From: Stratiformator vulcanicus
Lineage (GTDB): Bacteria; Planctomycetota; Planctomycetia; Planctomycetales; Planctomycetaceae
Length of the DNA stretch: 64,000 bases
Assembly (NCBI RefSeq): GCF_007744515.1
Contig: NZ_CP036268.1
Location: 2,643,712-2,707,711 of the forward strand
Direction of reading: 5' to 3'
Part shown: positions 1-64,000 of the stretch, piece by piece
How positions within the stretch are numbered: position 1 is the first letter of the stretch
Layout: each line of letters begins with the position of its first letter
Made by a program: the position numbers and the translations under genes
The notes under the pieces: generated by a model
Database searches by the model: none
What the model was told of the DNA's origin: nothing
Seen by the model: the letters and a program-made list of their open reading frames with translations, nothing else

Positions 1-327
1 GTAGAAACCGGTGGAGGTGGTTGGACCGAAAGCGAGGCCGACCCCCTCATAGAGCTGCATGACGGCGCGGGCCATGACGTGCGCGGCGGAGTGCCTTAGA
101 ACGCCAAGGGCCTCGGGGTCACGATCGGTGAGCAGCTTGAACTTCACCGGCTCGTCGGCCGAGGTCAGCTCGGCGATGGGGCGGGTGGCGTCTTTGATCT
201 CGCCGTTGAGTTCGGCGGCGACGACTTGCTGGGCGAGGCGTTCGCTGATGCCCTCGGCGATTTTGACGGCGGTGACGTCGTCGGGATGCTCTTGAAGGTT
301 GCCGTCGGGAAGTTGAATTTGAATCAT
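1..327 (-). CDS. thrS: Threonyl-tRNA synthetase, N-terminal part (cut by window edge)
   Basis: This is the first 109 codons of threonyl-tRNA synthetase, which charges tRNA-Thr in the cytoplasm; the rest lies beyond the left edge. Residues 1-63 form the small TGS domain (it opens [10 protein letters not shown]). The editing (SAD) domain then begins, with its metal-binding HxxxH seen as H79-S-A-A-H83. The start is set by an AAGGAG Shine-Dalgarno sequence 7 bases before an ATG at 327. The combination of TGS and HSAAHV is typical of ThrS; AlaRS, which shares the editing fold, has no N-terminal TGS domain. No base-pairing leader such as a T-box was recognised in the 330 bases upstream. Confidence 0.93.
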
Positions 328-659
328 CAAATCGCTCCTTATTCTGACGCCGGTACGAAGGGCGTTCATGGGGGTTGCGACGTGTGCTGACCAATTCAAC
401 GCGTCCGTCGCCAGGGATTAAGACGCCGCAGGTTGTATCGGGTTCGCTATTTCCAGGTCAAACGGGCGGGCACGGCCCGCTTCCGTGCCTGCGGCGGGCA
501 TGGCCCGCTTCTGTGCCTGCGGCAGCTCTTGGGTGTGCGTTGTGATTGCCTTATGTAGTGGGGAGGCCGCGGGCTTGGGGGGTGCGGCCGTTGTGATCCC
601 CTTCCTGCCGGTCGGGGCTGCATGGAGTGGAGTTGAGGTCAGGCCGCGTTTAGATCCGC
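328..659. other. Intergenic region with GC-rich tandem palindromes
   Basis: No credible gene lies between thrS and the membrane-SRPBCC gene. The two genes point the same way (minus), so this is the 3' side of the SRPBCC gene and the 5' leader of thrS. It holds a two-copy 28-bp tandem repeat and, at its right end, a copy of the dispersed element that carries the SRPBCC stop codon. The rest shows nothing I recognise. Confidence 0.6.
466..521. repeat. Two-copy 28-bp tandem repeat, each unit a palindrome
   Basis: Units at 466-493 and 494-521 differ at two positions. Each begins with a 6-bp inverted repeat, GCGGGC-NNN-GCCCGC, so both strands can fold into short hairpins. There is no T-run, so it is not an obvious terminator. 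It resembles other spacer palindromes in this window. Confidence 0.8.
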
Positions 660-679
660 TTACTTCGTGCGCGGCTTGT
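653..679 (-). repeat. Dispersed KPRTK-stop element, copy 1
   Basis: Read on the minus strand this 27-bp element supplies the last codons and TAA stop of the SRPBCC protein (…NKPRTK-stop). The same sequence, with 0-3 changes, recurs at 58154-58180, 58207-58233 (inverted) and 59164-59189, where it ends a methyltransferase gene. Confidence 0.8.
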
Positions 680-2123
680 TTTCAGAGCTCTCGCTGAGTG
701 TTCGGACGTGGTTAAGCACGCGATGATGGATGCGGTGGATGATCACGTCGGACCACATCGTCCAGTAGCCGTGCGGGGCTAGGCCGAGGCGGTACCACGT
801 GGTGCCGCTGAGCTGCGTGCGGCCATCGGGGAGTGGTTCGAGGCGGAACTCGCCGCGCTCGCAGACGAGACCCTGCGTCATGTGCGGCGTGTGGACGTGC
901 CCCCAAGGCGTGAGTTCCCGCATCGGATCGGGCTGTTCGCGGACGTCAAAGGCGAGGCGGTGCGGGGCGTTCCAAGCGGTGATTGGTTCGACGAAGGTGC
1001 CGGTAGTGAAGCGGCAATGACGAACCGCGCCGACGCCTTGACCTTCGATCGTCGCACCGACGGGACAAGAAATACCCAGGTCGAAAAACCACTCGCGCTC
1101 GGCGGGCAAATCGGGAAAGGAGACGACGTTCTGCCAAACGATTTCAGGCGGGGCATCGACGATAGTCACCGTTCGCACGGCGCGGAGAGGCGGCGAGAAC
1201 ATGCAGGCATCGATCATCCCGCCGACCGGAAGCACGAGTGCGATCGGGGCGAGAGAATAGAATCGGTCGTTGCGAAACGCCTGTCGCTCGGCCAGCGAGA
1301 TCGTCCACCCGAGTAACGCCCCGAGCAGCGTCAAGATGGCGACAATTGGAGCGGCCATCGCAATACAGATCGCTCCCTCCAAAGCGAACGCCAACAGGCA
1401 GAAGGCGCCGAGCGCGGCTGATAGCATCGCCCAGCCGAGACTTGGCAAAAACCCACGATAGACGCGGCAGTTGACGAGAAACGCCGTCCACGCCGCCGCG
1501 TGAATCGGAGCGAGGAAGAACAGGGCGATGCCATACTCGCCCAGTCCGTAGACGTAGAAGGCCATGGAAAATAGCGCCATCGCCGGGCCCATCAGAAGCG
1601 CAATGATGTCAGTGCCGGCGGTCGAGCCGTGAGCTTTCTCCCAGCGCTCGGTCTCCGCGTTCAACCGTTGTTCAGGATTGTTTTCATCATTGAGCGATGA
1701 CCCTTCGATCGATGACACCTCTCGCGGCCAGAAGGCGAGGGCCGCAAACATCAAAACATTGGCATAGGGCACGATGGCCCAGAGACCCCACCACGGCGAG
1801 AGACCGGCATCGATCGCCCGGCGGACGCTCAGTGACAGGGCCAAAAACGCGAAGGGGATGCTCCACACGAAATAGGCCGGAGGAAACCAGTCGGGGGCAC
1901 CGCTGAAGAGCGTTTCAAATGTTGAGTATTTGGGAAGCCAGAGTTGCCAGACCGGCGGAAAGCGATCGGTGAAAATCACGAAGCCGAGCGCTTCGGTGAA
2001 CGTCTTGAAGATCGCAAGCAGGACCGCTGTCAAAAAGTAATCGGTCTGGGAGAGCGGTCCGAGAAGTTGCAAACGACGTTTGACAGTTTGAAGCATCGCG
2101 TGCGGCCTTGCGAAAGCATCCAT
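660..2123 (-). CDS. Multi-pass membrane protein with C-terminal SRPBCC (START-like) domain
   Basis: A protein of about 487 residues. Residues 25-300 hold roughly six to seven hydrophobic segments (for example near 30-50, 85-100, 110-132, 175-220 and 230-275). From about residue 315 (VRTVTIVDAPPEIVWQNV) to 475 it has the pattern of an SRPBCC/polyketide-cyclase ligand-binding domain. Fusions of this kind are conserved hypotheticals; the ligand is unknown. I place the start at the ATG at 2123. A TTG directly before it and an ATG at 2096 with a weak AAGG upstream are alternatives. The last residues, KPRTK, are encoded by a dispersed repeat, so the natural C-terminus may have been reshaped by repeat insertion. 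Confidence 0.7.
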   Translation of the reverse strand: MDAFARPHAMLQTVKRRLQLLGPLSQTDYFLTAVLLAIFKTFTEALGFVIFTDRFPPVWQLWLPKYSTFETLFSGAPDWFPPAYFVWSIPFAFLALSLSVRRAIDAGLSPWWGLWAIVPYANVLMFAALAFWPREVSSIEGSSLNDENNPEQRLNAETERWEKAHGSTAGTDIIALLMGPAMALFSMAFYVYGLGEYGIALFFLAPIHAAAWTAFLVNCRVYRGFLPSLGWAMLSAALGAFCLLAFALEGAICIAMAAPIVAILTLLGALLGWTISLAERQAFRNDRFYSLAPIALVLPVGGMIDACMFSPPLRAVRTVTIVDAPPEIVWQNVVSFPDLPAEREWFFDLGISCPVGATIEGQGVGAVRHCRFTTGTFVEPITAWNAPHRLAFDVREQPDPMRELTPWGHVHTPHMTQGLVCERGEFRLEPLPDGRTQLSGTTWYRLGLAPHGYWTMWSDVIIHRIHHRVLNHVRTLSESSENKPRTK

Positions 2124-2193
2124 CAATAGAGCTTGGACCGCTTGGCGCTGCGATGCTTAACCGTACTTCGCTTCAGTTAATTTCGGGCCGGCC

Positions 2194-3012
2194 TTATTTC
2201 GCGCGGGGCGTTTCGATTTCGTAAAGCACAGGCCAATTTTTCCCCGTGACGAAGAGTCGTTCGCTCTCGTCGTCGTACGCGATGCCGTTAAGCACTTCCT
2301 CATCGCTGCGGAGGTCTTTGGGAACGAGGTGCGAGCAGTCGATCCAACCGATCACGCGACCGTTTTCCGGATTGATCCGGGCGATGCCGTTTTTGTGCCA
2401 GATGTTCGCCAATATCTCGCCTTCGACGAACTCCAGTTCGTTCAAGTCGTCGACGACGCGGGTTCCGTCACGCACGGTGAGGCTTCTCGATATGCGGAAC
2501 GTCTTGGGGTTGTAGAAACGGAGCGTCGGGGAGCCGTCGCTGAGGATCAGCGACTTGCCGTCGGAGGTCAGCCCCCAGCCCTCGCCGCGGTAACGGAAGG
2601 GTCTGACATAGCGCAAAGTCTTGCGGTCATAGACGAAGCCGATCCCGGCTTGCCAGGTGAGCTGATAGAGGAGATCGCCGTGCGACGCCAGACCTTCACC
2701 GAAATACCGTTGGTTGAGTGTCTTCAGCCGTTTGACTTTGCCCGATTTCAGTTCGACCTCGCGCAGCGATGATTGGCCGTACTGTCCGGTGCTCTCATAG
2801 AGGGTGTCTCCCTCGATCAGCAATCCTTGGCAGAAAGCCCCGCGGTCATGCGGGAAGCTGGCAACGATCCGGGCCTTTTCAACCGGCGCGGCTGCTTCCG
2901 AACGGCGGGGGCGCAATACGGCGACGGCGCTGATCACGGCAATGACTGCGATAAACATCACAGCCGGAAACGCGAGGCGAGCAGTCGTCGTCCGGCGGTC
3001 TGCTTCGTTCAT
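2194..3012 (-). CDS. Glutaminyl-peptide cyclotransferase (plant-type, beta-propeller)
   Basis: It resembles the plant/bacterial glutaminyl cyclase family (PF05096), which turns N-terminal glutamine into pyroglutamate. Characteristic stretches are the opening [12 protein letters not shown], the repeated [18 protein letters not shown] blades, FGEGLA, and LNGIAYD near the end, consistent with a five-bladed propeller. A single hydrophobic segment near the N-terminus ([18 protein letters not shown]) suggests export or membrane anchoring. I chose the ATG at 3012 because a longer in-frame start at 3066 is TTG without a ribosome-binding site; neither start has a good Shine-Dalgarno. It lies 70 bases before the SRPBCC gene on the same strand, with no clear functional link. 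Confidence 0.85.
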
Positions 3013-3175
3013 GATTACACCAGTTCGCGCGGGCGTTGCCAATGCAGCATGTTGCCGCACCGGCAAATGACGTTCATTGCTTAAGAGCCGGAGCCCTCGC
3101 GGGCCTGCGGAGCTTTCTTCAGTATCGACAGTCGTGGACGACTAATCTCCGAGCGGACGCAAAAAGGCGATCGGA

Positions 3176-4507
3176 TCAATCTTCAGTCGACGCCCAGAAT
3201 CCGCCGCGATCGTGGTCAAATTTTGCTTCCGACCCGCGAACCTCTTCGTGAAACGTGCCGTCTTCGAAAACGAGTTGACCCATCACCCAGGTGTGAGTTG
3301 ACCAACCTTTCAACGTCTGCCCGTGCCACGGACTCCACTTCGTTTTCGTAACTTGCTCTTCATCGCGAATTGTTCGCGATGCTTCAAGGTCGATCAAGAC
3401 GAGGTCGGCATCGTAGCCCTCCTGAATACGACCTTTGCCGACGACATCCCACACGCGGGCCGGGGCGTCGCACATCCAACCCACGACTTGCTCAAGAGTG
3501 CAACGCCCCTCGTTGACCTGATTGAGCATTAGAGCGAGGGAGTTCTCGACCGCCGGCAGACCTGACGGCGATTTCGGGTAGGGCTGATCTTTCTCCTCCA
3601 GCGTGTGGGGAGCATGATCCGTGGCGATAACCGGGATGCGCCCATCGAGCAAAGCCCGCCAGATTTCGGCGTTGTCGTCGGCGGTCTTGATCGACGGATT
3701 CATCTGCACCCGCGACCCGAGCCGTTCGTAATCGTTCACATTGAAGAACAGGTGATGCGGGCATGCTTCAGCCGTGATCAAGCCGTAGTTTTCGGAGAGC
3801 AGCCTGGCTTCCTGTGCGGTCGAGACGTGGAGGACGTGAAAGCGATGACTGTGGCGGACTGCCAGTTGGAGAGATCTCAATGTCGCGATTACCGCGGCTT
3901 TGTGGTCGCGAATTCTGGAATGGTCGGCGTATTCGGTTCCCCCATCCAGTCGCTCGCTATTTTCGCGGACGGTCGCTTCATCTTCGCAATGAGCACAAAT
4001 CGGCAACGTCGTCTCGGCAAAGATCGACTCCAGCGCGGCTTGTTCGTCAACGAGCAAATTTCCGGTGCTCGAACCGATGAAGATTTTGATTCCGGGCGTT
4101 CGCGTGGCCTTTTTCAGTTCTTTGACATTGTCCGGTGTCGCCCCGATGTAGAAGCCGTAATTGACGAGCGATTTCGTCGAGGCGAGTTGCAGTTTCTCGC
4201 GTAGCCGCTCGACCGTCGTGGTCGTCGGCTTGGTGTTCGGCATCTCGAAGTAAGTGGTGATTCCCCCTTTCGCGCACGCCCGGCTGCCGGTCGCGAGATC
4301 TTCTTTGTGGGTCAGTCCCGGTTCCCGGAAATGGACCTGATCGTCGATCACGCCCGGGATGAGGTATCGGCCGGAGGCGTCAAATGTCACATCGGCGCGA
4401 ACCGCGCCGGGATCGATCGCCTCGATCCGATGGTCTTCGATGAGAATGTCGGCTTCTCGGGTCCCGTCGGGGAGAACGCAATGAGCATGTTGGATCAGAG
4501 TTCGCAT
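3176..4507 (-). CDS. pyrC: Dihydroorotase
   Basis: This amidohydrolase closes carbamoyl-aspartate to dihydroorotate in pyrimidine synthesis. The metal-site region reads [14 protein letters not shown] (H59), followed by MPNTKPTT, a [12 protein letters not shown] stretch, AHCEDE with a metal histidine, [17 protein letters not shown] and ATDHAPH. The usual DxHxH motif reads D-Q-V-H here. I recall this variant from the Bacteroidetes-type dihydroorotases, so activity is still expected. The length of 443 residues fits the family. The ATG at 4507 faces hisI across a 105-base divergent intergenic region that must hold both promoters. An allantoinase or hydantoinase is the alternative, but the GSSTGN and PNTKPTT blocks favour dihydroorotase. 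Confidence 0.88.
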
Positions 4508-4612
4508 GGGTCGGTGAAGGCCGGTCTGTCGGAAAATGGCGTTCTTGGAATCTCATCGCATCAAACGGTAAAGTGACCGCTGCGTTACCGCGAGAGTAAA
4601 GAGAATTGAAAG

Positions 4613-5080
4613 ATGAGCACAGCTTCCGCGTTTGCCGATCGAGGTTCCAAGGAACAAATCGAGACCGGCTCCGCCTTTGCGCCGAAATTTGACGAGAAGG
4701 GTTTGATTCCGGCGATCGCGACCGATTTCGATTCGGGCGAAGTGCTGATGCAGGCGTGGATGAACGCTGAGGCACTCGCGAAGACGATTGAAATCGGCGA
4801 GGCGGTCTATTGGAGCCGCAGTCGGCAGGAATTGTGGCACAAAGGGGCGACGAGCGGTCACACGCAGATCGTCAAGGAACTTCGCACCGACTGCGATCAG
4901 GACTCGATCTGGCTGCGGGTCGAACAAAAGGGCGGGGCGGCCTGTCATGTCGGTTACCGCTCCTGCTTTTACCGCCGAATCCCGGTCGGTGCTCAGGCGG
5001 CGGGCGACGCCGAACTCGAAGTGACGGAATCGGAAAAAGCTTACGACCCCGCAGCCGTCTACGGGAAGAAGTCGCACTGA
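4613..5080 (+). CDS. hisI: Phosphoribosyl-AMP cyclohydrolase
   Basis: HisI opens the purine ring of phosphoribosyl-AMP in histidine synthesis. The single-domain form is present at 155 residues, without the HisE half. Family signatures are [26 protein letters not shown], the metal-binding DCDQDS (C94, with D93, D95 and D97) and [14 protein letters not shown] with C111 and C118. These acidic and cysteine residues bind magnesium and zinc. The TGA stop overlaps the ATG of queD by one base, so the two genes are almost certainly co-transcribed and translationally coupled. No other his gene is nearby. Confidence 0.95.
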
Positions 5081-5529
5081 TGCCGTTGTCTGTCGTGAGG
5101 CGCATTTCGTTCTGCGCCGGGCATCGCCTGCTCGGTCACGAGGGCAAATGCGCCGGGTTGCACGGCCACAATTACGTGGCGGAGATCGAAGTCACGGCTG
5201 ACGGGACCGACGATGTCGGTCGCGTGATCGACTTCGCCGAGGTCAAGTCACGGCTCAAGGGGTGGATCGACGAATACTGGGATCACGGATTTCTACTCAA
5301 TCGGGACGATGAAGCCGCGATCGCCGCGGTCCGCAGTGTCGAGCCGACCAAGGTCTTCCTGTTCCCCGGCAATCCCACCGCCGAAAAGATGGCCGAGTAC
5401 CTGCTCGAGGAAGTCTGCCCGAAGGCGCTCGCCCCGTTCAACGTACGTGTTGACAAGGTCGTCCTGTGGGAAACGCCCGATTGCTTTGCGGTCGCTGCAA
5501 AAGGCCAGGGGCAAGGGGCTAGAGGCTAG
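5080..5529 (+). CDS. queD: 6-carboxytetrahydropterin synthase / 6-pyruvoyl-tetrahydropterin synthase family
   Basis: A 149-residue protein of the QueD/PTPS family, which converts 7,8-dihydroneopterin triphosphate in the queuosine and deazapurine route. The zinc histidines are H15, H28 and H30 ([13 protein letters not shown]) and the catalytic cysteine is C24 (GKCAGLHGH). The C-terminal WETPDCFAV carries the conserved substrate-binding glutamate. The open frame extends upstream to 4810, but that part only shadows hisI. The ATG at 5080 overlaps the hisI stop and fits the family length. A role in queuosine rather than biopterin synthesis is inferred from family habit; no queC or queE lies in the window. 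Confidence 0.9.
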
Positions 5530-5551
5530 TGGTCCTTTGAGAACTTCTGTA

Positions 5552-5580
5552 GACGGGTGCCGGGGTGCGTGTCGCCCCCG
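5552..5580. repeat. GC palindrome (GGGTGCC…GGCGACAC family), copy 1
   Basis: A GC-rich imperfect hairpin with a GTGTCGCCCCCG core. An inverted, near-identical copy lies at 59257-59282. It sits in the 293-base spacer between queD and the S10 peptidase gene, which otherwise holds one more repeat (5713-5742) and nothing else that I recognise. Confidence 0.6.
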
Positions 5581-5712
5581 CAGTAAAAGGGCCGCTCGCC
5601 CATTGCATCGCGTCCACTTTGGCTCGTTGGCGGTACGACAAGCGGTGCAAATTCCACGCAAACTTGTCGATTCGGACGTAAAACACTCTCGGCACCCATG
5701 TGCGAGGTCTTC

Positions 5713-5742
5713 GTTTAGCCGCGACCGACAGGAAGCGCGGCC
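5713..5742. repeat. TTTAGCCGCG element, copy 1
   Basis: A member of a dispersed family (consensus GTTTAGCCGCG-N-CCG-N-CAGGAA followed by GCGCGGC) that also occurs at 29750-29799 and 53419-53450. Here only the left half of the full palindrome is intact. Confidence 0.65.
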
Positions 5743-5822
5743 CCTTTCCTGCGCTCTACGCTTCCCGTTAAGCTGGGCAGTCCACGCAAATCGCACCGAG
5801 CTTTTTTCCAACAGCGGGCCTC

Positions 5823-7349
5823 ATGATGCGCTTCTGGCTGATCCTTGCTCTCGCTTCATTCCTCTTCCCGTCGGTCGTCACCGCGCAAGAGGACGTGACC
5901 GTCACGCTGGAAGCCCCCACGGATGTCTCAGAACCCGCGGCTGAGCCGGATGGTTCCCCGAAATCGCAGTCTCGGAGCGTTCGCATCGCGGGCGAGTCGA
6001 TCGAGTATCAGGCGATCCCGGACACGCTGACGCTCAAAGACGACAAAGGCGAACCGCGGGCGAAAATCTTCTTTGCCTATTACCGCGTGAAGCAAGAGGC
6101 AGATGCCCCCGAGCGGCCAATCACTTTCTGCTTTAACGGCGGCCCCGGGTCGGCCTCGGTCTGGCTGCACATGGGGATGCTCGGCCCGAAGCGGCTCGTC
6201 ATCGACAGCGACGCCGGCCGGCTGCCGCCACCGCACGGATACATCGACAACGAATTTTCGCTCCTCGATGTGACCGATCTCGTCTTCGTTGATCCCGTCG
6301 GCACCGGTTATAGCAAGGCGACCGATCCCAAGAAGAAGGGCGACTTTTATGGCTTCCGCAAGGACCTGAAGTCGCTGGCCGAATTCATCCAACTCTTCGT
6401 GACGAAAAATGAGCGCTGGGGTTCGCCGAAGTTCCTGCTTGGCGAAAGCTACGGCACGCTCCGAGTCGCCGGGCTGGCCCGCGAGCTGCAAAACACCTAT
6501 CGCATGGAGATCAACGGCCTCGTCCTCGTCTCATCAGTCCTCGATTTTCGCACGATCCGAGCGTCCGGCTCGAATGATCTGCCTTACATCCTGTTTCTGC
6601 CAACGCTCACGGCGACGGCTTGGTACCACGAGCAGCTCGACGACGGCTTGCAGAAAGATCTTGCCAAGACCGTTGAACAGGCCCGCAAATTCGCGTTCGG
6701 GGAGTATGCGACCGCCCTGTTGAAAGGGGCCGATTTGCCAAAGAAGAAGCGGCGACGCGTCGCCGAGCGGTTCGCCAAGCTGACCGGGCTCGATGCCGAA
6801 TATATCCTCGACGCCAACCTCCGCGTCGACATGAGCCGGTTCGCGAAGGAATTGCTCGAAGAGCAGCAGGTCAGCGTCGGTCGCTTCGACAGCCGGTACA
6901 CCGGCCCGGTCGCCGACCTGATCGACGACCGCTACGACACCGACGCGAGTAGCTCCGCCCTGTTCGGGGCGTTCACGTCGGTCGTCAATCAGTACTTCCG
7001 CGAAGACTTGGGTGTCAAACGGGACGAACCGTATGAAATTCTTGCTCGTCTCGATTGGGACTGGGATAGCGAAAATGGCTACGTGACGTCAGCCGACATG
7101 CTCTCCGCGGCGATGCGTCAGAATCCGGCTCTCAAGGTCTTCGTGGCGAACGGTTACTACGACTTGGCGACGCCCTTCGCCGCCACCGAATACACGTTCA
7201 ACCATCTCACACCCCGCAGTCTGCGGGAACATGTCACGATGGAGTACTACGAAGCCGGGCACATGATGTATGTCCACGAGCCATCGCTTGAAAAACTTCG
7301 CACTGACCTCGTGAAGTACTTCGAAGCAGCGATTCCCTCGCAGAAATGA
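5823..7349 (+). CDS. Exported serine carboxypeptidase-like hydrolase (peptidase family S10)
   Basis: A 508-residue alpha/beta-hydrolase of family S10. Residues 1-21 are a Sec signal peptide ending in VVTA before QEDV. The oxyanion-hole loop is FNGGPGS at 104-110 and the nucleophile is S209 in GESYGT (207-212). An aspartate lies in NGYYDLATPF, and the histidine in YEAGHMMYVHEPS completes the triad near residue 480. Bacterial S10 members are poorly characterised and may remove C-terminal residues or act as acyl-transferring enzymes. Two adjacent ATGs (5823 and 5826) could start it. It ends at a perfect terminator shared with the convergent rpmB gene. Confidence 0.88.
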   Translation: MMRFWLILALASFLFPSVVTAQEDVTVTLEAPTDVSEPAAEPDGSPKSQSRSVRIAGESIEYQAIPDTLTLKDDKGEPRAKIFFAYYRVKQEADAPERPITFCFNGGPGSASVWLHMGMLGPKRLVIDSDAGRLPPPHGYIDNEFSLLDVTDLVFVDPVGTGYSKATDPKKKGDFYGFRKDLKSLAEFIQLFVTKNERWGSPKFLLGESYGTLRVAGLARELQNTYRMEINGLVLVSSVLDFRTIRASGSNDLPYILFLPTLTATAWYHEQLDDGLQKDLAKTVEQARKFAFGEYATALLKGADLPKKKRRRVAERFAKLTGLDAEYILDANLRVDMSRFAKELLEEQQVSVGRFDSRYTGPVADLIDDRYDTDASSSALFGAFTSVVNQYFREDLGVKRDEPYEILARLDWDWDSENGYVTSADMLSAAMRQNPALKVFVANGYYDLATPFAATEYTFNHLTPRSLREHVTMEYYEAGHMMYVHEPSLEKLRTDLVKYFEAAIPSQK

Positions 7350-7380
7350 AAAAGCCCACGCGTTGCAACGCGTGGGCTTT
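7349..7380. terminator. Bidirectional terminator between S10 peptidase gene and rpmB
   Basis: A perfect hairpin, AAAGCCCACGCG-TTGCAA-CGCGTGGGCTTT, with A-run and T-run flanks, begins on the peptidase stop codon. It serves two convergent genes. Related hairpins occur at 10156-10190 and 41563-41594. Confidence 0.9.
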
Positions 7381-7406
7381 GAGTCATCGCGAACCCCTTG
7401 GGGCCA

Positions 7407-7709
7407 CTATTTGCCTTGCTCGGGCATCGTGAATGCTTCGCGTTTCACGGCTTTTTCGACGACACCGCTGCGGATCAACTTCACAGGCACTCGCCGTTTG
7501 ACGACTTTGCCGTCTTCCATGACGCGGATCGTCTGCAGATTCCGCTTGAACTGCCGCTTCGTGATCCCGCGGGTCTTTCGACCGTTGCCGCCGAGATACT
7601 TGGGCTTACCCGACTCGACCTTCTTGTTGCCCGTTCCGGGCTTGAGGTCGCCGTACAGCGAGTACTGCTTGGCCCGTTTGATCCGCTTATTTTTCTTTAG
7701 CGTGCTCAT
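7407..7709 (-). CDS. rpmB: 50S ribosomal protein L28, zinc-free (cysteine-less) form
   Basis: A basic protein of 100 residues. The block [27 protein letters not shown] followed by [16 protein letters not shown] matches the planctomycete-type L28, in which the tail is usually VCTQCIRSGKV. Zinc-binding L28 proteins carry two CxxC pairs. Here the N-terminus has none and the second pair is replaced by VPVKL, so there is no cysteine in the whole protein. Such C-minus paralogues are used under zinc limitation in other bacteria, usually under Zur control; I did not recognise a Zur box upstream. It shares a terminator with the peptidase gene. Confidence 0.75.
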
Positions 7710-7996
7710 GTCTTCAATCCTGACAGCTTTTTGCGAAGCTCAGAAGGATACGGATAATGCGGTCTGATGCAAGGCCACGGTGTCCTTCGAGCAGTTACTT
7801 CACCCGGTAAGGTCTGCGGATTGAGGCCTTGTGATTTCGGCGGTCGAGTCAAGTTTTTCGTCCCGGCGGTCCGATTCGTCTTGCGATTCCGGCCCGGTGA
7901 CCGCAGCATCGCCCAATTCGGCTCGCCATCACCACGGCAATCATTGTGGTGATGGGAAGACCGGGCAGGCCAAGCGACAGGGTAGGCAACGGCAGT

Positions 7997-9037
7997 ATGG
8001 ACAAACTGAAAATTGGCGTCATCGGCCTCGGGATCGGAAAAACTCACATCCGGGGTTATCGCGAGCACCCTCAGGCCGAGGTGGTCGCGATCGCCGATCT
8101 GAACGCGAACCGGGTCGAAGAGGTCGGCCGCGAGTACAACATCAAGCGGCGATACACCAGCGCGGAGGAACTTCTCGGGCAGGACGATCTCGACATCGTC
8201 AGTATTTGCACGCCGAACAAATTTCACATGCAGCAGAGTGTCACCGCGCTCGGTCGCGGGATGCACGTGCTTTGCGAGAAACCGATTGGCATGAATGCCG
8301 ATGAAGCCCGGCAGATGATCGAAGCCTCCCGCTCCTGCGACCGGCGGTTGATGATCAACTTCAGCTATCGCTTCAATCCGCAGGCGATCGCGCTGAAGAA
8401 ACGCGTCGACGACGGAGCGCTCGGCGGAGTCTACTTCGCTCGCACCGTCTGGCACCGTCGCCGCGGAGTGCCCGGCTTCGGAGGTTGGTTCGGTCGCAAA
8501 TCACTCTCAGGCGGCGGCGCGCTGATCGATCTTGGCGTGCATCGGCTTGATATGGCGCTCTGGTTGATGGATTTTCCTGAACCCGAATGGGTGATCGCGA
8601 ACACGTGGGATGCCCTGACCGCACCTGTGGCCGAGCAAATCGAAAAGACATTCGACGTCGAAGACTTCGCCGCAGCGACAATCCGGTTTAACAACGGCAC
8701 AATGCTCACCGTGGAGATTTCGTGGGCGGCAAACATCGAGCATTACGAACTGATGGAGACCCGCCTGTACGGCACCCACGGCGGTCTCGTCCACCGAAAT
8801 ATCCCGGACAAGTATGAATACGAAGCCGAGCTGTTCTTCGAGCAGGACGGCGATCAATACGACCAAAAGCTGAGTTCGACCCCTGACGATGTGAAGAGCT
8901 CCATGTACTATTTCGTCGAGTCGATCATCGAGAACAAAGAAACCCCCGCCCCCGCAGAAGAAGCGCTGCAGGTCCAAAAGTTGCTCGACGCGATTTACCT
9001 GTCCGCGGAGAAGGGCGAGCCGGTCCGGGTCTCCTAG
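7997..9037 (+). CDS. Gfo/Idh/MocA-family NAD(P)-dependent oxidoreductase
   Basis: An oxidoreductase of 346 residues that probably acts on a sugar or sugar derivative. The N-terminal Rossmann fold opens KIGVIGLGIGKTHIRGY, followed by VAIADLN, the VSICTPNKFH step and the catalytic-lysine block LCEKPIGMNADEA. The second half has the family's GGALIDLGVHRLDMALWLM, with the conserved aspartate and histidine. Substrate cannot be told from sequence. The open frame runs upstream to 7946, but the ATG at 7997 directly precedes the Rossmann strand. It is followed by a D-2-hydroxyacid dehydrogenase gene in the same direction, 126 bases later. Confidence 0.88.
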   Translation: MDKLKIGVIGLGIGKTHIRGYREHPQAEVVAIADLNANRVEEVGREYNIKRRYTSAEELLGQDDLDIVSICTPNKFHMQQSVTALGRGMHVLCEKPIGMNADEARQMIEASRSCDRRLMINFSYRFNPQAIALKKRVDDGALGGVYFARTVWHRRRGVPGFGGWFGRKSLSGGGALIDLGVHRLDMALWLMDFPEPEWVIANTWDALTAPVAEQIEKTFDVEDFAAATIRFNNGTMLTVEISWAANIEHYELMETRLYGTHGGLVHRNIPDKYEYEAELFFEQDGDQYDQKLSSTPDDVKSSMYYFVESIIENKETPAPAEEALQVQKLLDAIYLSAEKGEPVRVS

Positions 9038-9124
9038 ATGGCGAGCAGCGGGCATCAGTCTGCTGTTTTCCCCCCTGCCTCAATCAGCAATCCACCACGA
9101 GAGAGTCAACACCTTCCGCTCGCC

Positions 9125-9160
9125 CAAGACTCTCACCACTCACCACTAATCTCTCACCTA
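9125..9160. repeat. Low-complexity CTCACCACT-type spacer
   Basis: A pyrimidine-rich stretch of reshuffled short words (CTCACC, ACTCACC, TCTCACC) immediately before the 2-hydroxyacid dehydrogenase start. Similar wording (TCAGAAG, ACTTCTCACTTCTGACTCC) fills the spacer before tadA at about 56255-56445. Confidence 0.6.
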
Positions 9161-9163
9161 GAA

Positions 9164-10153
9164 ATGAAACTCACCGTCTTTTCCGCAAAAAGTTACGACC
9201 GAACTGCGCTCGATGCCGCGAACGAAGACCGCGGTCATGAAATTTCCTACCTCGAAGCTCGGCTCGACGCTGACACGGCAGGGCTGGCCGAAGGCTCCGA
9301 CGCGATTTGCATTTTCGTGAATGATGAGGCCAAGGACGGGATCGTTGATCGGCTCGCTGATGTCGGGGTGAAAGGCATCGCACTGCGATGCGCCGGGTTC
9401 AACAACGTGGAACTGGAGCCCGCCCAAAGACGCGGCATTCGAGTCGTGAGAGTGCCCGCCTATTCGCCGCATGCGGTGGCCGAACACACGCTCGGGCTGA
9501 TTCTTGCCCTCAATCGAAAATTGCATCGGGCCTACAGTCGGGTGCGCGAACACAATTTCGAACTGCGCGGCCTGTTGGGATTCGACCTTCACGGCAAGAC
9601 GGTCGGCGTGATCGGGACAGGGAGGATCGGGATCGAGGTCTGCCGCATCCTGAAAGGGTTCGGATGCACGGTCCTCGCATATGACCTCTTTCCGAACGAT
9701 GAAGTGAAGCAACTCGGCTGCGAATACGTCGAACTCGATCGGCTCTTTCGGGAGAGCCGGATCATCACGCTGCACTGCCCTTTGACGCCCGAAACGCACC
9801 ATCTGATCAACGCCGATGCGATCGAGAAGATGCGCGACGACGTGATGATCGTGAATGCCAGCCGCGGCGCCGTTATTGAGACGCCAGCGGCGATCGAAGG
9901 CTTGAAGTCACGGAAAATCGGGCACCTCGCCCTCGATGTCTATGAGGAAGAGGAGGTCTTCTTTGAGGACGTCTCCAACGAAGTCCTGCAAGATGACATG
10001 CTCGCCCGGCTTCTGACGTTCCCCAACGTACTCGTCACGGGGCACCAGGCGTTCTTCACCGCGGAAGCGCTCGGCAACATCGCCGAGACGACGCTTGCGA
10101 ACATTGACGACCTCGCCGCCGACCGCGATTGCCCGAACGAAGTGAAAGCGTGA
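9164..10153 (+). CDS. D-2-hydroxyacid dehydrogenase, D-lactate dehydrogenase-like
   Basis: A 329-residue D-isomer-specific 2-hydroxyacid dehydrogenase, the same length as E. coli LdhA. It has the substrate-domain block RCAGFNNVEL, the NAD-binding TVGVIGTGRIGIEVCRILKGFG, LHCPLTPETHHLIN, NASRGAVI with the catalytic arginine, and the catalytic histidine in VTGHQAFFT. It likely reduces pyruvate to D-lactate or acts on a similar oxoacid in the cytoplasm. The open frame extends 42 codons upstream through low-complexity spacer; the ATG at 9164 fits family length and the first beta-strand (MKLTVFSAKSYD). A degenerate terminator hairpin follows the stop. Confidence 0.9.
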   Translation: MKLTVFSAKSYDRTALDAANEDRGHEISYLEARLDADTAGLAEGSDAICIFVNDEAKDGIVDRLADVGVKGIALRCAGFNNVELEPAQRRGIRVVRVPAYSPHAVAEHTLGLILALNRKLHRAYSRVREHNFELRGLLGFDLHGKTVGVIGTGRIGIEVCRILKGFGCTVLAYDLFPNDEVKQLGCEYVELDRLFRESRIITLHCPLTPETHHLINADAIEKMRDDVMIVNASRGAVIETPAAIEGLKSRKIGHLALDVYEEEEVFFEDVSNEVLQDDMLARLLTFPNVLVTGHQAFFTAEALGNIAETTLANIDDLAADRDCPNEVKA

Positions 10154-10155
10154 TC

Positions 10156-10190
10156 AAGAAGCCCACGCATCGCACTGCGTGGTCTTCTTT
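10156..10190. terminator. Terminator-like hairpin after the hydroxyacid dehydrogenase gene
   Basis: AAGAAG-CCCACGCA pairs with TGCGTGG-TCTTCTT around a short loop, with one mismatch per arm and a T-rich end. It is a diverged relative of the perfect hairpins at 7349 and 41563. Confidence 0.75.
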
Positions 10191-10291
10191 AGGGAGAAGC
10201 GCTCCCTGTCGGTCGCGGCGAAACGGGAGAGGCGTGTTACAATGGGACTTCATCGGTTGCTGCTCATTGCTCCTCGCTCATTGATCGCACC

Positions 10292-11122
10292 ATGCTCCCA
10301 CGTGAAGAATACGTCGAACAGCAACACTTCTTCCGGGAATTCCGGCGGCGGCTCAAGCAGAACGTTCCCACGCAGGAAATACTTGATCAATTGAAGGAGG
10401 AGGCACTCGCCACCACAAACCTGCCGATGGCGATCGACTTCCTGCGGACCGAAGTCATTCACAGCGGTCGGCTCTCGGATGCGGCGGCGCGGATACCGCA
10501 CTACTTCACACCGTTTCAGACGTTCCTGTTGGCCTCGTCGGAGGAAGACCGCACCAAATTCGATCAGCGTGTCGCGCTGGCGATGATGGAACGACTCGCC
10601 AAATACATGGCGAAGAAGCCGAAGACCGCCGGCGTCTTCATCTATCAGTTCGAGTGCGTCGCGCGGAATCGCCTCGGCTACGACCACGCGCTTCGCGCGA
10701 TCGAAGCCGACCCGATTTTTGATGAGAACTGGAAGACGTTCATCGCCACGGTCCGCCGAAACGTCGGGACGGTCGAATTCAGCGACATGATTTACGCCCG
10801 CTCACAGCGGTTTCTCGATGACCGTGCCCGCCGCAGCGGGGAAGAGCCGGCGAAGCAAGAGCCACTGTTTGATCGCGATGAAGGCCGGATTGCGTACGCG
10901 AACCGGGGCAAAGATCCGCTCTACATGTTCGCGGCGCTACAGCGTCAACTCGGTTACCCACGCGTCCCCCGGCCCACAATCAAACCGTCAACGCCGGTCT
11001 TTCATCCCGCCCTTGAAGAACGCTTGCAGCGGATCGAAAAGCGGATGAAGCTGATCGAAGCCGAACAGCGGGAGGAACTCGATCTGAGCAAGTTCTACAA
11101 GCCGCCGCCGGAGGGCGGCTGA
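10292..11122 (+). CDS. Conserved hypothetical protein
   Basis: A soluble, charged protein of 276 residues that I do not recognise. It is mostly alpha-helical by composition. It starts MLPREEYVEQQHFFREFRRRL and has a predicted amphipathic helix at the end (ALEERLQRIEKRMKLIEAEQREEL) that could form a short coiled coil before a proline-rich tail. There is no signal peptide, membrane segment, metal motif or nucleotide-binding motif. The well-organised codon use and the lack of a competing frame support a real gene. It lies upstream of sufE in the same direction, 225 bases away. No function is inferred. Confidence 0.6.
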   Translation: MLPREEYVEQQHFFREFRRRLKQNVPTQEILDQLKEEALATTNLPMAIDFLRTEVIHSGRLSDAAARIPHYFTPFQTFLLASSEEDRTKFDQRVALAMMERLAKYMAKKPKTAGVFIYQFECVARNRLGYDHALRAIEADPIFDENWKTFIATVRRNVGTVEFSDMIYARSQRFLDDRARRSGEEPAKQEPLFDRDEGRIAYANRGKDPLYMFAALQRQLGYPRVPRPTIKPSTPVFHPALEERLQRIEKRMKLIEAEQREELDLSKFYKPPPEGG

Positions 11123-11347
11123 GGAGCGGAGAGCACGGAGCGAGTAGAGTTCTTGTGAATCGCCTGATCGCCCACACGCGTAGTTTCTGCTCCCACATAC
11201 GAAGTGCGTGCTCCTCGCTCCCTGCTTCTTCCGCAAGCACGCTTGGCACTCCGCCCGGCCGCCCCTACAATCTTTTCCACAGTCACACTTGCGAAAAATC
11301 ATTCCGTCGGCTTCCGCTCGCCGACGTTCGAATGGAAGGACGAATCC

Positions 11348-11830
11348 TTGAAGGCGGCGACCGAATTGACCCTCGACGAACTGTATGACGAGTTCGACTT
11401 TCTCCACGATTGGGAGGAGCGCTGCGAACTGCTGATCGACTTGGGTATGGAGTTGGAACAACTGTCGCCCGAGGAGAAGAACGAAGAAAATCGCGTTCAC
11501 GGTTGTCAGTCGATGGTTTGGATGACCACCGAACTTGACGAACAGGGTCGGATGCACGTGCGGGCCAACAGCGATGCCATGCTTGTGAGCGGCCTGATCG
11601 TCGTGCTGCTCGCGTTGTTCGACGGAAAGACCCCGAACGAGGTCCTCGACACTGAAGTGAAGCCGGTCTTCGACAAACTCGGCCTTGACGTCCACCTGAG
11701 TACCGCCCGCAAGAACGGCCTCGCCGGCATGGTCCAACGGGTCAAGCGAGATGCCGTGAGTTATCACAATCAAATGGAAGGCGACGGCACCACAGTCACC
11801 GAGATACGCCGACGTGAAGAGCGTCTCTAG
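11348..11830 (+). CDS. sufE: SufE, cysteine desulfurase sulfur acceptor
   Basis: SufE takes the persulfide from SufS and passes sulfur to the Fe-S scaffold. The block LTLDELYDEFDFLHDWEERCELLIDLG is the family N-terminus and the acceptor cysteine is C54 in HGCQSMVW. I chose a TTG start at 11348 because GGAAGGA lies 7 bases before it and the resulting 160 residues fit the family. The longer frame opening at 11204 runs through non-conserved, basic sequence and lacks a ribosome-binding site. sufS follows 530 bases downstream, after a repeat-filled gap and a small membrane-protein gene. SufBCD is not in the window. Confidence 0.88.
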   Translation: MKAATELTLDELYDEFDFLHDWEERCELLIDLGMELEQLSPEEKNEENRVHGCQSMVWMTTELDEQGRMHVRANSDAMLVSGLIVVLLALFDGKTPNEVLDTEVKPVFDKLGLDVHLSTARKNGLAGMVQRVKRDAVSYHNQMEGDGTTVTEIRRREERL

Positions 11831-11903
11831 CAAGTAGGGCGGGCTGCGCCCGCCGGAACCAGAAGGAGTCAGGAGAAGAGCCGGGAATATTTGATCGGGT
11901 GGC

Positions 11904-11920
11904 CCAGCCCACCGGGCTGG
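11904..11920. repeat. Palindrome CCAGCCC-ACC-GGGCTGG
   Basis: A perfect 7-bp inverted repeat with a 3-base loop within the phrase for 'gggtggcccagcccaccggg', a word that planctomycete spacers tend to repeat. It has no T-run. Confidence 0.7.
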
Positions 11921-12055
11921 GTGCCGCAGGCACAAGAGGCGAACAAGTCACGAGCGACCCGTCACAAATCGAGCGGAGCAATCAAACGGTTCTGAAGTTC
12001 GATGATCGACGATATCCATCACCCAGCAGATTCATCGCCTCGTGTCGCTTCGCGA

Positions 12056-12075
12056 CCCGGCCCGATTGGGCCGGG
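12056..12075. repeat. Palindrome CCCGGCCC-GATT-GGGCCGGG
   Basis: A perfect 8-bp inverted repeat with a 4-base loop, 67 bases before the small membrane-protein gene. It is followed by GCCACCCG, the inverse of the GGGTGGC found before the palindrome at 11904, so the two elements face each other. Confidence 0.75.
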
Positions 12076-12142
12076 CCACCCGTCAGGGGTTGTTAGAAAG
12101 TAGATATCGGCTCAATTCTGTTCGGACGAGTGGATCGACCCG

Positions 12143-12352
12143 ATGTCGCCCCGCACTGCCTTGAGACTTTCACTGGTGTGGTCGCCTTACCTGTTCTTCA
12201 TCGCACTCCCGATCATCGAGGTTGCTTCTGAGCCATCAGTCGTTGAAGACTACCCGCCCTTCATCTTGGCACTCATCTATTTCTTTTGGGCCTACGTCGG
12301 ATTTGTCATCACCGTAGTCGCCTACCACCTGACTCGGCCACGCCAGCATTAA
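12143..12352 (+). CDS. Small two-helix membrane protein
   Basis: A 69-residue protein with two hydrophobic segments (about residues 10-27 and 40-62) separated by a short acidic, proline-containing loop, ending in a basic tail TRPRQH. I do not recognise it. It sits 10 bases before sufS in the same direction, which suggests co-transcription, but nothing shows a role in Fe-S assembly. There is no strong Shine-Dalgarno sequence. Confidence 0.45.
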   Translation: MSPRTALRLSLVWSPYLFFIALPIIEVASEPSVVEDYPPFILALIYFFWAYVGFVITVVAYHLTRPRQH

Positions 12353-12362
12353 ACGGATACGA

Positions 12363-13610
12363 ATGATCCCGACAGTTGATTCTCCGACCGCCACCGACGT
12401 TCGATCAGACTTTCCGATCTTTGAGGAACCACTCGAAGGTGGGAAGCCGCTGATTTACCTCGACAACGGGGCGACGGCTCAGAAACCGCGGGTCGTGATC
12501 GAGGCGATGACGGAGTGCCTGTCGCGGTATTACGCGAACGTGCATCGCAGCAAGAGTCGCCTGGCGATGCGGGTGACCGAGGCCGTCGAAGCTGCCCGCG
12601 AGAAGGTCCGCGGGTTCATTAACGCCGATGATGCCTCGGAGATCATTTTCACGTCCGGCACAACGATGTCGATCAACGCCGTCGCTCAGGCTTGGGGGCC
12701 GGCAAATATCGAGGAAGGGGACGTCATCGTCCTGACCGAGATGGAGCACCACGCCAACCTCGTCCCGTGGCAGATGCTCGCCCGTGAAGTCGGTGCCGAA
12801 CTCAAATTCCTCCCGCTGACCGACGACTGGCAGATCGACCTCGATCGGATACCGGAGGTCGTCACCGAGCGGACGAAGCTGATCGCTGTGACCGGCTTAT
12901 CCAACGTCTTGGGGACGGTCAATCCGGTCGCCGACTTGGCGAAGGCGGCCCATGCGATGGACGCGAAGATTCTCGTTGACGGTGCGCAATGGGCGCCGCA
13001 CGAGCCGGTCGACGTGCGGGAACTCGATCTCGACTTCTATATCTTCAGCGGCCACAAACTCTATGGACCGTCGGGCATCGGTGTGCTGTATGCGAAGCGC
13101 GAGATTCTCGATGAGATGCCGCCGTTTCTCGGCGGCGGAAACATGATCGACCGCGTCTACCTCGATCACTTCACCGAAGCCGAGCCGCCGGCGAAGTTCG
13201 AAGCCGGTACGCCACCGATTGCTGAAATCATCGGCTTGGGCGCGGCCGTCGATTACATCCGAAACCTCGGTTGGGAGTTTATCACTGCCCACGAAGCCCG
13301 GCTTTCACAGGTCGCCCACGCTAAGCTCAGCGCCGTCCCCGGCATCACGATCTACGGACCCGCTCCCGAACACAAAGCCGCCATCTGCAGCTTCACAATC
13401 GAAGGCGCCGCCGCGGAGGACATCAACTTCCTCGTCGATCGCAAAGGCATCGCCGTCCGCCATGGCCATCACTGCACGATGCCCCTGCACGACAAACTGG
13501 GTGTCTCCGCGACAACGCGAGCCAGCTTCGGAATTTACAACACCGAGGAAGAAGTCGACGCTCTCGTCGAAGCCCTGCTCGCTGCAAGAAAACGATTGAA
13601 ATTGGACTAA
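12363..13610 (+). CDS. sufS: Cysteine desulfurase SufS
   Basis: This PLP enzyme releases sulfur from cysteine to form a persulfide for Fe-S cluster assembly, working with SufE, which is encoded just upstream. The PLP lysine is K232 in FSGHKLYGPSG. The DGAQ and MEHHANLVPW blocks are typical of group II desulfurases. The catalytic cysteine is C371 in VRHGHHCTMPLH, and the C-terminal ASFGIYNTEEEVD completes the signature. The length of 415 residues fits. The gene starts 10 bases after the small membrane-protein gene. Confidence 0.95.
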   Translation: MIPTVDSPTATDVRSDFPIFEEPLEGGKPLIYLDNGATAQKPRVVIEAMTECLSRYYANVHRSKSRLAMRVTEAVEAAREKVRGFINADDASEIIFTSGTTMSINAVAQAWGPANIEEGDVIVLTEMEHHANLVPWQMLAREVGAELKFLPLTDDWQIDLDRIPEVVTERTKLIAVTGLSNVLGTVNPVADLAKAAHAMDAKILVDGAQWAPHEPVDVRELDLDFYIFSGHKLYGPSGIGVLYAKREILDEMPPFLGGGNMIDRVYLDHFTEAEPPAKFEAGTPPIAEIIGLGAAVDYIRNLGWEFITAHEARLSQVAHAKLSAVPGITIYGPAPEHKAAICSFTIEGAAAEDINFLVDRKGIAVRHGHHCTMPLHDKLGVSATTRASFGIYNTEEEVDALVEALLAARKRLKLD

Positions 13611-13709
13611 ATACAAGCCCGACGCGCCAGCGAGGGACGTTATCTTGTGGCACCCTTTTGAGTGAAGACCCTCGCTCGCGCGTCGGGCTTGTCGATCAGA
13701 GCATTGCAA

Positions 13710-14996
13710 ATGACCTCCGCCGAAATGTCCGCTTCCGTCCAACTCGCCGATCGCGCTCTTTGGGCAAAGGGCGGGGCGATCAGCTATTTGATGCAGCAGG
13801 GGATCGAAAACCCGCAGTGCCTGTCGCTGGCCGCGGGATTTGTTGACGCCTCGACGTTGCCGGTCGACCTCGTCCGCAACGCGACCGATCGGCTCCTCGC
13901 TGAAAACATTCGCGGTCGAGCCTTTTTGCAATACGGCACGACGGGCGGAGCCGAGCGGGCCCGACGCGCGGTGTTGGAACATTTCGCCACGCAGGAAGGC
14001 AAGGCTGTTGCCGATCTCGGTGTCGACCTTTCACGTGTTATTCTGACAAACGGGTCCCAGCAGTTTCTCTCCCTGGTGGCGCAGGTGTTGCTGAATCCGG
14101 GCGACATTTGCCTCGTCGCTGCTCCGACCTATTTCGTGTTTCTCGGCACCATCGCCGGTGTCGGTGCGAAAGCGATCACGGTCGAAACCGATACCAACGG
14201 AATGCGGCCCGATGCGCTCGATGCGAAGCTCGACGAACTCGATGCCGTGGGGCTCGGTGATCGCGTCAAGCTGATCTATTTGGTCAGCAACTTCGAGAAT
14301 CCCAGCGGCTACGTTCTTGCCGCCGAACGTCGGGAACGAATTGTCGAGATTGCGAAGCGCCGCTCGACTTCACATCGCATTCATGTGCTAGAAGATTCCG
14401 CCTATCGCGAGCTGCGCTACGAGGGCGATGACCCTCCGAGCGTGTGGGGCTGCGATCCCGATGGCGAGCATGTGATCTACACGCAGACCTTTTCCAAGAG
14501 CTTCTCCCCCGGGCTTCGCGTCGGCTTTGGCATCGCGCCGACAGAGCTCGTCGCGCCGATCGCGAGTCGCAAGGGCAATGAGGATTTTGGCTCGGCACAT
14601 CTCAATCAGCACATCATAGCCTCAGTCCTCGCCGATGGCTCTTACTATGAGCATGTCAATGAGGTCTGCGAGTCCTATCGCCGCAAGCGCGATGCAATGG
14701 TCGCCGCCGCCCGGGAGTACTTCTCCGATATCGATGGTGTGAGCTGGGTGGAACCGCGGGGCGGGCTTTACGTTTGGATGACGCTGCCGGAGCACTTCGA
14801 TACGTCTTTCGACAGCCGGCTGTTCGAGATCGCCACCCAGAAAGAACTGGTCATGTACGTCCCCGGCGAGCTCTGCTACGGCGGCGAACCGGCGGAGCGG
14901 CCTCGCAATCACATGCGGCTCAGCTACGGCGTGCTGTCTCCCGACGAAATCACCGAAGGCATCCGTCGTCTTGCCAATGCGATTCGATCACTTTGA
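13710..14996 (+). CDS. PLP-dependent class I/II aminotransferase
   Basis: A fold-type I aminotransferase of about 428 residues, similar to the 2-aminoadipate/MocR-domain branch but without a DNA-binding domain. Signatures are LQYGTTGGAERAR, LTNGSQQFLSL, the pyridoxal asparagine in NFENPSGYVL, EDSAYRELRY, and the PLP lysine K263 in TFSKSFSPGLRVGF. The substrate is not known; relatives act on aromatic or branched amino acids. The start is uncertain: ATG at 13710 is my choice, 13725 is possible, and a GTG at 13662 would add 16 residues of unlikely sequence. It follows sufS by 99 bases. Confidence 0.85.
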   Translation: MTSAEMSASVQLADRALWAKGGAISYLMQQGIENPQCLSLAAGFVDASTLPVDLVRNATDRLLAENIRGRAFLQYGTTGGAERARRAVLEHFATQEGKAVADLGVDLSRVILTNGSQQFLSLVAQVLLNPGDICLVAAPTYFVFLGTIAGVGAKAITVETDTNGMRPDALDAKLDELDAVGLGDRVKLIYLVSNFENPSGYVLAAERRERIVEIAKRRSTSHRIHVLEDSAYRELRYEGDDPPSVWGCDPDGEHVIYTQTFSKSFSPGLRVGFGIAPTELVAPIASRKGNEDFGSAHLNQHIIASVLADGSYYEHVNEVCESYRRKRDAMVAAAREYFSDIDGVSWVEPRGGLYVWMTLPEHFDTSFDSRLFEIATQKELVMYVPGELCYGGEPAERPRNHMRLSYGVLSPDEITEGIRRLANAIRSL

Positions 14997-15104
14997 CGCG
15001 AGGGACCGATTCGCTCGCGGCTTTGCGCAGGCCGATTGATTGTGTCGCTGTTGCGGTTTAGCATCGACCCGTTGGGCCTTTCTTCTGAAATCGAGATTCT
15101 TTCG

Positions 15105-16820
15105 ATGCGTATTACGTCGCCGGGCATTCGCTCGATCGGTGGTTTCATCGTAGCGTTTGCGGTCTTCTCCGTATGCGTGTCCTGTGCGGTGCCTGCGGAC
15201 AGGACGCCGGAAATTGACGCCGCGATCCGCCGCGGTCAGGACGCCCTGAAACGTGAGCTGAGTGACGGCGGGGGCAGGGCGGGCGACCGTTCCTTAGCCG
15301 CACTCGCTCTGGTCAAGACGTCGGTCCCAGCCACTGATCCTGCCGTCGCTGCGGTGCTGCAAAACGTTCTGAGTCGTTGCAGAACCGACTATCAGCCCAG
15401 CAACCAGTACTATGCTGCCGGGCTGGAGATGATGCTTCTTGAATCCATCGATCCGAAGCGTTACCGCAATGAGATGAACTCCATTCTTTCGTACCTGCTC
15501 GCAGGCCAGCGGGCTCATGGGGCGTGGTATTATCCGAATCAGACGGGTGGGGGAGACACGAGCATTACGCAGTATGCCGCGCTGGGTTTATGGTCGGCCG
15601 GACGGTCCGGGCTGACTGTCCCATCAACTGCTTGGAGCGATCTCGCTCGCTGGCATGTTGCGACACAATTTCGTGATGGAGGTTTCGCCTATCACCCGCC
15701 GCAGGGACCGTCCAAAGACACGATGTGTCTTGCCGGTGCCGGGACGTTAGCGTTGGCCCTTCGGCAGCTTTATCCGAGTGGAGGCCGCGTCAAAACTCCG
15801 AAAGATCCGATGCCGGCCCCCAAACTCTTTGGCGTTTTGGAAGCTGTCGATTTGGACGAAAATAATAGCGTTCCGACGGGTGGTGGTGTCACCGGGCAGG
15901 CGACGATCTCTAAGACCGATCTTGAAAGATCAAGATCGGCTGCACTTGCCTGGATCGATCGCAACTACACGACGGAATCAACGACGGAGTGGAAGCTCTA
16001 TTACCTCTATACCGTCGAACGGACCGCCGCGTTTGCCGACCGCGATCAGTTTGGAGACGTCGACTGGTATCGCGATGGGGCGGCGCATCTGTTGGCATCA
16101 CAGAAGCCCGATGGCACGTTCATCGGTGGCCATCGGTATGAAAATGAAATTGTTGGCACATCGTTCGCCATTTTGTTTCTGTCGAAGGCCACGGCGAAAG
16201 CGGTCGGACGTCGAGACGTTCCGACGATCGGTGGGGGCCTGTTGGCCGGCGGGCGAGGGCTTCCCACCGACCTCAACGAAGTGCGCGTCGACGGGAGCAA
16301 AATTGAAACGCGAAAGTCGACAGGTCCGCTCGACGACCTTTTGTCACAACTGGAGCGGATTGATACGGGGGATGCCGCCGCCGTCCAACAGGCGATTGTC
16401 GAAAAAGTGAGGCTCGCCGAGCCGGAGAAACTGATCGGCGAAATGGACCGTCTCGTTCGATTGGCCAACGATCCGCGGGATGAAGTGCGGCTGACCGCCT
16501 TCTGGGCCCTTGCTCGGAGCGGCAAAATTCGGATCGCCCCCCTGCTGATTCGCGGCTTATCTGACGATAACGCCGACGTCGCGATTGAAGCTCACAATGG
16601 ACTATGCGTGCTCAGCCGACGACCGGACGGCTTCGGTTTGCCAGCCGGCCCATTCGCCGGCCTCGACGAAGGGGCCGGTGATCGCCTTCGCGCCGAAGCA
16701 CTCAGGCAATGGCAGTCGAAATCGATCAAGGCGTGGCAGGACTGGTATCGGCGTATTCAGCCCTATGATCAAAGAGACGGCCTGTTCGAAGTCGACGACC
16801 CGACGTTTTTGACCCGCTGA
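15105..16820 (+). CDS. Exported prenyltransferase/squalene-cyclase-fold repeat protein with HEAT-like C-terminus
   Basis: A 571-residue exported protein that opens the eight-gene ExbB/ExbD cluster. Residues 1-30 form a signal peptide (VAFAVFSVCVSCAVPA). Repeats of the alpha/alpha-toroid type follow: AHGAWYYPNQTGGGDTSITQ, DGGFAYHPPQGPSKDTM and DGTFIGGHRYENEIVGTSF. These match the prenyltransferase/squalene oxidase repeat family, but the DxDD motif of a cyclase is absent, so a structural or binding role is more likely. A C-terminal stretch (about residues 430-520, with DEVRLTAFWALARSGK) looks like HEAT repeats. The frame is open upstream to 15036, but the ATG at 15105 begins the signal peptide. 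Confidence 0.72.
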   Translation: MRITSPGIRSIGGFIVAFAVFSVCVSCAVPADRTPEIDAAIRRGQDALKRELSDGGGRAGDRSLAALALVKTSVPATDPAVAAVLQNVLSRCRTDYQPSNQYYAAGLEMMLLESIDPKRYRNEMNSILSYLLAGQRAHGAWYYPNQTGGGDTSITQYAALGLWSAGRSGLTVPSTAWSDLARWHVATQFRDGGFAYHPPQGPSKDTMCLAGAGTLALALRQLYPSGGRVKTPKDPMPAPKLFGVLEAVDLDENNSVPTGGGVTGQATISKTDLERSRSAALAWIDRNYTTESTTEWKLYYLYTVERTAAFADRDQFGDVDWYRDGAAHLLASQKPDGTFIGGHRYENEIVGTSFAILFLSKATAKAVGRRDVPTIGGGLLAGGRGLPTDLNEVRVDGSKIETRKSTGPLDDLLSQLERIDTGDAAAVQQAIVEKVRLAEPEKLIGEMDRLVRLANDPRDEVRLTAFWALARSGKIRIAPLLIRGLSDDNADVAIEAHNGLCVLSRRPDGFGLPAGPFAGLDEGAGDRLRAEALRQWQSKSIKAWQDWYRRIQPYDQRDGLFEVDDPTFLTR

Positions 16821-16878
16821 ATCCGGATCGTTGAGAACACTTCCAACCTCTTCAATTTCGATTGAGCAAGGCATTCCA

Positions 16879-17781
16879 TTGGCGACGGTCGACTCACCCG
16901 ACGTAGAGCCAAAACCGCAACCCGTTCTGCGGGTGACGCGATACGATGTGACGCTGGCACTGGTGGTTGCGTTTATCATCTCGCTGGTCGTCGTCGTTCT
17001 TTGGCTGTCCGGGGTGTGGGCCGCGGTTCATGTTTGGCAGAAGGACGAGGCCGTCCCTTTGGAGATGATCACGCTTTCCGGAGGATCGGAAGACGGCACG
17101 CCAGACGAGACCTTCGACTTGGAAAGTCCCTACGAGGAGATACCGGACCCGACCCTCGCCGAGCTTCGCTCCGATGAGACGGAGATTGAACCGCTGCTTG
17201 AGGCCGTCGTCGAACTGTCTGACGTGGCGACGCAACAAGCCGAGCAGCAACTGGCGCTCGACGCGCGGAGCGCGGGCAATCCCGGCAGCGCCGACGGAAC
17301 CGGCAACAAGGCCTTGGGCGTCGGGGACGGCGACAGCGGCGTGCCGCGGGAGCAGCGTTGGTTTATTCGGTTTGCCGATGGTGCGACTTCGGAGGAATAC
17401 GCCCGTCAATTGGACTTCTTCGGGATCGAGATCGGTGCGCTGGTGCCGGGCGGGCGATTAGCGTATCTCAGTAGTCTCACGTCACCTTCTCCTACCGTGC
17501 GAATGGTCAATTCCGGGGCGGGAGAGAATCGACTCTACATGACGTGGCAGGGAGGGGGACGCAAAAGTGCCGATCTCAAACTACTGCGGAAAGCGAACGT
17601 CGATGTCGGATCGGGAACGATCTTCCACTTCTATCCGCCTCGGACCGAGGCGCTGCTTGCGCAACTGGAAAAATCTTATCGAGGTGCCTCACCGAAAGAC
17701 GTCCGTCGGACCTACTTTGTCGTCCAACGCAAAGGCTCCGACTTCGAATTCGCGGTCACCAGACAAACGTATTTTCGCTGA
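16879..17781 (+). CDS. Single-pass inner-membrane protein of the ExbB/ExbD cluster (TonB-like position)
   Basis: A protein of about 300 residues with a short cytoplasmic head, one membrane helix (VTLALVVAFIISLVVVVLWLSGVW) and a long periplasmic part. The segment after the helix is acidic and proline-poor, unlike the PE/PK-rich linker of TonB. The last 140 residues, from REQRWFIRFADGATSEEY, form a compact alpha/beta-looking domain that I do not recognise. The topology and the position directly before exbB suggest a TonB-like or accessory energy-transducing role, as inference only. A TTG at 16879 has AAGG 7 bases upstream; a TTG at 16831 would add 16 residues. Confidence 0.65.
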   Translation: MATVDSPDVEPKPQPVLRVTRYDVTLALVVAFIISLVVVVLWLSGVWAAVHVWQKDEAVPLEMITLSGGSEDGTPDETFDLESPYEEIPDPTLAELRSDETEIEPLLEAVVELSDVATQQAEQQLALDARSAGNPGSADGTGNKALGVGDGDSGVPREQRWFIRFADGATSEEYARQLDFFGIEIGALVPGGRLAYLSSLTSPSPTVRMVNSGAGENRLYMTWQGGGRKSADLKLLRKANVDVGSGTIFHFYPPRTEALLAQLEKSYRGASPKDVRRTYFVVQRKGSDFEFAVTRQTYFR

Positions 17782-17876
17782 CAGAATTGCACCGGAAAAT
17801 TTTCGCGGGAAGACTTTCACTGTACAGGAAGCGTCGTTCAACAAACCTGACGAGGCATGAGCCTCCAGACCGAAAA

Positions 17877-18542
17877 ATGAATCAACAAATATTCGACATT
17901 GCCGCGACCGTCATCTACACAGCGATGGCCGCGGTTGCCGTTTACGGCGTGTTCGTGGTCGTGCTGCTGATCCGACGGATCGGCCAGAAACAATTCCGCA
18001 ATGCCGCTCAGGGAGACGCGTTTCTCGAAGAGATCACCGAGCATCTGCGACGGCGCGAATATGAGGCCGTCGTCGAGAAATGCGACCGCCCGCCGTACTG
18101 GAGCAAGGCGGTTCCCCAGTTGATGATGATGGCAACAACGAATCGGGGCACGCCACTTCCTAAGCTCAAGCGCAATCTCGCTGAAAAATTCGAGCGAGAC
18201 GTGCTGGCCGATCTCGAGTATCGCACGAGTTGGATTACGACCATCGTCAAGACGGCCCCGATGCTCGGGCTGTTGGGAACCGTCGTGGGGATGATCGCGG
18301 CGTTCGGTAAAATCGCGTCGATGCAGCAGCAGGGGGCGACGAATCCGGCCGACCTTGCCCAAGACATCAGCTTCGCCCTGGCCACGACGGCCGTGGGACT
18401 GTCGATCGCGATTCCGCTAGTGCTGGCGGGGAACGTGTTGCAGGTCAAAATCGGCAAGCTGCAAGACTCGGTGCAGGACTATCTGGGTCGGTTTCTTGAT
18501 GAGTTTGCCGAGTCGATCGGAACCGGGGGAGGTCCGTCATGA
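17877..18542 (+). CDS. exbB: MotA/TolQ/ExbB-family proton channel protein
   Basis: A 221-residue ExbB/TolQ family protein. It has an N-terminal membrane helix (about 10-33), a cytoplasmic domain with LAEKFERDVLADLEYR, and two more helices in the conserved PMLGLLGTVVGMIAAF (about 122-140) and ALATTAVGLSIAIPLVLAG (about 165-185) blocks. It would form a proton-driven pump with ExbD. The stop overlaps the exbD start by 4 bases, so the pair is coupled. The ORF is open far upstream, but the ATG at 17877 follows the previous gene by 95 bases and gives the expected length. Confidence 0.92.
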   Translation: MNQQIFDIAATVIYTAMAAVAVYGVFVVVLLIRRIGQKQFRNAAQGDAFLEEITEHLRRREYEAVVEKCDRPPYWSKAVPQLMMMATTNRGTPLPKLKRNLAEKFERDVLADLEYRTSWITTIVKTAPMLGLLGTVVGMIAAFGKIASMQQQGATNPADLAQDISFALATTAVGLSIAIPLVLAGNVLQVKIGKLQDSVQDYLGRFLDEFAESIGTGGGPS

Positions 18543-19048
18543 TCGGTTCCCCACCCGTCGCCCCGGTCGACGCGGGGCCGAACGAAGCGGACGACGAAGC
18601 CTATGTGCCCAAACGTCGCAAGCTGGGCGAGGCCGATCTCGACATCACGCCGATGATTGACGTCACGTTTTTGCTGCTGATCTTCTTTATGGTCACCTCG
18701 ACCATGCAGGAGACCGATTCGACCGACATTCCCCCGGCACGTTTTGGTGTCGGAACGGAAACGGGCGAGTCGATCATGATTACGCTGAGACGTCCGATAT
18801 CGGAGGGAGACGAGCCGACCGTCGTTTTTCCCGGTGGGGATGAGCGAGCTTTGTCGGAGGCCGTCGAAGCCGAGACGCTCAAAAACCTCGTCGAAGCGGG
18901 CTTGAATGAAATACCGCGGACCGAGCGGGTCATCGTCAACGCGGATCGAGATCTGCCGTTCGGCGACGTCAGACGACTGACCTCCGGTTTGTCCGACTTT
19001 GAAGAAATTCGCCTGTTCTTCGGGGTTCAGGATCCCGCGTCCCGTTAG
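18539..19048 (+). CDS. exbD: Biopolymer transport protein ExbD/TolR family
   Basis: A 169-residue ExbD/TolR protein. The cytoplasmic head is followed by LDITPMIDVTFLLLIFFMVTSTM, in which the membrane aspartate (D of MIDVTF) is the proton-carrying residue of the family. A periplasmic domain follows with VIVNADRDLPFGDVRRL, typical of the ExbD plug domain. It overlaps exbB by 4 bases. A second ExbD-like gene with a zinc ribbon follows 25 bases later, so this system has two distinct ExbD subunits. Confidence 0.92.
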   Translation: MIGSPPVAPVDAGPNEADDEAYVPKRRKLGEADLDITPMIDVTFLLLIFFMVTSTMQETDSTDIPPARFGVGTETGESIMITLRRPISEGDEPTVVFPGGDERALSEAVEAETLKNLVEAGLNEIPRTERVIVNADRDLPFGDVRRLTSGLSDFEEIRLFFGVQDPASR

Positions 19049-19073
19049 ATCGTCCTTGGGTTCCAGAAGTAAT

Positions 19074-19679
19074 ATGTCCTTCAAATTTCGTTGCGGCTCT
19101 TGTGATGCCGTGCTTCGGATCGGACCTCGCTACGCCGGGCAACGGGTCCGCTGCGGCGAGTGCGATGCGATTTTGAAGGTGCCGACGGAGGCGAGCGGGC
19201 AAGCGAAAAAGCCCGCGTCCAGCTTCAGCGTTCACGATGCGCTCGAAGGCGGTTTTGCACTCCGCCCCCGCGCGAAGAAAGAGGACGATTTCGATCTGAC
19301 GCCGATGGTCGACGTGACCTTCTTGCTGCTGATCTTCTTCATGATTACGGCCTCGTTTAGCGTGCAAAAAACGCTTGAGGTCCCGCCGCCCGATCCTGAG
19401 GACAAGGGAGCGTCCCAGGCGATTCCGCTCGAAGATTTGCAGGACGACTCGGTCATTGTGAGGATCGAAGCGGGCGATCGCGTGTTCGTCGACGATGAGC
19501 CGATCAATTCGATCGATGATCTGTCCGTACGGCTTTCCGAATTAATGCGGGAAGACCGGAAGACAGAAATGGTGATTCAAGCCACAGATCAAGCCCGGCA
19601 TGAAGCGGTCGTGATCGCTTACGACGCCGGCAACGAAGTCGGAATGCAGCGAATCCGCATTGCAAATCCCGACAGTTGA
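19074..19679 (+). CDS. ExbD/TolR-family protein with N-terminal zinc ribbon
   Basis: A 201-residue protein fusing a cytoplasmic zinc ribbon to ExbD. Cysteines C7-x2-C10 and C27-x2-C30 (FRCGSCDAVLRIG and RCGECDAIL) form a rubredoxin-like knuckle of the kind seen in many planctomycete and delta-proteobacterial proteins. FDLTPMVDVTFLLLIFFMITASF gives the ExbD helix with its proton-carrying aspartate. The periplasmic half ends near residue 195. The true start is the ATG at 19074; a frame open from 18999 is only shadow. The ribbon sits on the cytoplasmic side, so it could bind metal or a partner protein. Confidence 0.85.
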   Translation: MSFKFRCGSCDAVLRIGPRYAGQRVRCGECDAILKVPTEASGQAKKPASSFSVHDALEGGFALRPRAKKEDDFDLTPMVDVTFLLLIFFMITASFSVQKTLEVPPPDPEDKGASQAIPLEDLQDDSVIVRIEAGDRVFVDDEPINSIDDLSVRLSELMREDRKTEMVIQATDQARHEAVVIAYDAGNEVGMQRIRIANPDS

Positions 19680-19751
19680 ATTTCGACGAAGAAGAGACAA
19701 AACGACCCCGTGACGACAGCCTGTTCCCGTATCTCGTGACCGACGATCCTG

Positions 19752-22700
19752 ATGGCAGAGATTGAAATTATTCGCGATGGCCAATCACAGGACATCTTGC
19801 CGATTTCTCGTCGGCAACCGCTCGCCGTCGGTCGAAAAGACATCAGCGATATTTGCTTGGAAGGTTCTGACGTTCCGCCGATGCATAGCCGCATTCGCTG
19901 GTCGGGAAAAGGTTACGAAGTCACGGCTGCCACGTCCGAAGGAATCGAAGTCAACGGAACGGTCGTCCGCAAAAAACTGCTCGACAATGGCGACGTGATT
20001 CGCGTCGGATCGTTCGATCTCAAATTCACGCGCGGCATTCGTAAAGCAACCGCGCGACGCCTCAAAGGGAAGATGAAGCCGGCGCCGAAAGTCGAAGAGC
20101 CGGAAGTGCAGATCGACAAGAGCGGCTTTCCAGTCGCAGAGGTCGTGATCGCCGGCAAGTTCACTGGCCCAAATGGATCCGCGACCCAAAAGTCGACGCC
20201 CGACATTGGAGAAGAAGGTGAGAGCGGTTTCGCCGACGATTTTGAAGAGGATTGGATCGACGACGAATCGGATGCCGCGCCGAAGACGGAGGGAGCGCCC
20301 GTCGACGCAGAGTCGTCATCCACTAAGCCGATTTCCAAGCGGGCCCGTCGCCCCGGAGAAGAAGACGTTTTAAGGTCGCCCGTCGTGCTGGGCAGCGTGG
20401 GGACGGTACTCGCCCTATTCTTGGCCGCGGCTGCGATCTGGTTCGTGATCGGTCGAGAGTCTTCAACGGCGTTGCTCGATCAGGCGCAAGCCGATCTCGA
20501 TGTCGGTCGGTACTCTCAGGCGATCCGCGGCTTCGAACAATTCTTACTTGAGTACGCAACCGACTCTCGGGCGTCGGAGGTTCGGCTGCGACTGGGGTTG
20601 GCGCGAGTGCAAAGCGTCGTTGAATCGACCGCCCCCGACTATCCGAAAGCGCTCGAACTGCTGGAGCGATTTCATCGAGACAACCGAGATCGCCCCGGCT
20701 TCGACGATGTCCGGCCCGAGGTCGCGCGGCTTTCGCTCGCGATTGCCGAGGGAGCAGCCGCCGGCGCCATTCGTGACGGTGATCGCGAGCTGTTGGAGAC
20801 CGCGCAGGTCGCCGCCGCCACGCACGACCGATTTGTTGACGCTGAAGCCCGCGATTCGGCCGTGCGGAAGCGCCTTACTTCTGAGATCACCGAAGCCGAG
20901 TGGTCGGCCCGTCGACGCGAGTTCTTTGAGTCGCAAACGGCGTCCATTCGAAATCAGATCGAGGAGGCAAAATTTGTCGAGGCCTATCAGGCTCTGAGCG
21001 AACTGCTTGCTCGCTATCCGGAATTGGCGACACGGCCGGAGATCGAAGCGATCCGAGCGGAGGCGAAGGCGGCAGAGGCGATGTTGGTTGAAATCAAATC
21101 GGACGATCCCGTCACATCAATCGGCACCGATGAAATCCAACTTCCGTCGACGGTGCTATCGTCTCGCCTGCGTGGCCAAACGAACGAAGTCTCGGACGGC
21201 CGCACGATTCCGGTTATCGGCTCGCAGGCAGTCTTCGGCATCGATGCATTGACTGGCGCGGTCACGTGGCGCACCGGATTGGCGCGCCGACCGCCTTTTG
21301 CACCAGTGGAGTTCTTTCGGCCGGAGCCTTCGGTATTAGTCTTCGCGCCGGTCGCCGGCGATTTGATGCTCCTCGATGCAGGGACCGGCAAGTCGGTCTG
21401 GCGTACGCCACTGAATGGTCAACCGGTCGGGGAGCCGCTGCTATTGCCGCGGCGTGTCGTGCTGTTAATGGACTCCCAAGAGCTCGTCATCGTTGATCTG
21501 CGGACAGGTGATCTGGAGACGCGCCTTTCGTTTCCGCAACCGGTTGTGGGCGGTGCCGCACTGATGCCGAGCGGGCAGGAGGTCTTCGTGCTGGGCGAGA
21601 GCGAGACCGGTTATGTCGTCACGCTCGATCCCCCGGCTTGCGAAGAAGTCGTCGCGGTCGGTCACGCTCCAGCTTCGATCGAGTACGCACCGTTGACGAT
21701 GGGCTCATTACTTTTGCTCTGCATGAATGACCGCGTGAAGCAGTCTCAGTTGGTCGTCTTGCGAGTCCTCGATGGGAAGATCGACGAGAAACCGGCTGCG
21801 ACGCTTCGCTTGGAAGGGCGAATCAATGGTCGCCCCCTTTTGCGTGGCAACAAGCTGTTCGTCCCTACCGACGGCGAGCGGCTCAGCGCATTCATCGTTT
21901 CCGATAACATCGAACAACCGGTACTCACCGCCGGGCCGAGTGTTCAACTCCCCGACCCACAGCCCGGACCAGTCGAGCTGGTCGCCGGATCGGGCGGACG
22001 TGTCTGGATGGCCGGCTCCTCTCTGCGTCAACTCACATGGACGGCAGACCGATGGGAGATCGACCCGAGTTCAATCGCTTCGGGCCGCCATACTCAATCG
22101 CCGCAGACGCTGGGTGAAGACCTATTCGCCACTCGCCAGGTGCCGGCGAGTTCGGCGATCTTTGTGACAAGAGCTGACCGAACGACGATGCAGCCTTTAT
22201 GGCGGACCGTCATCTCGTCACCCGTGTTAGCGACCTCAGTGTCCGACCGCCTGTTGACGGTCGTCACGACTGCCGGTGAAATCTTTCGAATGCGGGTCGA
22301 CGAAATCGGCACGAGCGCGGCGATCGATCGGTCGCAACCACTGCCGGAGTTCGACGAATTCGGCCGTCCTCTCATTGTCTCTCATGACGCCGGCGGCAAC
22401 TCCGTGATCCTGCAGCGTGGCGAGTCGTCTCGAATTTGGATCATCGACAGTTCGGGCCGAGTCCGTTCGATGCTCCAAGCCGATGTGTCTATCGACGTTC
22501 CGCCAGTCGTGACGCGCAATTCGGTTGTCGTTGCCAAGCCCGGTACGCTGACTATCGCGCGGCTGAACGACCGGGTCATTCCCGATCGAGTCGATTTTCA
22601 ACTACCGGTCATCGATGGCGAAACTGCCGATTGGGCGCGACTGATGTCTGCACCGGGAGGGCAGGTTGTGGCCATCGACACCGCGGGTGTCATTCGCGTA

Positions 22701-23264
22701 TTTGAGTCACCGGCGCAGTCCGGCGGTTCGCTGGTCGAAATTGCGACCGCACAATTCACATCGCCGATTTTGGCCGGCTTCAACGGTGACGGAAGCAACC
22801 TGCTGGTGGCCGACGGACGAACGGTTCTGTCACTCGCGTTCCCTGAACTCCGGTCGCGAAAACAGGCTCAGTGTACCGCGGAGGTTTTGGGAACTCCGAT
22901 GTCGATCGGTTCGCTGGTCGTTGCGGAACTTGCCGACGGATCGGTCCAGGCAGTCAAACAAAATGCGATCGAGACGGGGCCTTTGTGGCGAGTCGAAATT
23001 GGCGACGCCGGGCTCGCCGGTCATCCGTTTTTCACCGAAGATGTCATCGGTCTCGCCGGTCGCGACGGTGGGGTCACGTTCGTCAACGCCGACGACGGTC
23101 GACTACAGCGACGCCTTGATTTGGGACAACCGCTTGACGGTGATCCCATTCGCTTCGACACGATGACAGTTCTGACCACGATGGACGGCACGCTGCTTAA
23201 ACTGAGCGACGAGTCGACTGGCACGGCCGGCGAGCAAAGCCCCTCGGGAGATGAGGTGGATTAA
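19752..23264 (+). CDS. FHA domain-transmembrane-beta-propeller protein
   Basis: A 1170-residue transmembrane protein. Residues 1-95 form a cytoplasmic FHA domain with the phosphothreonine-binding pattern VGRKDISDI, HSRIRW and VNGTVVRK. An acidic linker follows (about 110-200), then one helix at about 209-234. The periplasmic part has a TPR-like helical region (about 240-440, with LDVGRYSQAIRGFEQFL) and then a long beta-propeller of PQQ/WD40-like blades (about 480-1160; DALTGAVTWRTGL, DAGTGKSVWRTPL). FHA domains read Ser/Thr phosphorylation, so kinase input to the ExbB/ExbD system is inferred. It overlaps the next gene by one base (TAATG). Confidence 0.82.
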   Translation: MAEIEIIRDGQSQDILPISRRQPLAVGRKDISDICLEGSDVPPMHSRIRWSGKGYEVTAATSEGIEVNGTVVRKKLLDNGDVIRVGSFDLKFTRGIRKATARRLKGKMKPAPKVEEPEVQIDKSGFPVAEVVIAGKFTGPNGSATQKSTPDIGEEGESGFADDFEEDWIDDESDAAPKTEGAPVDAESSSTKPISKRARRPGEEDVLRSPVVLGSVGTVLALFLAAAAIWFVIGRESSTALLDQAQADLDVGRYSQAIRGFEQFLLEYATDSRASEVRLRLGLARVQSVVESTAPDYPKALELLERFHRDNRDRPGFDDVRPEVARLSLAIAEGAAAGAIRDGDRELLETAQVAAATHDRFVDAEARDSAVRKRLTSEITEAEWSARRREFFESQTASIRNQIEEAKFVEAYQALSELLARYPELATRPEIEAIRAEAKAAEAMLVEIKSDDPVTSIGTDEIQLPSTVLSSRLRGQTNEVSDGRTIPVIGSQAVFGIDALTGAVTWRTGLARRPPFAPVEFFRPEPSVLVFAPVAGDLMLLDAGTGKSVWRTPLNGQPVGEPLLLPRRVVLLMDSQELVIVDLRTGDLETRLSFPQPVVGGAALMPSGQEVFVLGESETGYVVTLDPPACEEVVAVGHAPASIEYAPLTMGSLLLLCMNDRVKQSQLVVLRVLDGKIDEKPAATLRLEGRINGRPLLRGNKLFVPTDGERLSAFIVSDNIEQPVLTAGPSVQLPDPQPGPVELVAGSGGRVWMAGSSLRQLTWTADRWEIDPSSIASGRHTQSPQTLGEDLFATRQVPASSAIFVTRADRTTMQPLWRTVISSPVLATSVSDRLLTVVTTAGEIFRMRVDEIGTSAAIDRSQPLPEFDEFGRPLIVSHDAGGNSVILQRGESSRIWIIDSSGRVRSMLQADVSIDVPPVVTRNSVVVAKPGTLTIARLNDRVIPDRVDFQLPVIDGETADWARLMSAPGGQVVAIDTAGVIRVFESPAQSGGSLVEIATAQFTSPILAGFNGDGSNLLVADGRTVLSLAFPELRSRKQAQCTAEVLGTPMSIGSLVVAELADGSVQAVKQNAIETGPLWRVEIGDAGLAGHPFFTEDVIGLAGRDGGVTFVNADDGRLQRRLDLGQPLDGDPIRFDTMTVLTTMDGTLLKLSDESTGTAGEQSPSGDEVD

Positions 23265-25735
23265 TGCGCGTTCAGACATCGCTTTCAGCGCTTGCAAATT
23301 CTTGCGTCGACCGGCTTTTCCGCGATCGATTTAAGCAGTCGCTGCAGCTCGGTTTCTTTTCGTTAGCACTGCTAACTCTTTCAATTTGCTTCCCAAGCTA
23401 TGCCCGATCGCAAGAGGACGCTGACTCCGAAGCGCAGCAATCAGAGTTACCCAAGTTTGACGAGTTGGAGCTACCGCCAACCGAGAAGTTGTTGAGCAAC
23501 GAACGTCGCGATTGGATCGTTTTAAAGTCCGGACGGGTTCTGGTCGCCGAACCGGTTTATCCGCGCCCGAACACGCTCGAAGAATTGAAGGTTGCCGCCG
23601 ATAAGGTGCGAGCAAATCCGCGATTGCGGGTCACCGATGCCGGACGTGAGGAAATTCGGAATAACTCCAACATCGCCGTGATACTGCCCGGCTCGGGAGA
23701 GGTTGCCGAATATCTGCTCCCGGTTGCCCGAGTCGAGCAGGTGCTTCACCACGAAGACCTTATGCTCAGGCGGGCCCAAGCATTGCTTGCCGAGCCAACG
23801 CGGGAGTCGATTCGCGAAGCATTCGAGCTGCTATTCGTACTTGGACGACGAACTCCCGATTGGCCGGGACTGACTGCACTTGAAGAGCAGGTCCTCATTG
23901 CCGAAGCCCGCGTGATGTTGGAAGACGGCCGGCCATCCGAAGCATTGATTCGAGCCGAAGACCTTTACGCCCGGAATCCCAATGCAATGGGATTGGAGAA
24001 ATTGGCCGATGAGATCGCCACGAAGATTCTCGACAGCGCCATAGCGGCAAATGAATATCGGCGGGCCCGTTACTATCTGGCTCGGCTGTCAAGCACCTGG
24101 GAAGTTCTTCCCGCCGTGAGGCGTATCAGCGCAAACTTAATTCAAAAATCGGAAGGCTATCGTGATGCGGCGATCGCGGCGGACGACGCAGGTGATCACG
24201 CGAAAGCCGCCGCCCAAATTGAACTGGCGGCATTAAGTTGGCCACGGCTCGACGAAGTCGCCGAAATGCATCGCCGTTTGACGACGCGATTTCAACGGCT
24301 GCGCGTCGCAGTACCTCGGCTATCGGCTGGTTCGAATCGGCGGTTCGTACTCGATAACGCAGATATTCGCGTCCATCGATTGACCCAGGTCCCCGTCTTC
24401 GAGGTCATTCGACTCGAGGGGCAACCGATTTTTCGATCAAAATTGCTCGACAACTGGCTGCCAACCGATTTGGGCCGAAAGGCCGTCTTCAAATTTCGTT
24501 CGACGACTGCAGCTTGGTCCGCACATGAGCCCATGACGGCCGGAGAAGCGTGGCAGGCTGTGGCGAAACTGGTCGCCCCTTCGGCACGGGCTGAGGACAC
24601 GCGATTCGCGGCTGCGGTATCGCTCGTTCGCACTCAAGGAAAACGAGAACTGGAACTGGGATTTACCCGCATCCCGCTTTCGACGGAGGCACTAATGTCT
24701 CCACGAAGAGGAACTCGATCAGGCGGACAGCTTTCAAAATCTGCATTCCGTGAGTTCGAGCGATCGAGGCAATCGGCACGGTACGGGCGAGTTCGGATTG
24801 AACCCGATAATGCCAGAACTTTTCATGTTGCTGAAGTGACCGAGGCCGCCTTCCCGAGCTTCGCTGACGCAGCTCAGGCATTTGATCGGGACGAGGTTGA
24901 CGCCATCTCAAACGTCCCGCCGTGGGCTTTGGCTCGTTATCAAGATGACGAGTCTTGCACGGTGTCGAAGTCCGATGTTCCTGATGTCCACTTTCTGCAG
25001 TTCAATCCCCGATCGCCGCGCTTAAAAAGCCCGGAGCTTCGCCGTGCGTTAATTTATGCGCTTGATCGTCCGCGAATGGGTCGTGAAATTCTCGGACGCG
25101 GTCGCGACTCTAATTCGATTCGAACCGCTGTTGCCCCATACTCTCGATCCAGCATCGCCGCTGACATTCGCATCGAACCGCGTCCCTACGATCGACTCCT
25201 CGCGTTATCTTTGTCGTTGTCCGTAAAGTCATCGAGACCTGACGATAAGGTCCGATTAGTCCTCGTTCGTCCGGATGTCGCGCCGATTGTTGAAATCGTC
25301 GAGCAAGTCGCCGAGGCGTGGAATTTCTTAGGAGTCGATCTTGAGATCGTCGACGACACGACGTTGCTCGAAATTGACAGCGCGGAATGGGACATCGTTT
25401 ATCGCTGCCTGCCGATCGTCGACCCCGTTAGTGAACTTTCATCGCTGCTATCGCTCGACCCGCAGGTTCGGCTGAAATCGCTCATGCCGTTATCTGATCG
25501 TCTACGGCAGGCGTTGCTGAGACTGGAAAGGGCCTCCGATCCAGATTCGGCACTTCAAGTTGCTAAAGAAGTGCATCAATTAATGTATCACGAAGTCCCG
25601 CTCATTCCGTTGTTCGAGACAGACCACTATTGGATTTACTCGAGACGGCTACGCAACAGACCGGAACGTTCTGTCGACTTCTACCAAGACTTAGATCGCT
25701 GGGAACTCCGGCCTACATACCCGCAAATTTTCTAA
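23264..25735 (+). CDS. Exported protein with C-terminal family 5 solute-binding fold
   Basis: An exported protein of 823 residues. A signal or anchor segment lies near residues 28-48 (LGFFSLALLTLSICFPSYA). Residues 60-330 are helical, with TPR-like features (ALLAEPTRESIREAFELL, ARVMLEDGRPSEALIRAEDL). From about residue 360 the protein follows the family 5 solute-binding pattern of oligopeptide-binding proteins: LLDNWLPTDLGRKAVFKFR, EPMTAGEAW, VHFLQFNPRSP, RRALIYALDRPRM, and a C-terminal EVPLIPLFETDHYW. No ABC permease or ATPase is encoded here, so it is probably a binding or scaffold module of the ExbB/ExbD machine. It is translationally coupled to the FHA gene. Confidence 0.72.
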   Translation: MRVQTSLSALANSCVDRLFRDRFKQSLQLGFFSLALLTLSICFPSYARSQEDADSEAQQSELPKFDELELPPTEKLLSNERRDWIVLKSGRVLVAEPVYPRPNTLEELKVAADKVRANPRLRVTDAGREEIRNNSNIAVILPGSGEVAEYLLPVARVEQVLHHEDLMLRRAQALLAEPTRESIREAFELLFVLGRRTPDWPGLTALEEQVLIAEARVMLEDGRPSEALIRAEDLYARNPNAMGLEKLADEIATKILDSAIAANEYRRARYYLARLSSTWEVLPAVRRISANLIQKSEGYRDAAIAADDAGDHAKAAAQIELAALSWPRLDEVAEMHRRLTTRFQRLRVAVPRLSAGSNRRFVLDNADIRVHRLTQVPVFEVIRLEGQPIFRSKLLDNWLPTDLGRKAVFKFRSTTAAWSAHEPMTAGEAWQAVAKLVAPSARAEDTRFAAAVSLVRTQGKRELELGFTRIPLSTEALMSPRRGTRSGGQLSKSAFREFERSRQSARYGRVRIEPDNARTFHVAEVTEAAFPSFADAAQAFDRDEVDAISNVPPWALARYQDDESCTVSKSDVPDVHFLQFNPRSPRLKSPELRRALIYALDRPRMGREILGRGRDSNSIRTAVAPYSRSSIAADIRIEPRPYDRLLALSLSLSVKSSRPDDKVRLVLVRPDVAPIVEIVEQVAEAWNFLGVDLEIVDDTTLLEIDSAEWDIVYRCLPIVDPVSELSSLLSLDPQVRLKSLMPLSDRLRQALLRLERASDPDSALQVAKEVHQLMYHEVPLIPLFETDHYWIYSRRLRNRPERSVDFYQDLDRWELRPTYPQIF

Positions 25736-25857
25736 CCGTTGAGACAGTTCGTCCTGAACGATTCTGCTATGAGCGTACTGCCTCCTGAATTATCTATTTT
25801 CCATGCGGAACGTGTTCTACGGAACCGTTTTCCGAACCTTAATCGCACAGGCAAGAA

Positions 25858-27396
25858 ATGATGAAGAGCCGGGCAGCACTAGTCGCCTGCATTGCGATGA
25901 TCGGCGCGATTGATAGTCGCGCTGGTGCCGAAGATCTTGATGCGGTTACCGTTCCTTACGAGTTCAAAGCGTACGCTGTTACCGTCTCCATCAATATTGA
26001 ACCTCAACTTCGTCCGTTCATTGATGACTCGCGTTTGTTGCGAGACTTGAATCAATCGCTGCTGCGGACATTCGGTGGGCATTTTAGAACAAACATAACG
26101 ATCGGAGCGCCGTCCGAGATCGACGAAAGTTCAAAGTCGGCTGCCGGTGATGACCAAGAACCATCTCAGTCCGATTCAAACGAGGACTCAGACAAAATAT
26201 ATGAAGTCCTCGTTCGCAGTTCTCATCCGTTCGCGGAGATCGCGGTGGAGGAAATCGATGCGGCGACCGGGACAAGGGGCGGAAATATCCGGCGAACAGT
26301 CGTGCAAGAAGCCGTTGGCGAAACGATCGTCGAATTAATCGCCGCGACTTTTCGGCCGATCTTTCTCATCGAAGAAGTGAACGAGGACGGCTTCATTTTG
26401 TTGAGGCAGCGGGCCGGAACGCTGATGCCGCCCGACCCGGCCGCAATGCCGGCGGGGGTCGGCACGTTCGTGCGACCGTTCTATCGAATGACGACGCGTG
26501 ATGGCGAATTGCGCGAGATTCGCGAAATTCCTTGGACCTATTTGCAATTGGCGTCGCCCTCCCGCGGCATTCGGAGTGCTTCCCCGATTTCCGCGCTCCG
26601 CCGACCGATCGGGCCGCGGCGTCGGGGGAGTGTGACTGCGGTCGCGATTCTTGTGAGACCTTCGCATCCCGAGACGACCTTTAAGATCGTCGAATCGGCT
26701 CCGTCCGAATTCGTATTTGCTGGGCGAGAGGTCAATATCGCACCGATTGCTGAGGAGACCGCAACGAGTGGCGACAAGACTGCCGAACCTAATGTTGTTG
26801 TTGCGCCAGAATCTGAGCGAGTCTTGATCACGTCCCGCCGGGGGGAAGTCATCATTCCTCAAACCTCTAAGCGACGGCCGGTCTGGGCGACGGTCCGCAG
26901 TGGATCGGCTACTTTGGCCAAGGTGCCAATTTTCCCAGGTGGTAAGCAAGTGGCCGTATTGGAACTCCCTTCAGACGAAGTCCGATTAAAATTCGAAGCG
27001 GATATTGCGGCCCTTTCTGTCGAATTGACTGACAATGTCGCCCGCCGCGCAGCCTTGTTGACGAAGGCACGACGGGCCGGCCGATCCGATCAATTTCAGC
27101 AGGCAGAGCAGTATTTGAACGATGCCGAGCGTTTGCCCGATTCAGCTCAGTTTGCCAGCAGAGCCGAAACATTGGAGGGGTTGGCGGTGCGGGCGGCGAA
27201 TAAACAAAATAATCGTGTCGCCGTTGCGCGAATTCGTGCAATGACACGTCAGGTCATCGGCGTGATCGACAAATATTTGGGAGAGGATGCCGTTCGCGTT
27301 GTTCGCGAAGAAGTTTCGGAATTAAAGCAAACGGCTATCGACGTCCGGCAACCACAAACCCGTCCACCCGACACAATACGGCAAATTGAACCGTAA
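25858..27396 (+). CDS. Exported hypothetical protein, last gene of the ExbB/ExbD cluster
   Basis: A 512-residue protein with a signal peptide (residues 1-24, ending RAGA before EDLDAV). I do not recognise a family. The N-terminal half looks like mixed alpha/beta (VTVSINIEPQLRPFIDD, LLRTFGGHFRTNITIG); an acidic stretch lies near residues 85-110, and residues 300-510 contain DxxR-rich helical repeats including EQYLNDAERLPDSAQFA. It is separated from the solute-binding gene by 122 bases with no terminator that I can see, and has the same direction. The placement suggests a periplasmic partner of the upstream proteins, as inference. Confidence 0.6.
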   Translation: MMKSRAALVACIAMIGAIDSRAGAEDLDAVTVPYEFKAYAVTVSINIEPQLRPFIDDSRLLRDLNQSLLRTFGGHFRTNITIGAPSEIDESSKSAAGDDQEPSQSDSNEDSDKIYEVLVRSSHPFAEIAVEEIDAATGTRGGNIRRTVVQEAVGETIVELIAATFRPIFLIEEVNEDGFILLRQRAGTLMPPDPAAMPAGVGTFVRPFYRMTTRDGELREIREIPWTYLQLASPSRGIRSASPISALRRPIGPRRRGSVTAVAILVRPSHPETTFKIVESAPSEFVFAGREVNIAPIAEETATSGDKTAEPNVVVAPESERVLITSRRGEVIIPQTSKRRPVWATVRSGSATLAKVPIFPGGKQVAVLELPSDEVRLKFEADIAALSVELTDNVARRAALLTKARRAGRSDQFQQAEQYLNDAERLPDSAQFASRAETLEGLAVRAANKQNNRVAVARIRAMTRQVIGVIDKYLGEDAVRVVREEVSELKQTAIDVRQPQTRPPDTIRQIEP

Positions 27397-27444
27397 TACG
27401 TTGCTGCGTTTTGTCGCGGAAGTGGGTGGAGATAAGGATCTTTA

Positions 27445-28938
27445 ATGAGCGTTTGCATTCGCTTCAATTTCGTCATTATTTGTGTGGGCGCCCTACTCGG
27501 TGGGTATACCTCTTTCGCAGTTGCAGTTGATCGTCCGAACGTGGTACTGATCGTCAGCGATGATCAGCGCGTCGATACGATCGCGGCGCTGGGCAACGAG
27601 ATCATCAAGACGCCACATCTTGACTCGCTCGTTCAAACCGGCACGACGTTTGAGAACGCCTACTGTCAGGGTTCGATGTATGGAGCGGTCTGCGTTTCCA
27701 GCCGGGCGATGTTGCTGTCCGGCGAGAATTTGTGGAAGGCGGATAAACATTTAACAGGACAGACCACGCTTCCCGAACACTTTCGCAACGCCGGTTATGC
27801 GACTTTTGGCTGCGGCAAATGGCACAACGGGCGAGAATCGTTCACGAGAAGTTTTAATGCCGGCGGAGCCATTTTCTTTGGTGGAATGAGTGATCACTTC
27901 GCCGTCCCGGTTCATGACTTCGATCCAGAAGACCGCTATCCCAAAAAGTCGAAGCGAATCGGAACGACACACTCGAGTGAATTATTTGCCGATGCGGCTG
28001 TGTCGTTTCTTAAAGGTCGCGAAGACGCGGAACAGCCCTTCTTTCTCTATCTGGCCTTTACAGCTCCGCATGATCCGCGGACACCTCCGGCACCTTATGA
28101 CACGATGTACGATCCGGCCGACATGCCGCTGCCGCCGAATTTTTTGCCTGAGCATCCGTTTGATAACGGCGAGATGAAAATTCGGGACGAGAAGTTGGCG
28201 GAGTGGCCCCGCACGCCCGAAGTCGTCAAAGAACATCTCGCCGCGTATTACGGGATGATCTCGCACATGGATGCGCAGATCGGACGAGTCTTAAAAAAGC
28301 TCGATGAGAGCGGCGAGCGGGAGAACACATTGATCGTATTCCTTAGCGACCACGGCCTCGCAATCGGCAGCCACGGATTAATGGGGAAGCAAAACCTCTA
28401 CGAGCACAGCATGAAGGCCCCGTTGATTTTTAGTGGTCCGGGTGTGGCTAAAAACCGGCGAGTCGATAATCTTTGCTACCTCCACGACGTTTTCAGCTTG
28501 GTTCTGACGCGGGCCGATGTGTCGGGCCGGTCCGTCGAGTCCCACAAGCTTGCCCGAGAAGTTTTCCCGCCGCTAAATACCAATGAAATGCAGAGGCGAC
28601 TTCTGCGGTCACGGAGCGACGAAGCTGTGCCCGCATTCTTGCGCGAGTATCGCCGGGGCGTCGAACTCGCGTACAAGGATGAGCAGTTTTCCTACCGACA
28701 GGGAAAATGGAAAATCGTCGTCTATCCTGAGCAGAGGCTCGTCCAATTATTCAATTTAGAAGCCGATCCCAATGAGACGACGAACCTTGCCGGAGAGAAA
28801 GACGCACATTTTCACTTATCAAATCTCTGGAATCATTGGAATGACTCTCAGGTACTCTTTGATTCCAACTCAACGAAGAATCGCTTCAAGCTGGCACTGA
28901 ATGATCTCAAACCCGCCCCGGACGGCAAACGCCCATGA
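27445..28938 (+). CDS. Sulfatase (arylsulfatase superfamily)
   Basis: An exported sulfatase of 497 residues with a signal peptide (about 1-28). Metal-binding aspartates occur in LIVSDDQRVDT (D39 and D40). The catalytic motif is C83-V-S-S-R87 in AVCVSSRAMLLSG; C83 is the cysteine that would be oxidised to formylglycine. The usual motif has Pro or Ala at the third position, and Ser here is a mild variant. Later signatures are GCGKWHNGRESF, FLYLAFTAPHDPR, SDHGLAIGSHGLMGKQNLYEHS. The substrate is unknown. The stop overlaps the next gene by 4 bases, which indicates coupling. No formylglycine-generating enzyme is in the window. Confidence 0.9.
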   Translation: MSVCIRFNFVIICVGALLGGYTSFAVAVDRPNVVLIVSDDQRVDTIAALGNEIIKTPHLDSLVQTGTTFENAYCQGSMYGAVCVSSRAMLLSGENLWKADKHLTGQTTLPEHFRNAGYATFGCGKWHNGRESFTRSFNAGGAIFFGGMSDHFAVPVHDFDPEDRYPKKSKRIGTTHSSELFADAAVSFLKGREDAEQPFFLYLAFTAPHDPRTPPAPYDTMYDPADMPLPPNFLPEHPFDNGEMKIRDEKLAEWPRTPEVVKEHLAAYYGMISHMDAQIGRVLKKLDESGERENTLIVFLSDHGLAIGSHGLMGKQNLYEHSMKAPLIFSGPGVAKNRRVDNLCYLHDVFSLVLTRADVSGRSVESHKLAREVFPPLNTNEMQRRLLRSRSDEAVPAFLREYRRGVELAYKDEQFSYRQGKWKIVVYPEQRLVQLFNLEADPNETTNLAGEKDAHFHLSNLWNHWNDSQVLFDSNSTKNRFKLALNDLKPAPDGKRP

Positions 28939-29249
28939 GCGCTCCCATTCAAATCGTCAACGGCATCACGATGACTCCCGAGGGGGAGGTCTCGGTCGAA
29001 TTGGGCCTTGAAGAAACGCTGTTCGATATTGCAGGTGCGATGGAAGCCCGAACCGAATTGCCGGTTGATCCGAATCATGTGCTGGCCGCAGTGATTCTTG
29101 CCTCCCGTGTCGGTCATGTGACGCCGCTGTACACGCTCAAGTCGGACGACCAGGAACTCATCGCGCTGCTCGACACCCATATTCGCGTTGTGTTTGACAA
29201 GTACGGCGGTCTGGTTTGCGAAGACGAGGACCTCTCGAACGAAAGCTGA
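28935..29249 (+). CDS. Small conserved hypothetical protein coupled to the sulfatase
   Basis: A 104-residue acidic, soluble protein with no signal peptide or membrane helix. It overlaps the sulfatase stop by 4 bases (ATGA), so the two are expressed together. I do not recognise a family. Helical composition (LEETLFDIAGAMEAR, LAAVILASRVGHV) and a C-terminal acidic tail suggest a small cytoplasmic protein; an effect on the sulfatase itself would be odd, since that enzyme is exported. Confidence 0.55.
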   Translation: MSAPIQIVNGITMTPEGEVSVELGLEETLFDIAGAMEARTELPVDPNHVLAAVILASRVGHVTPLYTLKSDDQELIALLDTHIRVVFDKYGGLVCEDEDLSNES

Positions 29250-29462
29250 GCGGCGAGGGGCCCTCCGAACGGATTCGCGGGAACCGGCCCGCAACGGTTG
29301 CGTTTGGTCCGCAAAAGGCACAGTCGTCAAGATCGCCATGATCGACAGCGATCCGCAACGTCGCGACCGAAGCATTCGGCAGAACCGCACCCCAACGTGT
29401 TGAAATGCGTCAACAGTGGGTGCTGCCAACTTGCATCGCGCAACCAGCGGGGGACAGTTAGA

Positions 29463-29482
29463 GCGTGAGGCAGTTCTCACGC
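29463..29482. promoter_or_regulatory. Hairpin in the csrA leader
   Basis: GCGTGAG-GCAGTT-CTCACGC is a perfect 7-bp inverted repeat 38 bases before the csrA start. Together with a C-rich stretch (ACCCACCCCCACCCCCGC) and a Shine-Dalgarno that reads CAGGGA, it could be a CsrA-sensitive leader; ANGGA is the CsrA core and AGGGA is present. The 270-base gap upstream otherwise shows nothing I recognise. Confidence 0.4.
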
Positions 29483-29519
29483 CCAACCCACCCCCACCCC
29501 CGCATGGCAGGGAATCGCG

Positions 29520-29708
29520 ATGCTCGTCTTAAGCCGCAAGAAGGATGAAAAAATTGTCATTGGCGACCAGATCACTTTGATGGTGATCGAGATTCGCGGT
29601 GACAAGGTCCGCCTCGGAATCGACGCGCCCAAGGACGTCAGTGTCCACCGGCAAGAGGTTTACGATGCGATCCGCAACGAACGCAACGGAACGAACGCCA
29701 CGGCGTGA
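29520..29708 (+). CDS. csrA: Carbon storage regulator CsrA
   Basis: A 62-residue RNA-binding regulator that blocks or aids translation of target mRNAs through GGA motifs. It has the full family pattern: MLVLSRKKDEKIVIG, ITLMVIEIRGDKVRLGIDAP, VSVHRQEVYDAIR. Length and order match. The Shine-Dalgarno (CAGGGAATCGCG before ATG) itself contains a GGA, so self-repression is plausible, as in many bacteria. It is followed by a dispersed palindromic element before guaA. Confidence 0.95.
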   Translation: MLVLSRKKDEKIVIGDQITLMVIEIRGDKVRLGIDAPKDVSVHRQEVYDAIRNERNGTNATA

Positions 29709-29749
29709 GCCGTCGGATGTCGCTACCGTGTTGACCTCTCTCGCGACCG

Positions 29750-29799
29750 AGTTTAGCCGCGTCCGGCAGGAAGTTGTTCCTGTCGAGCGCGGCTAAACT
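29750..29799. repeat. Full TTTAGCCGCG palindrome, copy 2
   Basis: A complete hairpin: AGTTTAGCCGCG (29750-29761) pairs with CGCGGCTAAACT (29788-29799), and an inner CAGGAA-GTTG-TTCCTG pairs as well. No T-run follows. Half-elements of the same family are at 5713-5742 and 53419-53450. Confidence 0.85.
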
Positions 29800-29874
29800 T
29801 TCGATCGCGTGATTTCGCTCCCCAGGCCCGCTATATTGTGGGGTTTTTCCCGTACCCTTGGGGAATGCCCGGCC

Positions 29875-31482
29875 ATGTCGGAGCCTTTGAAATCGCCTGC
29901 GGGCAACGACCGATCCTACCGTGGTGGACTGATTCAGACCGAAGGCGAGCAACGCGTGCTCGTTCTCGACTTCGGATCGCAGACCGCGCAATTGATCGCC
30001 CGCCGCGTGCGTGAGCAGGACGTGTTCTGCCAGATCGTGCGCCCGGATCTTTCGGCCGACCGGATTCGCGAACTCGCTCCGAAGGGTCTGATCCTATCCG
30101 GAGGCCCGGCCAGCGTTTACGCCGAAGGGGCTCCGCAGCCCGACCCGGCGATTTTCGACCTCGACGTCCCGATCCTCGGCATCTGCTACGGCATGCAGAT
30201 CGTTTGCCGGGCCATGGGAAGTGAGATCAAACCCGGCAAGTCCCGCGAATTCGGACGCACCGAAGCGACCGTCACCGACTCGTCCGATCTCTTCTTCGGT
30301 ATTACCGACTCATTTACGGCATGGATGAGCCATGGCGACCAGGTCGAAGGCTTGAGCGAAAATTTTGATCCGCTCGCGGTGACCGATACGTGCCCCGCGG
30401 CGGCGGTCCGGCACAAAGAGCGACCGATCTTCGGGCTTCAGTTCCACCCGGAAGTCACGCACACGCAGTTCGGTGGGCAACTGTTGAAGAATTTCGTCCG
30501 CGATATCTGCGGGGCGAAAGGCAGTTGGAAGATCAGTTCTCTGATCGAGCAGGAAGTCGAAGCGATTCGGCAGCGCGTCGGCAGTTCGCGTGTGATCTGC
30601 GGGCTGTCGGGCGGTGTCGATTCGTCCGTCGTGGCGGCCCTGCTGGCCAAAGCGATTGGGACTCAGGTTTCGTGCATCTTTGTTGATAACGGCCTGCTGC
30701 GAAAAAACGAGCGAGACAAGGTCAGCAAGCGGTTCGGCGATCACTTCAAGACCGATCTGCACGTCGTCGATGCCCGCGATCGTTTCATGTCGGCCCTGGC
30801 CGGCGTCTCTGATCCGCAGAAGAAACGCAAGATCATCGGCCGCGAGTTCATCGAGGTCTTCAAACACGAAGCGAAGTCGATCGATGACGCCCGCTTTCTC
30901 GCGCAGGGAACACTTTATCCCGATGTGATTGAATCGGGGGCCAATCCTGACGGCCCGGCGGCAACGATCAAATCGCACCACAACGTCGGCGGCCTGCCCG
31001 AAGAACTCGGATTCGAGCTGATCGAACCGCTGCGCGAGTTATTCAAAGACGAAGTTCGGCAGATGGGGGCGGAACTGGGTTTGCCCGACGAATTAATTTG
31101 GCGGCATCCGTTCCCGGGCCCCGGATTGGCGGTTCGTTGTCTTGGCGAAGTGACCGAAGAGCGTCTGGAGGTCCTGCGAGAGGCCGATGCCCTGCTGATC
31201 GACGAGTTGTATCGCAACAATCTCTACCGCGAGATTCAGCAGGCCTTCGCCGTACTGCTCCCCGTACAATCGGTCGGCGTGATGGGTGACGGTCGAACCT
31301 ACGAAAATGCCGTCGCGATACGGGCTGTGCAGTCGAGCGATTTTATGACCGCCGACTGGTATCCGATGCCGCACGATGTACTCGGTCGGATCGCCACGCG
31401 AATCATCAACAGCGTCCGCGGTGTGAACCGTGTCGTCTACGACGTCAGCAGCAAACCCCCCGCGACGATCGAGTGGGAATGA
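29875..31482 (+). CDS. guaA: GMP synthase (glutamine-hydrolysing)
   Basis: This enzyme aminates XMP to GMP using glutamine and ATP. It has the glutamine amidotransferase domain ([18 protein letters not shown], nucleophile cysteine in [22 protein letters not shown]), then the ATP pyrophosphatase domain with the PP-loop [14 protein letters not shown], and the C-terminal dimerisation domain ([29 protein letters not shown]). The 535 residues fit the family. I chose the ATG at 29875; a frame opening at 29809 would add 22 unlikely residues. GGGGA lies upstream. Confidence 0.96.
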
Positions 31483-31615
31483 GTTCTCAGGCCGTGCTCG
31501 ACGACGTTTTGCGAAGCTTCCGTAAATTCCGTGTTCCCCCCAGTTGCTTTTCGTGTCGGGATTTGACTCAATATCGATGCGATCGATTGAGCCAGTTCTC
31601 CAAGAGGGGTCAACA

Positions 31616-31978
31616 ATGCGGAATTTTCTGTTCGGACTGATTGCGGCGGCTGCCGTCACCTTCTCAGCCGGTCCGGCTGAGGCCACATGGTGGGGCTACG
31701 GATACTATGGCTATTACGGGCCATATTATTCGAGTTACTACACACCCTACTATGCTGGCTACTACGCTCCGGCAGGCGGCTTGTACACGACGCACTACAC
31801 TCCGTATCCCGTTTCGTACACGACCTACTACGGCAGTTACGGAGCTTACTACGGCGCCTCGGCGTTCACGCCGATCGCGTATCGGCCCGTCTATCCGACG
31901 TACAGTTCGTTCTACTACCCGACCTTCGGCGTCTATCCGACGACCTCGTACTACGGGTATTACGGCTACGTCTGGTAG
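31616..31978 (+). CDS. Exported tyrosine-rich low-complexity protein
   Basis: A 120-residue protein. Residues 1-24 are a signal peptide (FGLIAAAAVTFSAGPAEA). The mature part is a run of short Tyr/Gly/Thr/Pro words (YYGYYGPYY, YTTYYGSYGAYYG) with no cysteine and no acidic residues. Tyrosine-rich secreted proteins of this look occur in planctomycetes and may be structural or wall-associated; no function is established here. RBS AAGAGGGG lies 6 bases before the ATG at 31616. The frame opens earlier at 31544 but that part has no signal-peptide logic. Confidence 0.7.
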   Translation: MRNFLFGLIAAAAVTFSAGPAEATWWGYGYYGYYGPYYSSYYTPYYAGYYAPAGGLYTTHYTPYPVSYTTYYGSYGAYYGASAFTPIAYRPVYPTYSSFYYPTFGVYPTTSYYGYYGYVW

Positions 31979-32002
31979 ACAGCACAATCGCTCGACGATG
32001 GT

Positions 32003-32932
32003 CTATTTCGGCGATGGATCGATGATCGTCGCCGAGACGGGGCGATGGTCGGACCCGATCGGCGGTCCGACCGTTCGGCTGGTCGTCACCATCCCGTGTG
32101 AAACGAGGATGTGATCGATCGGTGTCCACAGGAGGCGCTGATGATCCGGCCAAGTGCCGAGATAGCCGAAGCCCGCTCGCGAGTCTTTCACGCGGCCATC
32201 GCGAAGCAGGTCGCCGAAGAAAGGTGACCAAGGCGACGTGTTCAAGTCCCCGCAAATGATGACCCGCCCGTCCTGCTGCTTCGAAAGTGCAGCTAGGGCT
32301 GCGAGATGCCGGTTCCGTGCTCCCCAATGATCATTGCCCACTGGTGGCAGCGGATGAGTGGCGATGATCGTCCAAGTTTCGTCTTCGAGACGAATTCTCG
32401 CCACGATGGTCGGAACGTCGGAATCGGCTAGAAATAGAATCCGGCTCATCTCAAACGGCTGCGTGCTGAGCAGGGCGATCCCGAAGTTGTCGTTTCGCGA
32501 ATCGACGATCTGGTAGGGATAGAAATCAAGCTCGTCCAGCACGTTCGCCCAACGAGCGTCGACCTCCAATACGGCGAGAACGTCGGGGCGCGCTGCTTCA
32601 GCCCATTTCAAAAATGAAGCGTGGTCGCGGTTATCGGTTCGGACGTTCGCTGAGGCGATCCGCAACTTCGGCCCGTCGCGAACGTCGCTTTGGCGGTTGA
32701 TGGGCATCCCGCTTAACAAGATGAGGCCGTTGATCGCGACAAGAGCTCCCGCTGCAACGGCCCACCACTTCATTCGAGCGATCATGAATCCGATCGCGAA
32801 CGGAATTGTTCCGAGCGTCAGTTGCAGCGGAAACGACGTGAGCGCCTCGCAAAACCAATGCAGGCGGGCAAGTAGCATCAAAAGCGTAGGCAGCGAGGCT
32901 GCGACGAACAGCCCACACGAAATCCGGCGCAC
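32003..32932 (-). CDS. Endonuclease/exonuclease/phosphatase-fold membrane protein
   Basis: A 309-residue protein with three N-terminal hydrophobic segments (about 5-25, 35-52 and 57-75), followed from about residue 90 by an endonuclease/exonuclease/phosphatase domain: IASANVRTDN, VLAVLEVDARW, IIATHPLPPV, VIICGDLNTSPWS, and GSDHRPV at the end. These give the metal and catalytic residues of the fold. The domain would face the periplasm or the cell surface. The start is a GTG at 32932; no clear ribosome-binding site. Substrate unknown. It is the last gene of a minus-strand group. Confidence 0.8.
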   Translation of the reverse strand: MRRISCGLFVAASLPTLLMLLARLHWFCEALTSFPLQLTLGTIPFAIGFMIARMKWWAVAAGALVAINGLILLSGMPINRQSDVRDGPKLRIASANVRTDNRDHASFLKWAEAARPDVLAVLEVDARWANVLDELDFYPYQIVDSRNDNFGIALLSTQPFEMSRILFLADSDVPTIVARIRLEDETWTIIATHPLPPVGNDHWGARNRHLAALAALSKQQDGRVIICGDLNTSPWSPFFGDLLRDGRVKDSRAGFGYLGTWPDHQRLLWTPIDHILVSHGMVTTSRTVGPPIGSDHRPVSATIIDPSPK

Positions 32933-33014
32933 GCTCTGGCCAAATTTTTGCGCCGCATCGTCCAGCGGGATTGATCAGCCTCGGCCACCGTTGATGTTCT
33001 CAACAGCTGACTCG

Positions 33015-33446
33015 CTACCGCGGCTTCGCGGCGGTGGAAGCGAAATCGCACCGCATCGCAAGATCGTCACCAACCATAATTTTCCCGGTCAGATAGAAGG
33101 TGTCTTTCAAGCGATCGGTAATCTCCGCGTAGATCTCGACGGTATCGCCGGGACGGACCATGCGACGAAACTTGACTTTGTTCGCCCGTGCGACGACCGG
33201 GACTTTGCCGTCTTCGACCGGCTGAATCGGAGCAATCAACACCGCCGAGGCCTGAAAGCACATCTCGCACTGGATCACGCCGGGCAAGACGGGGAAGTCG
33301 GGATAGTGTCCTTGAAATACCCAAATGGATGGGTCGAGGTGCTTCCGCGCATGAATCTTCTGCTCATCCACCTCGACGACTTCGTCGAGCCAGAGAAACG
33401 GATCGCGATGGGGGATCAGGTCTTGAATTTGGGCTTTATTGAGCAT
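33015..33446 (-). CDS. FabZ-like beta-hydroxyacyl-ACP dehydratase
   Basis: A hotdog-fold protein of 143 residues, resembling FabZ of fatty acid synthesis, which dehydrates 3-hydroxyacyl-ACP. It has [16 protein letters not shown], the catalytic histidine H47 in [19 protein letters not shown] and the catalytic glutamate E61. The motif fits the family, but [12 protein letters not shown] departs from the usual (A/S)MAQ, so a specialised substrate is possible. A second FabZ may exist elsewhere in the genome. It sits between the Uma2 and endonuclease genes on the same strand, 33 and 82 bases away. Confidence 0.85.
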
Positions 33447-33479
33447 GCGCTGGCTTTGTTGACTATTAATTGCTGTTTG

Positions 33480-34151
33480 TCAGGTTTTCGAATCTGCTCC
33501 AAGACTGTTATTTCGCAACCAGTCGCGGAACTCGCGCATTAACGTCGTGTCGTCAGTTTCGAGGGACCGCTTCAGAAATTGCTTAAGATCAGCCGGCCTG
33601 AACCCGTGGAAAATTTTGCTGGTGTCCGCATCAATAAAAACGTCATGTTCGATGACTTGGCAATGGATTTCTCCATCCCGAAATCGCCAAAGCTCTCCCA
33701 CTCCAAGAGCTTCGTAGATTGATTCGCGACCGAGCCGGGGAGGCGAAACATCGACTTCGATCGCAAGATCGGGTGGGGGATCGGCGTCGAGATCAAGAAC
33801 CTTCTTCCCACGCGTCGCCGACTCGTTCGTAATGTAATAACAGTGGTCCGGCTCTAAACCCTTCTGCAAATCAGATCGCTTGCATGTCATATCGTCGCAG
33901 CACCGTCGGGGCAGCCGGTATTCGTCAGTAAGTACGATCACGAATTGGTTGAACAAGCCGCAGAGCCAGCCGTGATATGAGCCGATCGTCATGAAGCTCA
34001 GTCTCCCTCGATCATACGTGAGCCGCACGTGTCGACCGGTCATCATGCGATCGAAATGCTCATAGTCCTCCCAAGAAATATCGTGGAGGACGGTGTAGAC
34101 CGCTTCTTTTGCGCGACTATATTTTTGCGGCACTTCGAGAACTGAAGACAT
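33480..34151 (-). CDS. Uma2-family (DUF820) putative endonuclease
   Basis: A 223-residue PD-(D/E)xK-like protein of the Uma2 family, which is abundant in cyanobacteria and planctomycetes and has no settled role. Signs are ISWEDYEHFDRM, the LTYDRGRLSFMTIGSYHGWL strand, PPDLAIEVDVSPP with the metal-binding Asp and Glu, and YEALGVGELWRFRDGEI. The start is ATG at 34151, where GGGGGA lies 7 bases upstream; a TTG at 34166 is less likely. The FAD-oxidoreductase gene ends 39 bases before it, so the two are likely in one transcript. Confidence 0.85.
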   Translation of the reverse strand: MSSVLEVPQKYSRAKEAVYTVLHDISWEDYEHFDRMMTGRHVRLTYDRGRLSFMTIGSYHGWLCGLFNQFVIVLTDEYRLPRRCCDDMTCKRSDLQKGLEPDHCYYITNESATRGKKVLDLDADPPPDLAIEVDVSPPRLGRESIYEALGVGELWRFRDGEIHCQVIEHDVFIDADTSKIFHGFRPADLKQFLKRSLETDDTTLMREFRDWLRNNSLGADSKT

Positions 34152-34190
34152 TAAAGTGTCCCCCAACCATAGTTGTCCGGAAGAGCTATG

Positions 34191-35618
<1,428 letters not shown>

Positions 35619-35839
35619 CGGATTTGGAGGTCGCTCGAATGAGCCGAGGAGGGCTGTGGATCGCTGCAAGGATTCTGTGGAGAAGAATGTAACCCGGCGA
35701 GCGGGCAAAGCAAAATCCAGTGACGGCACGATCGAGGGAGATCAACAGACACTCGGTGCCGTTTCAACGGCGAAACTGCTAATCTCCGCGACTTCAAAGT
35801 GCCGTTTAGCAGCGATTCAGGTCGAGAGGACGGGAGCGA

Positions 35840-36370
35840 ATGGGTTTCATTGAGCGGTTCGGGCTGGGCTGGAAAGCCCTCATTGCGGCATGTTCCGATG
35901 AAGAGACGGCCGATCAGATCGGTGACGTTTTAGTCGGGAAAACTCCCAAACTGCCCGAGCCGCAGGGGGCTCCGACGCCGCTGAAGCCGGTCAGGAGCGA
36001 GGCGATCACGCTGCTCGCGACGCTCCAATCAGAGGCGCGGCTGCTCGACTTCCTGATGGAAGATATCGGCCCGTACGAAGATGCGCAAATCGGGGCGGCC
36101 GTTCGCGACGTGCATCGCGATACGCGAAAAGTCCTCGATCGGATGCTTTCTGTATCGCCCGTCGTCGATCAGGAGGACGGAACCGAGGTGCCACTCGGAG
36201 AATCGTACGATCCTGCAACGATGCGACTTGTCGGAAACGTCACGGGCGAGACTCCTCCATCCGGTCGGCTGACCCATCACGGCTGGGCTGCCTCGAAAGT
36301 TGAAATTCCCAAATGGTCGGGTGATGAAGCGGCGGCGAAAATTATCGCGCCGGCCGAAGTTGAAGTGTGA
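35840..36370 (+). CDS. DUF2760 domain protein
   Basis: A 176-residue protein of the DUF2760 family. The central block reads LLATLQSEARLLDFLMEDIGPYEDAQIGAAVRDVHRDTRKVLD, followed by ESYDPATMRLVGNVTGETPPSGRLTHHGWAASKV, which is the C-terminal part of the family. It has no catalytic motif that I recognise. In many bacteria DUF2760 genes lie directly before a pair of Hsp70-like genes, exactly as here (11-base gap to the first Hsp70), so it is inferred to be part of that chaperone module. GGGAG precedes the ATG. Confidence 0.85.
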   Translation: MGFIERFGLGWKALIAACSDEETADQIGDVLVGKTPKLPEPQGAPTPLKPVRSEAITLLATLQSEARLLDFLMEDIGPYEDAQIGAAVRDVHRDTRKVLDRMLSVSPVVDQEDGTEVPLGESYDPATMRLVGNVTGETPPSGRLTHHGWAASKVEIPKWSGDEAAAKIIAPAEVEV

Positions 36371-36380
36371 GTCGAGAACA

Positions 36381-38174
36381 ATGTCCAAAAATTACTGCGT
36401 CGGGATCGATCTCGGCACGACGAATAACGTGTTAGCGTTTGCGGCTACCAGCGAAGACGACGCGTCCGTGGAACTACTCGGCATCCCGCAACTAGTCTCA
36501 CCGGGGACGGTCGAGACGCGATCGTCACTGCCGTCGTTCCATTACGCCCCCGCGGAGTCAGAACAGACCTCCGGAGCATTCGATCTCCCATGGGCGAGCG
36601 ACAATGACTTCGTCGTCGGCGAGTACGCCCGTCGTCGATCGGCGGAGGCTCCGGATCGTGTCGTGAGCGCGGCGAAGTCGTGGTTGTGTCACGGGAAGGT
36701 CGATCGACATGCCGACATCCTTCCGTGGCAGGCTCCGAAAGATGTCGCAAAGGTTTCGCCGGTTGAAGTCTCACGGCGATTTATCGCGCATCTCGTCGGG
36801 GCATGGGAAGCCAATTTCCCTGACGCGCCGCTCGCTGAGCAGCACGTCGCGCTCACGGTACCCGCTTCATTCGACGCTGCAGCTCGCGAATTGACACGCG
36901 AGGCCGCGTTGGCGGCGGGACTGCCGAATGATCTGATTCTGCTCGAAGAACCGCAGGCGGCGATCTATGCGTGGCTGCATCAGGCGGGCGATTCGTGGCG
37001 TAAACAAGCGAACGCCGGCGATCGCATCCTCGTCTGCGATGTCGGGGGAGGAACGACCGACCTGACGCTCGTCAGCGTGGAAGATGAAGCGGGCGACCTG
37101 ACGCTCAAACGGATTGCGGTCGGCGATCACCTGTTGGTCGGCGGCGACAACATGGACCTCGCTCTTGCGCATCGGGCATCGCAGTTGTTTGCCGACAAGG
37201 GCGTCAAGCTCGACCCGTGGCAGTCGGTCTCGCTGTGGCACGCCTGCCGCGGGGCGAAGGAGCAACTGCTGACGGCCGACGCCCCGGATTCGCATTCAGT
37301 CTCCGTTTTGGGCCGGGGAAGCAAACTGATCGGCGGAACGGTGACGGTCGACCTGCCGCGAACGGCAACAGAAGAAACGCTGCTGGACGGCTTCTTTCCA
37401 GACTGCGAGATCGACAATGCTCCTCAAAGACAGCGGACCTCGGGTTTTCAGGAGATCGGTCTGCCGTACGAGTCGGACCCGGCGATCACCAAGCACATCG
37501 CTGCGTTTCTCACGCGGCACGGTGAGGACGAACCGGTTTGTCCCTCTCGCGTTTTGGTGAACGGTGGCGTGTTCAAGTCGGCGAAGATTGCCGCGCGACT
37601 GCTCAGCGTGATCGACTCGTGGTTCGGCGAAGACGTCTCCTATCTGCAGAGCGATCCTGACCTCGATCACGCCGTCGCCAAGGGAGCGGCTTTCTACGCT
37701 CAGAGTAAGCAGCAAGGCGGGATTCGAATTCGCGGCGGCACCGCCCGGTCCTACTACGTGGGCATCGAGTCCTCAGGCTTGGCGATTCCGGGATTGCCGC
37801 GACCGTTGCGAGCCTTGTGCGTCGTTCCATTCGGCATGGAAGAAGGCTCGTCAGTCGAAGTGCCTTCAACCGAGGTCGGCGTGGTCGTGGGCGAGCCGGC
37901 GCAATTCCGATTTTTTAGCTCTCCGTCCCGAAAGCAGGATGCGCCGGGTGATCTATTGCCCGGCGTGGACGACGAGGAACTTGCCGAGACCGACCCGCTC
38001 GAGACGACGCTCGAACAGTCGGACGATTCGGAGGAAACGTTCGTGCCGGTTTCCTTCGAAGCAAACGTGACCGAACTCGGAATGCTGGAATTGTGGTGCC
38101 GACACGCTGAGAGTGACCGACGATGGAAGCTCGAGTTTAGCGTCAGGGACGATGTTGCGGAGGAATCGCAGTGA
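36381..38174 (+). CDS. Hsp70/DnaK-like chaperone, first of a tandem pair
   Basis: A 597-residue protein of the Hsp70 superfamily. The ATPase domain opens CVGIDLGTTNNVLAF (phosphate loop 1), continues with LEEPQAAIYAW and DVGGGTTDLTLVSV (phosphate loop 2), and has the adenosine-binding VLVNGGVFKSAKIAARL. The C-terminal half is short and unlike the DnaK substrate-binding domain and lid, so a different client or no general client is expected. It overlaps the following Hsp70 gene by 4 bases (GTGA). No DnaJ or GrpE gene is nearby. The start is ATG 36381. Confidence 0.88.
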   Translation: MSKNYCVGIDLGTTNNVLAFAATSEDDASVELLGIPQLVSPGTVETRSSLPSFHYAPAESEQTSGAFDLPWASDNDFVVGEYARRRSAEAPDRVVSAAKSWLCHGKVDRHADILPWQAPKDVAKVSPVEVSRRFIAHLVGAWEANFPDAPLAEQHVALTVPASFDAAARELTREAALAAGLPNDLILLEEPQAAIYAWLHQAGDSWRKQANAGDRILVCDVGGGTTDLTLVSVEDEAGDLTLKRIAVGDHLLVGGDNMDLALAHRASQLFADKGVKLDPWQSVSLWHACRGAKEQLLTADAPDSHSVSVLGRGSKLIGGTVTVDLPRTATEETLLDGFFPDCEIDNAPQRQRTSGFQEIGLPYESDPAITKHIAAFLTRHGEDEPVCPSRVLVNGGVFKSAKIAARLLSVIDSWFGEDVSYLQSDPDLDHAVAKGAAFYAQSKQQGGIRIRGGTARSYYVGIESSGLAIPGLPRPLRALCVVPFGMEEGSSVEVPSTEVGVVVGEPAQFRFFSSPSRKQDAPGDLLPGVDDEELAETDPLETTLEQSDDSEETFVPVSFEANVTELGMLELWCRHAESDRRWKLEFSVRDDVAEESQ

Positions 38175-40981
38175 GTTCGGTCACGGAGCCGCCGGAAGCA
38201 CGCTACCTCGTCGGCATCGATCTCGGAACGACGAACTGCGCCGTCGCTTTCATTGATTTGGAGGATACGACGCGGACGGTCACACCTTTCGCAGTGCCGC
38301 AGCTCACGTCGCCCGGTCAGGTCGAACAGCGCGATACGCTGCCGTCGTTCCACTACGAGCCCGCAACGAACGAGTTCGCGCCAGATCAACTAAAGCTTCC
38401 GTGGACGAGCGAGGAGGCGCCGCAATTCGTCGGCGCGTTCGCCCGCGATCACGGCGCCCGCGTGCCGGGGCGGCAGGTGCAGTCGGCAAAGTCCTGGCTA
38501 TGTCACGCCGGGATCGACCGAACCGCGGCCGTGCTGCCTTGGCATGCGGCTTCTGACGTCGAACGCATTTCTCCCGTTGCGGCTTCGGCACGCTATCTGG
38601 AGCACATCCGGCTCGCGTGGGATGACGCCTATGCGGAGCATCCACTGGCCGAGCAGGACATCGTGCTGACGATCCCGGCTTCGTTCGACGAAGTCGCAAG
38701 AGAGCTGACGGTGCGGGCCGCGCGGGAGGCGGGGCTGCCGAAGCTGGTGCTGATCGAAGAGCCGCAAGCCGCCTTCTACGCGTGGATCAATCGCCGCCGG
38801 GACGACTGGCCGACACAGGTCGATGCTGGGCAGACGATACTCGTCTGTGACATCGGCGGCGGCACAACCGACTTCAGCCTGATCCGCGTCCGCGCTAACG
38901 ACAACGGCACTGTCGGATTCGATCGCATCGCGGTCGGCGAACACCTCGTTCTGGGGGGCGACAACGTCGACTTGGCCGTCGCCAAGTTACTGGAAGAGTC
39001 GGCGAATGTGCCCGGAGGTTTGCAGCCGGCTCAATGGGAGACACTGGCAAGGCTCGCGCGGCGAATCAAGGAGGATCTTCTCGCCGAAGACGCCCCTGAA
39101 ACGGTCACGGTCTCGGTCTCCGGCGGTGGTTCGAAACTGATTGGCTCGGCACTGCAAATCGAGGCACGGCGGGACGTGATTCGAGAAGCTGTGATTGATG
39201 GTTTTCTGCCGAAGTCAGCCCTCAAAGAACGCCCCCTCCGCCGGGCGAGTGGCTTTCAAGAATTCGGCCTGCCCTATGCCGCCGACGCTGCGATCACAAA
39301 ACAACTCGCTGCCTTTCTCACTGATCATCGTGAGGTCGTCGCGAAGTTCGGAGCGAGGGACGACGCGGCCGATCCGGCGCGGCCCGATGTCGTGCTCTTC
39401 AACGGGGGCTTTTTCGAGTCGCCCCTGCTCAAAGAGCGTCTCTTGGAGACGCTGAGCGAATGGTTTGACCCGACCCATCAATGGCGGCCGAAGGTGCTCG
39501 CTCATGACCGGCTCGACCTCGCCGTCGCCCGCGGTGCGGCGTACTACGGTCTCGTCCGCCGCGGTGAAGGGGTTCGCATCGATGCGGGACTCGCGCGGAG
39601 CTATTACATCGCAATCAGTTCGGCCGACGGCTCGAAGCCACAAGCAGTTTGCCTCGCACCCGCGGGAACAAAGGAGGGCAGCGAGATCGAGCTCGCGCAA
39701 CAGTTTGAAGTACTCGTCTCGCAGCCGGTCGAATTCCCAATCTTCGTTTCCAGCACGCGTAGTACGGACGACGCCGGTGACGTGGTCGGCGTCGACCCGT
39801 TAGAGATGCGTCCCCTCGCGCCGATCCGCACGGTGCTTCGCTCGCGCGGGAAGTCGTCCGACGAGGCCGTGGCGGTACATGTTGTTACGCGACTCACCGA
39901 GATCGGGACGCTCGACCTGCAATGCCGGGAGGTCGACGGTAACCGACGCTGGAAAATCCAGTTCGATGTCCGGGCCGCAACGCGAACCGAAGTCGACGTG
40001 ACTGAATCAACCGGCGAAACAGCCGGCATTCTCGATGAGGAAGTCGAACGGCAGGCGGCGGAATTGATCGAGCAGACATTCGGGCCGGAGAAATCACTCA
40101 AGCCGCGTGATCTGCCGAGGCGGCTGAGTGAAGTCATCGGCGAAGACCGAGATAACTGGCCGGCGCCGTTGTTGCGATCGATGTGGGAAACACTATTCGA
40201 GCACCGCGAGGGCCGACGGTTCGGTCCCGCCCATGAGGCTCGCTGGTTGAATATGACCGGCTTCGCGATGCGTCCCGGCTACGGCGTCGCTCTCGATGAC
40301 TGGCGAGTGTCGGAGACTTGGAAGGGACTTAAGAATCAACTCGTGCACGCCGATCCCAGGTGCCTGTCGGAGTGGCGTGTCTTCTGGCGACGGCTCTCCG
40401 GCGGCTTGGAAGCGGGGCAGCAACGCGCGCTTGCCGATCCGTTACTCAGCGTATTGGCGGCGAAGCCATCGCGGCAGCAGCGGGGCGCGATCGCTCCCGC
40501 GGCTGATCCGGAGACATGGCGGATGCTCAGTAGCTTGGAGCGACTGCCGGTTCAAATGAAGCGTCGGATCGCAGACCTCGCTGTCGTTCGGCTCAACACC
40601 GGCGACGCTGCAGGGATTGAAGACGCCCTCATCTGGTCGCTCGGTCGACTCGCCGCACGCGTCCCGCTGTACGGTCCGCAGAATGAGGTCGTGGGCCGCT
40701 CCGATTGCGAGCGGTTGATCGAACAGCTACTCGTCCACAAGAGTGACAGCCGAATGCTCGAATCGGCTCTCGTGCAAATGTCCCGCCGCAGCGGCGATCG
40801 TTTCCGCGACGTGGGCGAAAAGGTTCGCGACCGCGTGCTCGGGCACCTCACTCGGATGGGGGCATCGGACCGAGCGCTTCAGCTTGTGGAAGAAGGCGGT
40901 TCTTTCGGAGAGGCCGAACGGGCGGCGGCGTTCGGAGATGCGTTACCATCAGGGCTGCGGCTCATCGGGGCGGGCGAGTGA
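38171..40981 (+). CDS. Hsp70-like protein with long C-terminal (DUF3731-type) extension
   Basis: A 936-residue Hsp70 homologue, the second of the pair. The ATPase domain has YLVGIDLGTTNCAVAF, LIEEPQAAFYAW, CDIGGGTTDFSLIRV, GGDNVDLAVAKLL and VLFNGGFFESPLLKERL. From about residue 600 a helical extension (VERQAAELIEQTFGPEKSL, WETLFEHREGRRFGPAHEARWLNMTGF) matches my memory of the DUF3731 domain. The start is GTG at 38171, inside the previous stop. The pair shares roughly similar N-terminal sequence, so it probably arose by duplication. Confidence 0.85.
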   Translation: MSSVTEPPEARYLVGIDLGTTNCAVAFIDLEDTTRTVTPFAVPQLTSPGQVEQRDTLPSFHYEPATNEFAPDQLKLPWTSEEAPQFVGAFARDHGARVPGRQVQSAKSWLCHAGIDRTAAVLPWHAASDVERISPVAASARYLEHIRLAWDDAYAEHPLAEQDIVLTIPASFDEVARELTVRAAREAGLPKLVLIEEPQAAFYAWINRRRDDWPTQVDAGQTILVCDIGGGTTDFSLIRVRANDNGTVGFDRIAVGEHLVLGGDNVDLAVAKLLEESANVPGGLQPAQWETLARLARRIKEDLLAEDAPETVTVSVSGGGSKLIGSALQIEARRDVIREAVIDGFLPKSALKERPLRRASGFQEFGLPYAADAAITKQLAAFLTDHREVVAKFGARDDAADPARPDVVLFNGGFFESPLLKERLLETLSEWFDPTHQWRPKVLAHDRLDLAVARGAAYYGLVRRGEGVRIDAGLARSYYIAISSADGSKPQAVCLAPAGTKEGSEIELAQQFEVLVSQPVEFPIFVSSTRSTDDAGDVVGVDPLEMRPLAPIRTVLRSRGKSSDEAVAVHVVTRLTEIGTLDLQCREVDGNRRWKIQFDVRAATRTEVDVTESTGETAGILDEEVERQAAELIEQTFGPEKSLKPRDLPRRLSEVIGEDRDNWPAPLLRSMWETLFEHREGRRFGPAHEARWLNMTGFAMRPGYGVALDDWRVSETWKGLKNQLVHADPRCLSEWRVFWRRLSGGLEAGQQRALADPLLSVLAAKPSRQQRGAIAPAADPETWRMLSSLERLPVQMKRRIADLAVVRLNTGDAAGIEDALIWSLGRLAARVPLYGPQNEVVGRSDCERLIEQLLVHKSDSRMLESALVQMSRRSGDRFRDVGEKVRDRVLGHLTRMGASDRALQLVEEGGSFGEAERAAAFGDALPSGLRLIGAGE

Positions 40982-41069
40982 ACCATTCGCTCGTTGATTC
41001 CGTTCGGGCGTGAGCCTATGAATTCGCCGTGTCGCGGTACGTCCAACCAACCCGTTGAGGCGGGAGAGC

Positions 41070-41555
41070 ATGTTCCTTTATCTATTCCTATTGTTCACGC
41101 TGGTTCCAATTCTGGAACTTGCCCTCCTTATTCAGGTGGGAACATATATCGGTCCGCTTCCTACGGTCTTGATCGTTCTCATCACCGGAATCGCCGGTGC
41201 GGCGCTGGCCAAGCGGGAAGGATTGAAGACGTGGGCCCGCTTCCAACAGGAAATGGGATCCGGCAAGCCCCCGGCGGGACCGCTCGCTGACGGGGCGATG
41301 ATCCTTGTGGCGGCTGCGCTGCTCGTGACGCCGGGCGTCATGACCGATGTCGTCGGGTTTTCATTGCTCATCCCTCCGGTGCGGACGCTCCTGCGGAAGC
41401 TCTTTATCCATCGCCTGATGAAGTCGATGCAGGTGCATGTCACGAGCGTCAACAATGGGCAGGTTCACGAATGGTCGAACCGGCAAGCACCGAGAGACCC
41501 CGATATCATCGACGCGGAATTCGAGCGAATTCCGGACGAGCGAATTGAACGCTGA
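41070..41555 (+). CDS. fxsA: FxsA-family membrane protein
   Basis: A 161-residue membrane protein of the FxsA family, named from E. coli, where it suppresses exclusion of phage T7 by plasmid F. Helices occur at about 1-20 (FLYLFLLFTLVPILELALL), 25-45 (LPTVLIVLITGIAGAALAKREG) and 75-105 (DGAMILVAAALLVTPGVMTD). The LAKREGLKTW and LLVTPGVMTDVVGF blocks are typical of the family. GGGAG lies upstream of the ATG at 41070. A strong terminator follows, and the next gene runs convergently. Confidence 0.88.
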   Translation: MFLYLFLLFTLVPILELALLIQVGTYIGPLPTVLIVLITGIAGAALAKREGLKTWARFQQEMGSGKPPAGPLADGAMILVAAALLVTPGVMTDVVGFSLLIPPVRTLLRKLFIHRLMKSMQVHVTSVNNGQVHEWSNRQAPRDPDIIDAEFERIPDERIER

Positions 41556-41562
41556 GCGCGAT

Positions 41563-41594
41563 AAAAAAGCCCACGGGTTGCAACCCGTGGGCTT
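41563..41594. terminator. Bidirectional terminator between fxsA and the exported protein gene
   Basis: A perfect hairpin, AAAAAAGCCCACGGG-TTGCAA-CCCGTGGGCTTC, with an A-run on the left. It belongs to the same family as the one at 7349 and serves two convergent genes. Confidence 0.88.
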
Positions 41595-41620
41595 CAAAGC
41601 GATTCGTGATCGCTTAGCGT

Positions 41621-42568
41621 CTAATAAGCCCGGAAGACCATCGGGTCGTCGATGACGAACGGGGTCGACCAAGTACGGCCGTCATTGCGGCTCGTAATGT
41701 TGAAGAACAGCGTCGACATCGATTCGGCTTCGTAACCGTACGGCGTTGTCGAGGCGATCTTGTCCTGCGGGCGGAGGTTTTCAACACCTTCGCGGGCGTA
41801 GTAGTGGACGCGGCCGTCCGGCGACACACTCATTCCGACCGTCCACCAGCCGCTCTTGTGGATCTGCGGTCCGGGGAAGTCGCCGCCATTGTCAGCCCCG
41901 CGGATGACGAAGTTGACCTTCGGTTCCGAGTGGCCACGATCGGTTCCAAAGTACTGGATGAACATTCCCGGCCAGTAAGACTCGCGAGTCTTAACGGTCC
42001 GCTTGAAGATCCACTTGCCCTTCTTTTCTTCAACCGTCGTGCTCAGTGCGAGACGGATGCCGAAGTGGCTGCTCGTCCGCTTTTCGAACTCTTCGAACGG
42101 CGGAATCCAGAGGCGAACAACGACGTTCGGCCCGGCCGAGGCGGGGATCGAGCCGGCCTTATTCGCCACTCGGTAGATCAGGTCGTCCTGCTGAGGTTCG
42201 CCGCCGATCCGCTCAGGAATCCCCGAATTGAGCGTGCGAATCATGAGCGCGCCCTTCGAGCCGGCGATGCCGTTCGGCGGGGTCTCGACCCGGGCGACAT
42301 AATCCGGAGTGCCGCGCTTGCCGCTTTCGGCCCACATGCCGTTTGTCGAGTAGGCGAGCGGGCCGCGCATGCGGTTGTCCTGCTCGTGGCTGCTTTTGGG
42401 AAGATTGTATTTGTATTCCCACTCTTCGTCTTCGAAGTCATCAAAGATTCGGTCAAGCCGTCGCCCGGAGCCGGGGACAATTTGAGCATATGCCGGGAGC
42501 GTACACCCGACCATGACGGCCGTCATAACGGCGGCCCGAACTAATTGACTGATGGAAGGACGGAACAT
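41621..42568 (-). CDS. Exported hypothetical protein
   Basis: A 315-residue protein with a signal peptide (about 1-28, MTAVMVGCTLPAYA before QIVPGSG). I do not recognise a specific family. The mature part (RVETPPNGIAGSKGALMIRTLN, NVVVRLWIPPFEEFE, GWWTVGMSVSPDGRVHYYAREGVEN) looks like a beta-sandwich, as in laminin-G or carbohydrate-binding domains. No catalytic motif is seen. It is a single gene on the minus strand, convergent with fxsA. Confidence 0.6.
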   Translation of the reverse strand: MFRPSISQLVRAAVMTAVMVGCTLPAYAQIVPGSGRRLDRIFDDFEDEEWEYKYNLPKSSHEQDNRMRGPLAYSTNGMWAESGKRGTPDYVARVETPPNGIAGSKGALMIRTLNSGIPERIGGEPQQDDLIYRVANKAGSIPASAGPNVVVRLWIPPFEEFEKRTSSHFGIRLALSTTVEEKKGKWIFKRTVKTRESYWPGMFIQYFGTDRGHSEPKVNFVIRGADNGGDFPGPQIHKSGWWTVGMSVSPDGRVHYYAREGVENLRPQDKIASTTPYGYEAESMSTLFFNITSRNDGRTWSTPFVIDDPMVFRAY

Positions 42569-42726
42569 GTCCTTGTTCCCCGCTGAATCGATCTCGATGG
42601 AAGGCGCGACCGGACCGCCGAACGCGCACTGACGTCATCTTCCACATCGTCCGAACGGGAACCGCATCACATGGAAAACCGGTGTTGCCGGTAGAGACGC
42701 CGCAACCGGCAATCTTTTGCCATCTA

Positions 42727-43536
42727 TCACATGTCAAACAGTTTGCCCTGTTTGACAACCGTCTCGGGCGGGCGGTGCTGCGGCAACTCGACTCCGGCGA
42801 TATCGGCGAAACGACGCAACGTCGCGGGGGCATGGCCGGCCAAGTCATTATTGATGAAAACCCAGGCCGTCTCGCTTTGGCCTAACGTGGCGGTCGCGAG
42901 TCGAGCATGCCACTGCCGCAACAATGGCGTCGGGTCGAACAGTTCATGATCGTCTGACTGAAAGCGGCCATGCCGACCAAGCAGCCGGGCGTAAACGAAG
43001 TCGGCAGTCGGGGTCGCATCTTTCGATTCGGGATGGCGCTCCAGCTCCGCTGCAACACGGGCAACGCGGTGCGAGCTTAGTAGTTGATCGACTTCGCTGC
43101 AGAACCATGTTGCGTTTCGGAACTCAATGGCAAATCGAATGTCGGTCGGCAGGGAGCCCAAAAGGACTTCGAGGGCAGCGAACTGATTAATTCCGCAATC
43201 CGGAGGCAGTTGGAACAGCACGATTCCCAGCTTGTGCTCAAAGCTTCGCAGCGGCTCAAGAAACAGTTCGGTCGACCGCCGCGCTTCCGAAAGAGGAGCG
43301 TCATGCGTGATGCCCCGCCATGCCTTCACACAGAATCGGAAGCTGTCCGGCACCTGCTCCGACCAACGCCGAACACGGACTTCATCAGGCGCACGATGAA
43401 ATGTGTTGTTCATCTCTATCGTGTCGAACTGCGTCGCGTAGTGCCCGAGCCACTTCGACTTCGGCAGCGCCGGCGGAAAGAACGGCCCCCGCCAACCTTC
43501 GTTGTAATAGCCGGTCGTCCCGAGTCGCCAATGCAT
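42727..43536 (-). CDS. DUF72 (YecE-like) family protein
   Basis: A 269-residue TIM-barrel-like protein of the DUF72 family. It opens WRLGTTGYYNEGWRGPFFPP, then has YATQFDTIEMNNTFHRAP, RFCVKAWRGITHD, LFQLPPDCGIN, FAIEFRNATWF and YARLLGRHGRF, all typical of the family. Its biochemical role is unknown. ATG at 43536 gives the expected length. It stands alone between the exported protein and the MscS channel, all on the minus strand. Confidence 0.88.
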   Translation of the reverse strand: MHWRLGTTGYYNEGWRGPFFPPALPKSKWLGHYATQFDTIEMNNTFHRAPDEVRVRRWSEQVPDSFRFCVKAWRGITHDAPLSEARRSTELFLEPLRSFEHKLGIVLFQLPPDCGINQFAALEVLLGSLPTDIRFAIEFRNATWFCSEVDQLLSSHRVARVAAELERHPESKDATPTADFVYARLLGRHGRFQSDDHELFDPTPLLRQWHARLATATLGQSETAWVFINNDLAGHAPATLRRFADIAGVELPQHRPPETVVKQGKLFDM

Positions 43537-43649
43537 TCGACGCTGACGCCGATATCGTTGGAGTGAAGATCAAGCTGCGGAAACCTGACTCAAGTCATCG
43601 TTTCAACGACAGTCAATTACTCATTGTTGAGAGCTGAGAGCCAATAACG

Positions 43650-45026
43650 TCATTCCTGCTTCAGGCTTTCGCCGAGCATTTTGACCGATAGTTCCCGTTT
43701 CGTATCGCCGGCGAGCATCAACGTTTCTGTCGGGAACGCGAATTCGATTCCCGCTTCTTCAAACCGATCGAGCAGGGCAAGGTTAAACCGATGGCCGTGC
43801 TCCAAGTAGGCGACGTAGTCGGGCGGACCATACCAGTAGACGACGAGGATCCCGAGGTTGTCGGCGTTAAACTCGGTGAAGTAGACGATGGGGTCCCGCG
43901 TATCGCCGTCGACGGTCGGATGAACGGGCCCTTTCAAATCGTCCGAGTCGAGCAGTTCGCGGATGATCTTCACCCCTTCCTGCAATTTCTCCGTAGGCGT
44001 GTCGTACGTCACGCCAATGTTCATCAGCCTCCGAATCGTCGGGCGACGTCCGATATTCTCAACCGACTCGTTGACAATCGCTGAATTCGGAATCGTGACA
44101 AGATGGCCGGTCAGCGTCCGCAACTTTGTCGAACGGAACCCGACCTTTTCGATGATGCCGTCATGGCCTTGAAACACGATCCGCTCGCCGATTTGAAACG
44201 GATCGTCAAACAGAATCGTCAGCGATCCGAATAGATTTTTCAAAGAGTCTTGCGCCGCGAGCGATACCGCGATGCCCGCGATGCCCAAACCCGCGAGGGC
44301 GGCTCCGACATCCGCGCCGAAGACGTTATCAGCGATGGTCAGCACCGCAAGAATGAATATAAACACTCGCAGCGATCGACGGATCAACGGAAGGGCTTGG
44401 TCGTCGAGTTTTCCCTCTGTCGATTTCACGCGACGTGTCAGCACGACCTCGAGAACCGCGACCATATTGAGCAGCCCCCAAAACAGGGCCAGCAAAATCG
44501 CCAATGCGATGAGAACGCCGGTGACGTATTGCAGCGATTCGCTCAACGGCAATGCGGAGAGGCCGATGGCGGTGCCGATCGAAATTGCGAGCAGGCAGAC
44601 CGGGCCGGATAGTTTGTCGAAGAACGTTGCGAGAGCTTCCTTGGCTTCCCATTGCCGAAAGCGAGAAGCAATCCCATTGAACAGAATCGAAAGCACCATC
44701 CCCGCGGCAATTCCGCCGCCCACGCCCGAAAAAAACGTGATCCAACCCCATGCCGGAGTCTCGAACCAGAGCCGCTCCAATTCGAGATCGGCGACGAAAC
44801 TGGCGGCGCCACTGATGAGTTCGACCCCGTCGATCGGCTTTTTAACCCCTTCGGCTTCATCGCCGGAGTTCTCTAAATCGCCCGTGGAATCACCTGACGA
44901 CGCGGGCCCGCTCTCCTCATCAGAAGATTGGCTGCCGGACGAGGGGGTAATCTGAGCCGAAGAAAACGTCGGCGCCGTGGTCAGAAAGGCGAACAGAAAT
45001 AAGCCAAAGCAGGCATACCGGCCCAT
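43650..45026 (-). CDS. Mechanosensitive ion channel, MscS family, with signal peptide
   Basis: A 458-residue MscS-type channel that releases osmotic pressure. A signal peptide (1-24) is followed by an acidic low-complexity linker (SSDEESGPASSGDSTGDLENSGDEAEG). Three or more helices lie at about 105-245. The pore helix and beta domain follow: GADVGAALAGLGIAGIAVSLAAQDSLKNLFGSLTILFDDPFQIGERIVF, then TLTGHLVTIPNSAIVNESVENIGR. The C-terminal alpha/beta domain ends near residue 455. The start is ATG 45026; the frame is open to 45140 but that part lacks a signal logic. Confidence 0.9.
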   Translation of the reverse strand: MGRYACFGLFLFAFLTTAPTFSSAQITPSSGSQSSDEESGPASSGDSTGDLENSGDEAEGVKKPIDGVELISGAASFVADLELERLWFETPAWGWITFFSGVGGGIAAGMVLSILFNGIASRFRQWEAKEALATFFDKLSGPVCLLAISIGTAIGLSALPLSESLQYVTGVLIALAILLALFWGLLNMVAVLEVVLTRRVKSTEGKLDDQALPLIRRSLRVFIFILAVLTIADNVFGADVGAALAGLGIAGIAVSLAAQDSLKNLFGSLTILFDDPFQIGERIVFQGHDGIIEKVGFRSTKLRTLTGHLVTIPNSAIVNESVENIGRRPTIRRLMNIGVTYDTPTEKLQEGVKIIRELLDSDDLKGPVHPTVDGDTRDPIVYFTEFNADNLGILVVYWYGPPDYVAYLEHGHRFNLALLDRFEEAGIEFAFPTETLMLAGDTKRELSVKMLGESLKQE

Positions 45027-45286
45027 GGACTGACATTCCCTCAAATTGCAACGAAAGAATTGGCAAAAGAGTCGGCGCGTGAGACGCTGTAATAGCGGCC
45101 TGTTTCGGATTACGCAACGAATCGGGACCTTGTCGCCCAAGGAAATCGCAGACTCCGTTGATCACGCATCGAATATGAGGCAGTCGATTCGCGGCCAGAG
45201 TCATTGCGAAGGACGTTTTGACTATCGGATCGCCCCGGCTGTTCGAGCAACCATCTAAAAAGACCACTCACCCGCCATTAACCGCA

Positions 45287-46135
45287 ATGAGACTTCCAAC
45301 AATCGATTGCATTTATGGCGTCGACTTCAGTGGCGCACGCCTGCCGGGTAAAGCGATTTGGATCGCCGAAGTTATTCCAGAAGAAGACGGATTCCGGTTG
45401 GTCTCATTAACGAATGCCGAGCGACGATTCCGAAAGTCGACGAGAGATGAGGTGCATGCGGACTTAGTCTCCGCGATTCAAGTGTCATCGCAAAGTTTGT
45501 GGGCCATCGATTTCCCATTCGGCTTGCCGATCGAATTGCATCGGGATGGCAGCGATTGGAAAAGTGTGCTCGACGAGACCCTGCGATTCGATGGCGATGC
45601 CCGGGCCTTCGGGCTCGACTGTGTTGCTCGTTCCAGAGCTTATAACGGCTCGCTTCATATCCGTCGCGATACGGATCGCGAAACAGCCACTCCGTTTGAC
45701 TGCTACCACTACCGAATTATTTATCAGACTTATTTCGGAATTCGCAACGTTCTTCGACCGCTCGCCGGGCTACTTCAGACTGCAATCTTACCCTTCCAAT
45801 ATCATAAGTTGCAAAACGCAGAGCGGGTGGTTGTGGAGGCCTGTCCGTCATCATTTCTTAAACGAAGTGGTTTGCCACACCAGAACTATAAGCAACCGAA
45901 TCAGAAGCAGCCTGACGAAGCAAGGCGACGAACACGGAGGGTTATCTTGAAATCGCTCAAGCAACGCCTTTCGATCGCGGAGAAGGATCGTCGGCGAATG
46001 ATGGCTGATCCGGGAGGGGACGCCATTGACGCGGTTCTTGCCGCCGTTGCTGCTGCGGATCGGATGGCGTCGGTTGACCACACAGCAATTAAGAAGCACC
46101 CACGATATCGTCACGAAGGCTACGTCTATTCGTGA
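45287..46135 (+). CDS. DUF429-family predicted nuclease
   Basis: A 282-residue protein that resembles DUF429 predicted RNase H-like nucleases: YGVDFSGARLPGKAIWIAEV at the N-terminus, AIDFPFGLP, VVVEACPSSFLKRSG, and DPGGDAIDAVLAAVAAA near the C-terminus supply the acidic residues. No experimental role is known. I chose the ATG at 45287 (MRLPTIDCIYG); a frame open from 45218 adds 23 unlikely residues. Its 3' end overlaps that of the convergent NatB gene by 10 bases. Confidence 0.75.
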   Translation: MRLPTIDCIYGVDFSGARLPGKAIWIAEVIPEEDGFRLVSLTNAERRFRKSTRDEVHADLVSAIQVSSQSLWAIDFPFGLPIELHRDGSDWKSVLDETLRFDGDARAFGLDCVARSRAYNGSLHIRRDTDRETATPFDCYHYRIIYQTYFGIRNVLRPLAGLLQTAILPFQYHKLQNAERVVVEACPSSFLKRSGLPHQNYKQPNQKQPDEARRRTRRVILKSLKQRLSIAEKDRRRMMADPGGDAIDAVLAAVAAADRMASVDHTAIKKHPRYRHEGYVYS

Positions 46136-48345
46136 CGCGGCTTTGTGAACGCCAGCGTGCACAGTCCCAGCAATACAACCACGGCTGCGCCGCTTAGCCA
46201 TATCGACGGAAGATGTCGCTGATTCTCAATCGCGAGGCCCCAACTCGCCACGGTGTCTTCGTGATGAGCAACCGATAACAGTAACCCGTTATTAATCCCG
46301 TGCATCGCGATGCCGGGCAGCACGCTGCCGCTCCGCAGTGCGATAAAACTGAGGGCGAGTCCTAATAAGAACGTCGGCGGGAATCGGCCGAGCATCAGGC
46401 CATCGGTCACGAAGACATGAAACAGGGCGAAGAGAAACGCGGTCAGTAAGACGGTCCACCATCCACCCACGCGAGGCTTAAAAGCCGAAAAGAGAAAGCC
46501 GCGAAAAAACAATTCTTCGCACACGGCCGGCACTACCGCGAGGCAAATCAGTTTGAGCGCGAGGGGAATTGACTTTAGTTCGGCCTTCCAGGGTTCGAAG
46601 AACTCCTGCATTTGTTCAATCTGGCTGGAAGAAATCGTGAACAGCCCGACCTCGTAGGCAAATACCCAAAGTGCTGAACCAAGCATGACTGCGGCAATGA
46701 AGGCGGTCGGTGATGCCGCCCCCAACTGAAATGCGCTGCGGACTCTGATCCGGCGCCCGACGGCAAACAGGATCGGTGCAATCCCGAAGGCAAGACTCGT
46801 GATCGCCGCTCCCACGACCAGTCGCGTGGCGATGCCGAATTCTCCGAGGCGAGACGGCACGGCACTCAAAATTAAGAAGGCGGGAAACAGCCCGACGAGA
46901 TAAGTAATTGCCTCATTGACCGATGGTACCGCCCGCTCTTCATCCGGCCTCCCAAAAACATCCTGCCAAGTGCCTTCCCCACCGTACAGGATCGCGTCGG
47001 TACCGAAGATTCGCGTCGCAGCGGCCAGGGCCGCCACTGTGTAAACAGCCGTCGAGATCAACGCAATCCCTGCACCGAACAGATTAAAGTCGCCTTCCAG
47101 AATGTCGCGTGCCAACACAACAATATTCGCAAGCGGCGTGAGCGCGACCAGCAGTGTGAGCTCCAACCCAGGCAACAAGGCCATAATTCCCGGGGTGAGC
47201 GAAACGAGCATCAGCGGTATTAGATAGGCTTGCGCCTCTTTGAAACTTCGAGCAAAACTGGTCAGGCAGAGCATCACCGCCGAGAAGAAAGCGGCAAACA
47301 AGACGAGCAGCCCTAAGATCTGAATGATCATGATCCCGGATACGCCGCCGGGGCCGAATAGGAATGCGTCCAGACCCGTCGCGTATGCGGTCACGAACAT
47401 TCCGAGAACGTTGACGATCGCGGTGAGCAGTGCGACGGTCAGGACCGCGATATACTTCGAAGCCAAAATTGAACTGCGAGGCAGCGGCGTGGCAATTAAA
47501 CCTTCGAGCGTCCCTCGCTCCCGCTCGCCCGCCGTCAAGTCGATGGCGGGGTAGACCGCGCCGGTGATTGTCATCAGGACGAGTACGAGCGGCACGATAC
47601 CGGCAAGCGAAAAGCTTTCTTCGGGTTTCTTGCCGACTTCTTCAAATGAAATTTCGGCGGGCATCCCATATGGCGTCTCCTTAGCCAAGCCTTTCAGCGC
47701 GGTCGTCAGGTAGGAGCGATTGATCGCGCGCAACCGATCTCGGACGAGTCGTCTCGCGTCCTCGCTCGAAACGGAACCGCGGCGAACGATGAATTCAACG
47801 TCGAGCGGCCAAGCCACAGGTTGCATGTCGGCTTGGAACAGGCGTCGTTGCTCATTTTTCGTGATTCGAACGCCAAGGTCGGCGCTCCCACGCTCGACAA
47901 TCTCGCGAATGTCCGTTCCCGTTAATTCTCCGGTCGGTACGACGGGACTGAACTTCACACCACCGTCTGGCCTTTGATTAAGAATGGAGGTCGATGACGG
48001 CACAGAGGTACTGCGCGCGGTTTGCGGAGACGGATCAGAAACAGTGTCGTTTCCTTGATCCAGCTTAATTAAACGCTCTCCGTCGGTGAGCAGCTTGCCG
48101 AATAAAAAAGCTTCTTCCTCCGTCGAGAGGACAATCGTGTATTCGACGCCCTTGTCGATCTCAGCTTGTGAAAGAACAAAACGCTGCAGTACCACGCCCA
48201 AGAGCGGATAAACGATTAAAGGCATCGCCACCAGCGTGATCGTGGTGCGGCGGTCGCGCAGTGTTTCGCGAAGTTCTTTGAGAAGCAGCCGTCCAAACCG
48301 CCCGACGGAACCAGACTGGCCAGAGTCGCGTTCGGGACCGTCCAT
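46126..48345 (-). CDS. ABC-2 (NatB-type) permease fused to a CPBP intramembrane protease
   Basis: A 739-residue fusion. The N-terminal part (KELRETLRDRRTTITLVAMPLIVYPLLG, LTAGERERGTLEGLIATPLPR) is an ABC-2 exporter permease of the NatB type. The C-terminal part is a CPBP (Abi/CAAX-like) protease domain with its catalytic EELFFRGFLFSAF, FALFHVFVTDG and IAMHGINNGLL motifs. NatB-CPBP fusions occur in planctomycetes. With NatA (56 bases upstream) it should form an exporter of sodium or another small substrate, with a protease domain that may cleave a transported or membrane substrate. Confidence 0.88.
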   Translation of the reverse strand: MDGPERDSGQSGSVGRFGRLLLKELRETLRDRRTTITLVAMPLIVYPLLGVVLQRFVLSQAEIDKGVEYTIVLSTEEEAFLFGKLLTDGERLIKLDQGNDTVSDPSPQTARSTSVPSSTSILNQRPDGGVKFSPVVPTGELTGTDIREIVERGSADLGVRITKNEQRRLFQADMQPVAWPLDVEFIVRRGSVSSEDARRLVRDRLRAINRSYLTTALKGLAKETPYGMPAEISFEEVGKKPEESFSLAGIVPLVLVLMTITGAVYPAIDLTAGERERGTLEGLIATPLPRSSILASKYIAVLTVALLTAIVNVLGMFVTAYATGLDAFLFGPGGVSGIMIIQILGLLVLFAAFFSAVMLCLTSFARSFKEAQAYLIPLMLVSLTPGIMALLPGLELTLLVALTPLANIVVLARDILEGDFNLFGAGIALISTAVYTVAALAAATRIFGTDAILYGGEGTWQDVFGRPDEERAVPSVNEAITYLVGLFPAFLILSAVPSRLGEFGIATRLVVGAAITSLAFGIAPILFAVGRRIRVRSAFQLGAASPTAFIAAVMLGSALWVFAYEVGLFTISSSQIEQMQEFFEPWKAELKSIPLALKLICLAVVPAVCEELFFRGFLFSAFKPRVGGWWTVLLTAFLFALFHVFVTDGLMLGRFPPTFLLGLALSFIALRSGSVLPGIAMHGINNGLLLSVAHHEDTVASWGLAIENQRHLPSIWLSGAAVVVLLGLCTLAFTKPRHE

Positions 48346-48401
48346 TAGAAGCCTTTAAGAGACATGACAACTTCCGACCGATTTTCGAGAGTCGCTGAAA
48401 A

Positions 48402-49154
48402 TCAATTTACAGAGGACGCCTGTACCGGGCGGTGTCCGAGCATTTCATTAAAAATTGCAACCAGCGATGGGCAGCCCGTTTGTCCGAGCAAGTCGTCAAG
48501 CCGCCCTTCATGCTTGAGTCGTCCATGATGCAACAGGCCGAACCGGTCGCACAACCGCTCCGATTCATCGAGACGATGTGTGCAGACGACGATCGCCTTG
48601 TGACGGTCTTTCAAATGGCGAATGAAATCGAAGACGACTTCGGTGCCGACGATGTCGAGCCCCCGTGTCGGCTCGTCGAACAGCATCAAAGGCGGGTCAT
48701 GCACGAGTGATCGTGCCAAATTCGCCCGTTGTTTCTGTCCCGTGCTGAGAACGGCACAGCGGCGATCCCAAAATTCTCGCAAATCGAGCAAGTCGGCCAG
48801 TTCTTCGGCCCGATTGTGGGAACGCTCCGGCGATAGTCCGTAAGCATCGGCGAAAAAGGCGAGGTGCTCCCGCGTTGTGAGCCACTGATAAAGCCCGGCG
48901 CTGGCGGAGACGAACCCGATCCGCCGCTTTACTTCATCAGCCGACTTGATGACCGATACGCCGTCGATCAGCACGTCGCCACTATCCGGCTTCAACAGCC
49001 CGAGAATCATCCGCAGCGTCGTCGTTTTCCCCGCACCATTGGGACCGAGCAGGCCGTAAACCTCGCCCCGCTCGACCTCGAATGTCAGGGCATCAACGGC
49101 CACAACCTGATCAGCACCTCGGCCGAACCGCTTTGTTAAGTCGCGTACGATCAC
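48402..49154 (-). CDS. ABC transporter ATP-binding protein (NatA-type)
   Basis: The ATPase partner of the NatB-CPBP permease. Walker A is GPNGAGKTT (37-45), the signature is LSTGQKQR (136-143), Walker B is LMLFDEP (156-162) followed by TRGLDIVG, and the switch histidine lies in CTHR. It starts with GTG at 49154, overlapping the SGNH hydrolase stop by 4 bases. The permease gene follows after 56 bases on the same strand. Confidence 0.92.
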   Translation of the reverse strand: MIVRDLTKRFGRGADQVVAVDALTFEVERGEVYGLLGPNGAGKTTTLRMILGLLKPDSGDVLIDGVSVIKSADEVKRRIGFVSASAGLYQWLTTREHLAFFADAYGLSPERSHNRAEELADLLDLREFWDRRCAVLSTGQKQRANLARSLVHDPPLMLFDEPTRGLDIVGTEVVFDFIRHLKDRHKAIVVCTHRLDESERLCDRFGLLHHGRLKHEGRLDDLLGQTGCPSLVAIFNEMLGHRPVQASSVN

Positions 49155-49840
49155 GGCGTCGTCTCACCTGCCGTCTCGATACCGAACCGGTCTAGGGCCG
49201 TGGCGACGAGAGCCTGCCACTTTTGGTAGCCCTTGTCGCTCAGGTGCAATTTGTCTGCGGCGTAGAGTTCCGGATCAGGGCGTCCGTCTTCGCCGAGCAT
49301 CAGCCCATAGACGTCGATAAACGTGAGCGATTCCTCGTTTTCGCAGGCTTCGCTCAGGAGGCGATTCGTTTCGATCAGTTTCTTGCGCAAATTCCAACGA
49401 CGCTCGCTGGGCTTCACTCCAATCAGCACGATCGTCGGCTGCCCATCGGATTGCACTTTGCCGACAAACGTCAGAAAGTCATTCCGCACGCGCTCGGGCG
49501 ATCTGCCCGCCGCGATGTCGTTGTCACCGGAGTACACGACGATCGCGCTTGGCTGAAAGGGCGTGACGATCCGGTCGGCGAATGCGATGAGGTCCGACAT
49601 CTGCGAGCCACCGAACCCGCGATTGAGAGTGCGAGTGGTCGGAAAAAATTGATCGAGTGGCCATCGCCGAATGCTCGAACTGCCCGTAAAAACGACAGGG
49701 CCAGCTGCGGGTGTACTTTCGCGGTCGGCCTTTTCGAATGCAACGATCGCGTTTTCCCAGCGCGACTGTCGCGGTTCGTCGGCGTTGCTTATCGGGATGA
49801 GGCAAGTGAAAGAGAAAACGACAGAAAGTAGGCGAAGCAT
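49151..49840 (-). CDS. Exported SGNH/GDSL-family hydrolase
   Basis: A 229-residue esterase/lipase-like protein with a signal peptide (1-20, ending ISNA). The family blocks are VVFTGSSSIRRWPL with the nucleophile serine in block I (GSSSIR), NRGFGGSQMSDL (block II), VVYSGDNDIAAG with the Asn of block III, and LHLSDKGYQKW with the catalytic Asp/His region of block V. Substrate unknown, perhaps an acetylated polysaccharide. It is the first gene of an operon with NatA and NatB-CPBP, overlapping NatA by 4 bases. Confidence 0.87.
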   Translation of the reverse strand: MLRLLSVVFSFTCLIPISNADEPRQSRWENAIVAFEKADRESTPAAGPVVFTGSSSIRRWPLDQFFPTTRTLNRGFGGSQMSDLIAFADRIVTPFQPSAIVVYSGDNDIAAGRSPERVRNDFLTFVGKVQSDGQPTIVLIGVKPSERRWNLRKKLIETNRLLSEACENEESLTFIDVYGLMLGEDGRPDPELYAADKLHLSDKGYQKWQALVATALDRFGIETAGETTP

Positions 49841-49964
49841 CAGCTAGTCCGGGAACGCGTCGATGAGATGTGTCTCATCACGCTAAACGCCCGGCTTCGC
49901 CCGTGCAAATCGCGCGGGAACTTCAAGTGACGTGCTCCACTCCCGCGCTCAACGCTGAGTTGCT

Positions 49965-50579
49965 CTAATTAACTGACTCGGACCAGCCTTCGAATTGGCT
50001 AGCCGGCGTGATTCCGTAGTCGTAATCCGTTTCATAAAAAGCATTGCCTTCTGCCGGAGTGGGCAGTGGAACGTCGGTCGGAGAGACTTCGGGCGGTCGG
50101 GGACCACCTTCGAGAAAGAGCGGGCAGCTCGCGTCGATGTATCGCGTGGTGAATTGCATCGGAAGCGGAGGCGGGCAGCACGGCTGCGGCGGACACGGCG
50201 GAGGGCAGGGCATCGGACAGGCAATCGGCGGCGGACAATAGGCGACCGGAGGCTGATAGCACGGAACCGGAGGCGGGCAGCACACGACCGGCGGCGGGCA
50301 AGGGGCAGGACAGGCGACCGGCGGAGCAGCACATCCGATTTTTGGAGCACAGCACGATTTTATGCAGGGTTTCGCAACGGGAACCGCACACGAGGGCTTG
50401 CAGATTCCGCCGCACGGCGTTGCACAGCCGCAGATCGGACGATTGTCACACGAGCGAATGTATGGCTTAAATAGGGGGGAGACCTGCCCGGTACAGCAGT
50501 CAATCTTGGCAAGCTTGCAGCAACAACCGGTCGCACCGAGCGAAGCCAGAATCACGGCTAAAGAAAGCAACTGTCGCAT
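49965..50579 (-). CDS. Cysteine- and proline-rich lipoprotein
   Basis: A 204-residue secreted protein. The N-terminus MRQLLSLAVILASLGATGC is a lipoprotein signal with a lipobox LGATGC. After it come many CC and CPPP words (CCCPPPVPCYQPP, PCPPPCPPQPCC). About one residue in seven is cysteine; proline is similar. An acidic, aromatic C-terminus follows (YETDYDYGITP). A role in the wall or cell-surface matrix is possible; no enzymatic motif. The ATG at 50579 has GAGGG 7 bases upstream; a longer frame to 50630 has none. Confidence 0.7.
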   Translation of the reverse strand: MRQLLSLAVILASLGATGCCCKLAKIDCCTGQVSPLFKPYIRSCDNRPICGCATPCGGICKPSCAVPVAKPCIKSCCAPKIGCAAPPVACPAPCPPPVVCCPPPVPCYQPPVAYCPPPIACPMPCPPPCPPQPCCPPPLPMQFTTRYIDASCPLFLEGGPRPPEVSPTDVPLPTPAEGNAFYETDYDYGITPASQFEGWSESVN

Positions 50580-50842
50580 CGGATTACCCTCGATCGGAAG
50601 TTCCCCGCGCGGAAATGGTCCGCGCGTCACCTATTTGATCGACGGGCAGGTTGGGCAAACTTTGACGATTTTGCCGCTGATGCCGAAAATTCTGCCCTCA
50701 GGCTGATCCGAAGCTGATTCAAGACCTTCGGCCCCGGGAGATCGAAGCTGCCACTGCGAAGCAAATGTCGAATTGGGCGGCACGCGATGGGGCATCCCGA
50801 TAGACTGTCAGCAATCCGGTTCTTCAAACGATCCTCCCTTAC

Positions 50843-51916
50843 ATGCCCGAAGACGCCTCGCCGACACCTGTCACCGGGAAGTTGACTCCGGTCCCGAACT
50901 ACCGGTTGATCTCGACCGCCGCGATGTGGCGGTTCGGAGGGCTCCGCCCTTGGCAGTTGGTTTATCAGGTCGTGGTCGGTTTTCAGCGTCACGCCCTGTT
51001 CGACCGCAGTGCACAGTTCGCCTATTACGCCACTTTGAGCCTGGCTCCCATGCTGATCGTCGCTGTGACGCTCGGCGTGCAACTGGGGTCAAATGACATG
51101 ATCAAGACAATCCTCGCGGCTGCGGAGAACATGCTTCCGCCCGAAGCGTTCACGCTTGTCCGTCAGGAAATTGACCTGTTACGAAGTGCCGAGGGACCGC
51201 TTTCTGTTATTTCGATCTTCGGCATCGTCTTCCTGGCGATCAGCGGACGACAGATTTTTCTCGCGGTCGGGCAGGGGCTCGATGACGCTTACGATGCGCC
51301 ACGCCGCAAGTTTCTGATGCGGAATCTCGTGGCCGTCGGAGTCACCTATTTGTTGCTGTTCGTGGCGATGACGGCTGTCGGTGTGCTGACATTCGGACCG
51401 CGGATCGCGGCCCGCTTTTTTCCCGGAGACGAAGGCTCTTTTTTGAACGAAACGGTTCGCTGGCTGGTCTCAGCGCTTTTTCTCGCATTGGGAACGTCAT
51501 TCGTCTATGCGGCGACGCCGAGTGCGAAATTGCGTTGGATGCCCCTCAGCCCCGGCGCCGTCTTCTTCGCCTTGTCCTGGCTCTCGCTGACGAAAATCTT
51601 CCGGGTCTATGTTGCGACCTTCGGTACGTATAGTAAGACGTATGGCGCACTCGCCGGCGTGGTGCTGCTTCTGATCTTCCTCTACATGACCGGGGCATTG
51701 CTGCTGGCAGGAGGTCAAATCAATAGTGTGATTCACCGCGCTGCCTGGAAGAATCGCCGACCGGGACGGAATGACGTGGAGCGATTTAAAAAGCTCGTAG
51801 CGCGACCTCAAGAGAAGCCGACCGACGAAATCAATTCGGAAGATGTGCCGTCTGAGTCAAATAATTCCGGTGCGGACGCGACCATCGGACAAACGGAACC
51901 AAGCCCTAAGCAGTGA
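50843..51916 (+). CDS. YihY/BrkB-family inner membrane protein
   Basis: A 357-residue protein of the YihY/virulence factor BrkB family (once annotated as RNase BN). It has helices near 60-78 (FDRSAQFAYYATLSLAPMLIVAVTLG), 118-140, 155-178, 195-220, 225-245 and 255-280 (GALAGVVLLLIFLYMTGALLLAGGQINSV). The RSAQFAYYATLSLAPM block is typical. The function is unknown. A polar C-terminal tail of about 50 residues follows. It begins 264 bases after the divergently oriented lipoprotein gene. Confidence 0.85.
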   Translation: MPEDASPTPVTGKLTPVPNYRLISTAAMWRFGGLRPWQLVYQVVVGFQRHALFDRSAQFAYYATLSLAPMLIVAVTLGVQLGSNDMIKTILAAAENMLPPEAFTLVRQEIDLLRSAEGPLSVISIFGIVFLAISGRQIFLAVGQGLDDAYDAPRRKFLMRNLVAVGVTYLLLFVAMTAVGVLTFGPRIAARFFPGDEGSFLNETVRWLVSALFLALGTSFVYAATPSAKLRWMPLSPGAVFFALSWLSLTKIFRVYVATFGTYSKTYGALAGVVLLLIFLYMTGALLLAGGQINSVIHRAAWKNRRPGRNDVERFKKLVARPQEKPTDEINSEDVPSESNNSGADATIGQTEPSPKQ

Positions 51917-52143
51917 TTTCGCAACGCCTTGCGTTCGGGTCGTGCGTCCTACGAGGTGCCGACTCGAAATTCTTTTGAATTTATGCTCGAATTCCCCGAA
52001 CCCGATGGCAGAATCTGCCGTCCTAGCTGTAGAGGAAGTTGCAGCCACAGTTCGGTGATCGTATCTCCGAAGTGTGGCCGCCCATTTGTCCACGTGGCTC
52101 GGCAGGAGCCGCTCGAATCAAGTCCTGCCTCTTCACTCCTATG

Positions 52144-52161
52144 CTGCGGGTGTAGCCGCAG
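52144..52161 (+). promoter_or_regulatory. Hairpin abutting a strong Shine-Dalgarno
   Basis: CTGCGG-GTGTAG-CCGCAG folds into a 6-bp stem whose right arm runs directly into AGGAGG of the ribosome-binding site for the frame at 52174. It could mask the site. Inference only. Confidence 0.35.
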
Positions 52162-52173
52162 GAGGTCACGACG

Positions 52174-52485
52174 ATGCGTATCCAAAACACCGCCAACATC
52201 GCCAATTTCAACACCGCAGCGATTAACTTCGCCACGGTCGCGGGCGCGGATACGGTCCATCGAGTCGATCTCTCGGTACACCGCTATCCGGGGAAACGGC
52301 CGCTATGCCGTTCCAAATGTCTCTGTCTGAGTCGACCCGACATGCCGGAATCGATGCCAAGTGACCAACCAAGGTCATGGCAGCGATCCCGCTTATCGGA
52401 AGGCTCGGTAGGCAGGGGTATGGAACGGTCGCTTCAGGCCGGGTGGGGACGACTCGCGATATTGGCGAGTCCGTCCATGAACTGA
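52174..52485 (+). CDS. Possible small protein behind a strong ribosome-binding site
   Basis: A 103-residue frame. AGGAGGT lies 7 bases before its ATG, stronger than for most genes here. The N-terminus MRIQNTANIANFNTAAINFA is polar and Asn-rich; the rest becomes arginine- and serine-rich and unlike a folded protein, so the true product may be shorter or the gene may be frameshifted. No family is recognised. The ECF sigma gene starts 290 bases downstream on the same strand. This call rests mainly on the ribosome-binding site. Confidence 0.3.
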   Translation: MRIQNTANIANFNTAAINFATVAGADTVHRVDLSVHRYPGKRPLCRSKCLCLSRPDMPESMPSDQPRSWQRSRLSEGSVGRGMERSLQAGWGRLAILASPSMN

Positions 52486-52774
52486 CCGCAAGGTTGGTTC
52501 CACCACCGCGCATTCCCACCGGTCGACCGCAACGTCGAGCCGTTGTTGGTGCGTTCCCATGCCCTCCGCTGTTCGCAGGCGAAATTCGTCGTCGCTTCAG
52601 TTTGCGATTGCACTGCAAGGTGCATTCAGACTGAGCCCGACCGTTGCCGCCCGCTCACGGAAGCGTTCCCACTTACCCGGATATTTCTCCGCCAGTCGTG
52701 CATCTATACGTTCGATCGCCTCGCCATAGGCGGATCGAGATGCCGGCGGCGGTTCGAGATGAGGAGGCACAGCA

Positions 52775-53326
52775 ATGGACGAAACTCGGATCATCTTGCT
52801 CGTTGAACGGGCCCAGGCGGGCGACCGGAACGCATTCGGTGAGCTGGTCGCTCATTTCGAGCCGACCGTGTTCGCAATCGTGATGCGACGGCTGCGGAAC
52901 CGGAGTGAAGCGGTCGAGGTCGCTCAGGACGTCTTCATTCAGGCGATGCGGAAGATCGATCAGCTTCGGGAGCCGGTTCGGTTCGCGGGTTGGTTGCGGC
53001 AAATCGCCGTCCGGATGTCGATCAATCGGGCGGTCCGGCGGCCGCACGAAGCGGTCTCCGATCCGGAAGTCTTCGGCGGAGTGACCGGTCACGAAGAGGC
53101 TCCGCTTGAGCGGGCCATCGAAAGTGAACGGGCCGCAAACCTTCGGGATGGAATCGCCAAGCTGAAAGAACTCGACCGGCAGACCTTGATCGCCTTCTAC
53201 TTCGAAGGCCAGTCGCTGCAGGAGATGTCGGACGCGTTCGAAAGCCCGGTCGGTACCATTAAGCGGCGGCTCCACACCGCCCGGAACCGGCTTAAGGCCG
53301 AGTTGGGAGAACTGCTCCCGGCTTAA
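52775..53326 (+). CDS. ECF-type sigma factor
   Basis: A 183-residue group IV sigma factor. Region 2 contains AFGELVAHFEPTVFAIVMRRL and the promoter-melting block VEVAQDVFIQAMRKIDQLREP; region 4 contains LDRQTLIAFYFEGQSLQEMSDAFESPVGTIKRRLHTARNRLK, a helix-turn-helix for the -35 element. GAGGAGG lies upstream of the ATG. No anti-sigma gene follows; a strong terminator ends the transcript. Its signal is unknown, and the long untranslated or partly coding leader may be part of its control. Confidence 0.92.
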   Translation: MDETRIILLVERAQAGDRNAFGELVAHFEPTVFAIVMRRLRNRSEAVEVAQDVFIQAMRKIDQLREPVRFAGWLRQIAVRMSINRAVRRPHEAVSDPEVFGGVTGHEEAPLERAIESERAANLRDGIAKLKELDRQTLIAFYFEGQSLQEMSDAFESPVGTIKRRLHTARNRLKAELGELLPA

Positions 53327-53361
53327 GCTGACGGCCGATGGATGAGCCGAAGAACGACGAA

Positions 53362-53399
53362 CCCCCGCCGGGTCGCACGACCCGGCGGGGGATCTTTTT
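53362..53399 (+). terminator. Strong intrinsic terminator after the sigma factor gene
   Basis: CCCCCGCCGGGTCG-CA-CGACCCGGCGGGGG is a perfect 14-bp stem followed by ATCTTTTTG. It is the strongest terminator in the window and isolates the sigma gene from the convergent DUF1559 gene. Confidence 0.95.
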
Positions 53400-53418
53400 G
53401 TCGTTTTATTTCGCCTTT

Positions 53419-53450
53419 GTTTAGCCGCGCCCGCCAGGAAGCGCGCCGCC
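53419..53450. repeat. TTTAGCCGCG element, copy 3
   Basis: A half-element of the family seen complete at 29750-29799. It reaches the stop codon of the DUF1559 gene on its right, where the third base of TAG is its last base. Confidence 0.65.
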
Positions 53451-54421
53451 TAAAATTGATTCGCATCAAGCGGCGTTTGGCCGAAGAGGCTTCCGCGCGA
53501 CGTCATTAATTTCAAATAGACCAATGGGTCGATATCTTCGGAGACATTTGAGGCGCGGCCGTCGACGAATGCGACGTTGACCGTCCCACTATGACTGCTG
53601 CTGGGCCCGGGCGTGTGAGTCGCGCTACTTGGCCGAATTCCATTCGGACGATAAGGGCCGTCTTTGAATTCATTGACGGCGAGCATACCTCTGTCGAAAT
53701 CAATCGTAAGGTCCTCTCGCCCAACGACGAATCCGAGATCGAGGGTCTGGTTGGAGAGCCAATCGGACCGGTGGTAATTCTCGACCAACAATAAAGTCTG
53801 CGAAATGCCATCGCCAAGTCCGACTGCATCAATGGTGAGCGAATCAATGTGGTCCGAGTGTCGCCAGAATACACCGGTGGCCTGCATGGCCGACCGGTCT
53901 TCGTCGGTGACCTCTCCATCGCCGTCCCAGTCGAGATCAAGATCATGAGTTCCGATTTCGATCGTTTTGCCGTCAGTCCGTGACGCTCGAAAATCTCCCC
54001 AACCGGCATTGAACCGGTAACTGAATCCGCGGTCTTGGTTGAAATTGAAGTCGTCATGCGGCGAGGCGAAGACTTTGACGAAGACGGCGATATTCTTGTC
54101 CTCTTTACTGAGCGCGGCCGAGATCGCTCGATCAAGCCCCGGCTGGTCCAATGTAGTTAAGAGATTTCTCGGAGCACCGTACGTACCGTCGACGAGGGGC
54201 GGGAACATCCCGTCCCACACCGACGCATAGTTTGCCGTCGCCAAGCTGATATTTTTAATATTGTTGAGCGAAACCATTCGTGGTCGTCCGCGTCTCCGAC
54301 CGTCGAGCAATGCGGGACAAAGCACTGCAATCATTACCGCGACCGCAATCAGCGTGATCAGCAGTTCGACCCAGGTAAATCCGCGGCGTCGACTTGGATT
54401 AAGACGCGAACGAGCACGCAT
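53450..54421 (-). CDS. DUF1559 protein with prepilin-like N-terminus
   Basis: A 323-residue protein of the planctomycete-expanded DUF1559 family. The N-terminus has the type IV prepilin cleavage pattern RRRGFTWVELLITLIAVAVMIAVL, with a T-W pair where F-T-L is usual and the glutamate at position 5 of the mature form. The body has LNNIKNISLATANYASVWDGMFPP and, near the end, HSGTVNVAFVDGRASNVSEDIDPLVY, which is the H-x-G-DG family tail. These proteins are thought to be surface or secretion pseudopilins. ATG 54421 has GGGGA 7 bases upstream; a GTG at 54463 would add 14 residues. Confidence 0.85.
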   Translation of the reverse strand: MRARSRLNPSRRRGFTWVELLITLIAVAVMIAVLCPALLDGRRRGRPRMVSLNNIKNISLATANYASVWDGMFPPLVDGTYGAPRNLLTTLDQPGLDRAISAALSKEDKNIAVFVKVFASPHDDFNFNQDRGFSYRFNAGWGDFRASRTDGKTIEIGTHDLDLDWDGDGEVTDEDRSAMQATGVFWRHSDHIDSLTIDAVGLGDGISQTLLLVENYHRSDWLSNQTLDLGFVVGREDLTIDFDRGMLAVNEFKDGPYRPNGIRPSSATHTPGPSSSHSGTVNVAFVDGRASNVSEDIDPLVYLKLMTSRGSLFGQTPLDANQF

Positions 54422-54506
54422 GCGAATTCCCCGAATTGAGGCCGAAGAGACCCGAAGGTCCACCGGCAGAGAAAACGCACGACAGATCAGCTTTCAACAA
54501 CTCTTT

Positions 54507-56246
54507 TTATTGAGTTCCGGGACCGGGACGATCTTCGGTAGCGGTCTCGGCCGATTTCTCACTCGACTCGGCCCACCAACCCATCACGGCAAACAAAATC
54601 GCAAACAGCAGATACCCGATCGCGATGTCGAAAGCGCGAAACGCCGTCGCATCGTTGGCGGGGCCCACCCCAGCGAACAGATAATCAACCGTGTTGCCGA
54701 CGACCTGATACGCGTGCATGAAGCCAAGGCCCGTCAGCACGGCGGCGAGCAGTGACCAAATTGCCGCCGTCATAAATTTGCGTTCGATTAAGAACACGCT
54801 GATTGCAGCCAGGATCATGCAGGTAAAGATATAGCCCCGCTCCAGCGCGATCATGCCGTGTAAGAGGAAGCCGTTGACCTGTGCGGTTTGGCCCGACAGG
54901 ACCGGAGCGTCGCCGAGGAGTCCCTGCAGCGTCGGGGCGGCGCCGTTCGAGCCGAATCCGCAGACGATAAATGCGCCCGAGGTGACCGTGAACCCGAACG
55001 CCGCGATCGCGGGGAACAATCCGATTGCGACCGCCGGGGCATGTTCGTCCGGCGTCGACTGATAAGCCTGGGCGGTGATGATTACGCCGATCCACAAGAC
55101 GATCGCCACCCCTGCTTCAAGCGGAATCAACGCCGCGATCAGGCTGATCGTTCCCGTCAGGCAGATTACCGTGACGACGAGGCCGTTGAGCGTGCTGTAA
55201 CCGCTGCGTGCCCCGAGACCCTTCCAGCCGGGGTGGCCGATATAGATCGTGGTCGGGAAGCAACTGCCAAAAAGGGCGGCGAGGATCGTTCCGAAACCGT
55301 TCACGCCGAGCGAAAGCCCCGTGTTGTAGCGGTCACCCGCCGCCTCCGCACTTTCTACGTTCTGCAGACTGCCCACGACGTTGAACAAGCCCATCGGCAC
55401 GATCACGGACAGATACTTCACCCATTGCGACGGCTGTGCGAGGAACTCCGCGATCTCCGTCCCGACGAAGGTCGGCAGGTAAAGCCCCGCCAAACTCGCT
55501 CCTTTCTCAACCGCTTCGAAACTCATCGCCGGCCCCGAAACGACTTCGGGAATGAGCGGTACGAGAAACCACGCGCAAAGCGTGCCGAGCATGACGGCGA
55601 GGAAGCCACCCGGCAGCGACAGCGGGAACTTGACCCCGGCGAAGTAGGTCACGAGGATCACAGCCGTCGGCAGCATGGCAACGAGCGGCCGCTGGAAAAT
55701 TTGCAGCGCAAAGGTCATTGAAATGAATCCGACGGCGATCCCCGCGAGAGTCGAGAGCAGGGCGGCCCGCGGCGTCAGACTTCGAATCGTTCCCGCGACG
55801 AACGAGCCGAAGAATTCGATCAACCCGCTTCCCAGGCAGGCGATGATGCCGAGCATCCAAGACAACTTTACCGCTTCGTCGACCGGCATCTCCGCAGCGA
55901 TCGCTCCCTGATAGGCCGGACCGATCACAAAGAAGATGTAAACAAGCAGTGACGGCGTGTTGATCCCGTAGGGCAGGGCGGTGACGTCGTCGCGCCCCTC
56001 GCGCTGCGACACGCGATGGGCCTGCCACGCGTAGAAGACGTTCCCGATCAATAGACTCACCGCCGCCCCCGGGAACACGTATCGCAGCATCAACGACTGC
56101 AACTCCGCATACTCGGGCGACCCCGGAAATATCCCGCAGGCCAACGGCCAGAGATTAATGATCGTCAGGAACTGCACCAAGTTGTCGACGAACAAACCGA
56201 AAAAGCCGTCTAGGTCGCCACGGCAGAAGAGAGGGTTGCGTTTCAT
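54507..56246 (-). CDS. NCS2-like nucleobase/anion permease family protein
   Basis: A 579-residue membrane permease with about 12-14 helices. The blocks [59 protein letters not shown] and [41 protein letters not shown] resemble the NCS2/AzgA-type xanthine-uracil permeases. Substrate unknown. The start codon ATG at 56246 precedes [11 protein letters not shown]. It is on the minus strand, divergent from tadA across about 205 bases of low-complexity spacer. Confidence 0.8.
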
Positions 56247-56254
56247 GGGAGCAG

Positions 56255-56445
56255 CCGGAAGTCGAAAGTTCGGAGCCAGAAGTCAGAAGCTTGCCGCGGG
56301 CGTTGGCGAAAAGATAGAAACTGGACCCCGCGAACGCCACCTCCTCGAACTTTCGGCTCTCGTCGTTACGCTTGCGATAGCAGTCTCTTCCAATTTACTG
56401 ACTTCTCACTTCTGACTCCTGTCTACTAACTTCTTGATACTTGCT
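56255..56445. repeat. Low-complexity CAGAAG/CTTCTGACT spacer
   Basis: A stretch built from reshuffled words (AGTCGAAAGT, AGCCAGAAGTCAGAAG; TGACTTCTCACTTCTGACTCCTG) lies between the NCS2-like permease gene and tadA. The left and right parts are roughly inverse to each other. It recalls the spacer at 9125-9160. Confidence 0.55.
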
Positions 56446-56451
56446 CCTCAA

Positions 56452-56940
56452 ATGAACCCCCTCAACCCGCACGAGTATTGGATGCAGAAGGCGCTCGATC
56501 AGGCGGTGCGGGCGTACGACGAAGACGAAGTGCCGGTCGGGGCAATTGTGATCGCGGGAAACCCGGCGGAGGGGGGGCAGGTCGTCGGCGAAGGCTATAA
56601 CCAGCGCGAGCAACTCAACGACCCCACCGCCCACGCGGAGATGATCGCGATCACGCAAGCCGCGGAGGCCCTCGGCTCGTGGCGGCTCGAAGGTTGCACG
56701 CTCTACGTCACGTTGGAACCATGCCCGATGTGTGCCGGGGCGATCGTGCAGGCCCGCGTCCCGACCCTTGTTTACGGGACCACCGACCTCAAAGCCGGGG
56801 CGTGCGAGTCGCTTTACACGATCTGCTCTGACGACCGCCTCAATCACCAGACGACAATCCTGAGCGGAGTGCTGGCCGCCGATGCGAAAGCACTCCTGCA
56901 GCAATTCTTCGCGGAGAAGCGAGCCTTGGGGAAGAAGTGA
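56452..56940 (+). CDS. tadA: tRNA-specific adenosine deaminase
   Basis: This deaminase makes inosine at the wobble position of tRNA-Arg(ACG). H61-A-E63 (PTAHAEM) and P90-C91-x2-C94 ([10 protein letters not shown]) give the zinc and catalytic residues. The 162 residues fit. The ATG at 56452 gives the correct family start; a TTG at 56434 would add six residues. The last 44 bases from F-F-A-E to just past the stop recur perfectly at 58072-58115, on the far side of the ArsR/copper-protein cassette, where a different upstream sequence still encodes a similar C-terminal peptide. Confidence 0.95.
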
Positions 56941-56948
56941 GTGTCTTC
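56905..56948 (+). repeat. 44-bp direct repeat, left copy (tadA 3' end)
   Basis: This copy spans the last 11 codons and stop of tadA plus 8 bases. It is identical to 58072-58115. The two copies flank the ArsR/copper-protein cassette in direct orientation. Confidence 0.95.
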
Positions 56949-56965
56949 TAACTCAATTAAAAAGA

Positions 56966-56997
56966 GACGACGCCCCCATCTCGGAGAGAGCGTCGTC
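56966..56997 (-). terminator. Terminator for the copper-storage gene
   Basis: GACGACGC pairs with GCGTCGTC across 16 bases; on the minus strand a U-rich run (CTCTTTTTAATTG) follows the stem, as expected for the cassette's transcript. Confidence 0.75.
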
Positions 56998-57030
56998 ATG
57001 CGGCCATATCAAAGCCATTTCAAGTCTTCA

Positions 57031-57444
57031 CTATTCTCTATGTGCTTTGCACATATTCGCGCACGCACGACACTTTTCCGCACAGGCTTGGCAGACGGGG
57101 TCATTTGCGTGTTTGGCGCAGGCGGCTGAGCACTCGTTACAAGCTTCGGCGCACGCCGTCGCAATGACAGACTTTAAAGGCCCGTTGCGCGACATCACTT
57201 TCGCGCAGACTCCGCAAATATCCGCACAATCCTGACACAAACGGATACATTCTACCCGATCCGTTTTGCCCGACTCTAATTCTTCAAGGCAGGCCGTGAC
57301 ACAGGCGGAGCAAGCGCTCTCGCAGCTCTGACAGGCCGCAACACACGGATCAATTTTTAATTCGCCTGCCTCGGCCAATTGAGATACTCCCGCGAGTGCG
57401 GTTGCGGCGGCTAAGCAGTTCAGCAAAAAAATACGTCGAATCAT
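57031..57444 (-). CDS. Exported four-helix-bundle copper-storage protein (Csp-like)
   Basis: A 137-residue protein with a signal peptide (1-26, ending in LAEA) and 20 cysteines in the mature part arranged as CxxxC and CxxC (CVAACQSCESACSAC, CAEACNECSAAC, CQACAEKCRACANMC). This matches the Csp/DUF326 four-helix bundle that binds many Cu(I) ions in its core. Having a signal peptide it would act outside the cytoplasm, like Csp1. An AAGGAG lies upstream. The ArsR gene ends 38 bases before it on the same strand, so they form one metal-response operon. Confidence 0.88.
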   Translation of the reverse strand: MIRRIFLLNCLAAATALAGVSQLAEAGELKIDPCVAACQSCESACSACVTACLEELESGKTDRVECIRLCQDCADICGVCAKVMSRNGPLKSVIATACAEACNECSAACAKHANDPVCQACAEKCRACANMCKAHRE

Positions 57445-57482
57445 TCTTCAGTTCTCCTTCGGTTTAAATAGTGGTCGAGAAA

Positions 57483-57833
57483 TCAGACTCTTCGGCGACG
57501 GTCGGTTTCCTCGAGCAGACAGAGCCCGCGATCCAAGAGCGTCGTCACGCACGGGTCAACAATCCGATAGTGCATCTTGTTGCCGTCACGCCGTGACGCA
57601 ACGACCCCCTTGTCCTGCAGGCGTTGGAGTTGATTGGAGACTGCCTGCGGCTTCATCTCCAATGCCCCCGCCAAATCGGTAACGCAGACTTCGTCGGTCC
57701 GCGCAATTTCATGAAGCAACCGAAGCCGCGTGTCATTCGCCAAAACCGCAAATAGCGATTCCAAGTCACCGGCAACCGCGCAATCCATCAGCGGCCGCTC
57801 GGCAAGTTTGACTTTTGGGGGACAAAATTTCAT
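57483..57833 (-). CDS. ArsR/SmtB-family metal-responsive repressor
   Basis: A 116-residue winged-helix repressor. After MKFCPPKVKLAERPL, residues with the HTH are VLANDTRLRLLHEIARTDEVCVTDLAGALEMKPQAVSNQLQRLQDKGVVASRRDGNKMHYRI. Cysteines in ARTDEVCVTDL (where ArsR usually has ELCVCDL), in the N-terminal KFCPP and in DPCVTTLLDRGLCLLEE could bind a soft metal such as copper, cadmium or lead; the C-terminal pattern resembles CmtR-like sensors. ATG 57833 is my start; an ATG at 57896 would add 21 residues and overlap the candidate operator. It likely represses itself and the copper-storage gene. Confidence 0.85.
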   Translation of the reverse strand: MKFCPPKVKLAERPLMDCAVAGDLESLFAVLANDTRLRLLHEIARTDEVCVTDLAGALEMKPQAVSNQLQRLQDKGVVASRRDGNKMHYRIVDPCVTTLLDRGLCLLEETDRRRRV

Positions 57834-57896
57834 TACGTTTTGGCCAGACGAGAAAACCTTCGGCGACTCCGAGCACTCAATTAATACACGATACAA

Positions 57897-57924
57897 TGTA
57901 ATGATGGCATTGTCAATCGTTACA
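57897..57924. promoter_or_regulatory. Candidate ArsR-family operator
   Basis: An inverted repeat TGTAATGAT-N10-ATCGTTACA (8 of 9 positions pair) lies 64-91 bases upstream of the repressor start, where an ArsR/SmtB operator would be expected. Only the pattern supports it. Confidence 0.55.
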
Positions 57925-58071
57925 TTCGGCCGCTTGACGTTGTGGCCTCAACAAGGGCCTCGGAAATCGCAAACGTCGCCGTGACCAGAGTGCCAATTGC
58001 GAAATACAGTCGATTTATTCGACTGTGCTGCTGGTGATACTCCGTGCGACGCCAAGATGCCCCTAGAAAAG

Positions 58072-58115
58072 TTCTTCGCGGAGAAGCGAGCCTTGGGGAA
58101 GAAGTGAGTGTCTTC
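58072..58115 (+). repeat. 44-bp direct repeat, right copy
   Basis: Identical to 56905-56948. Upstream of it, reading in frame, DAKMPLEK precedes [11 protein letters not shown]-stop, whereas tadA reads DAKALLQQ, so the flank is similar in protein but only about half identical in DNA. It looks like the remnant of a second, diverged tadA-like 3' end. Confidence 0.9.
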
Positions 58116-58153
58116 CGATAAGCCGCGCATCAAGTAAAGGGGTGAGAGATTGG

Positions 58154-58180
58154 ACAAGCCGCGCACGAAGTAAGCGGATC
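58154..58180 (+). repeat. KPRTK-stop element, copy 2
   Basis: Identical to the complement of copy 1 at 653-679. A partial copy precedes it at 58118-58140. Here no gene ends in it, so the peptide-coding look is preserved without a gene. Confidence 0.8.
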
Positions 58181-58206
58181 GAGCGCGGGTAAGATGTTGA
58201 CCAATC

Positions 58207-58233
58207 GATCCGCTCACTTCGTGCGCGGCTTGT
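58207..58233 (-). repeat. KPRTK-stop element, copy 3 (inverted)
   Basis: One change from copy 1. With copy 2 it forms a long inverted repeat whose arms of 27 bp are separated by 26 bp, so transcripts crossing it could form a strong hairpin. Confidence 0.8.
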
Positions 58234-58415
58234 ATTGGAGAGCAAGTCAGCGATGTTGAGTGGCACGGACAACGTCCGTGTCGCGCAGCGACCAGAGCAT
58301 TCAGCTTCCGGTCGAATACTCAATTCGGGTTACGAATTTTATACGAAGTCGGGAGCTGATTGCTCTAGCGGCTGCGCCGCCCGGGCGGTGTCCGGGCCAC
58401 TCAGGAGACTGTTCA

Positions 58416-59183
58416 ATGAGCACTTCGCCGCAGCGGTGGAACCCGGACCGTTACCGCACCAACGCGGGGTTTGTCGCCGATGAACTTGGTTCGCCGGTCT
58501 TGGACCTGCTTGACCCGCAACCCGGCGAGCGGATTCTTGACCTCGGTTGCGGAGACGGGGCGTTGGCGGAGCGGATCGTGGCCCGTGGTGCGACGGTCGT
58601 CGGTGTCGATTCGAGTGCCGAGCAGATCGCCGCGGCGCGGGCGAAGGGCCTTGATGCGCATGTGAGAAGCGCGACGGAACTCGGCGATGACTCCGAATTT
58701 GATGCCGTCTTCACGAATGCGACGCTGCATTGGATCGCGGATCATGATGCGGTGCTGCGGGGCGTAGCGAAGGCGCTGAAGCCGGGCGGTCGATTCGTCG
58801 GGGAGTTCGGCGGGGAAGGAAACGTTGTCGGCATTGTCGATGCCCTGTCAGCCGAGTTGCGGTCGCGGGGGATCGATTCGAAGAAGTTGAACCCGTGGCA
58901 CTTTCCGTCGCCGGATGTGTTCCGAGGTCGCCTTGACTCTCATCGATTCGAGGTCGTCTCGCTCGATCATTTCCCGCGACCGGTGGAGTTGCCGACCGAT
59001 ATCATCGGTTGGCTGGAAACATTCGGCGAAAGTTTCGCGAAGGCCCTTCCGGTAGCGGAACGCGAAGGGTTTCTTCGGGCGGTGGCGGATCGTTCCGAGC
59101 CTGAACTGCGGCGGGACGACGGGGTGTGGATCGCCGACTATGTGCGACTGAGATTTGCCGCTCACAAGCCGTGCACGCAGTAG
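58416..59183 (+). CDS. Class I SAM-dependent methyltransferase
   Basis: A 255-residue methyltransferase with the SAM-binding blocks ERILDLGCGDGALAERI (motif I), VVGVDSSAEQI (motif II), FDAVFTNATLHWI (motif IV region) and GGRFVGEFGG. It resembles the Tam/trans-aconitate and UbiE-like type but the substrate is unknown. ATG 58416 has AGGAG 8 bases upstream and fits the fold. The frame is open from 58260 only through repeats. Its last codons and stop (AHKPCTQ-stop) come from a copy of the dispersed KPRTK element. Confidence 0.85.
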   Translation: MSTSPQRWNPDRYRTNAGFVADELGSPVLDLLDPQPGERILDLGCGDGALAERIVARGATVVGVDSSAEQIAAARAKGLDAHVRSATELGDDSEFDAVFTNATLHWIADHDAVLRGVAKALKPGGRFVGEFGGEGNVVGIVDALSAELRSRGIDSKKLNPWHFPSPDVFRGRLDSHRFEVVSLDHFPRPVELPTDIIGWLETFGESFAKALPVAEREGFLRAVADRSEPELRRDDGVWIADYVRLRFAAHKPCTQ

Positions 59184-59189
59184 GCGGAT
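59164..59189 (+). repeat. KPRTK-stop element, copy 4 (degenerate)
   Basis: This copy has about three changes (…AAGCCGTGCACGCAGTAGGCGGAT) and provides the stop codon TAG of the methyltransferase gene. Confidence 0.7.
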
Positions 59190-59256
59190 AACTCGCCGCG
59201 TTCACTCACGGCTGACGCTGGGGATGCCGTGCAAGACATTAGCGAGCGCCCAGATA

Positions 59257-59282
59257 CGGGGGCGACACGCCCCCGGCACCCG
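59257..59282. repeat. GC palindrome, copy 2 (inverted)
   Basis: Near-identical to the complement of 5552-5580; core GGGGGCGACACGCCCCCG forms a hairpin. It lies in the 276-base spacer between the methyltransferase gene and the NHL gene. Confidence 0.65.
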
Positions 59283-59459
59283 TAAGCAGCTCGATTCGGA
59301 TCGCGCGAATATGCGCTCATTGCGTAAGCGGCTTGTTTCGATAGCGAGCGAAGGCTGCGCAAAAAATACAAAAGCGAATGTCGATTCATACGTGCGTTGC
59401 ATCCGCTGTGACGCTACGATCCGACGGTCATTTCATTCATTTCGCTGAGGATTAATCGC

Positions 59460-60518
59460 ATGTCGACAAGCCGCTCGCGTCGCAGTTTTCTGCAGTCCGC
59501 CGCCGCCTTGACCGCGGGGGCCGCGATCGGCCAACCGTTCTTTGTCCATGCCGGCAATAAGTCGGGGTCGAAGAAACCGGTCATCGGTGAAGGCGAACTG
59601 ATATTCGAAGCCGACCATCATTGGGGGGCGACTCCCGATTCGCTCGCGTGGGGGGCGACGCACGGCATCTGCTTTGATGCCGAGGGTCTGGTCTATATCA
59701 CGCACCAATCGAATGCGAAAACGCCCTGCGATGCGATCGCGGTGTTCAAGCCGGACGGCGAGTTCGTGCGGTCATTCGGCAAAGAGTTTCACGGCGGCGG
59801 GCACGGCCTCGACATCCGAAGCGAAGGCGGCGAGCAGTTTCTCTACCTTTCAGACATCAAGCACGATCTGATTGTGAAGCTGACTCTTAAAGGGGAAGAA
59901 GTCTGGCGGATCGAGATTCCGACCGAGTCGGGTGTTTACGAGGACAATCCCAAATACACGCCGACCAATGTGGCCTTCTTGCCCGATGGCGGTTTTGTCG
60001 TGGGGGACGGCTACGGCTCGAGCTATCTGCACATTTATGATGGCGACGCCAACTATGTGAAGACATTCGCCGGCCCGGGTAACGAACTCGGTAAATGCAA
60101 GACGCCGCACGGCCTATGGTGGGATGATCGCCCCGGGCGGGAGGCGGCGCTGGCGGTGGCGGATCGCTCCAACGGTCGAATCGAGTACTTCACCGCCGGT
60201 GGCGAGGCGATTGATGAAGTGCCCTGCACACCGCGACCCTGCGATTTCGATACGCATGGCGAATATGCCGTCGTTCCTGATATGTGGGCGCGGCTGGTCT
60301 TCCTGAACGGGAAGAACGAAACCGTCTGCGCGATCGGCGGCGAACAGAACTGGATCGATCAAGTTCTCGCCGACAAGCTGGCGATGCGACGCAATCCCGA
60401 TCGCTGGCCCGCTGGGCGATTCATTCATCCGCACGACGCGGCCTTCGACGCGGACGGCAACGTCTACGTTGTGGAATGGGTCGCAACCGGCCGGATCACG
60501 AAACTACGACGTGTCTGA
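59460..60518 (+). CDS. Tat-exported NHL-repeat protein
   Basis: A 352-residue protein. The N-terminus RSRRSFLQSAAALTAGAAIG carries a twin-arginine (RRSFLQ) Tat signal, so the protein is exported already folded. NHL-type beta-propeller repeats follow: THGICFDAEGLVYITHQS, GGGHGLDIRSEG, PTNVAFLPDGGFVVGDGYG, HDAAFDADGNVYVVEW. Proteins of this kind in planctomycetes are often annotated as peptidylglycine monooxygenase-like or 6-bladed propeller. No catalytic motif is visible. It is convergent with the lipid kinase gene, whose end is 3 bases away. Confidence 0.85.
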   Translation: MSTSRSRRSFLQSAAALTAGAAIGQPFFVHAGNKSGSKKPVIGEGELIFEADHHWGATPDSLAWGATHGICFDAEGLVYITHQSNAKTPCDAIAVFKPDGEFVRSFGKEFHGGGHGLDIRSEGGEQFLYLSDIKHDLIVKLTLKGEEVWRIEIPTESGVYEDNPKYTPTNVAFLPDGGFVVGDGYGSSYLHIYDGDANYVKTFAGPGNELGKCKTPHGLWWDDRPGREAALAVADRSNGRIEYFTAGGEAIDEVPCTPRPCDFDTHGEYAVVPDMWARLVFLNGKNETVCAIGGEQNWIDQVLADKLAMRRNPDRWPAGRFIHPHDAAFDADGNVYVVEWVATGRITKLRRV

Positions 60519-60520
60519 CG

Positions 60521-61399
60521 CTAGGGCGAGATGACGCGCAGCGCTCCGGGCAGGACCTCGAAGCGGGCGGGGGCTTCGCCGACCAGTTCTCCGTCTGCAG
60601 TGATCGACATCGACGGGTCGGACTCGATTGACAGCGATCGACAGCGGCGAAATTCGATTAGTTCGTGCTCCATAAAGGTTTGCATCAGATATTCGGCGGT
60701 CAGTCCCGCGATCTCGCCGGGCATGCCGTCGCGAACGAGAACGACATCGAACAGGCCATCGTCCATTTTTGCGTCCGGCGACACAGTCATTCCGCCGCCG
60801 CTGCCCTGACCATTCGCGACAAAAACGTTGAGAAAATCGCCGCTGATCGGTTCGCCCTCGTCCCATTCAATCGTCAATTGAAATGGCTTGAGGTCGCGCA
60901 GGAGGTCGACGACGCCTCGCATGTAGCAGAATGGCCCCCAGCGGGCTTTGGTATCGCTATCTAACTCGTCCAGATACATGCCCGTATTGCCGGCCGTTGC
61001 CATGTTCGCAAACAAACGTCGTTCTTCGCGCACTTCGATCACGCCGAGATCGATCGGCTTCGGTTGACCCGACTCGACAACGTCGGCCGCTTGATCAGCA
61101 TCGAGGGGGAGACCAAGATTCCGCGCGAAGTCATTTCCGCTTCCGGTCGGAATGATGCCGAGCGCGGTGTCGGAGCCGGCCAGGCACGATGCGGCGAGTG
61201 AGACCGTCCCATCCCCGCCGGCGACGATCAAAGTCTCCAGACCGCCGTCGACTTCCTCACGAATCTTGACGGAAATTTCATCCGGATCTTTCGATTCGAC
61301 AAATCGGATGTCCTCCCGCTCGGCATATCTATCGCGGAGATGCCGTGCGGCTTCGGCGGTCCCGGACGACCCGTTCCACAGAAGAAGTATGTGTTGAAT
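60521..61399 (-). CDS. YegS/diacylglycerol kinase-family lipid kinase with no standard start codon
   Basis: The protein carries the lipid-kinase catalytic domain: ILLLWNGSSGTAE (nucleotide loop), VAGGDGTVSLAASCL, GIIPTGSGNDFARNLG and the C-terminal MSITADGELVGEAPARFEVLPGALRVI. These residues define the DAGK/YegS family. The reading frame is open up to an in-frame TAG at 61409-61411, but between the TAG and the conserved ILLLWN block there is no ATG, GTG or TTG. The first standard codon (TTG, 61231) falls inside the domain. I put the start at an ATT (61399), which is only a placeholder: a rare start codon, a frameshift or a sequencing error would each explain it. Confidence 0.78.
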   Translation of the reverse strand: MQHILLLWNGSSGTAEAARHLRDRYAEREDIRFVESKDPDEISVKIREEVDGGLETLIVAGGDGTVSLAASCLAGSDTALGIIPTGSGNDFARNLGLPLDADQAADVVESGQPKPIDLGVIEVREERRLFANMATAGNTGMYLDELDSDTKARWGPFCYMRGVVDLLRDLKPFQLTIEWDEGEPISGDFLNVFVANGQGSGGGMTVSPDAKMDDGLFDVVLVRDGMPGEIAGLTAEYLMQTFMEHELIEFRRCRSLSIESDPSMSITADGELVGEAPARFEVLPGALRVISP

Positions 61400-61484
61400 T
61401 CGTGTATGCTAGCAACTCCACGCTGCTTCTTCGCTGCCCAGACAGTGCTCGCCCGCGCAGCTTTCGAAATTAACACACCGTTCC

Positions 61485-62888
61485 ATGAAATCCAGTTCCC
61501 AACGCCTGTTGATCGGGCTGTGGTGCGTTCTCGTTCTCTTGCTCGGTAGTAGCGGAGCATTCGGACTATTTGGCATTCCGGGTCCGGCGCAGGTCGCCCT
61601 TTCGATCCTGATCATCGCAGCCACACTGTGGATCAGCGAAGCCGTGCCGCTGTTCGTCACGAGCTTTTCGGTCCTCTTCATGTCGCTGGTGTGGCTTGCC
61701 CCGGAAATTAATGCAGCTGTCCTCCTTCAGCCGACCTTCGGACTCACCGCGGTCACGAATGCTGATTTTCTGAGCCCTTTCTTTTCGAATATCATTCTGC
61801 TGTTTCTCGGCGGATTCGTGATCTCTGCGGCGTTGCATGAATATCGCCTCGACGAGCAACTCGCCGGCCTCATCTTGAAGCAGACCGGCCGTTCCGTTCC
61901 GCGGCTGATGATCGGCGTCATGGGCGTGACGGCGTTTCTGTCGATGTGGCTCAGTAACACGGCGACGGCGGCGATGATGCTGGCACTTGTGCTGCCGATC
62001 GTCGGCAGCCTTCCGGCGGGAGATGCCTCTCGTAAGGCAATTGTGCTGTCGATCCCTTTCGCGGCAAACATTGGGGGGCTGGGAACACCGATCGGATCGC
62101 CCCCCAACGCGATCGGCATGAAATACATGCGCGATGCCGGTGTCGCACCAAGCTTTCTCGAGTGGATGGCGATCGGTGTGCCGGGCGTCATCGTGTTGCT
62201 CGGATTCGCGTGGCTACTGCTGCTGATCTTTTATCGCGGCTCGAAGGAACTCGAACCGGCGAGGAACCGCAGCGACGATTATTTTGAAATGACACCTGGT
62301 GCCTGGGTGGTGTTGGCCGGGTCGGTCGTCACTGCGCTCGGGTGGATGACTGGAGGACTGACGGGGGTCGCTTCCGGAACCGTCGGACTCGTTCCACTAT
62401 TGCTGTTCTTCGGGACGAGGACGATTTCGTCCAAGCTGTTTCGAACGCTACCGTGGGACGTTCTCTTCTTAATGGGCGGCGGTCTGTGCCTTGGTGAGTG
62501 CGTCGCCGCCAGCGGCCTGGCCGATTGGATCGTGACTCGACTCCCGATCGGCGGCGCAACTCCTTACGTCATTATGGTCGTCTTCGGCACCGTCGCGGTG
62601 GTGATGTCTTGCATCATGAGTAATACAGCGACGGCGAACTTGATCATGCCGATCGCGCTGGGGTTGGAGCAGGTCGACGCACTCGATCCGATTCTCGTGG
62701 GAATCGCGTTCTCCTGTTCGCTCGCGATGGCGCTGCCGATTTCAACTCCGCCGAACGCGATGGCCTTCAGCTCGGGCGAATTGTCGGTGAAAGACCTGCT
62801 CATCCCCGGCACGATCGTCACGTTCGTGGGTATCGCGACGGCTTATACCGCGGGGTATTGGTGGTGGGGCATCATGGGCATCCGCTGA
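61485..62888 (+). CDS. DASS/SLC13-family anion transporter
   Basis: A 467-residue sodium-coupled transporter of the divalent anion/dicarboxylate family. The two SNT motifs are seen: MWLSNTATAAMML and CIMSNTATANLIMPI, each followed by the PNA blocks (GSPPNAIG, STPPNAMAFS) that form the substrate site. 11-13 helices are predicted. The C4-dicarboxylates, citrate, phosphate or sulfate are possible substrates. The ATG at 61485 begins MKSSSQRLLIGLW. The start lies 85 bases from the divergently read lipid kinase. Confidence 0.9.
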   Translation: MKSSSQRLLIGLWCVLVLLLGSSGAFGLFGIPGPAQVALSILIIAATLWISEAVPLFVTSFSVLFMSLVWLAPEINAAVLLQPTFGLTAVTNADFLSPFFSNIILLFLGGFVISAALHEYRLDEQLAGLILKQTGRSVPRLMIGVMGVTAFLSMWLSNTATAAMMLALVLPIVGSLPAGDASRKAIVLSIPFAANIGGLGTPIGSPPNAIGMKYMRDAGVAPSFLEWMAIGVPGVIVLLGFAWLLLLIFYRGSKELEPARNRSDDYFEMTPGAWVVLAGSVVTALGWMTGGLTGVASGTVGLVPLLLFFGTRTISSKLFRTLPWDVLFLMGGGLCLGECVAASGLADWIVTRLPIGGATPYVIMVVFGTVAVVMSCIMSNTATANLIMPIALGLEQVDALDPILVGIAFSCSLAMALPISTPPNAMAFSSGELSVKDLLIPGTIVTFVGIATAYTAGYWWWGIMGIR

Positions 62889-62995
62889 CGGAAGCCTCAA
62901 TTGCATCGAGTTCTTGATGGCGAATTTGATGAACGTCGTGTTAAGCTGATCGGGCGCAATCAATCGTCGCAGATATCGAACCGACGGAGACCACC

Positions 62996-63367
62996 ATGGA
63001 CGTTCATCGTCAGCAGTGCCAGCAGTGTGGTAGTCGGAGTCTTCAGAATCTGATCGTTCGAGAGCCGACGAAACCACAACGGGTCTTCGTCCGTTGTGCC
63101 GACTGCGGTGCGTTCGTCGCCCGCTACACGCTCTCCAACTACTACCACCACGGAAAGGGAATCGAGTCGTATCTGCGATCGCAAAACGTCGCCGAAGACA
63201 GCGGTCGTGAATGGCTCGACCGATTTCGGCATACCGAAGAATCGGCCGTCTCCGGTTTTGAGCAGGTCGTGGAAGAGCTCGGCCGGGTCGGAAAAGACAG
63301 TTTCGCCAAGCCAGCCGAAGAAACCGATGCGATCGACGTGACGAACGATCCGGAAACGGTGGGATAA
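62996..63367 (+). CDS. Small zinc-ribbon protein
   Basis: A 123-residue soluble protein. C8-x2-C11 and C34-x2-C37 (QQCQQCGSR, VRCADCGAF) form a zinc ribbon in the first 45 residues. The next part (YTLSNYYHHGKGIESYLRSQ) and the charged tail are not recognised. GGAG lies a few bases before the ATG at 62996. It stands alone; a role in nucleic-acid or protein binding is only suggested by the ribbon. Function is unknown. Confidence 0.6.
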   Translation: MDVHRQQCQQCGSRSLQNLIVREPTKPQRVFVRCADCGAFVARYTLSNYYHHGKGIESYLRSQNVAEDSGREWLDRFRHTEESAVSGFEQVVEELGRVGKDSFAKPAEETDAIDVTNDPETVG

Positions 63368-63573
63368 TGCTTCGGGTCTGAGAGTACGCTGATGGGAAGA
63401 TCGAGGACGCTTCGCCTCATCTGTTGTCAGCACTGCTGCCGGTCGGACTCTCGATCGGAGTGGCGTCGGTCAAACGGAATTTGTTCGAATTCTCACGGCG
63501 AAAGGCTTTGACCGTTCCTAAAATTGGGTAGACTTCGGTTCCCCCCAATGCGGCATCTCAAGCTCTTATTGCG

Positions 63574-64000
63574 ATGGACCCAATCCCGCTCACGCCGATT
63601 CTTAACCGTTTCGTCAAAGACATCTCTGCCAAGGCCGAGTTTTCCGGTGCCGACGGAGATGTTGCAGAGAGAGAACGGGCGAATGTCGCGATCATGCAGA
63701 AGATGTACCGCGCCATCATTGCGGGTGACCTCGACCGGTTTCAAAAGTTTCTGACCGACGACATCGAGTACGCTTGGTATGGCCCTGCCGAACACCCGTT
63801 TACCGGAACGGTCATCGGACGCGAGGCGGTCCTGAAAAAGGTGGTGAGTAATTACTCATGGCTTGACGACCAACGTCCCCAAATCCGGATCGCGATCGTG
63901 CAGCCGACATTGGTCAGCCTGCACGCCCATGAAACAGGGAAGATTCGCAAGACGGGTCGGCCTTACGAAGTCGACTTCGTCCAGTTGTTTCGATTTCGCG
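63574..64000 (+). CDS. SnoaL/NTF2-like protein (cut by window edge)
   Basis: The frame has no stop before the right edge, so 142 codons are visible. Residues from IMQKMYRAIIAGDLDRFQKFLTDDIEYAWYGPAEHPFTGTVIGREAVLKKV look like the SnoaL/NTF2-like fold seen in many ring-cyclase or isomerase-like proteins. The substrate is unknown. An ATG at 63574 begins MDPIPLTPILNRFV; the upstream ATG at 63548 is in another frame. The 206-base gap before it shows nothing I recognise. Confidence 0.7.
   Translation, partial: MDPIPLTPILNRFVKDISAKAEFSGADGDVAERERANVAIMQKMYRAIIAGDLDRFQKFLTDDIEYAWYGPAEHPFTGTVIGREAVLKKVVSNYSWLDDQRPQIRIAIVQPTLVSLHAHETGKIRKTGRPYEVDFVQLFRFR

Follow-up and report, generated by a model that had tools for sequence, protein, structure and literature searches.

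An eight-gene ExbB/ExbD-type block of Planctomycetia that appears to encode an ion-driven envelope machine tied to protein-kinase signalling

Several described systems come close to the locus reported here. Tol-Pal combines a motor of the TolQ/TolR kind, driven by the proton motive force (PMF), with a single-pass transducer, and the AglRQS-Glt machinery of Myxococcus pairs one TolQ-like protein with two heterologous TolR-like proteins and includes GltG, which is a bitopic FHA protein, TPR elements, and GltJ, which carries a zinc ribbon. A two-hybrid interaction between AglR and the FHA-transmembrane (FHA-TM) protein of Myxococcus is described in the accessible part of PMC3169522. Loci for vWA force transducers have also been described from PVC bacteria, their function being unknown as far as the accessible part of PMC12204202 goes.

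The window analysed here is a stretch of 64,000 nucleotides from Stratiformator vulcanicus, a member of the Planctomycetaceae (class Planctomycetia). As stated in a preliminary description of this DNA, eight co-directional open reading frames (ORFs), here called g1 to g8, occupy positions 15105-27396 on the + strand, with overlaps of 4 bases at g3/g4 and 1 base at g6/g7:

15105-16820, + strand: g1, exported alpha/alpha-toroid protein with HEAT repeats (Pfam; profile against the PDB)
16879-17781, + strand: g2, single-pass protein in the TonB position (TTG start; an upstream TTG at 16831 is possible)
17877-18542, + strand: g3, ExbB/TolQ-type proton-channel subunit (Pfam MotA_ExbB, 1.4e-24)
18539-19048, + strand: g4, ExbD/TolR-type subunit, first of a heterologous pair (Pfam ExbD, 2.4e-14)
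19074-19679, + strand: g5, cytoplasmic zinc ribbon plus ExbD/TolR-type subunit (Pfam ExbD, 2.1e-25; CxxC...CxxC)
19752-23264, + strand: g6, FHA-like head, transmembrane (TM) segment, TPR-like stretch and propeller (Pfam, NCBIfam)
23264-25735, + strand: g7, exported protein with a family-5 solute-binding domain (Pfam SBP_bac_5, 2.7e-14)
25858-27396, + strand: g8, exported protein (AlphaFold2 model, pLDDT 87)

The same-strand run extends past the eight genes in both directions, with SufS and an aminotransferase upstream and a sulfatase 48 bases downstream of g8, followed by a small ORF and GuaA; the block limits were therefore drawn by comparison and not from local signals. Scans of positions 13500-29600 for promoters and terminators gave no signal exceeding shuffled sequence (20 terminator-like sites versus 18.8, and 1 promoter-like site versus 4.9). 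The lack of a visible terminator, remarked on earlier, is weak evidence. We took the eight genes as one group because their order is kept in other genomes.

Adjacency was counted at E<=1e-20 over L041-L080 (39 loci of Planctomycetaceae and L064), L111-L120 and L225-L243. The order g2-g8 was unbroken in 26 of the 40 family-centred loci and recurred in other families, being fragmented elsewhere, and g1 adjoined g2 in 10/30, 8/10 and 11/17 loci of three sets (loci with either gene assigned). Conservation of order across planctomycetes, suggested in the preliminary description as a check, was thus found through the class, with the full order in several families. Scattering of the genes had been named there as evidence against a common system; the block does split in some genomes, but the pieces (g1-g2, g2-g6 or g7-g8) are mostly retained and the order recurs. 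Pairs of g1-g2 were seen in L121, L122, L136 and L138, g2 stood alone in L123, L124 and L139, g7-g8 stood alone in L042, L061 and L063, clusters without the motor occurred in L113, L118, L231 and L239-L241, and L137 was split between g6 and g7. Families f101 and f104 had five loci in which g2 was weak and g6-g8 were not nearby, a point against a common machine. The adjacency counts leave out L121-L127 and L136-L140, loci chosen for a g2 that was distant from g7 or present as a second copy; contig ends cut several loci (e.g., L065, L067, L071, L234 and L236), and L244 is a 100-base filler. A search around the loci for a ninth partner revealed no flanking family common to more than 14 of them, the best-shared being a kinase at 14 loci, mostly in families other than Planctomycetaceae.

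As for spread, g7 was found in 163 of 170 Planctomycetaceae genomes and matches to the g2 profile in 320 of 397 Planctomycetia genomes. In a sample of 392 genomes of the phylum, the g2 profile gave 41 matches, of which one, weak and partial, fell outside the class; a single-sequence g7 search had matched 8 of 149 phylum genomes, almost all in Planctomycetaceae, and the g2 profile revealed the wider spread. A point against the class limit is that three of the 80 named loci kept have titles from other groups, namely Alphaproteobacteria for L208 and Candidatus Kuenenia for L198 and L215; all three are metagenome bins. In direct queries, g2 was found in 8/8 genomes and a cluster-type ExbB in 7/9, the other two (G504 and G569) having no cluster-type ExbB (best matches 1.7e-25 and 1.1e-21).

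Alignments comprised, besides the window sequence, all 30 g2 sequences then fetched (31 rows in all), 10/10 for g1, 31/36 for g6, 31/40 for g7 and 33/38 for g8, and 18 chosen rows for g3. The best NCBIfam match of g3 was TolQ (8e-20, below cut-off), and the ExbB threonines T135 and T171 were invariant (55/55), as were the ExbD aspartates D41 of g4 (54/54) and D80 of g5 (55/55). Together with the class-wide order, these residues support the earlier proposal of an energised envelope system. The CxxC..CxxC motif of g5 was present in 42 of 54 orthologues. In the tree, the g4 clade (52 sequences) stood fully apart from the g5 clade (54 sequences) with a support of 0.999, a phylogeny that marks the ExbDs as a heterologous pair of ancient origin.

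The g1 product starts with a hydrophobic stretch and matched Pfam HEAT_EZ (1.8e-6) and, weakly, SQHop_cyclase_N (E 0.0077), while its profile matched HEAT designs (1.3e-31), squalene-hopene cyclase (5e-13) and A2M (7e-4) in the PDB; from these matches, the toroid looks squalene-hopene cyclase-like or like the thioester domain of alpha-2-macroglobulin. The g2 product has a short cytoplasmic end, a TM segment (residues 21-50), an acidic linker and a conserved C-terminal domain (157-300). No family for g2 came from Pfam or NCBIfam searches, and no informative Pfam family was found in 31 members, with neither TonB_C nor vWA among the matches. Its model had a pLDDT of 74 overall, with C-terminal blocks mostly at 79-96, and gave no Foldseek match at E<=0.001; Foldseek and VIA-align revealed no fold for the C-terminal domain, which does not imply a novel one. 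The TonB-like role proposed earlier for g2 holds no further than position and topology: the SxHxLxS motif was found in 0/70 g2 sequences and this genome has no match to the TonB-dependent receptor family PF00593, which matched in 29 of 98 class genomes.

In g6, a cytoplasmic FHA-like head (Pfam FHA, 2.2e-7) and an RPGE motif precede a TM segment at about 211-229, followed by a periplasmic TPR-like stretch (TPR-type matches weak, below cut-offs) and a PQQ/BamB-type propeller (PQQ_2, 8.8e-18). One TM segment was predicted in 60 of 61 orthologues; among 32 members scanned, PQQ_2 matched in all and FHA in 20 at E 1e-3. The residues which we take to bind phosphothreonine in FHA domains are GR, S-x-x-H and N, and in the aligned Planctomycetaceae heads the arginine was kept in 11/27, the serine in 2/27, the histidine in 22/27 and the asparagine in 26/30. 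Judged from this alignment, the phosphothreonine contacts are mostly lost, and the earlier proposal that the system senses phosphorylation through FHA is not supported in that form; at the residue level, the idea of FHA as a phosphothreonine reader failed. Outside Planctomycetaceae, the FHA head is replaced by a helical domain shared with kinases at 17 loci and, in L232, by a whole Pkinase domain (E 9e-50). These head swaps in other families strengthened the link to kinase signalling, as read from domain content, and a gene with kinase motifs lies convergent beside g8 in 9 of the 61 loci with g6.

The g7 product has an N-terminal helical-looking region of about 340 residues and a solute-binding domain at about 390-805, over which its profile aligned to NikA; DppA aligned over 539-699 (4.8e-14). 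No permease or ATPase for g7 was found among the eight genes and the five flanking genes scanned, in line with the earlier description of a solute-binding-fold protein without a permease. For g8, no Pfam or NCBIfam family was found by sequence, FlgT was not among the Pfam families listed for 34 members, and no PDB sequence matched below E 0.1. Its model comprises a TolB-N/FlgT-like part (35-267), a transthyretin/CnaB-like domain (269-372) and a helical bundle (373-494). All four Foldseek matches at E<=0.001 were TolB chains, with low TM-scores that make them a fold hint only; over residues 35-267, the model matched the LPHT ring chain 8z5n at Z 8.8 and FlgT 3w1e at Z 7.2, the FlgT match having an rmsd of about 9 across two domains. 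A weak resemblance to CsgG, a pore, was also seen. The first part of g8 is thus predicted from the model to be built like TolB-N/FlgT. Lipobox-like sequences were found in 1/33 g1, 3/63 g7 and 0/60 g8 sequences. It was also noticed that the block encodes no outer-membrane barrel or lipoprotein, which counts against the machine reading.

Compared with Tol-Pal, the block shares the motor kind, a protein in the position of the single-pass transducer and, in the g8 model, a periplasmic TolB-N-like fold, the propeller and TPR-like part being separate, on g6. It differs in having two heterologous TolR-like proteins, a g2 without SHLS, no TolB by sequence, no Pal among its own genes and no recognised TolA C-terminal domain; it further has an exported toroid, a protein of the solute-binding fold and a cytoplasmic head linked to kinases. 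With AglRQS-Glt it shares the motor make-up, a bitopic FHA protein (g6) and TPR elements, whereas the zinc ribbon is on an ExbD (g5), g6 ends in a PQQ propeller and not in a TonB-like domain, its head is exchanged for kinase modules, and neither a Glt outer-membrane barrel nor GltD/E/C was recognised among the eight gene products. Compared with the vWA transducer loci as set out in the accessible part of PMC12204202, g2 has no recognised vWA domain and no SHLS, and the partner set is FHA/kinase-propeller, solute-binding and FlgT-like. Residues 35-267 of g8 align in the model to FlgT of the Vibrio H ring, but g8 adds the CnaB/transthyretin-like domain and the helical bundle and lies in a non-flagellar ExbB/ExbD block. 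The best reading is that the machine works like Tol-Pal or Agl-Glt and is a member of neither.

From their sequences, the eight genes appear to encode an undescribed ion-driven machine that connects periplasmic proteins with the inner membrane and has ties to protein-kinase signalling. We consider it about evenly balanced whether they form one PMF-driven trans-envelope machine, most likely for energised envelope coupling and upkeep during budding growth. In such a machine, five g3 subunits would surround a heterodimer of the ExbDs g4 and g5 as an ExbB/TolQ pentamer, the 5:2 stoichiometry being taken from homology, and this motor would move g2, whose membrane helix would dock beside it and whose C-terminal domain would reach into the periplasm. 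As a second membrane-anchored partner, g6 would have a cytoplasmic head through which serine/threonine-kinase signalling could recruit or gate the machine, and a TPR-propeller part that would join g7, g8 and g1 on the periplasmic side. The component sitting at the outer membrane or the cell wall would probably be g8. We infer the complex itself, this order of contacts, the outer-membrane target and the job. The block may serve an envelope function found only in the budding Planctomycetia and, being probably proton-driven and conserved in many families of the class, offers a short testable list of eight genes. If the reading is true, it would be a TolQ/ExbB-family motor with a membrane partner on which FHA, kinase-associated and kinase domains replace one another, and the head exchange would be a direct evolutionary hint that protein phosphorylation can switch such motors.

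The genes might instead be co-transcribed but belong to two or three independent machines (g1-g2, the motor and g6-g8). The g1-g2 pairs, lone g7-g8 and motor-less clusters follow such lines, but L137 splits off them, g2 occurred in all eight and the cluster-type ExbB in seven of nine genomes queried, and several families keep the complete order, so that we regard this as unlikely. A motor for gliding or surface adhesion of the Myxococcus AglRQS-Glt type, which would pull on an adhesion complex (holdfast, stalk, rosettes), would agree with the motor make-up, with an FHA-TM protein of the kind in two-hybrid contact with AglR (accessible part of PMC3169522) and with a weak match of the GltG profile to g6 (0.0065); it is very improbable, given the propeller in place of a TonB-like domain at the g6 C-terminus and the lack of a barrel protein in the block. 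A Ton system that energises TonB-dependent receptors, from which g7 would pass the substrate on, was suggested by ExbB/ExbD, the single-pass protein in the TonB position and the solute-binding protein. It is largely refuted and hardly credible with no PF00593 match in this genome, PF00593 matches in few class genomes (29 of 98), SxHxLxS in none of the g2 sequences and no permease among the eight genes and the five flanking ones.

It is also conceivable, though rather improbable, that the block powers crateriform structures and the energy-dependent macromolecule uptake speculated to go with them. According to the accessible part of PMC5394234, crateriform structures of P. limnophila join its two membranes, and CCCP stops the uptake of dextran by Gemmata obscuriglobus. 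In the accessible parts of PMC8882080 and PMC7783415, binary fission and a lack of crateriform structures are given for described Phycisphaeraceae, whereas described Planctomycetia bud. The spread of the block fits this in outline, being wide in Planctomycetia with a single weak match elsewhere among the genomes sampled. The resemblance of g8 to FlgT, a ring part, and weakly to CsgG, and the solute-binding fold of g7 without an adjoining permease also speak for this reading. These points are correlation only, and we know of no proteome of the crateriform structure. In family f101 (four loci), g2 was weak and g6-g8 were not nearby, and one introduction (PMC12402505, accessible part) assigns such structures to all planctomycetes. 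A fuller version is a little less probable again: the block would be the energised core of this outer-to-inner-membrane 'press stud' of Planctomycetia, in which the hetero-ExbD motor would drive a periplasmic g6-g7-g8 assembly, g8 would be a FlgT/CsgG-like ring part, g7 would read captured polymer fragments and serine/threonine kinases would exert control via the swappable head.

For the single trans-envelope machine that we prefer, the job would be close to that of Tol-Pal, in bacteria where TolB was not found. TolB_N (PF04052) matched in 0 of 118 Planctomycetia genomes, whereas three of the 14 control genomes, including that of E. coli, had a match. A search across the phylum revealed no trade of Tol-Pal for the eight-gene system: 199 planctomycete genomes gave seven weak TolB matches, all outside the class; because most other planctomycetes are also without TolB, its absence does not track the system. 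Pal-like proteins may nevertheless occur in the class: the strict cut-off for Pal (TIGR02802) was passed in 0 of 98 class genomes, sub-cut-off matches occurred in 51 of the 98, and this genome carries such a match (4.4e-12) away from the block.

The eight co-directional genes of the preliminary description were recovered as it had them, all on the plus strand at 15105-27396, with overlaps of 4 bases between g3 and g4 and of 1 base between g6 and g7:

15105-16820, +, g1, exported protein with toroid and HEAT
16879-17781, +, g2, single-pass protein
17877-18542, +, g3, ExbB/TolQ
18539-19048, +, g4, ExbD
19074-19679, +, g5, zinc ribbon and ExbD
19752-23264, +, g6, FHA-TM-TPR-propeller protein (TPR matches under curated cut-offs)
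23264-25735, +, g7, exported protein with a family-5 solute-binding domain
25858-27396, +, g8, exported protein matching no family

In the window genome, a single 5.2-Mb contig, the same-strand run extended past this block, with SufS and an aminotransferase upstream and a sulfatase, a small ORF and GuaA downstream, and a local scan found promoter and terminator signals around the block at chance level only; therefore, the unit could be defined only by comparison with other genomes. The sulfatase (27445-28938, same strand) began 48 bases past g8 and may share a transcript with it in the window; among 40 loci a similar gene turned up only once, in L058, as a weak match on the other strand. A 104-codon ORF (28935-29249) overlapped the end of the sulfatase by 4 bases and had no match in Pfam or NCBIfam.

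Forty loci were fetched around g7 (39 Planctomycetaceae and one of family f2), some ending at contig ends, and adjacency was counted over loci with either gene of a pair assigned. The pairs were adjacent as follows: g7-g8 in 38/40, g6-g7 in 36/40, g5-g6 in 33/36, g4-g5 in 31/34, g3-g4 in 33/33, g2-g3 in 29/33 and g1-g2 in 10/30. Since the most widely shared family among 966 flanking ORFs reached only 14 loci, the g2-g8 order is not background synteny. Conservation of the whole order, which the preliminary description had proposed to check, held in part: g2-g8 was contiguous in 26 of these 40 loci (g1-g8 in 10) and in 8 of 10 g2-centred loci from other families, all 10 of which had g6-g7 and g7-g8 adjacent, whereas elsewhere the block was split, with g1-g2 travelling as a pair (L121, L122, L136, L138), g2-g6 together at a separate site (L137), g7-g8 still paired with the rest elsewhere (L042, L061, L063) or g2 solitary (L123, L124, L125, L139). 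A further 19 loci, picked from 18 genomes so as to cover different families, had g2-g8 unbroken in four cases and g2-g6-g7-g8 without motor genes (g3-g5) in four; five had no more than one assigned gene. All eight genomes queried for g2 contained it, at a site separate from g7 in G304, G279, G293 and G213 and truncated by a contig end in G218. An ExbB of the block type was present in 7 of 9 genomes searched in addition to the window genome (E 1e-54 to 5e-97; next paralogues 5e-28 or weaker) and was not found in G504 and G569, where the best matches were 1.7e-25 and 1.1e-21. In genus g167 (L123, L124), only a weak, short g6-like ORF lay near g2, and g1, g3-g5, g7 and g8 were not recognised nearby; genome G237 of this genus is presumably that of the genetic model species Planctopirus limnophila, which may thus have the block scattered. 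On the strand opposite to the block, and upstream of it, six loci (L064, L112, L114, L115, L120, L230) shared a gene family, an example of which looked like an exported TPR-type protein and could be a related partner.

Within Planctomycetaceae, g7 was found in 163 of 170 genomes (129 of the 130 good ones). A g2 profile made from 31 sequences matched 320/397 genomes of the class Planctomycetia (287/339 good genomes; 145/185 genera) and 41 of 392 in a phylum-wide sample, namely 28 Planctomycetaceae, 12 Planctomycetia of different families and a single genome outside the class, whose match was weak and partial (1.8e-6). Therefore, g2 is a gene of the class with almost no sign outside it. Named contigs with matches included Gimesia, Schlesneria, Planctomicrobium and Fuerstiella; three of 80 bore out-of-class titles (L208, Alphaproteobacteria; L198 and L215, Candidatus Kuenenia), all metagenome bins, reflecting either misbinning or real spread. 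Matches in families f101 and f104 were weak (3e-7 to 6e-21), and g6-g8 were not near g2 in the five loci inspected, one of which (L228) had motor-type genes adjoining g2 on the opposite strand. In L125, some 34 kb away from the g2 of the block, there was a further g2-like gene that had diverged (G160 C1:1383550-1384386), and other block genes were not found near it.

In the motor, T135 and T171 of ExbB (g3, 55/55) and ExbD D41 of g4 (54/54) and D80 of g5 (55/55), which we take to be the proton-path positions of the family, were invariant. The g4 (52) and g5 (54) sequences formed two separate clades (support 0.999), making the pair an ancient one. The window genome had five ExbB-type genes at E<=1e-5, g3 included. 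The g2 product, the candidate transducer, was 35-56% identical to the window copy and among the better conserved non-motor parts. Its single membrane helix spanned residues 21-50, GG-EDG and ESP segments were conserved in its acidic linker, and its C-terminal domain (157-300) was conserved as well; the SxHxLxS motif occurred in none of 70 g2 sequences. Thus, g2 shares position and topology with TonB or TolA but lacks their motor-binding motif. Tandem g2 copies (L243:6496-8442, L242:11924-14073), accompanied in L243 by a second g5-like ORF, hint at paired transducers.

Of 37 g6 members, 32 were scanned, and PQQ_2 was detected in all 32 and FHA in 20; in some Planctomycetaceae an acidic tail replaced FHA. 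Where FHA was present, the phosphothreonine contacts of the FHA motif were mostly gone, with arginine in 11/27 and serine in 2/27, histidine (22/27) and asparagine (26/30) being kept, which tells against the earlier proposal of phosphorylation sensing through FHA. Other families differed: in 17 of their loci g6 had as its cytoplasmic head a helical domain of about 60 residues, whose profile, searched over the loci (5,780 ORFs), matched the 17 source g6, seven kinase-motif ORFs (3e-6 to 0.06), one L237 ORF located between g2 and g7, probably a shortened g6, and nothing else. Profile-profile comparison matched this head to the N-terminal region of eight kinases, hand-picked for lying beside the block, with probability 96. 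The g6 of L232 (L232:10173-14603, G604) carried the helical domain and then a complete kinase domain (Pkinase 9e-50) ahead of the propeller part, making it a putative receptor kinase, propeller outside, within a motor block. A kinase gene, called by motif (the Pfam comparison covering L114 alone), was convergent beside g8 in 9 of 61 g6-bearing loci (L048, L064, L112, L114, L115, L116, L120, L230, L231), a placement that by itself is weak evidence. Given both the head swap and the convergent genes, the block is likely to be linked to serine/threonine-kinase signalling.

The fold searches proposed earlier for the 16879 (g2) and 25858 (g8) products gave no fold for the C-terminal domain of the former and a hint for the latter. 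The g8 model was of high confidence (pLDDT 87), and all four of its Foldseek matches at E<=0.001 were TolB chains, with low TM-scores. Compared by domain, residues 35-267 resembled 8z5n, an LPHT ring chain (Z 8.8 over 198 aligned residues, rmsd 8.5), and 3w1e, FlgT (Z 7.2 over 187 aligned residues, rmsd 9.8); residues 271-371 resembled CnaB/transthyretin-like domains, a transglutaminase-family fragment among them (3e8v, Z 9.5), and residues 373-491 matched 8zah, a helical bundle (Z 10.5). Because Z values of such size can reflect common arrangements, the predicted likeness is a hint of fold, not of family membership. The solute-binding domain of g7 aligned to NikA over 390-805, the preceding region matching no family, and by lipobox pattern none of g1, g7 and g8 was generally a lipoprotein.

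We give about an even chance to the whole statement that the block is a proton-driven, kinase-switched machine that links the inner membrane with the periplasm and outer layers and most likely serves the upkeep of the envelope. A Ton system fails on its receptors, absent from the window genome and present in 29 of 98 class genomes. Tol-Pal is largely reduced in planctomycetes according to a published survey (PMC8871954); TolB_N was found in 0/118 class genomes, so that canonical TolB is missing, and Pal in 0/98 above the strict cut-off, with matches below it in 51/98, the window genome among them, so that a Pal-like protein may be present. As most other planctomycetes also lack TolB (seven weak matches in 199 genomes), replacing Tol-Pal is a plausible job for the block rather than a demonstrated one. 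The block shares its motor make-up and an FHA-TM protein with Agl-Glt, in which such a protein interacts with AglR (PMC3169522), but the C-terminal part of its g6 is a propeller. Loci that combine a TolQ-like gene with two heterologous TolR-like ones and a vWA transducer are described, with unknown function, in PVC bacteria (PMC12204202); in the block, no vWA was recognised on g2, and g2 lacks SHLS.

The boldest reading, that the block powers the crateriform structures, the press-stud-like connections between outer and inner membranes, is in our estimate improbable. Described Phycisphaeraceae, outside the class in which the block was found, are without these structures and divide by binary fission (PMC8882080, PMC7783415), as this reading would have it; however, the agreement is coarse, presence and absence by class amounting to one evolutionary event, every planctomycete is credited with the structures in the introduction of another paper (PMC12402505), and family f101 could break the pattern. 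Crateriform structures join the two membranes in P. limnophila, dextran uptake in Gemmata obscuriglobus is CCCP-sensitive, and a link between the two is the authors' speculation (PMC5394234). No description of this gene set was among the matches listed from the open full-text literature. In Rhodopirellula baltica, a salinity-induced exbB/exbD pair, mentioned in PMC2754498, is a candidate counterpart of the block's ExbB/ExbD genes.
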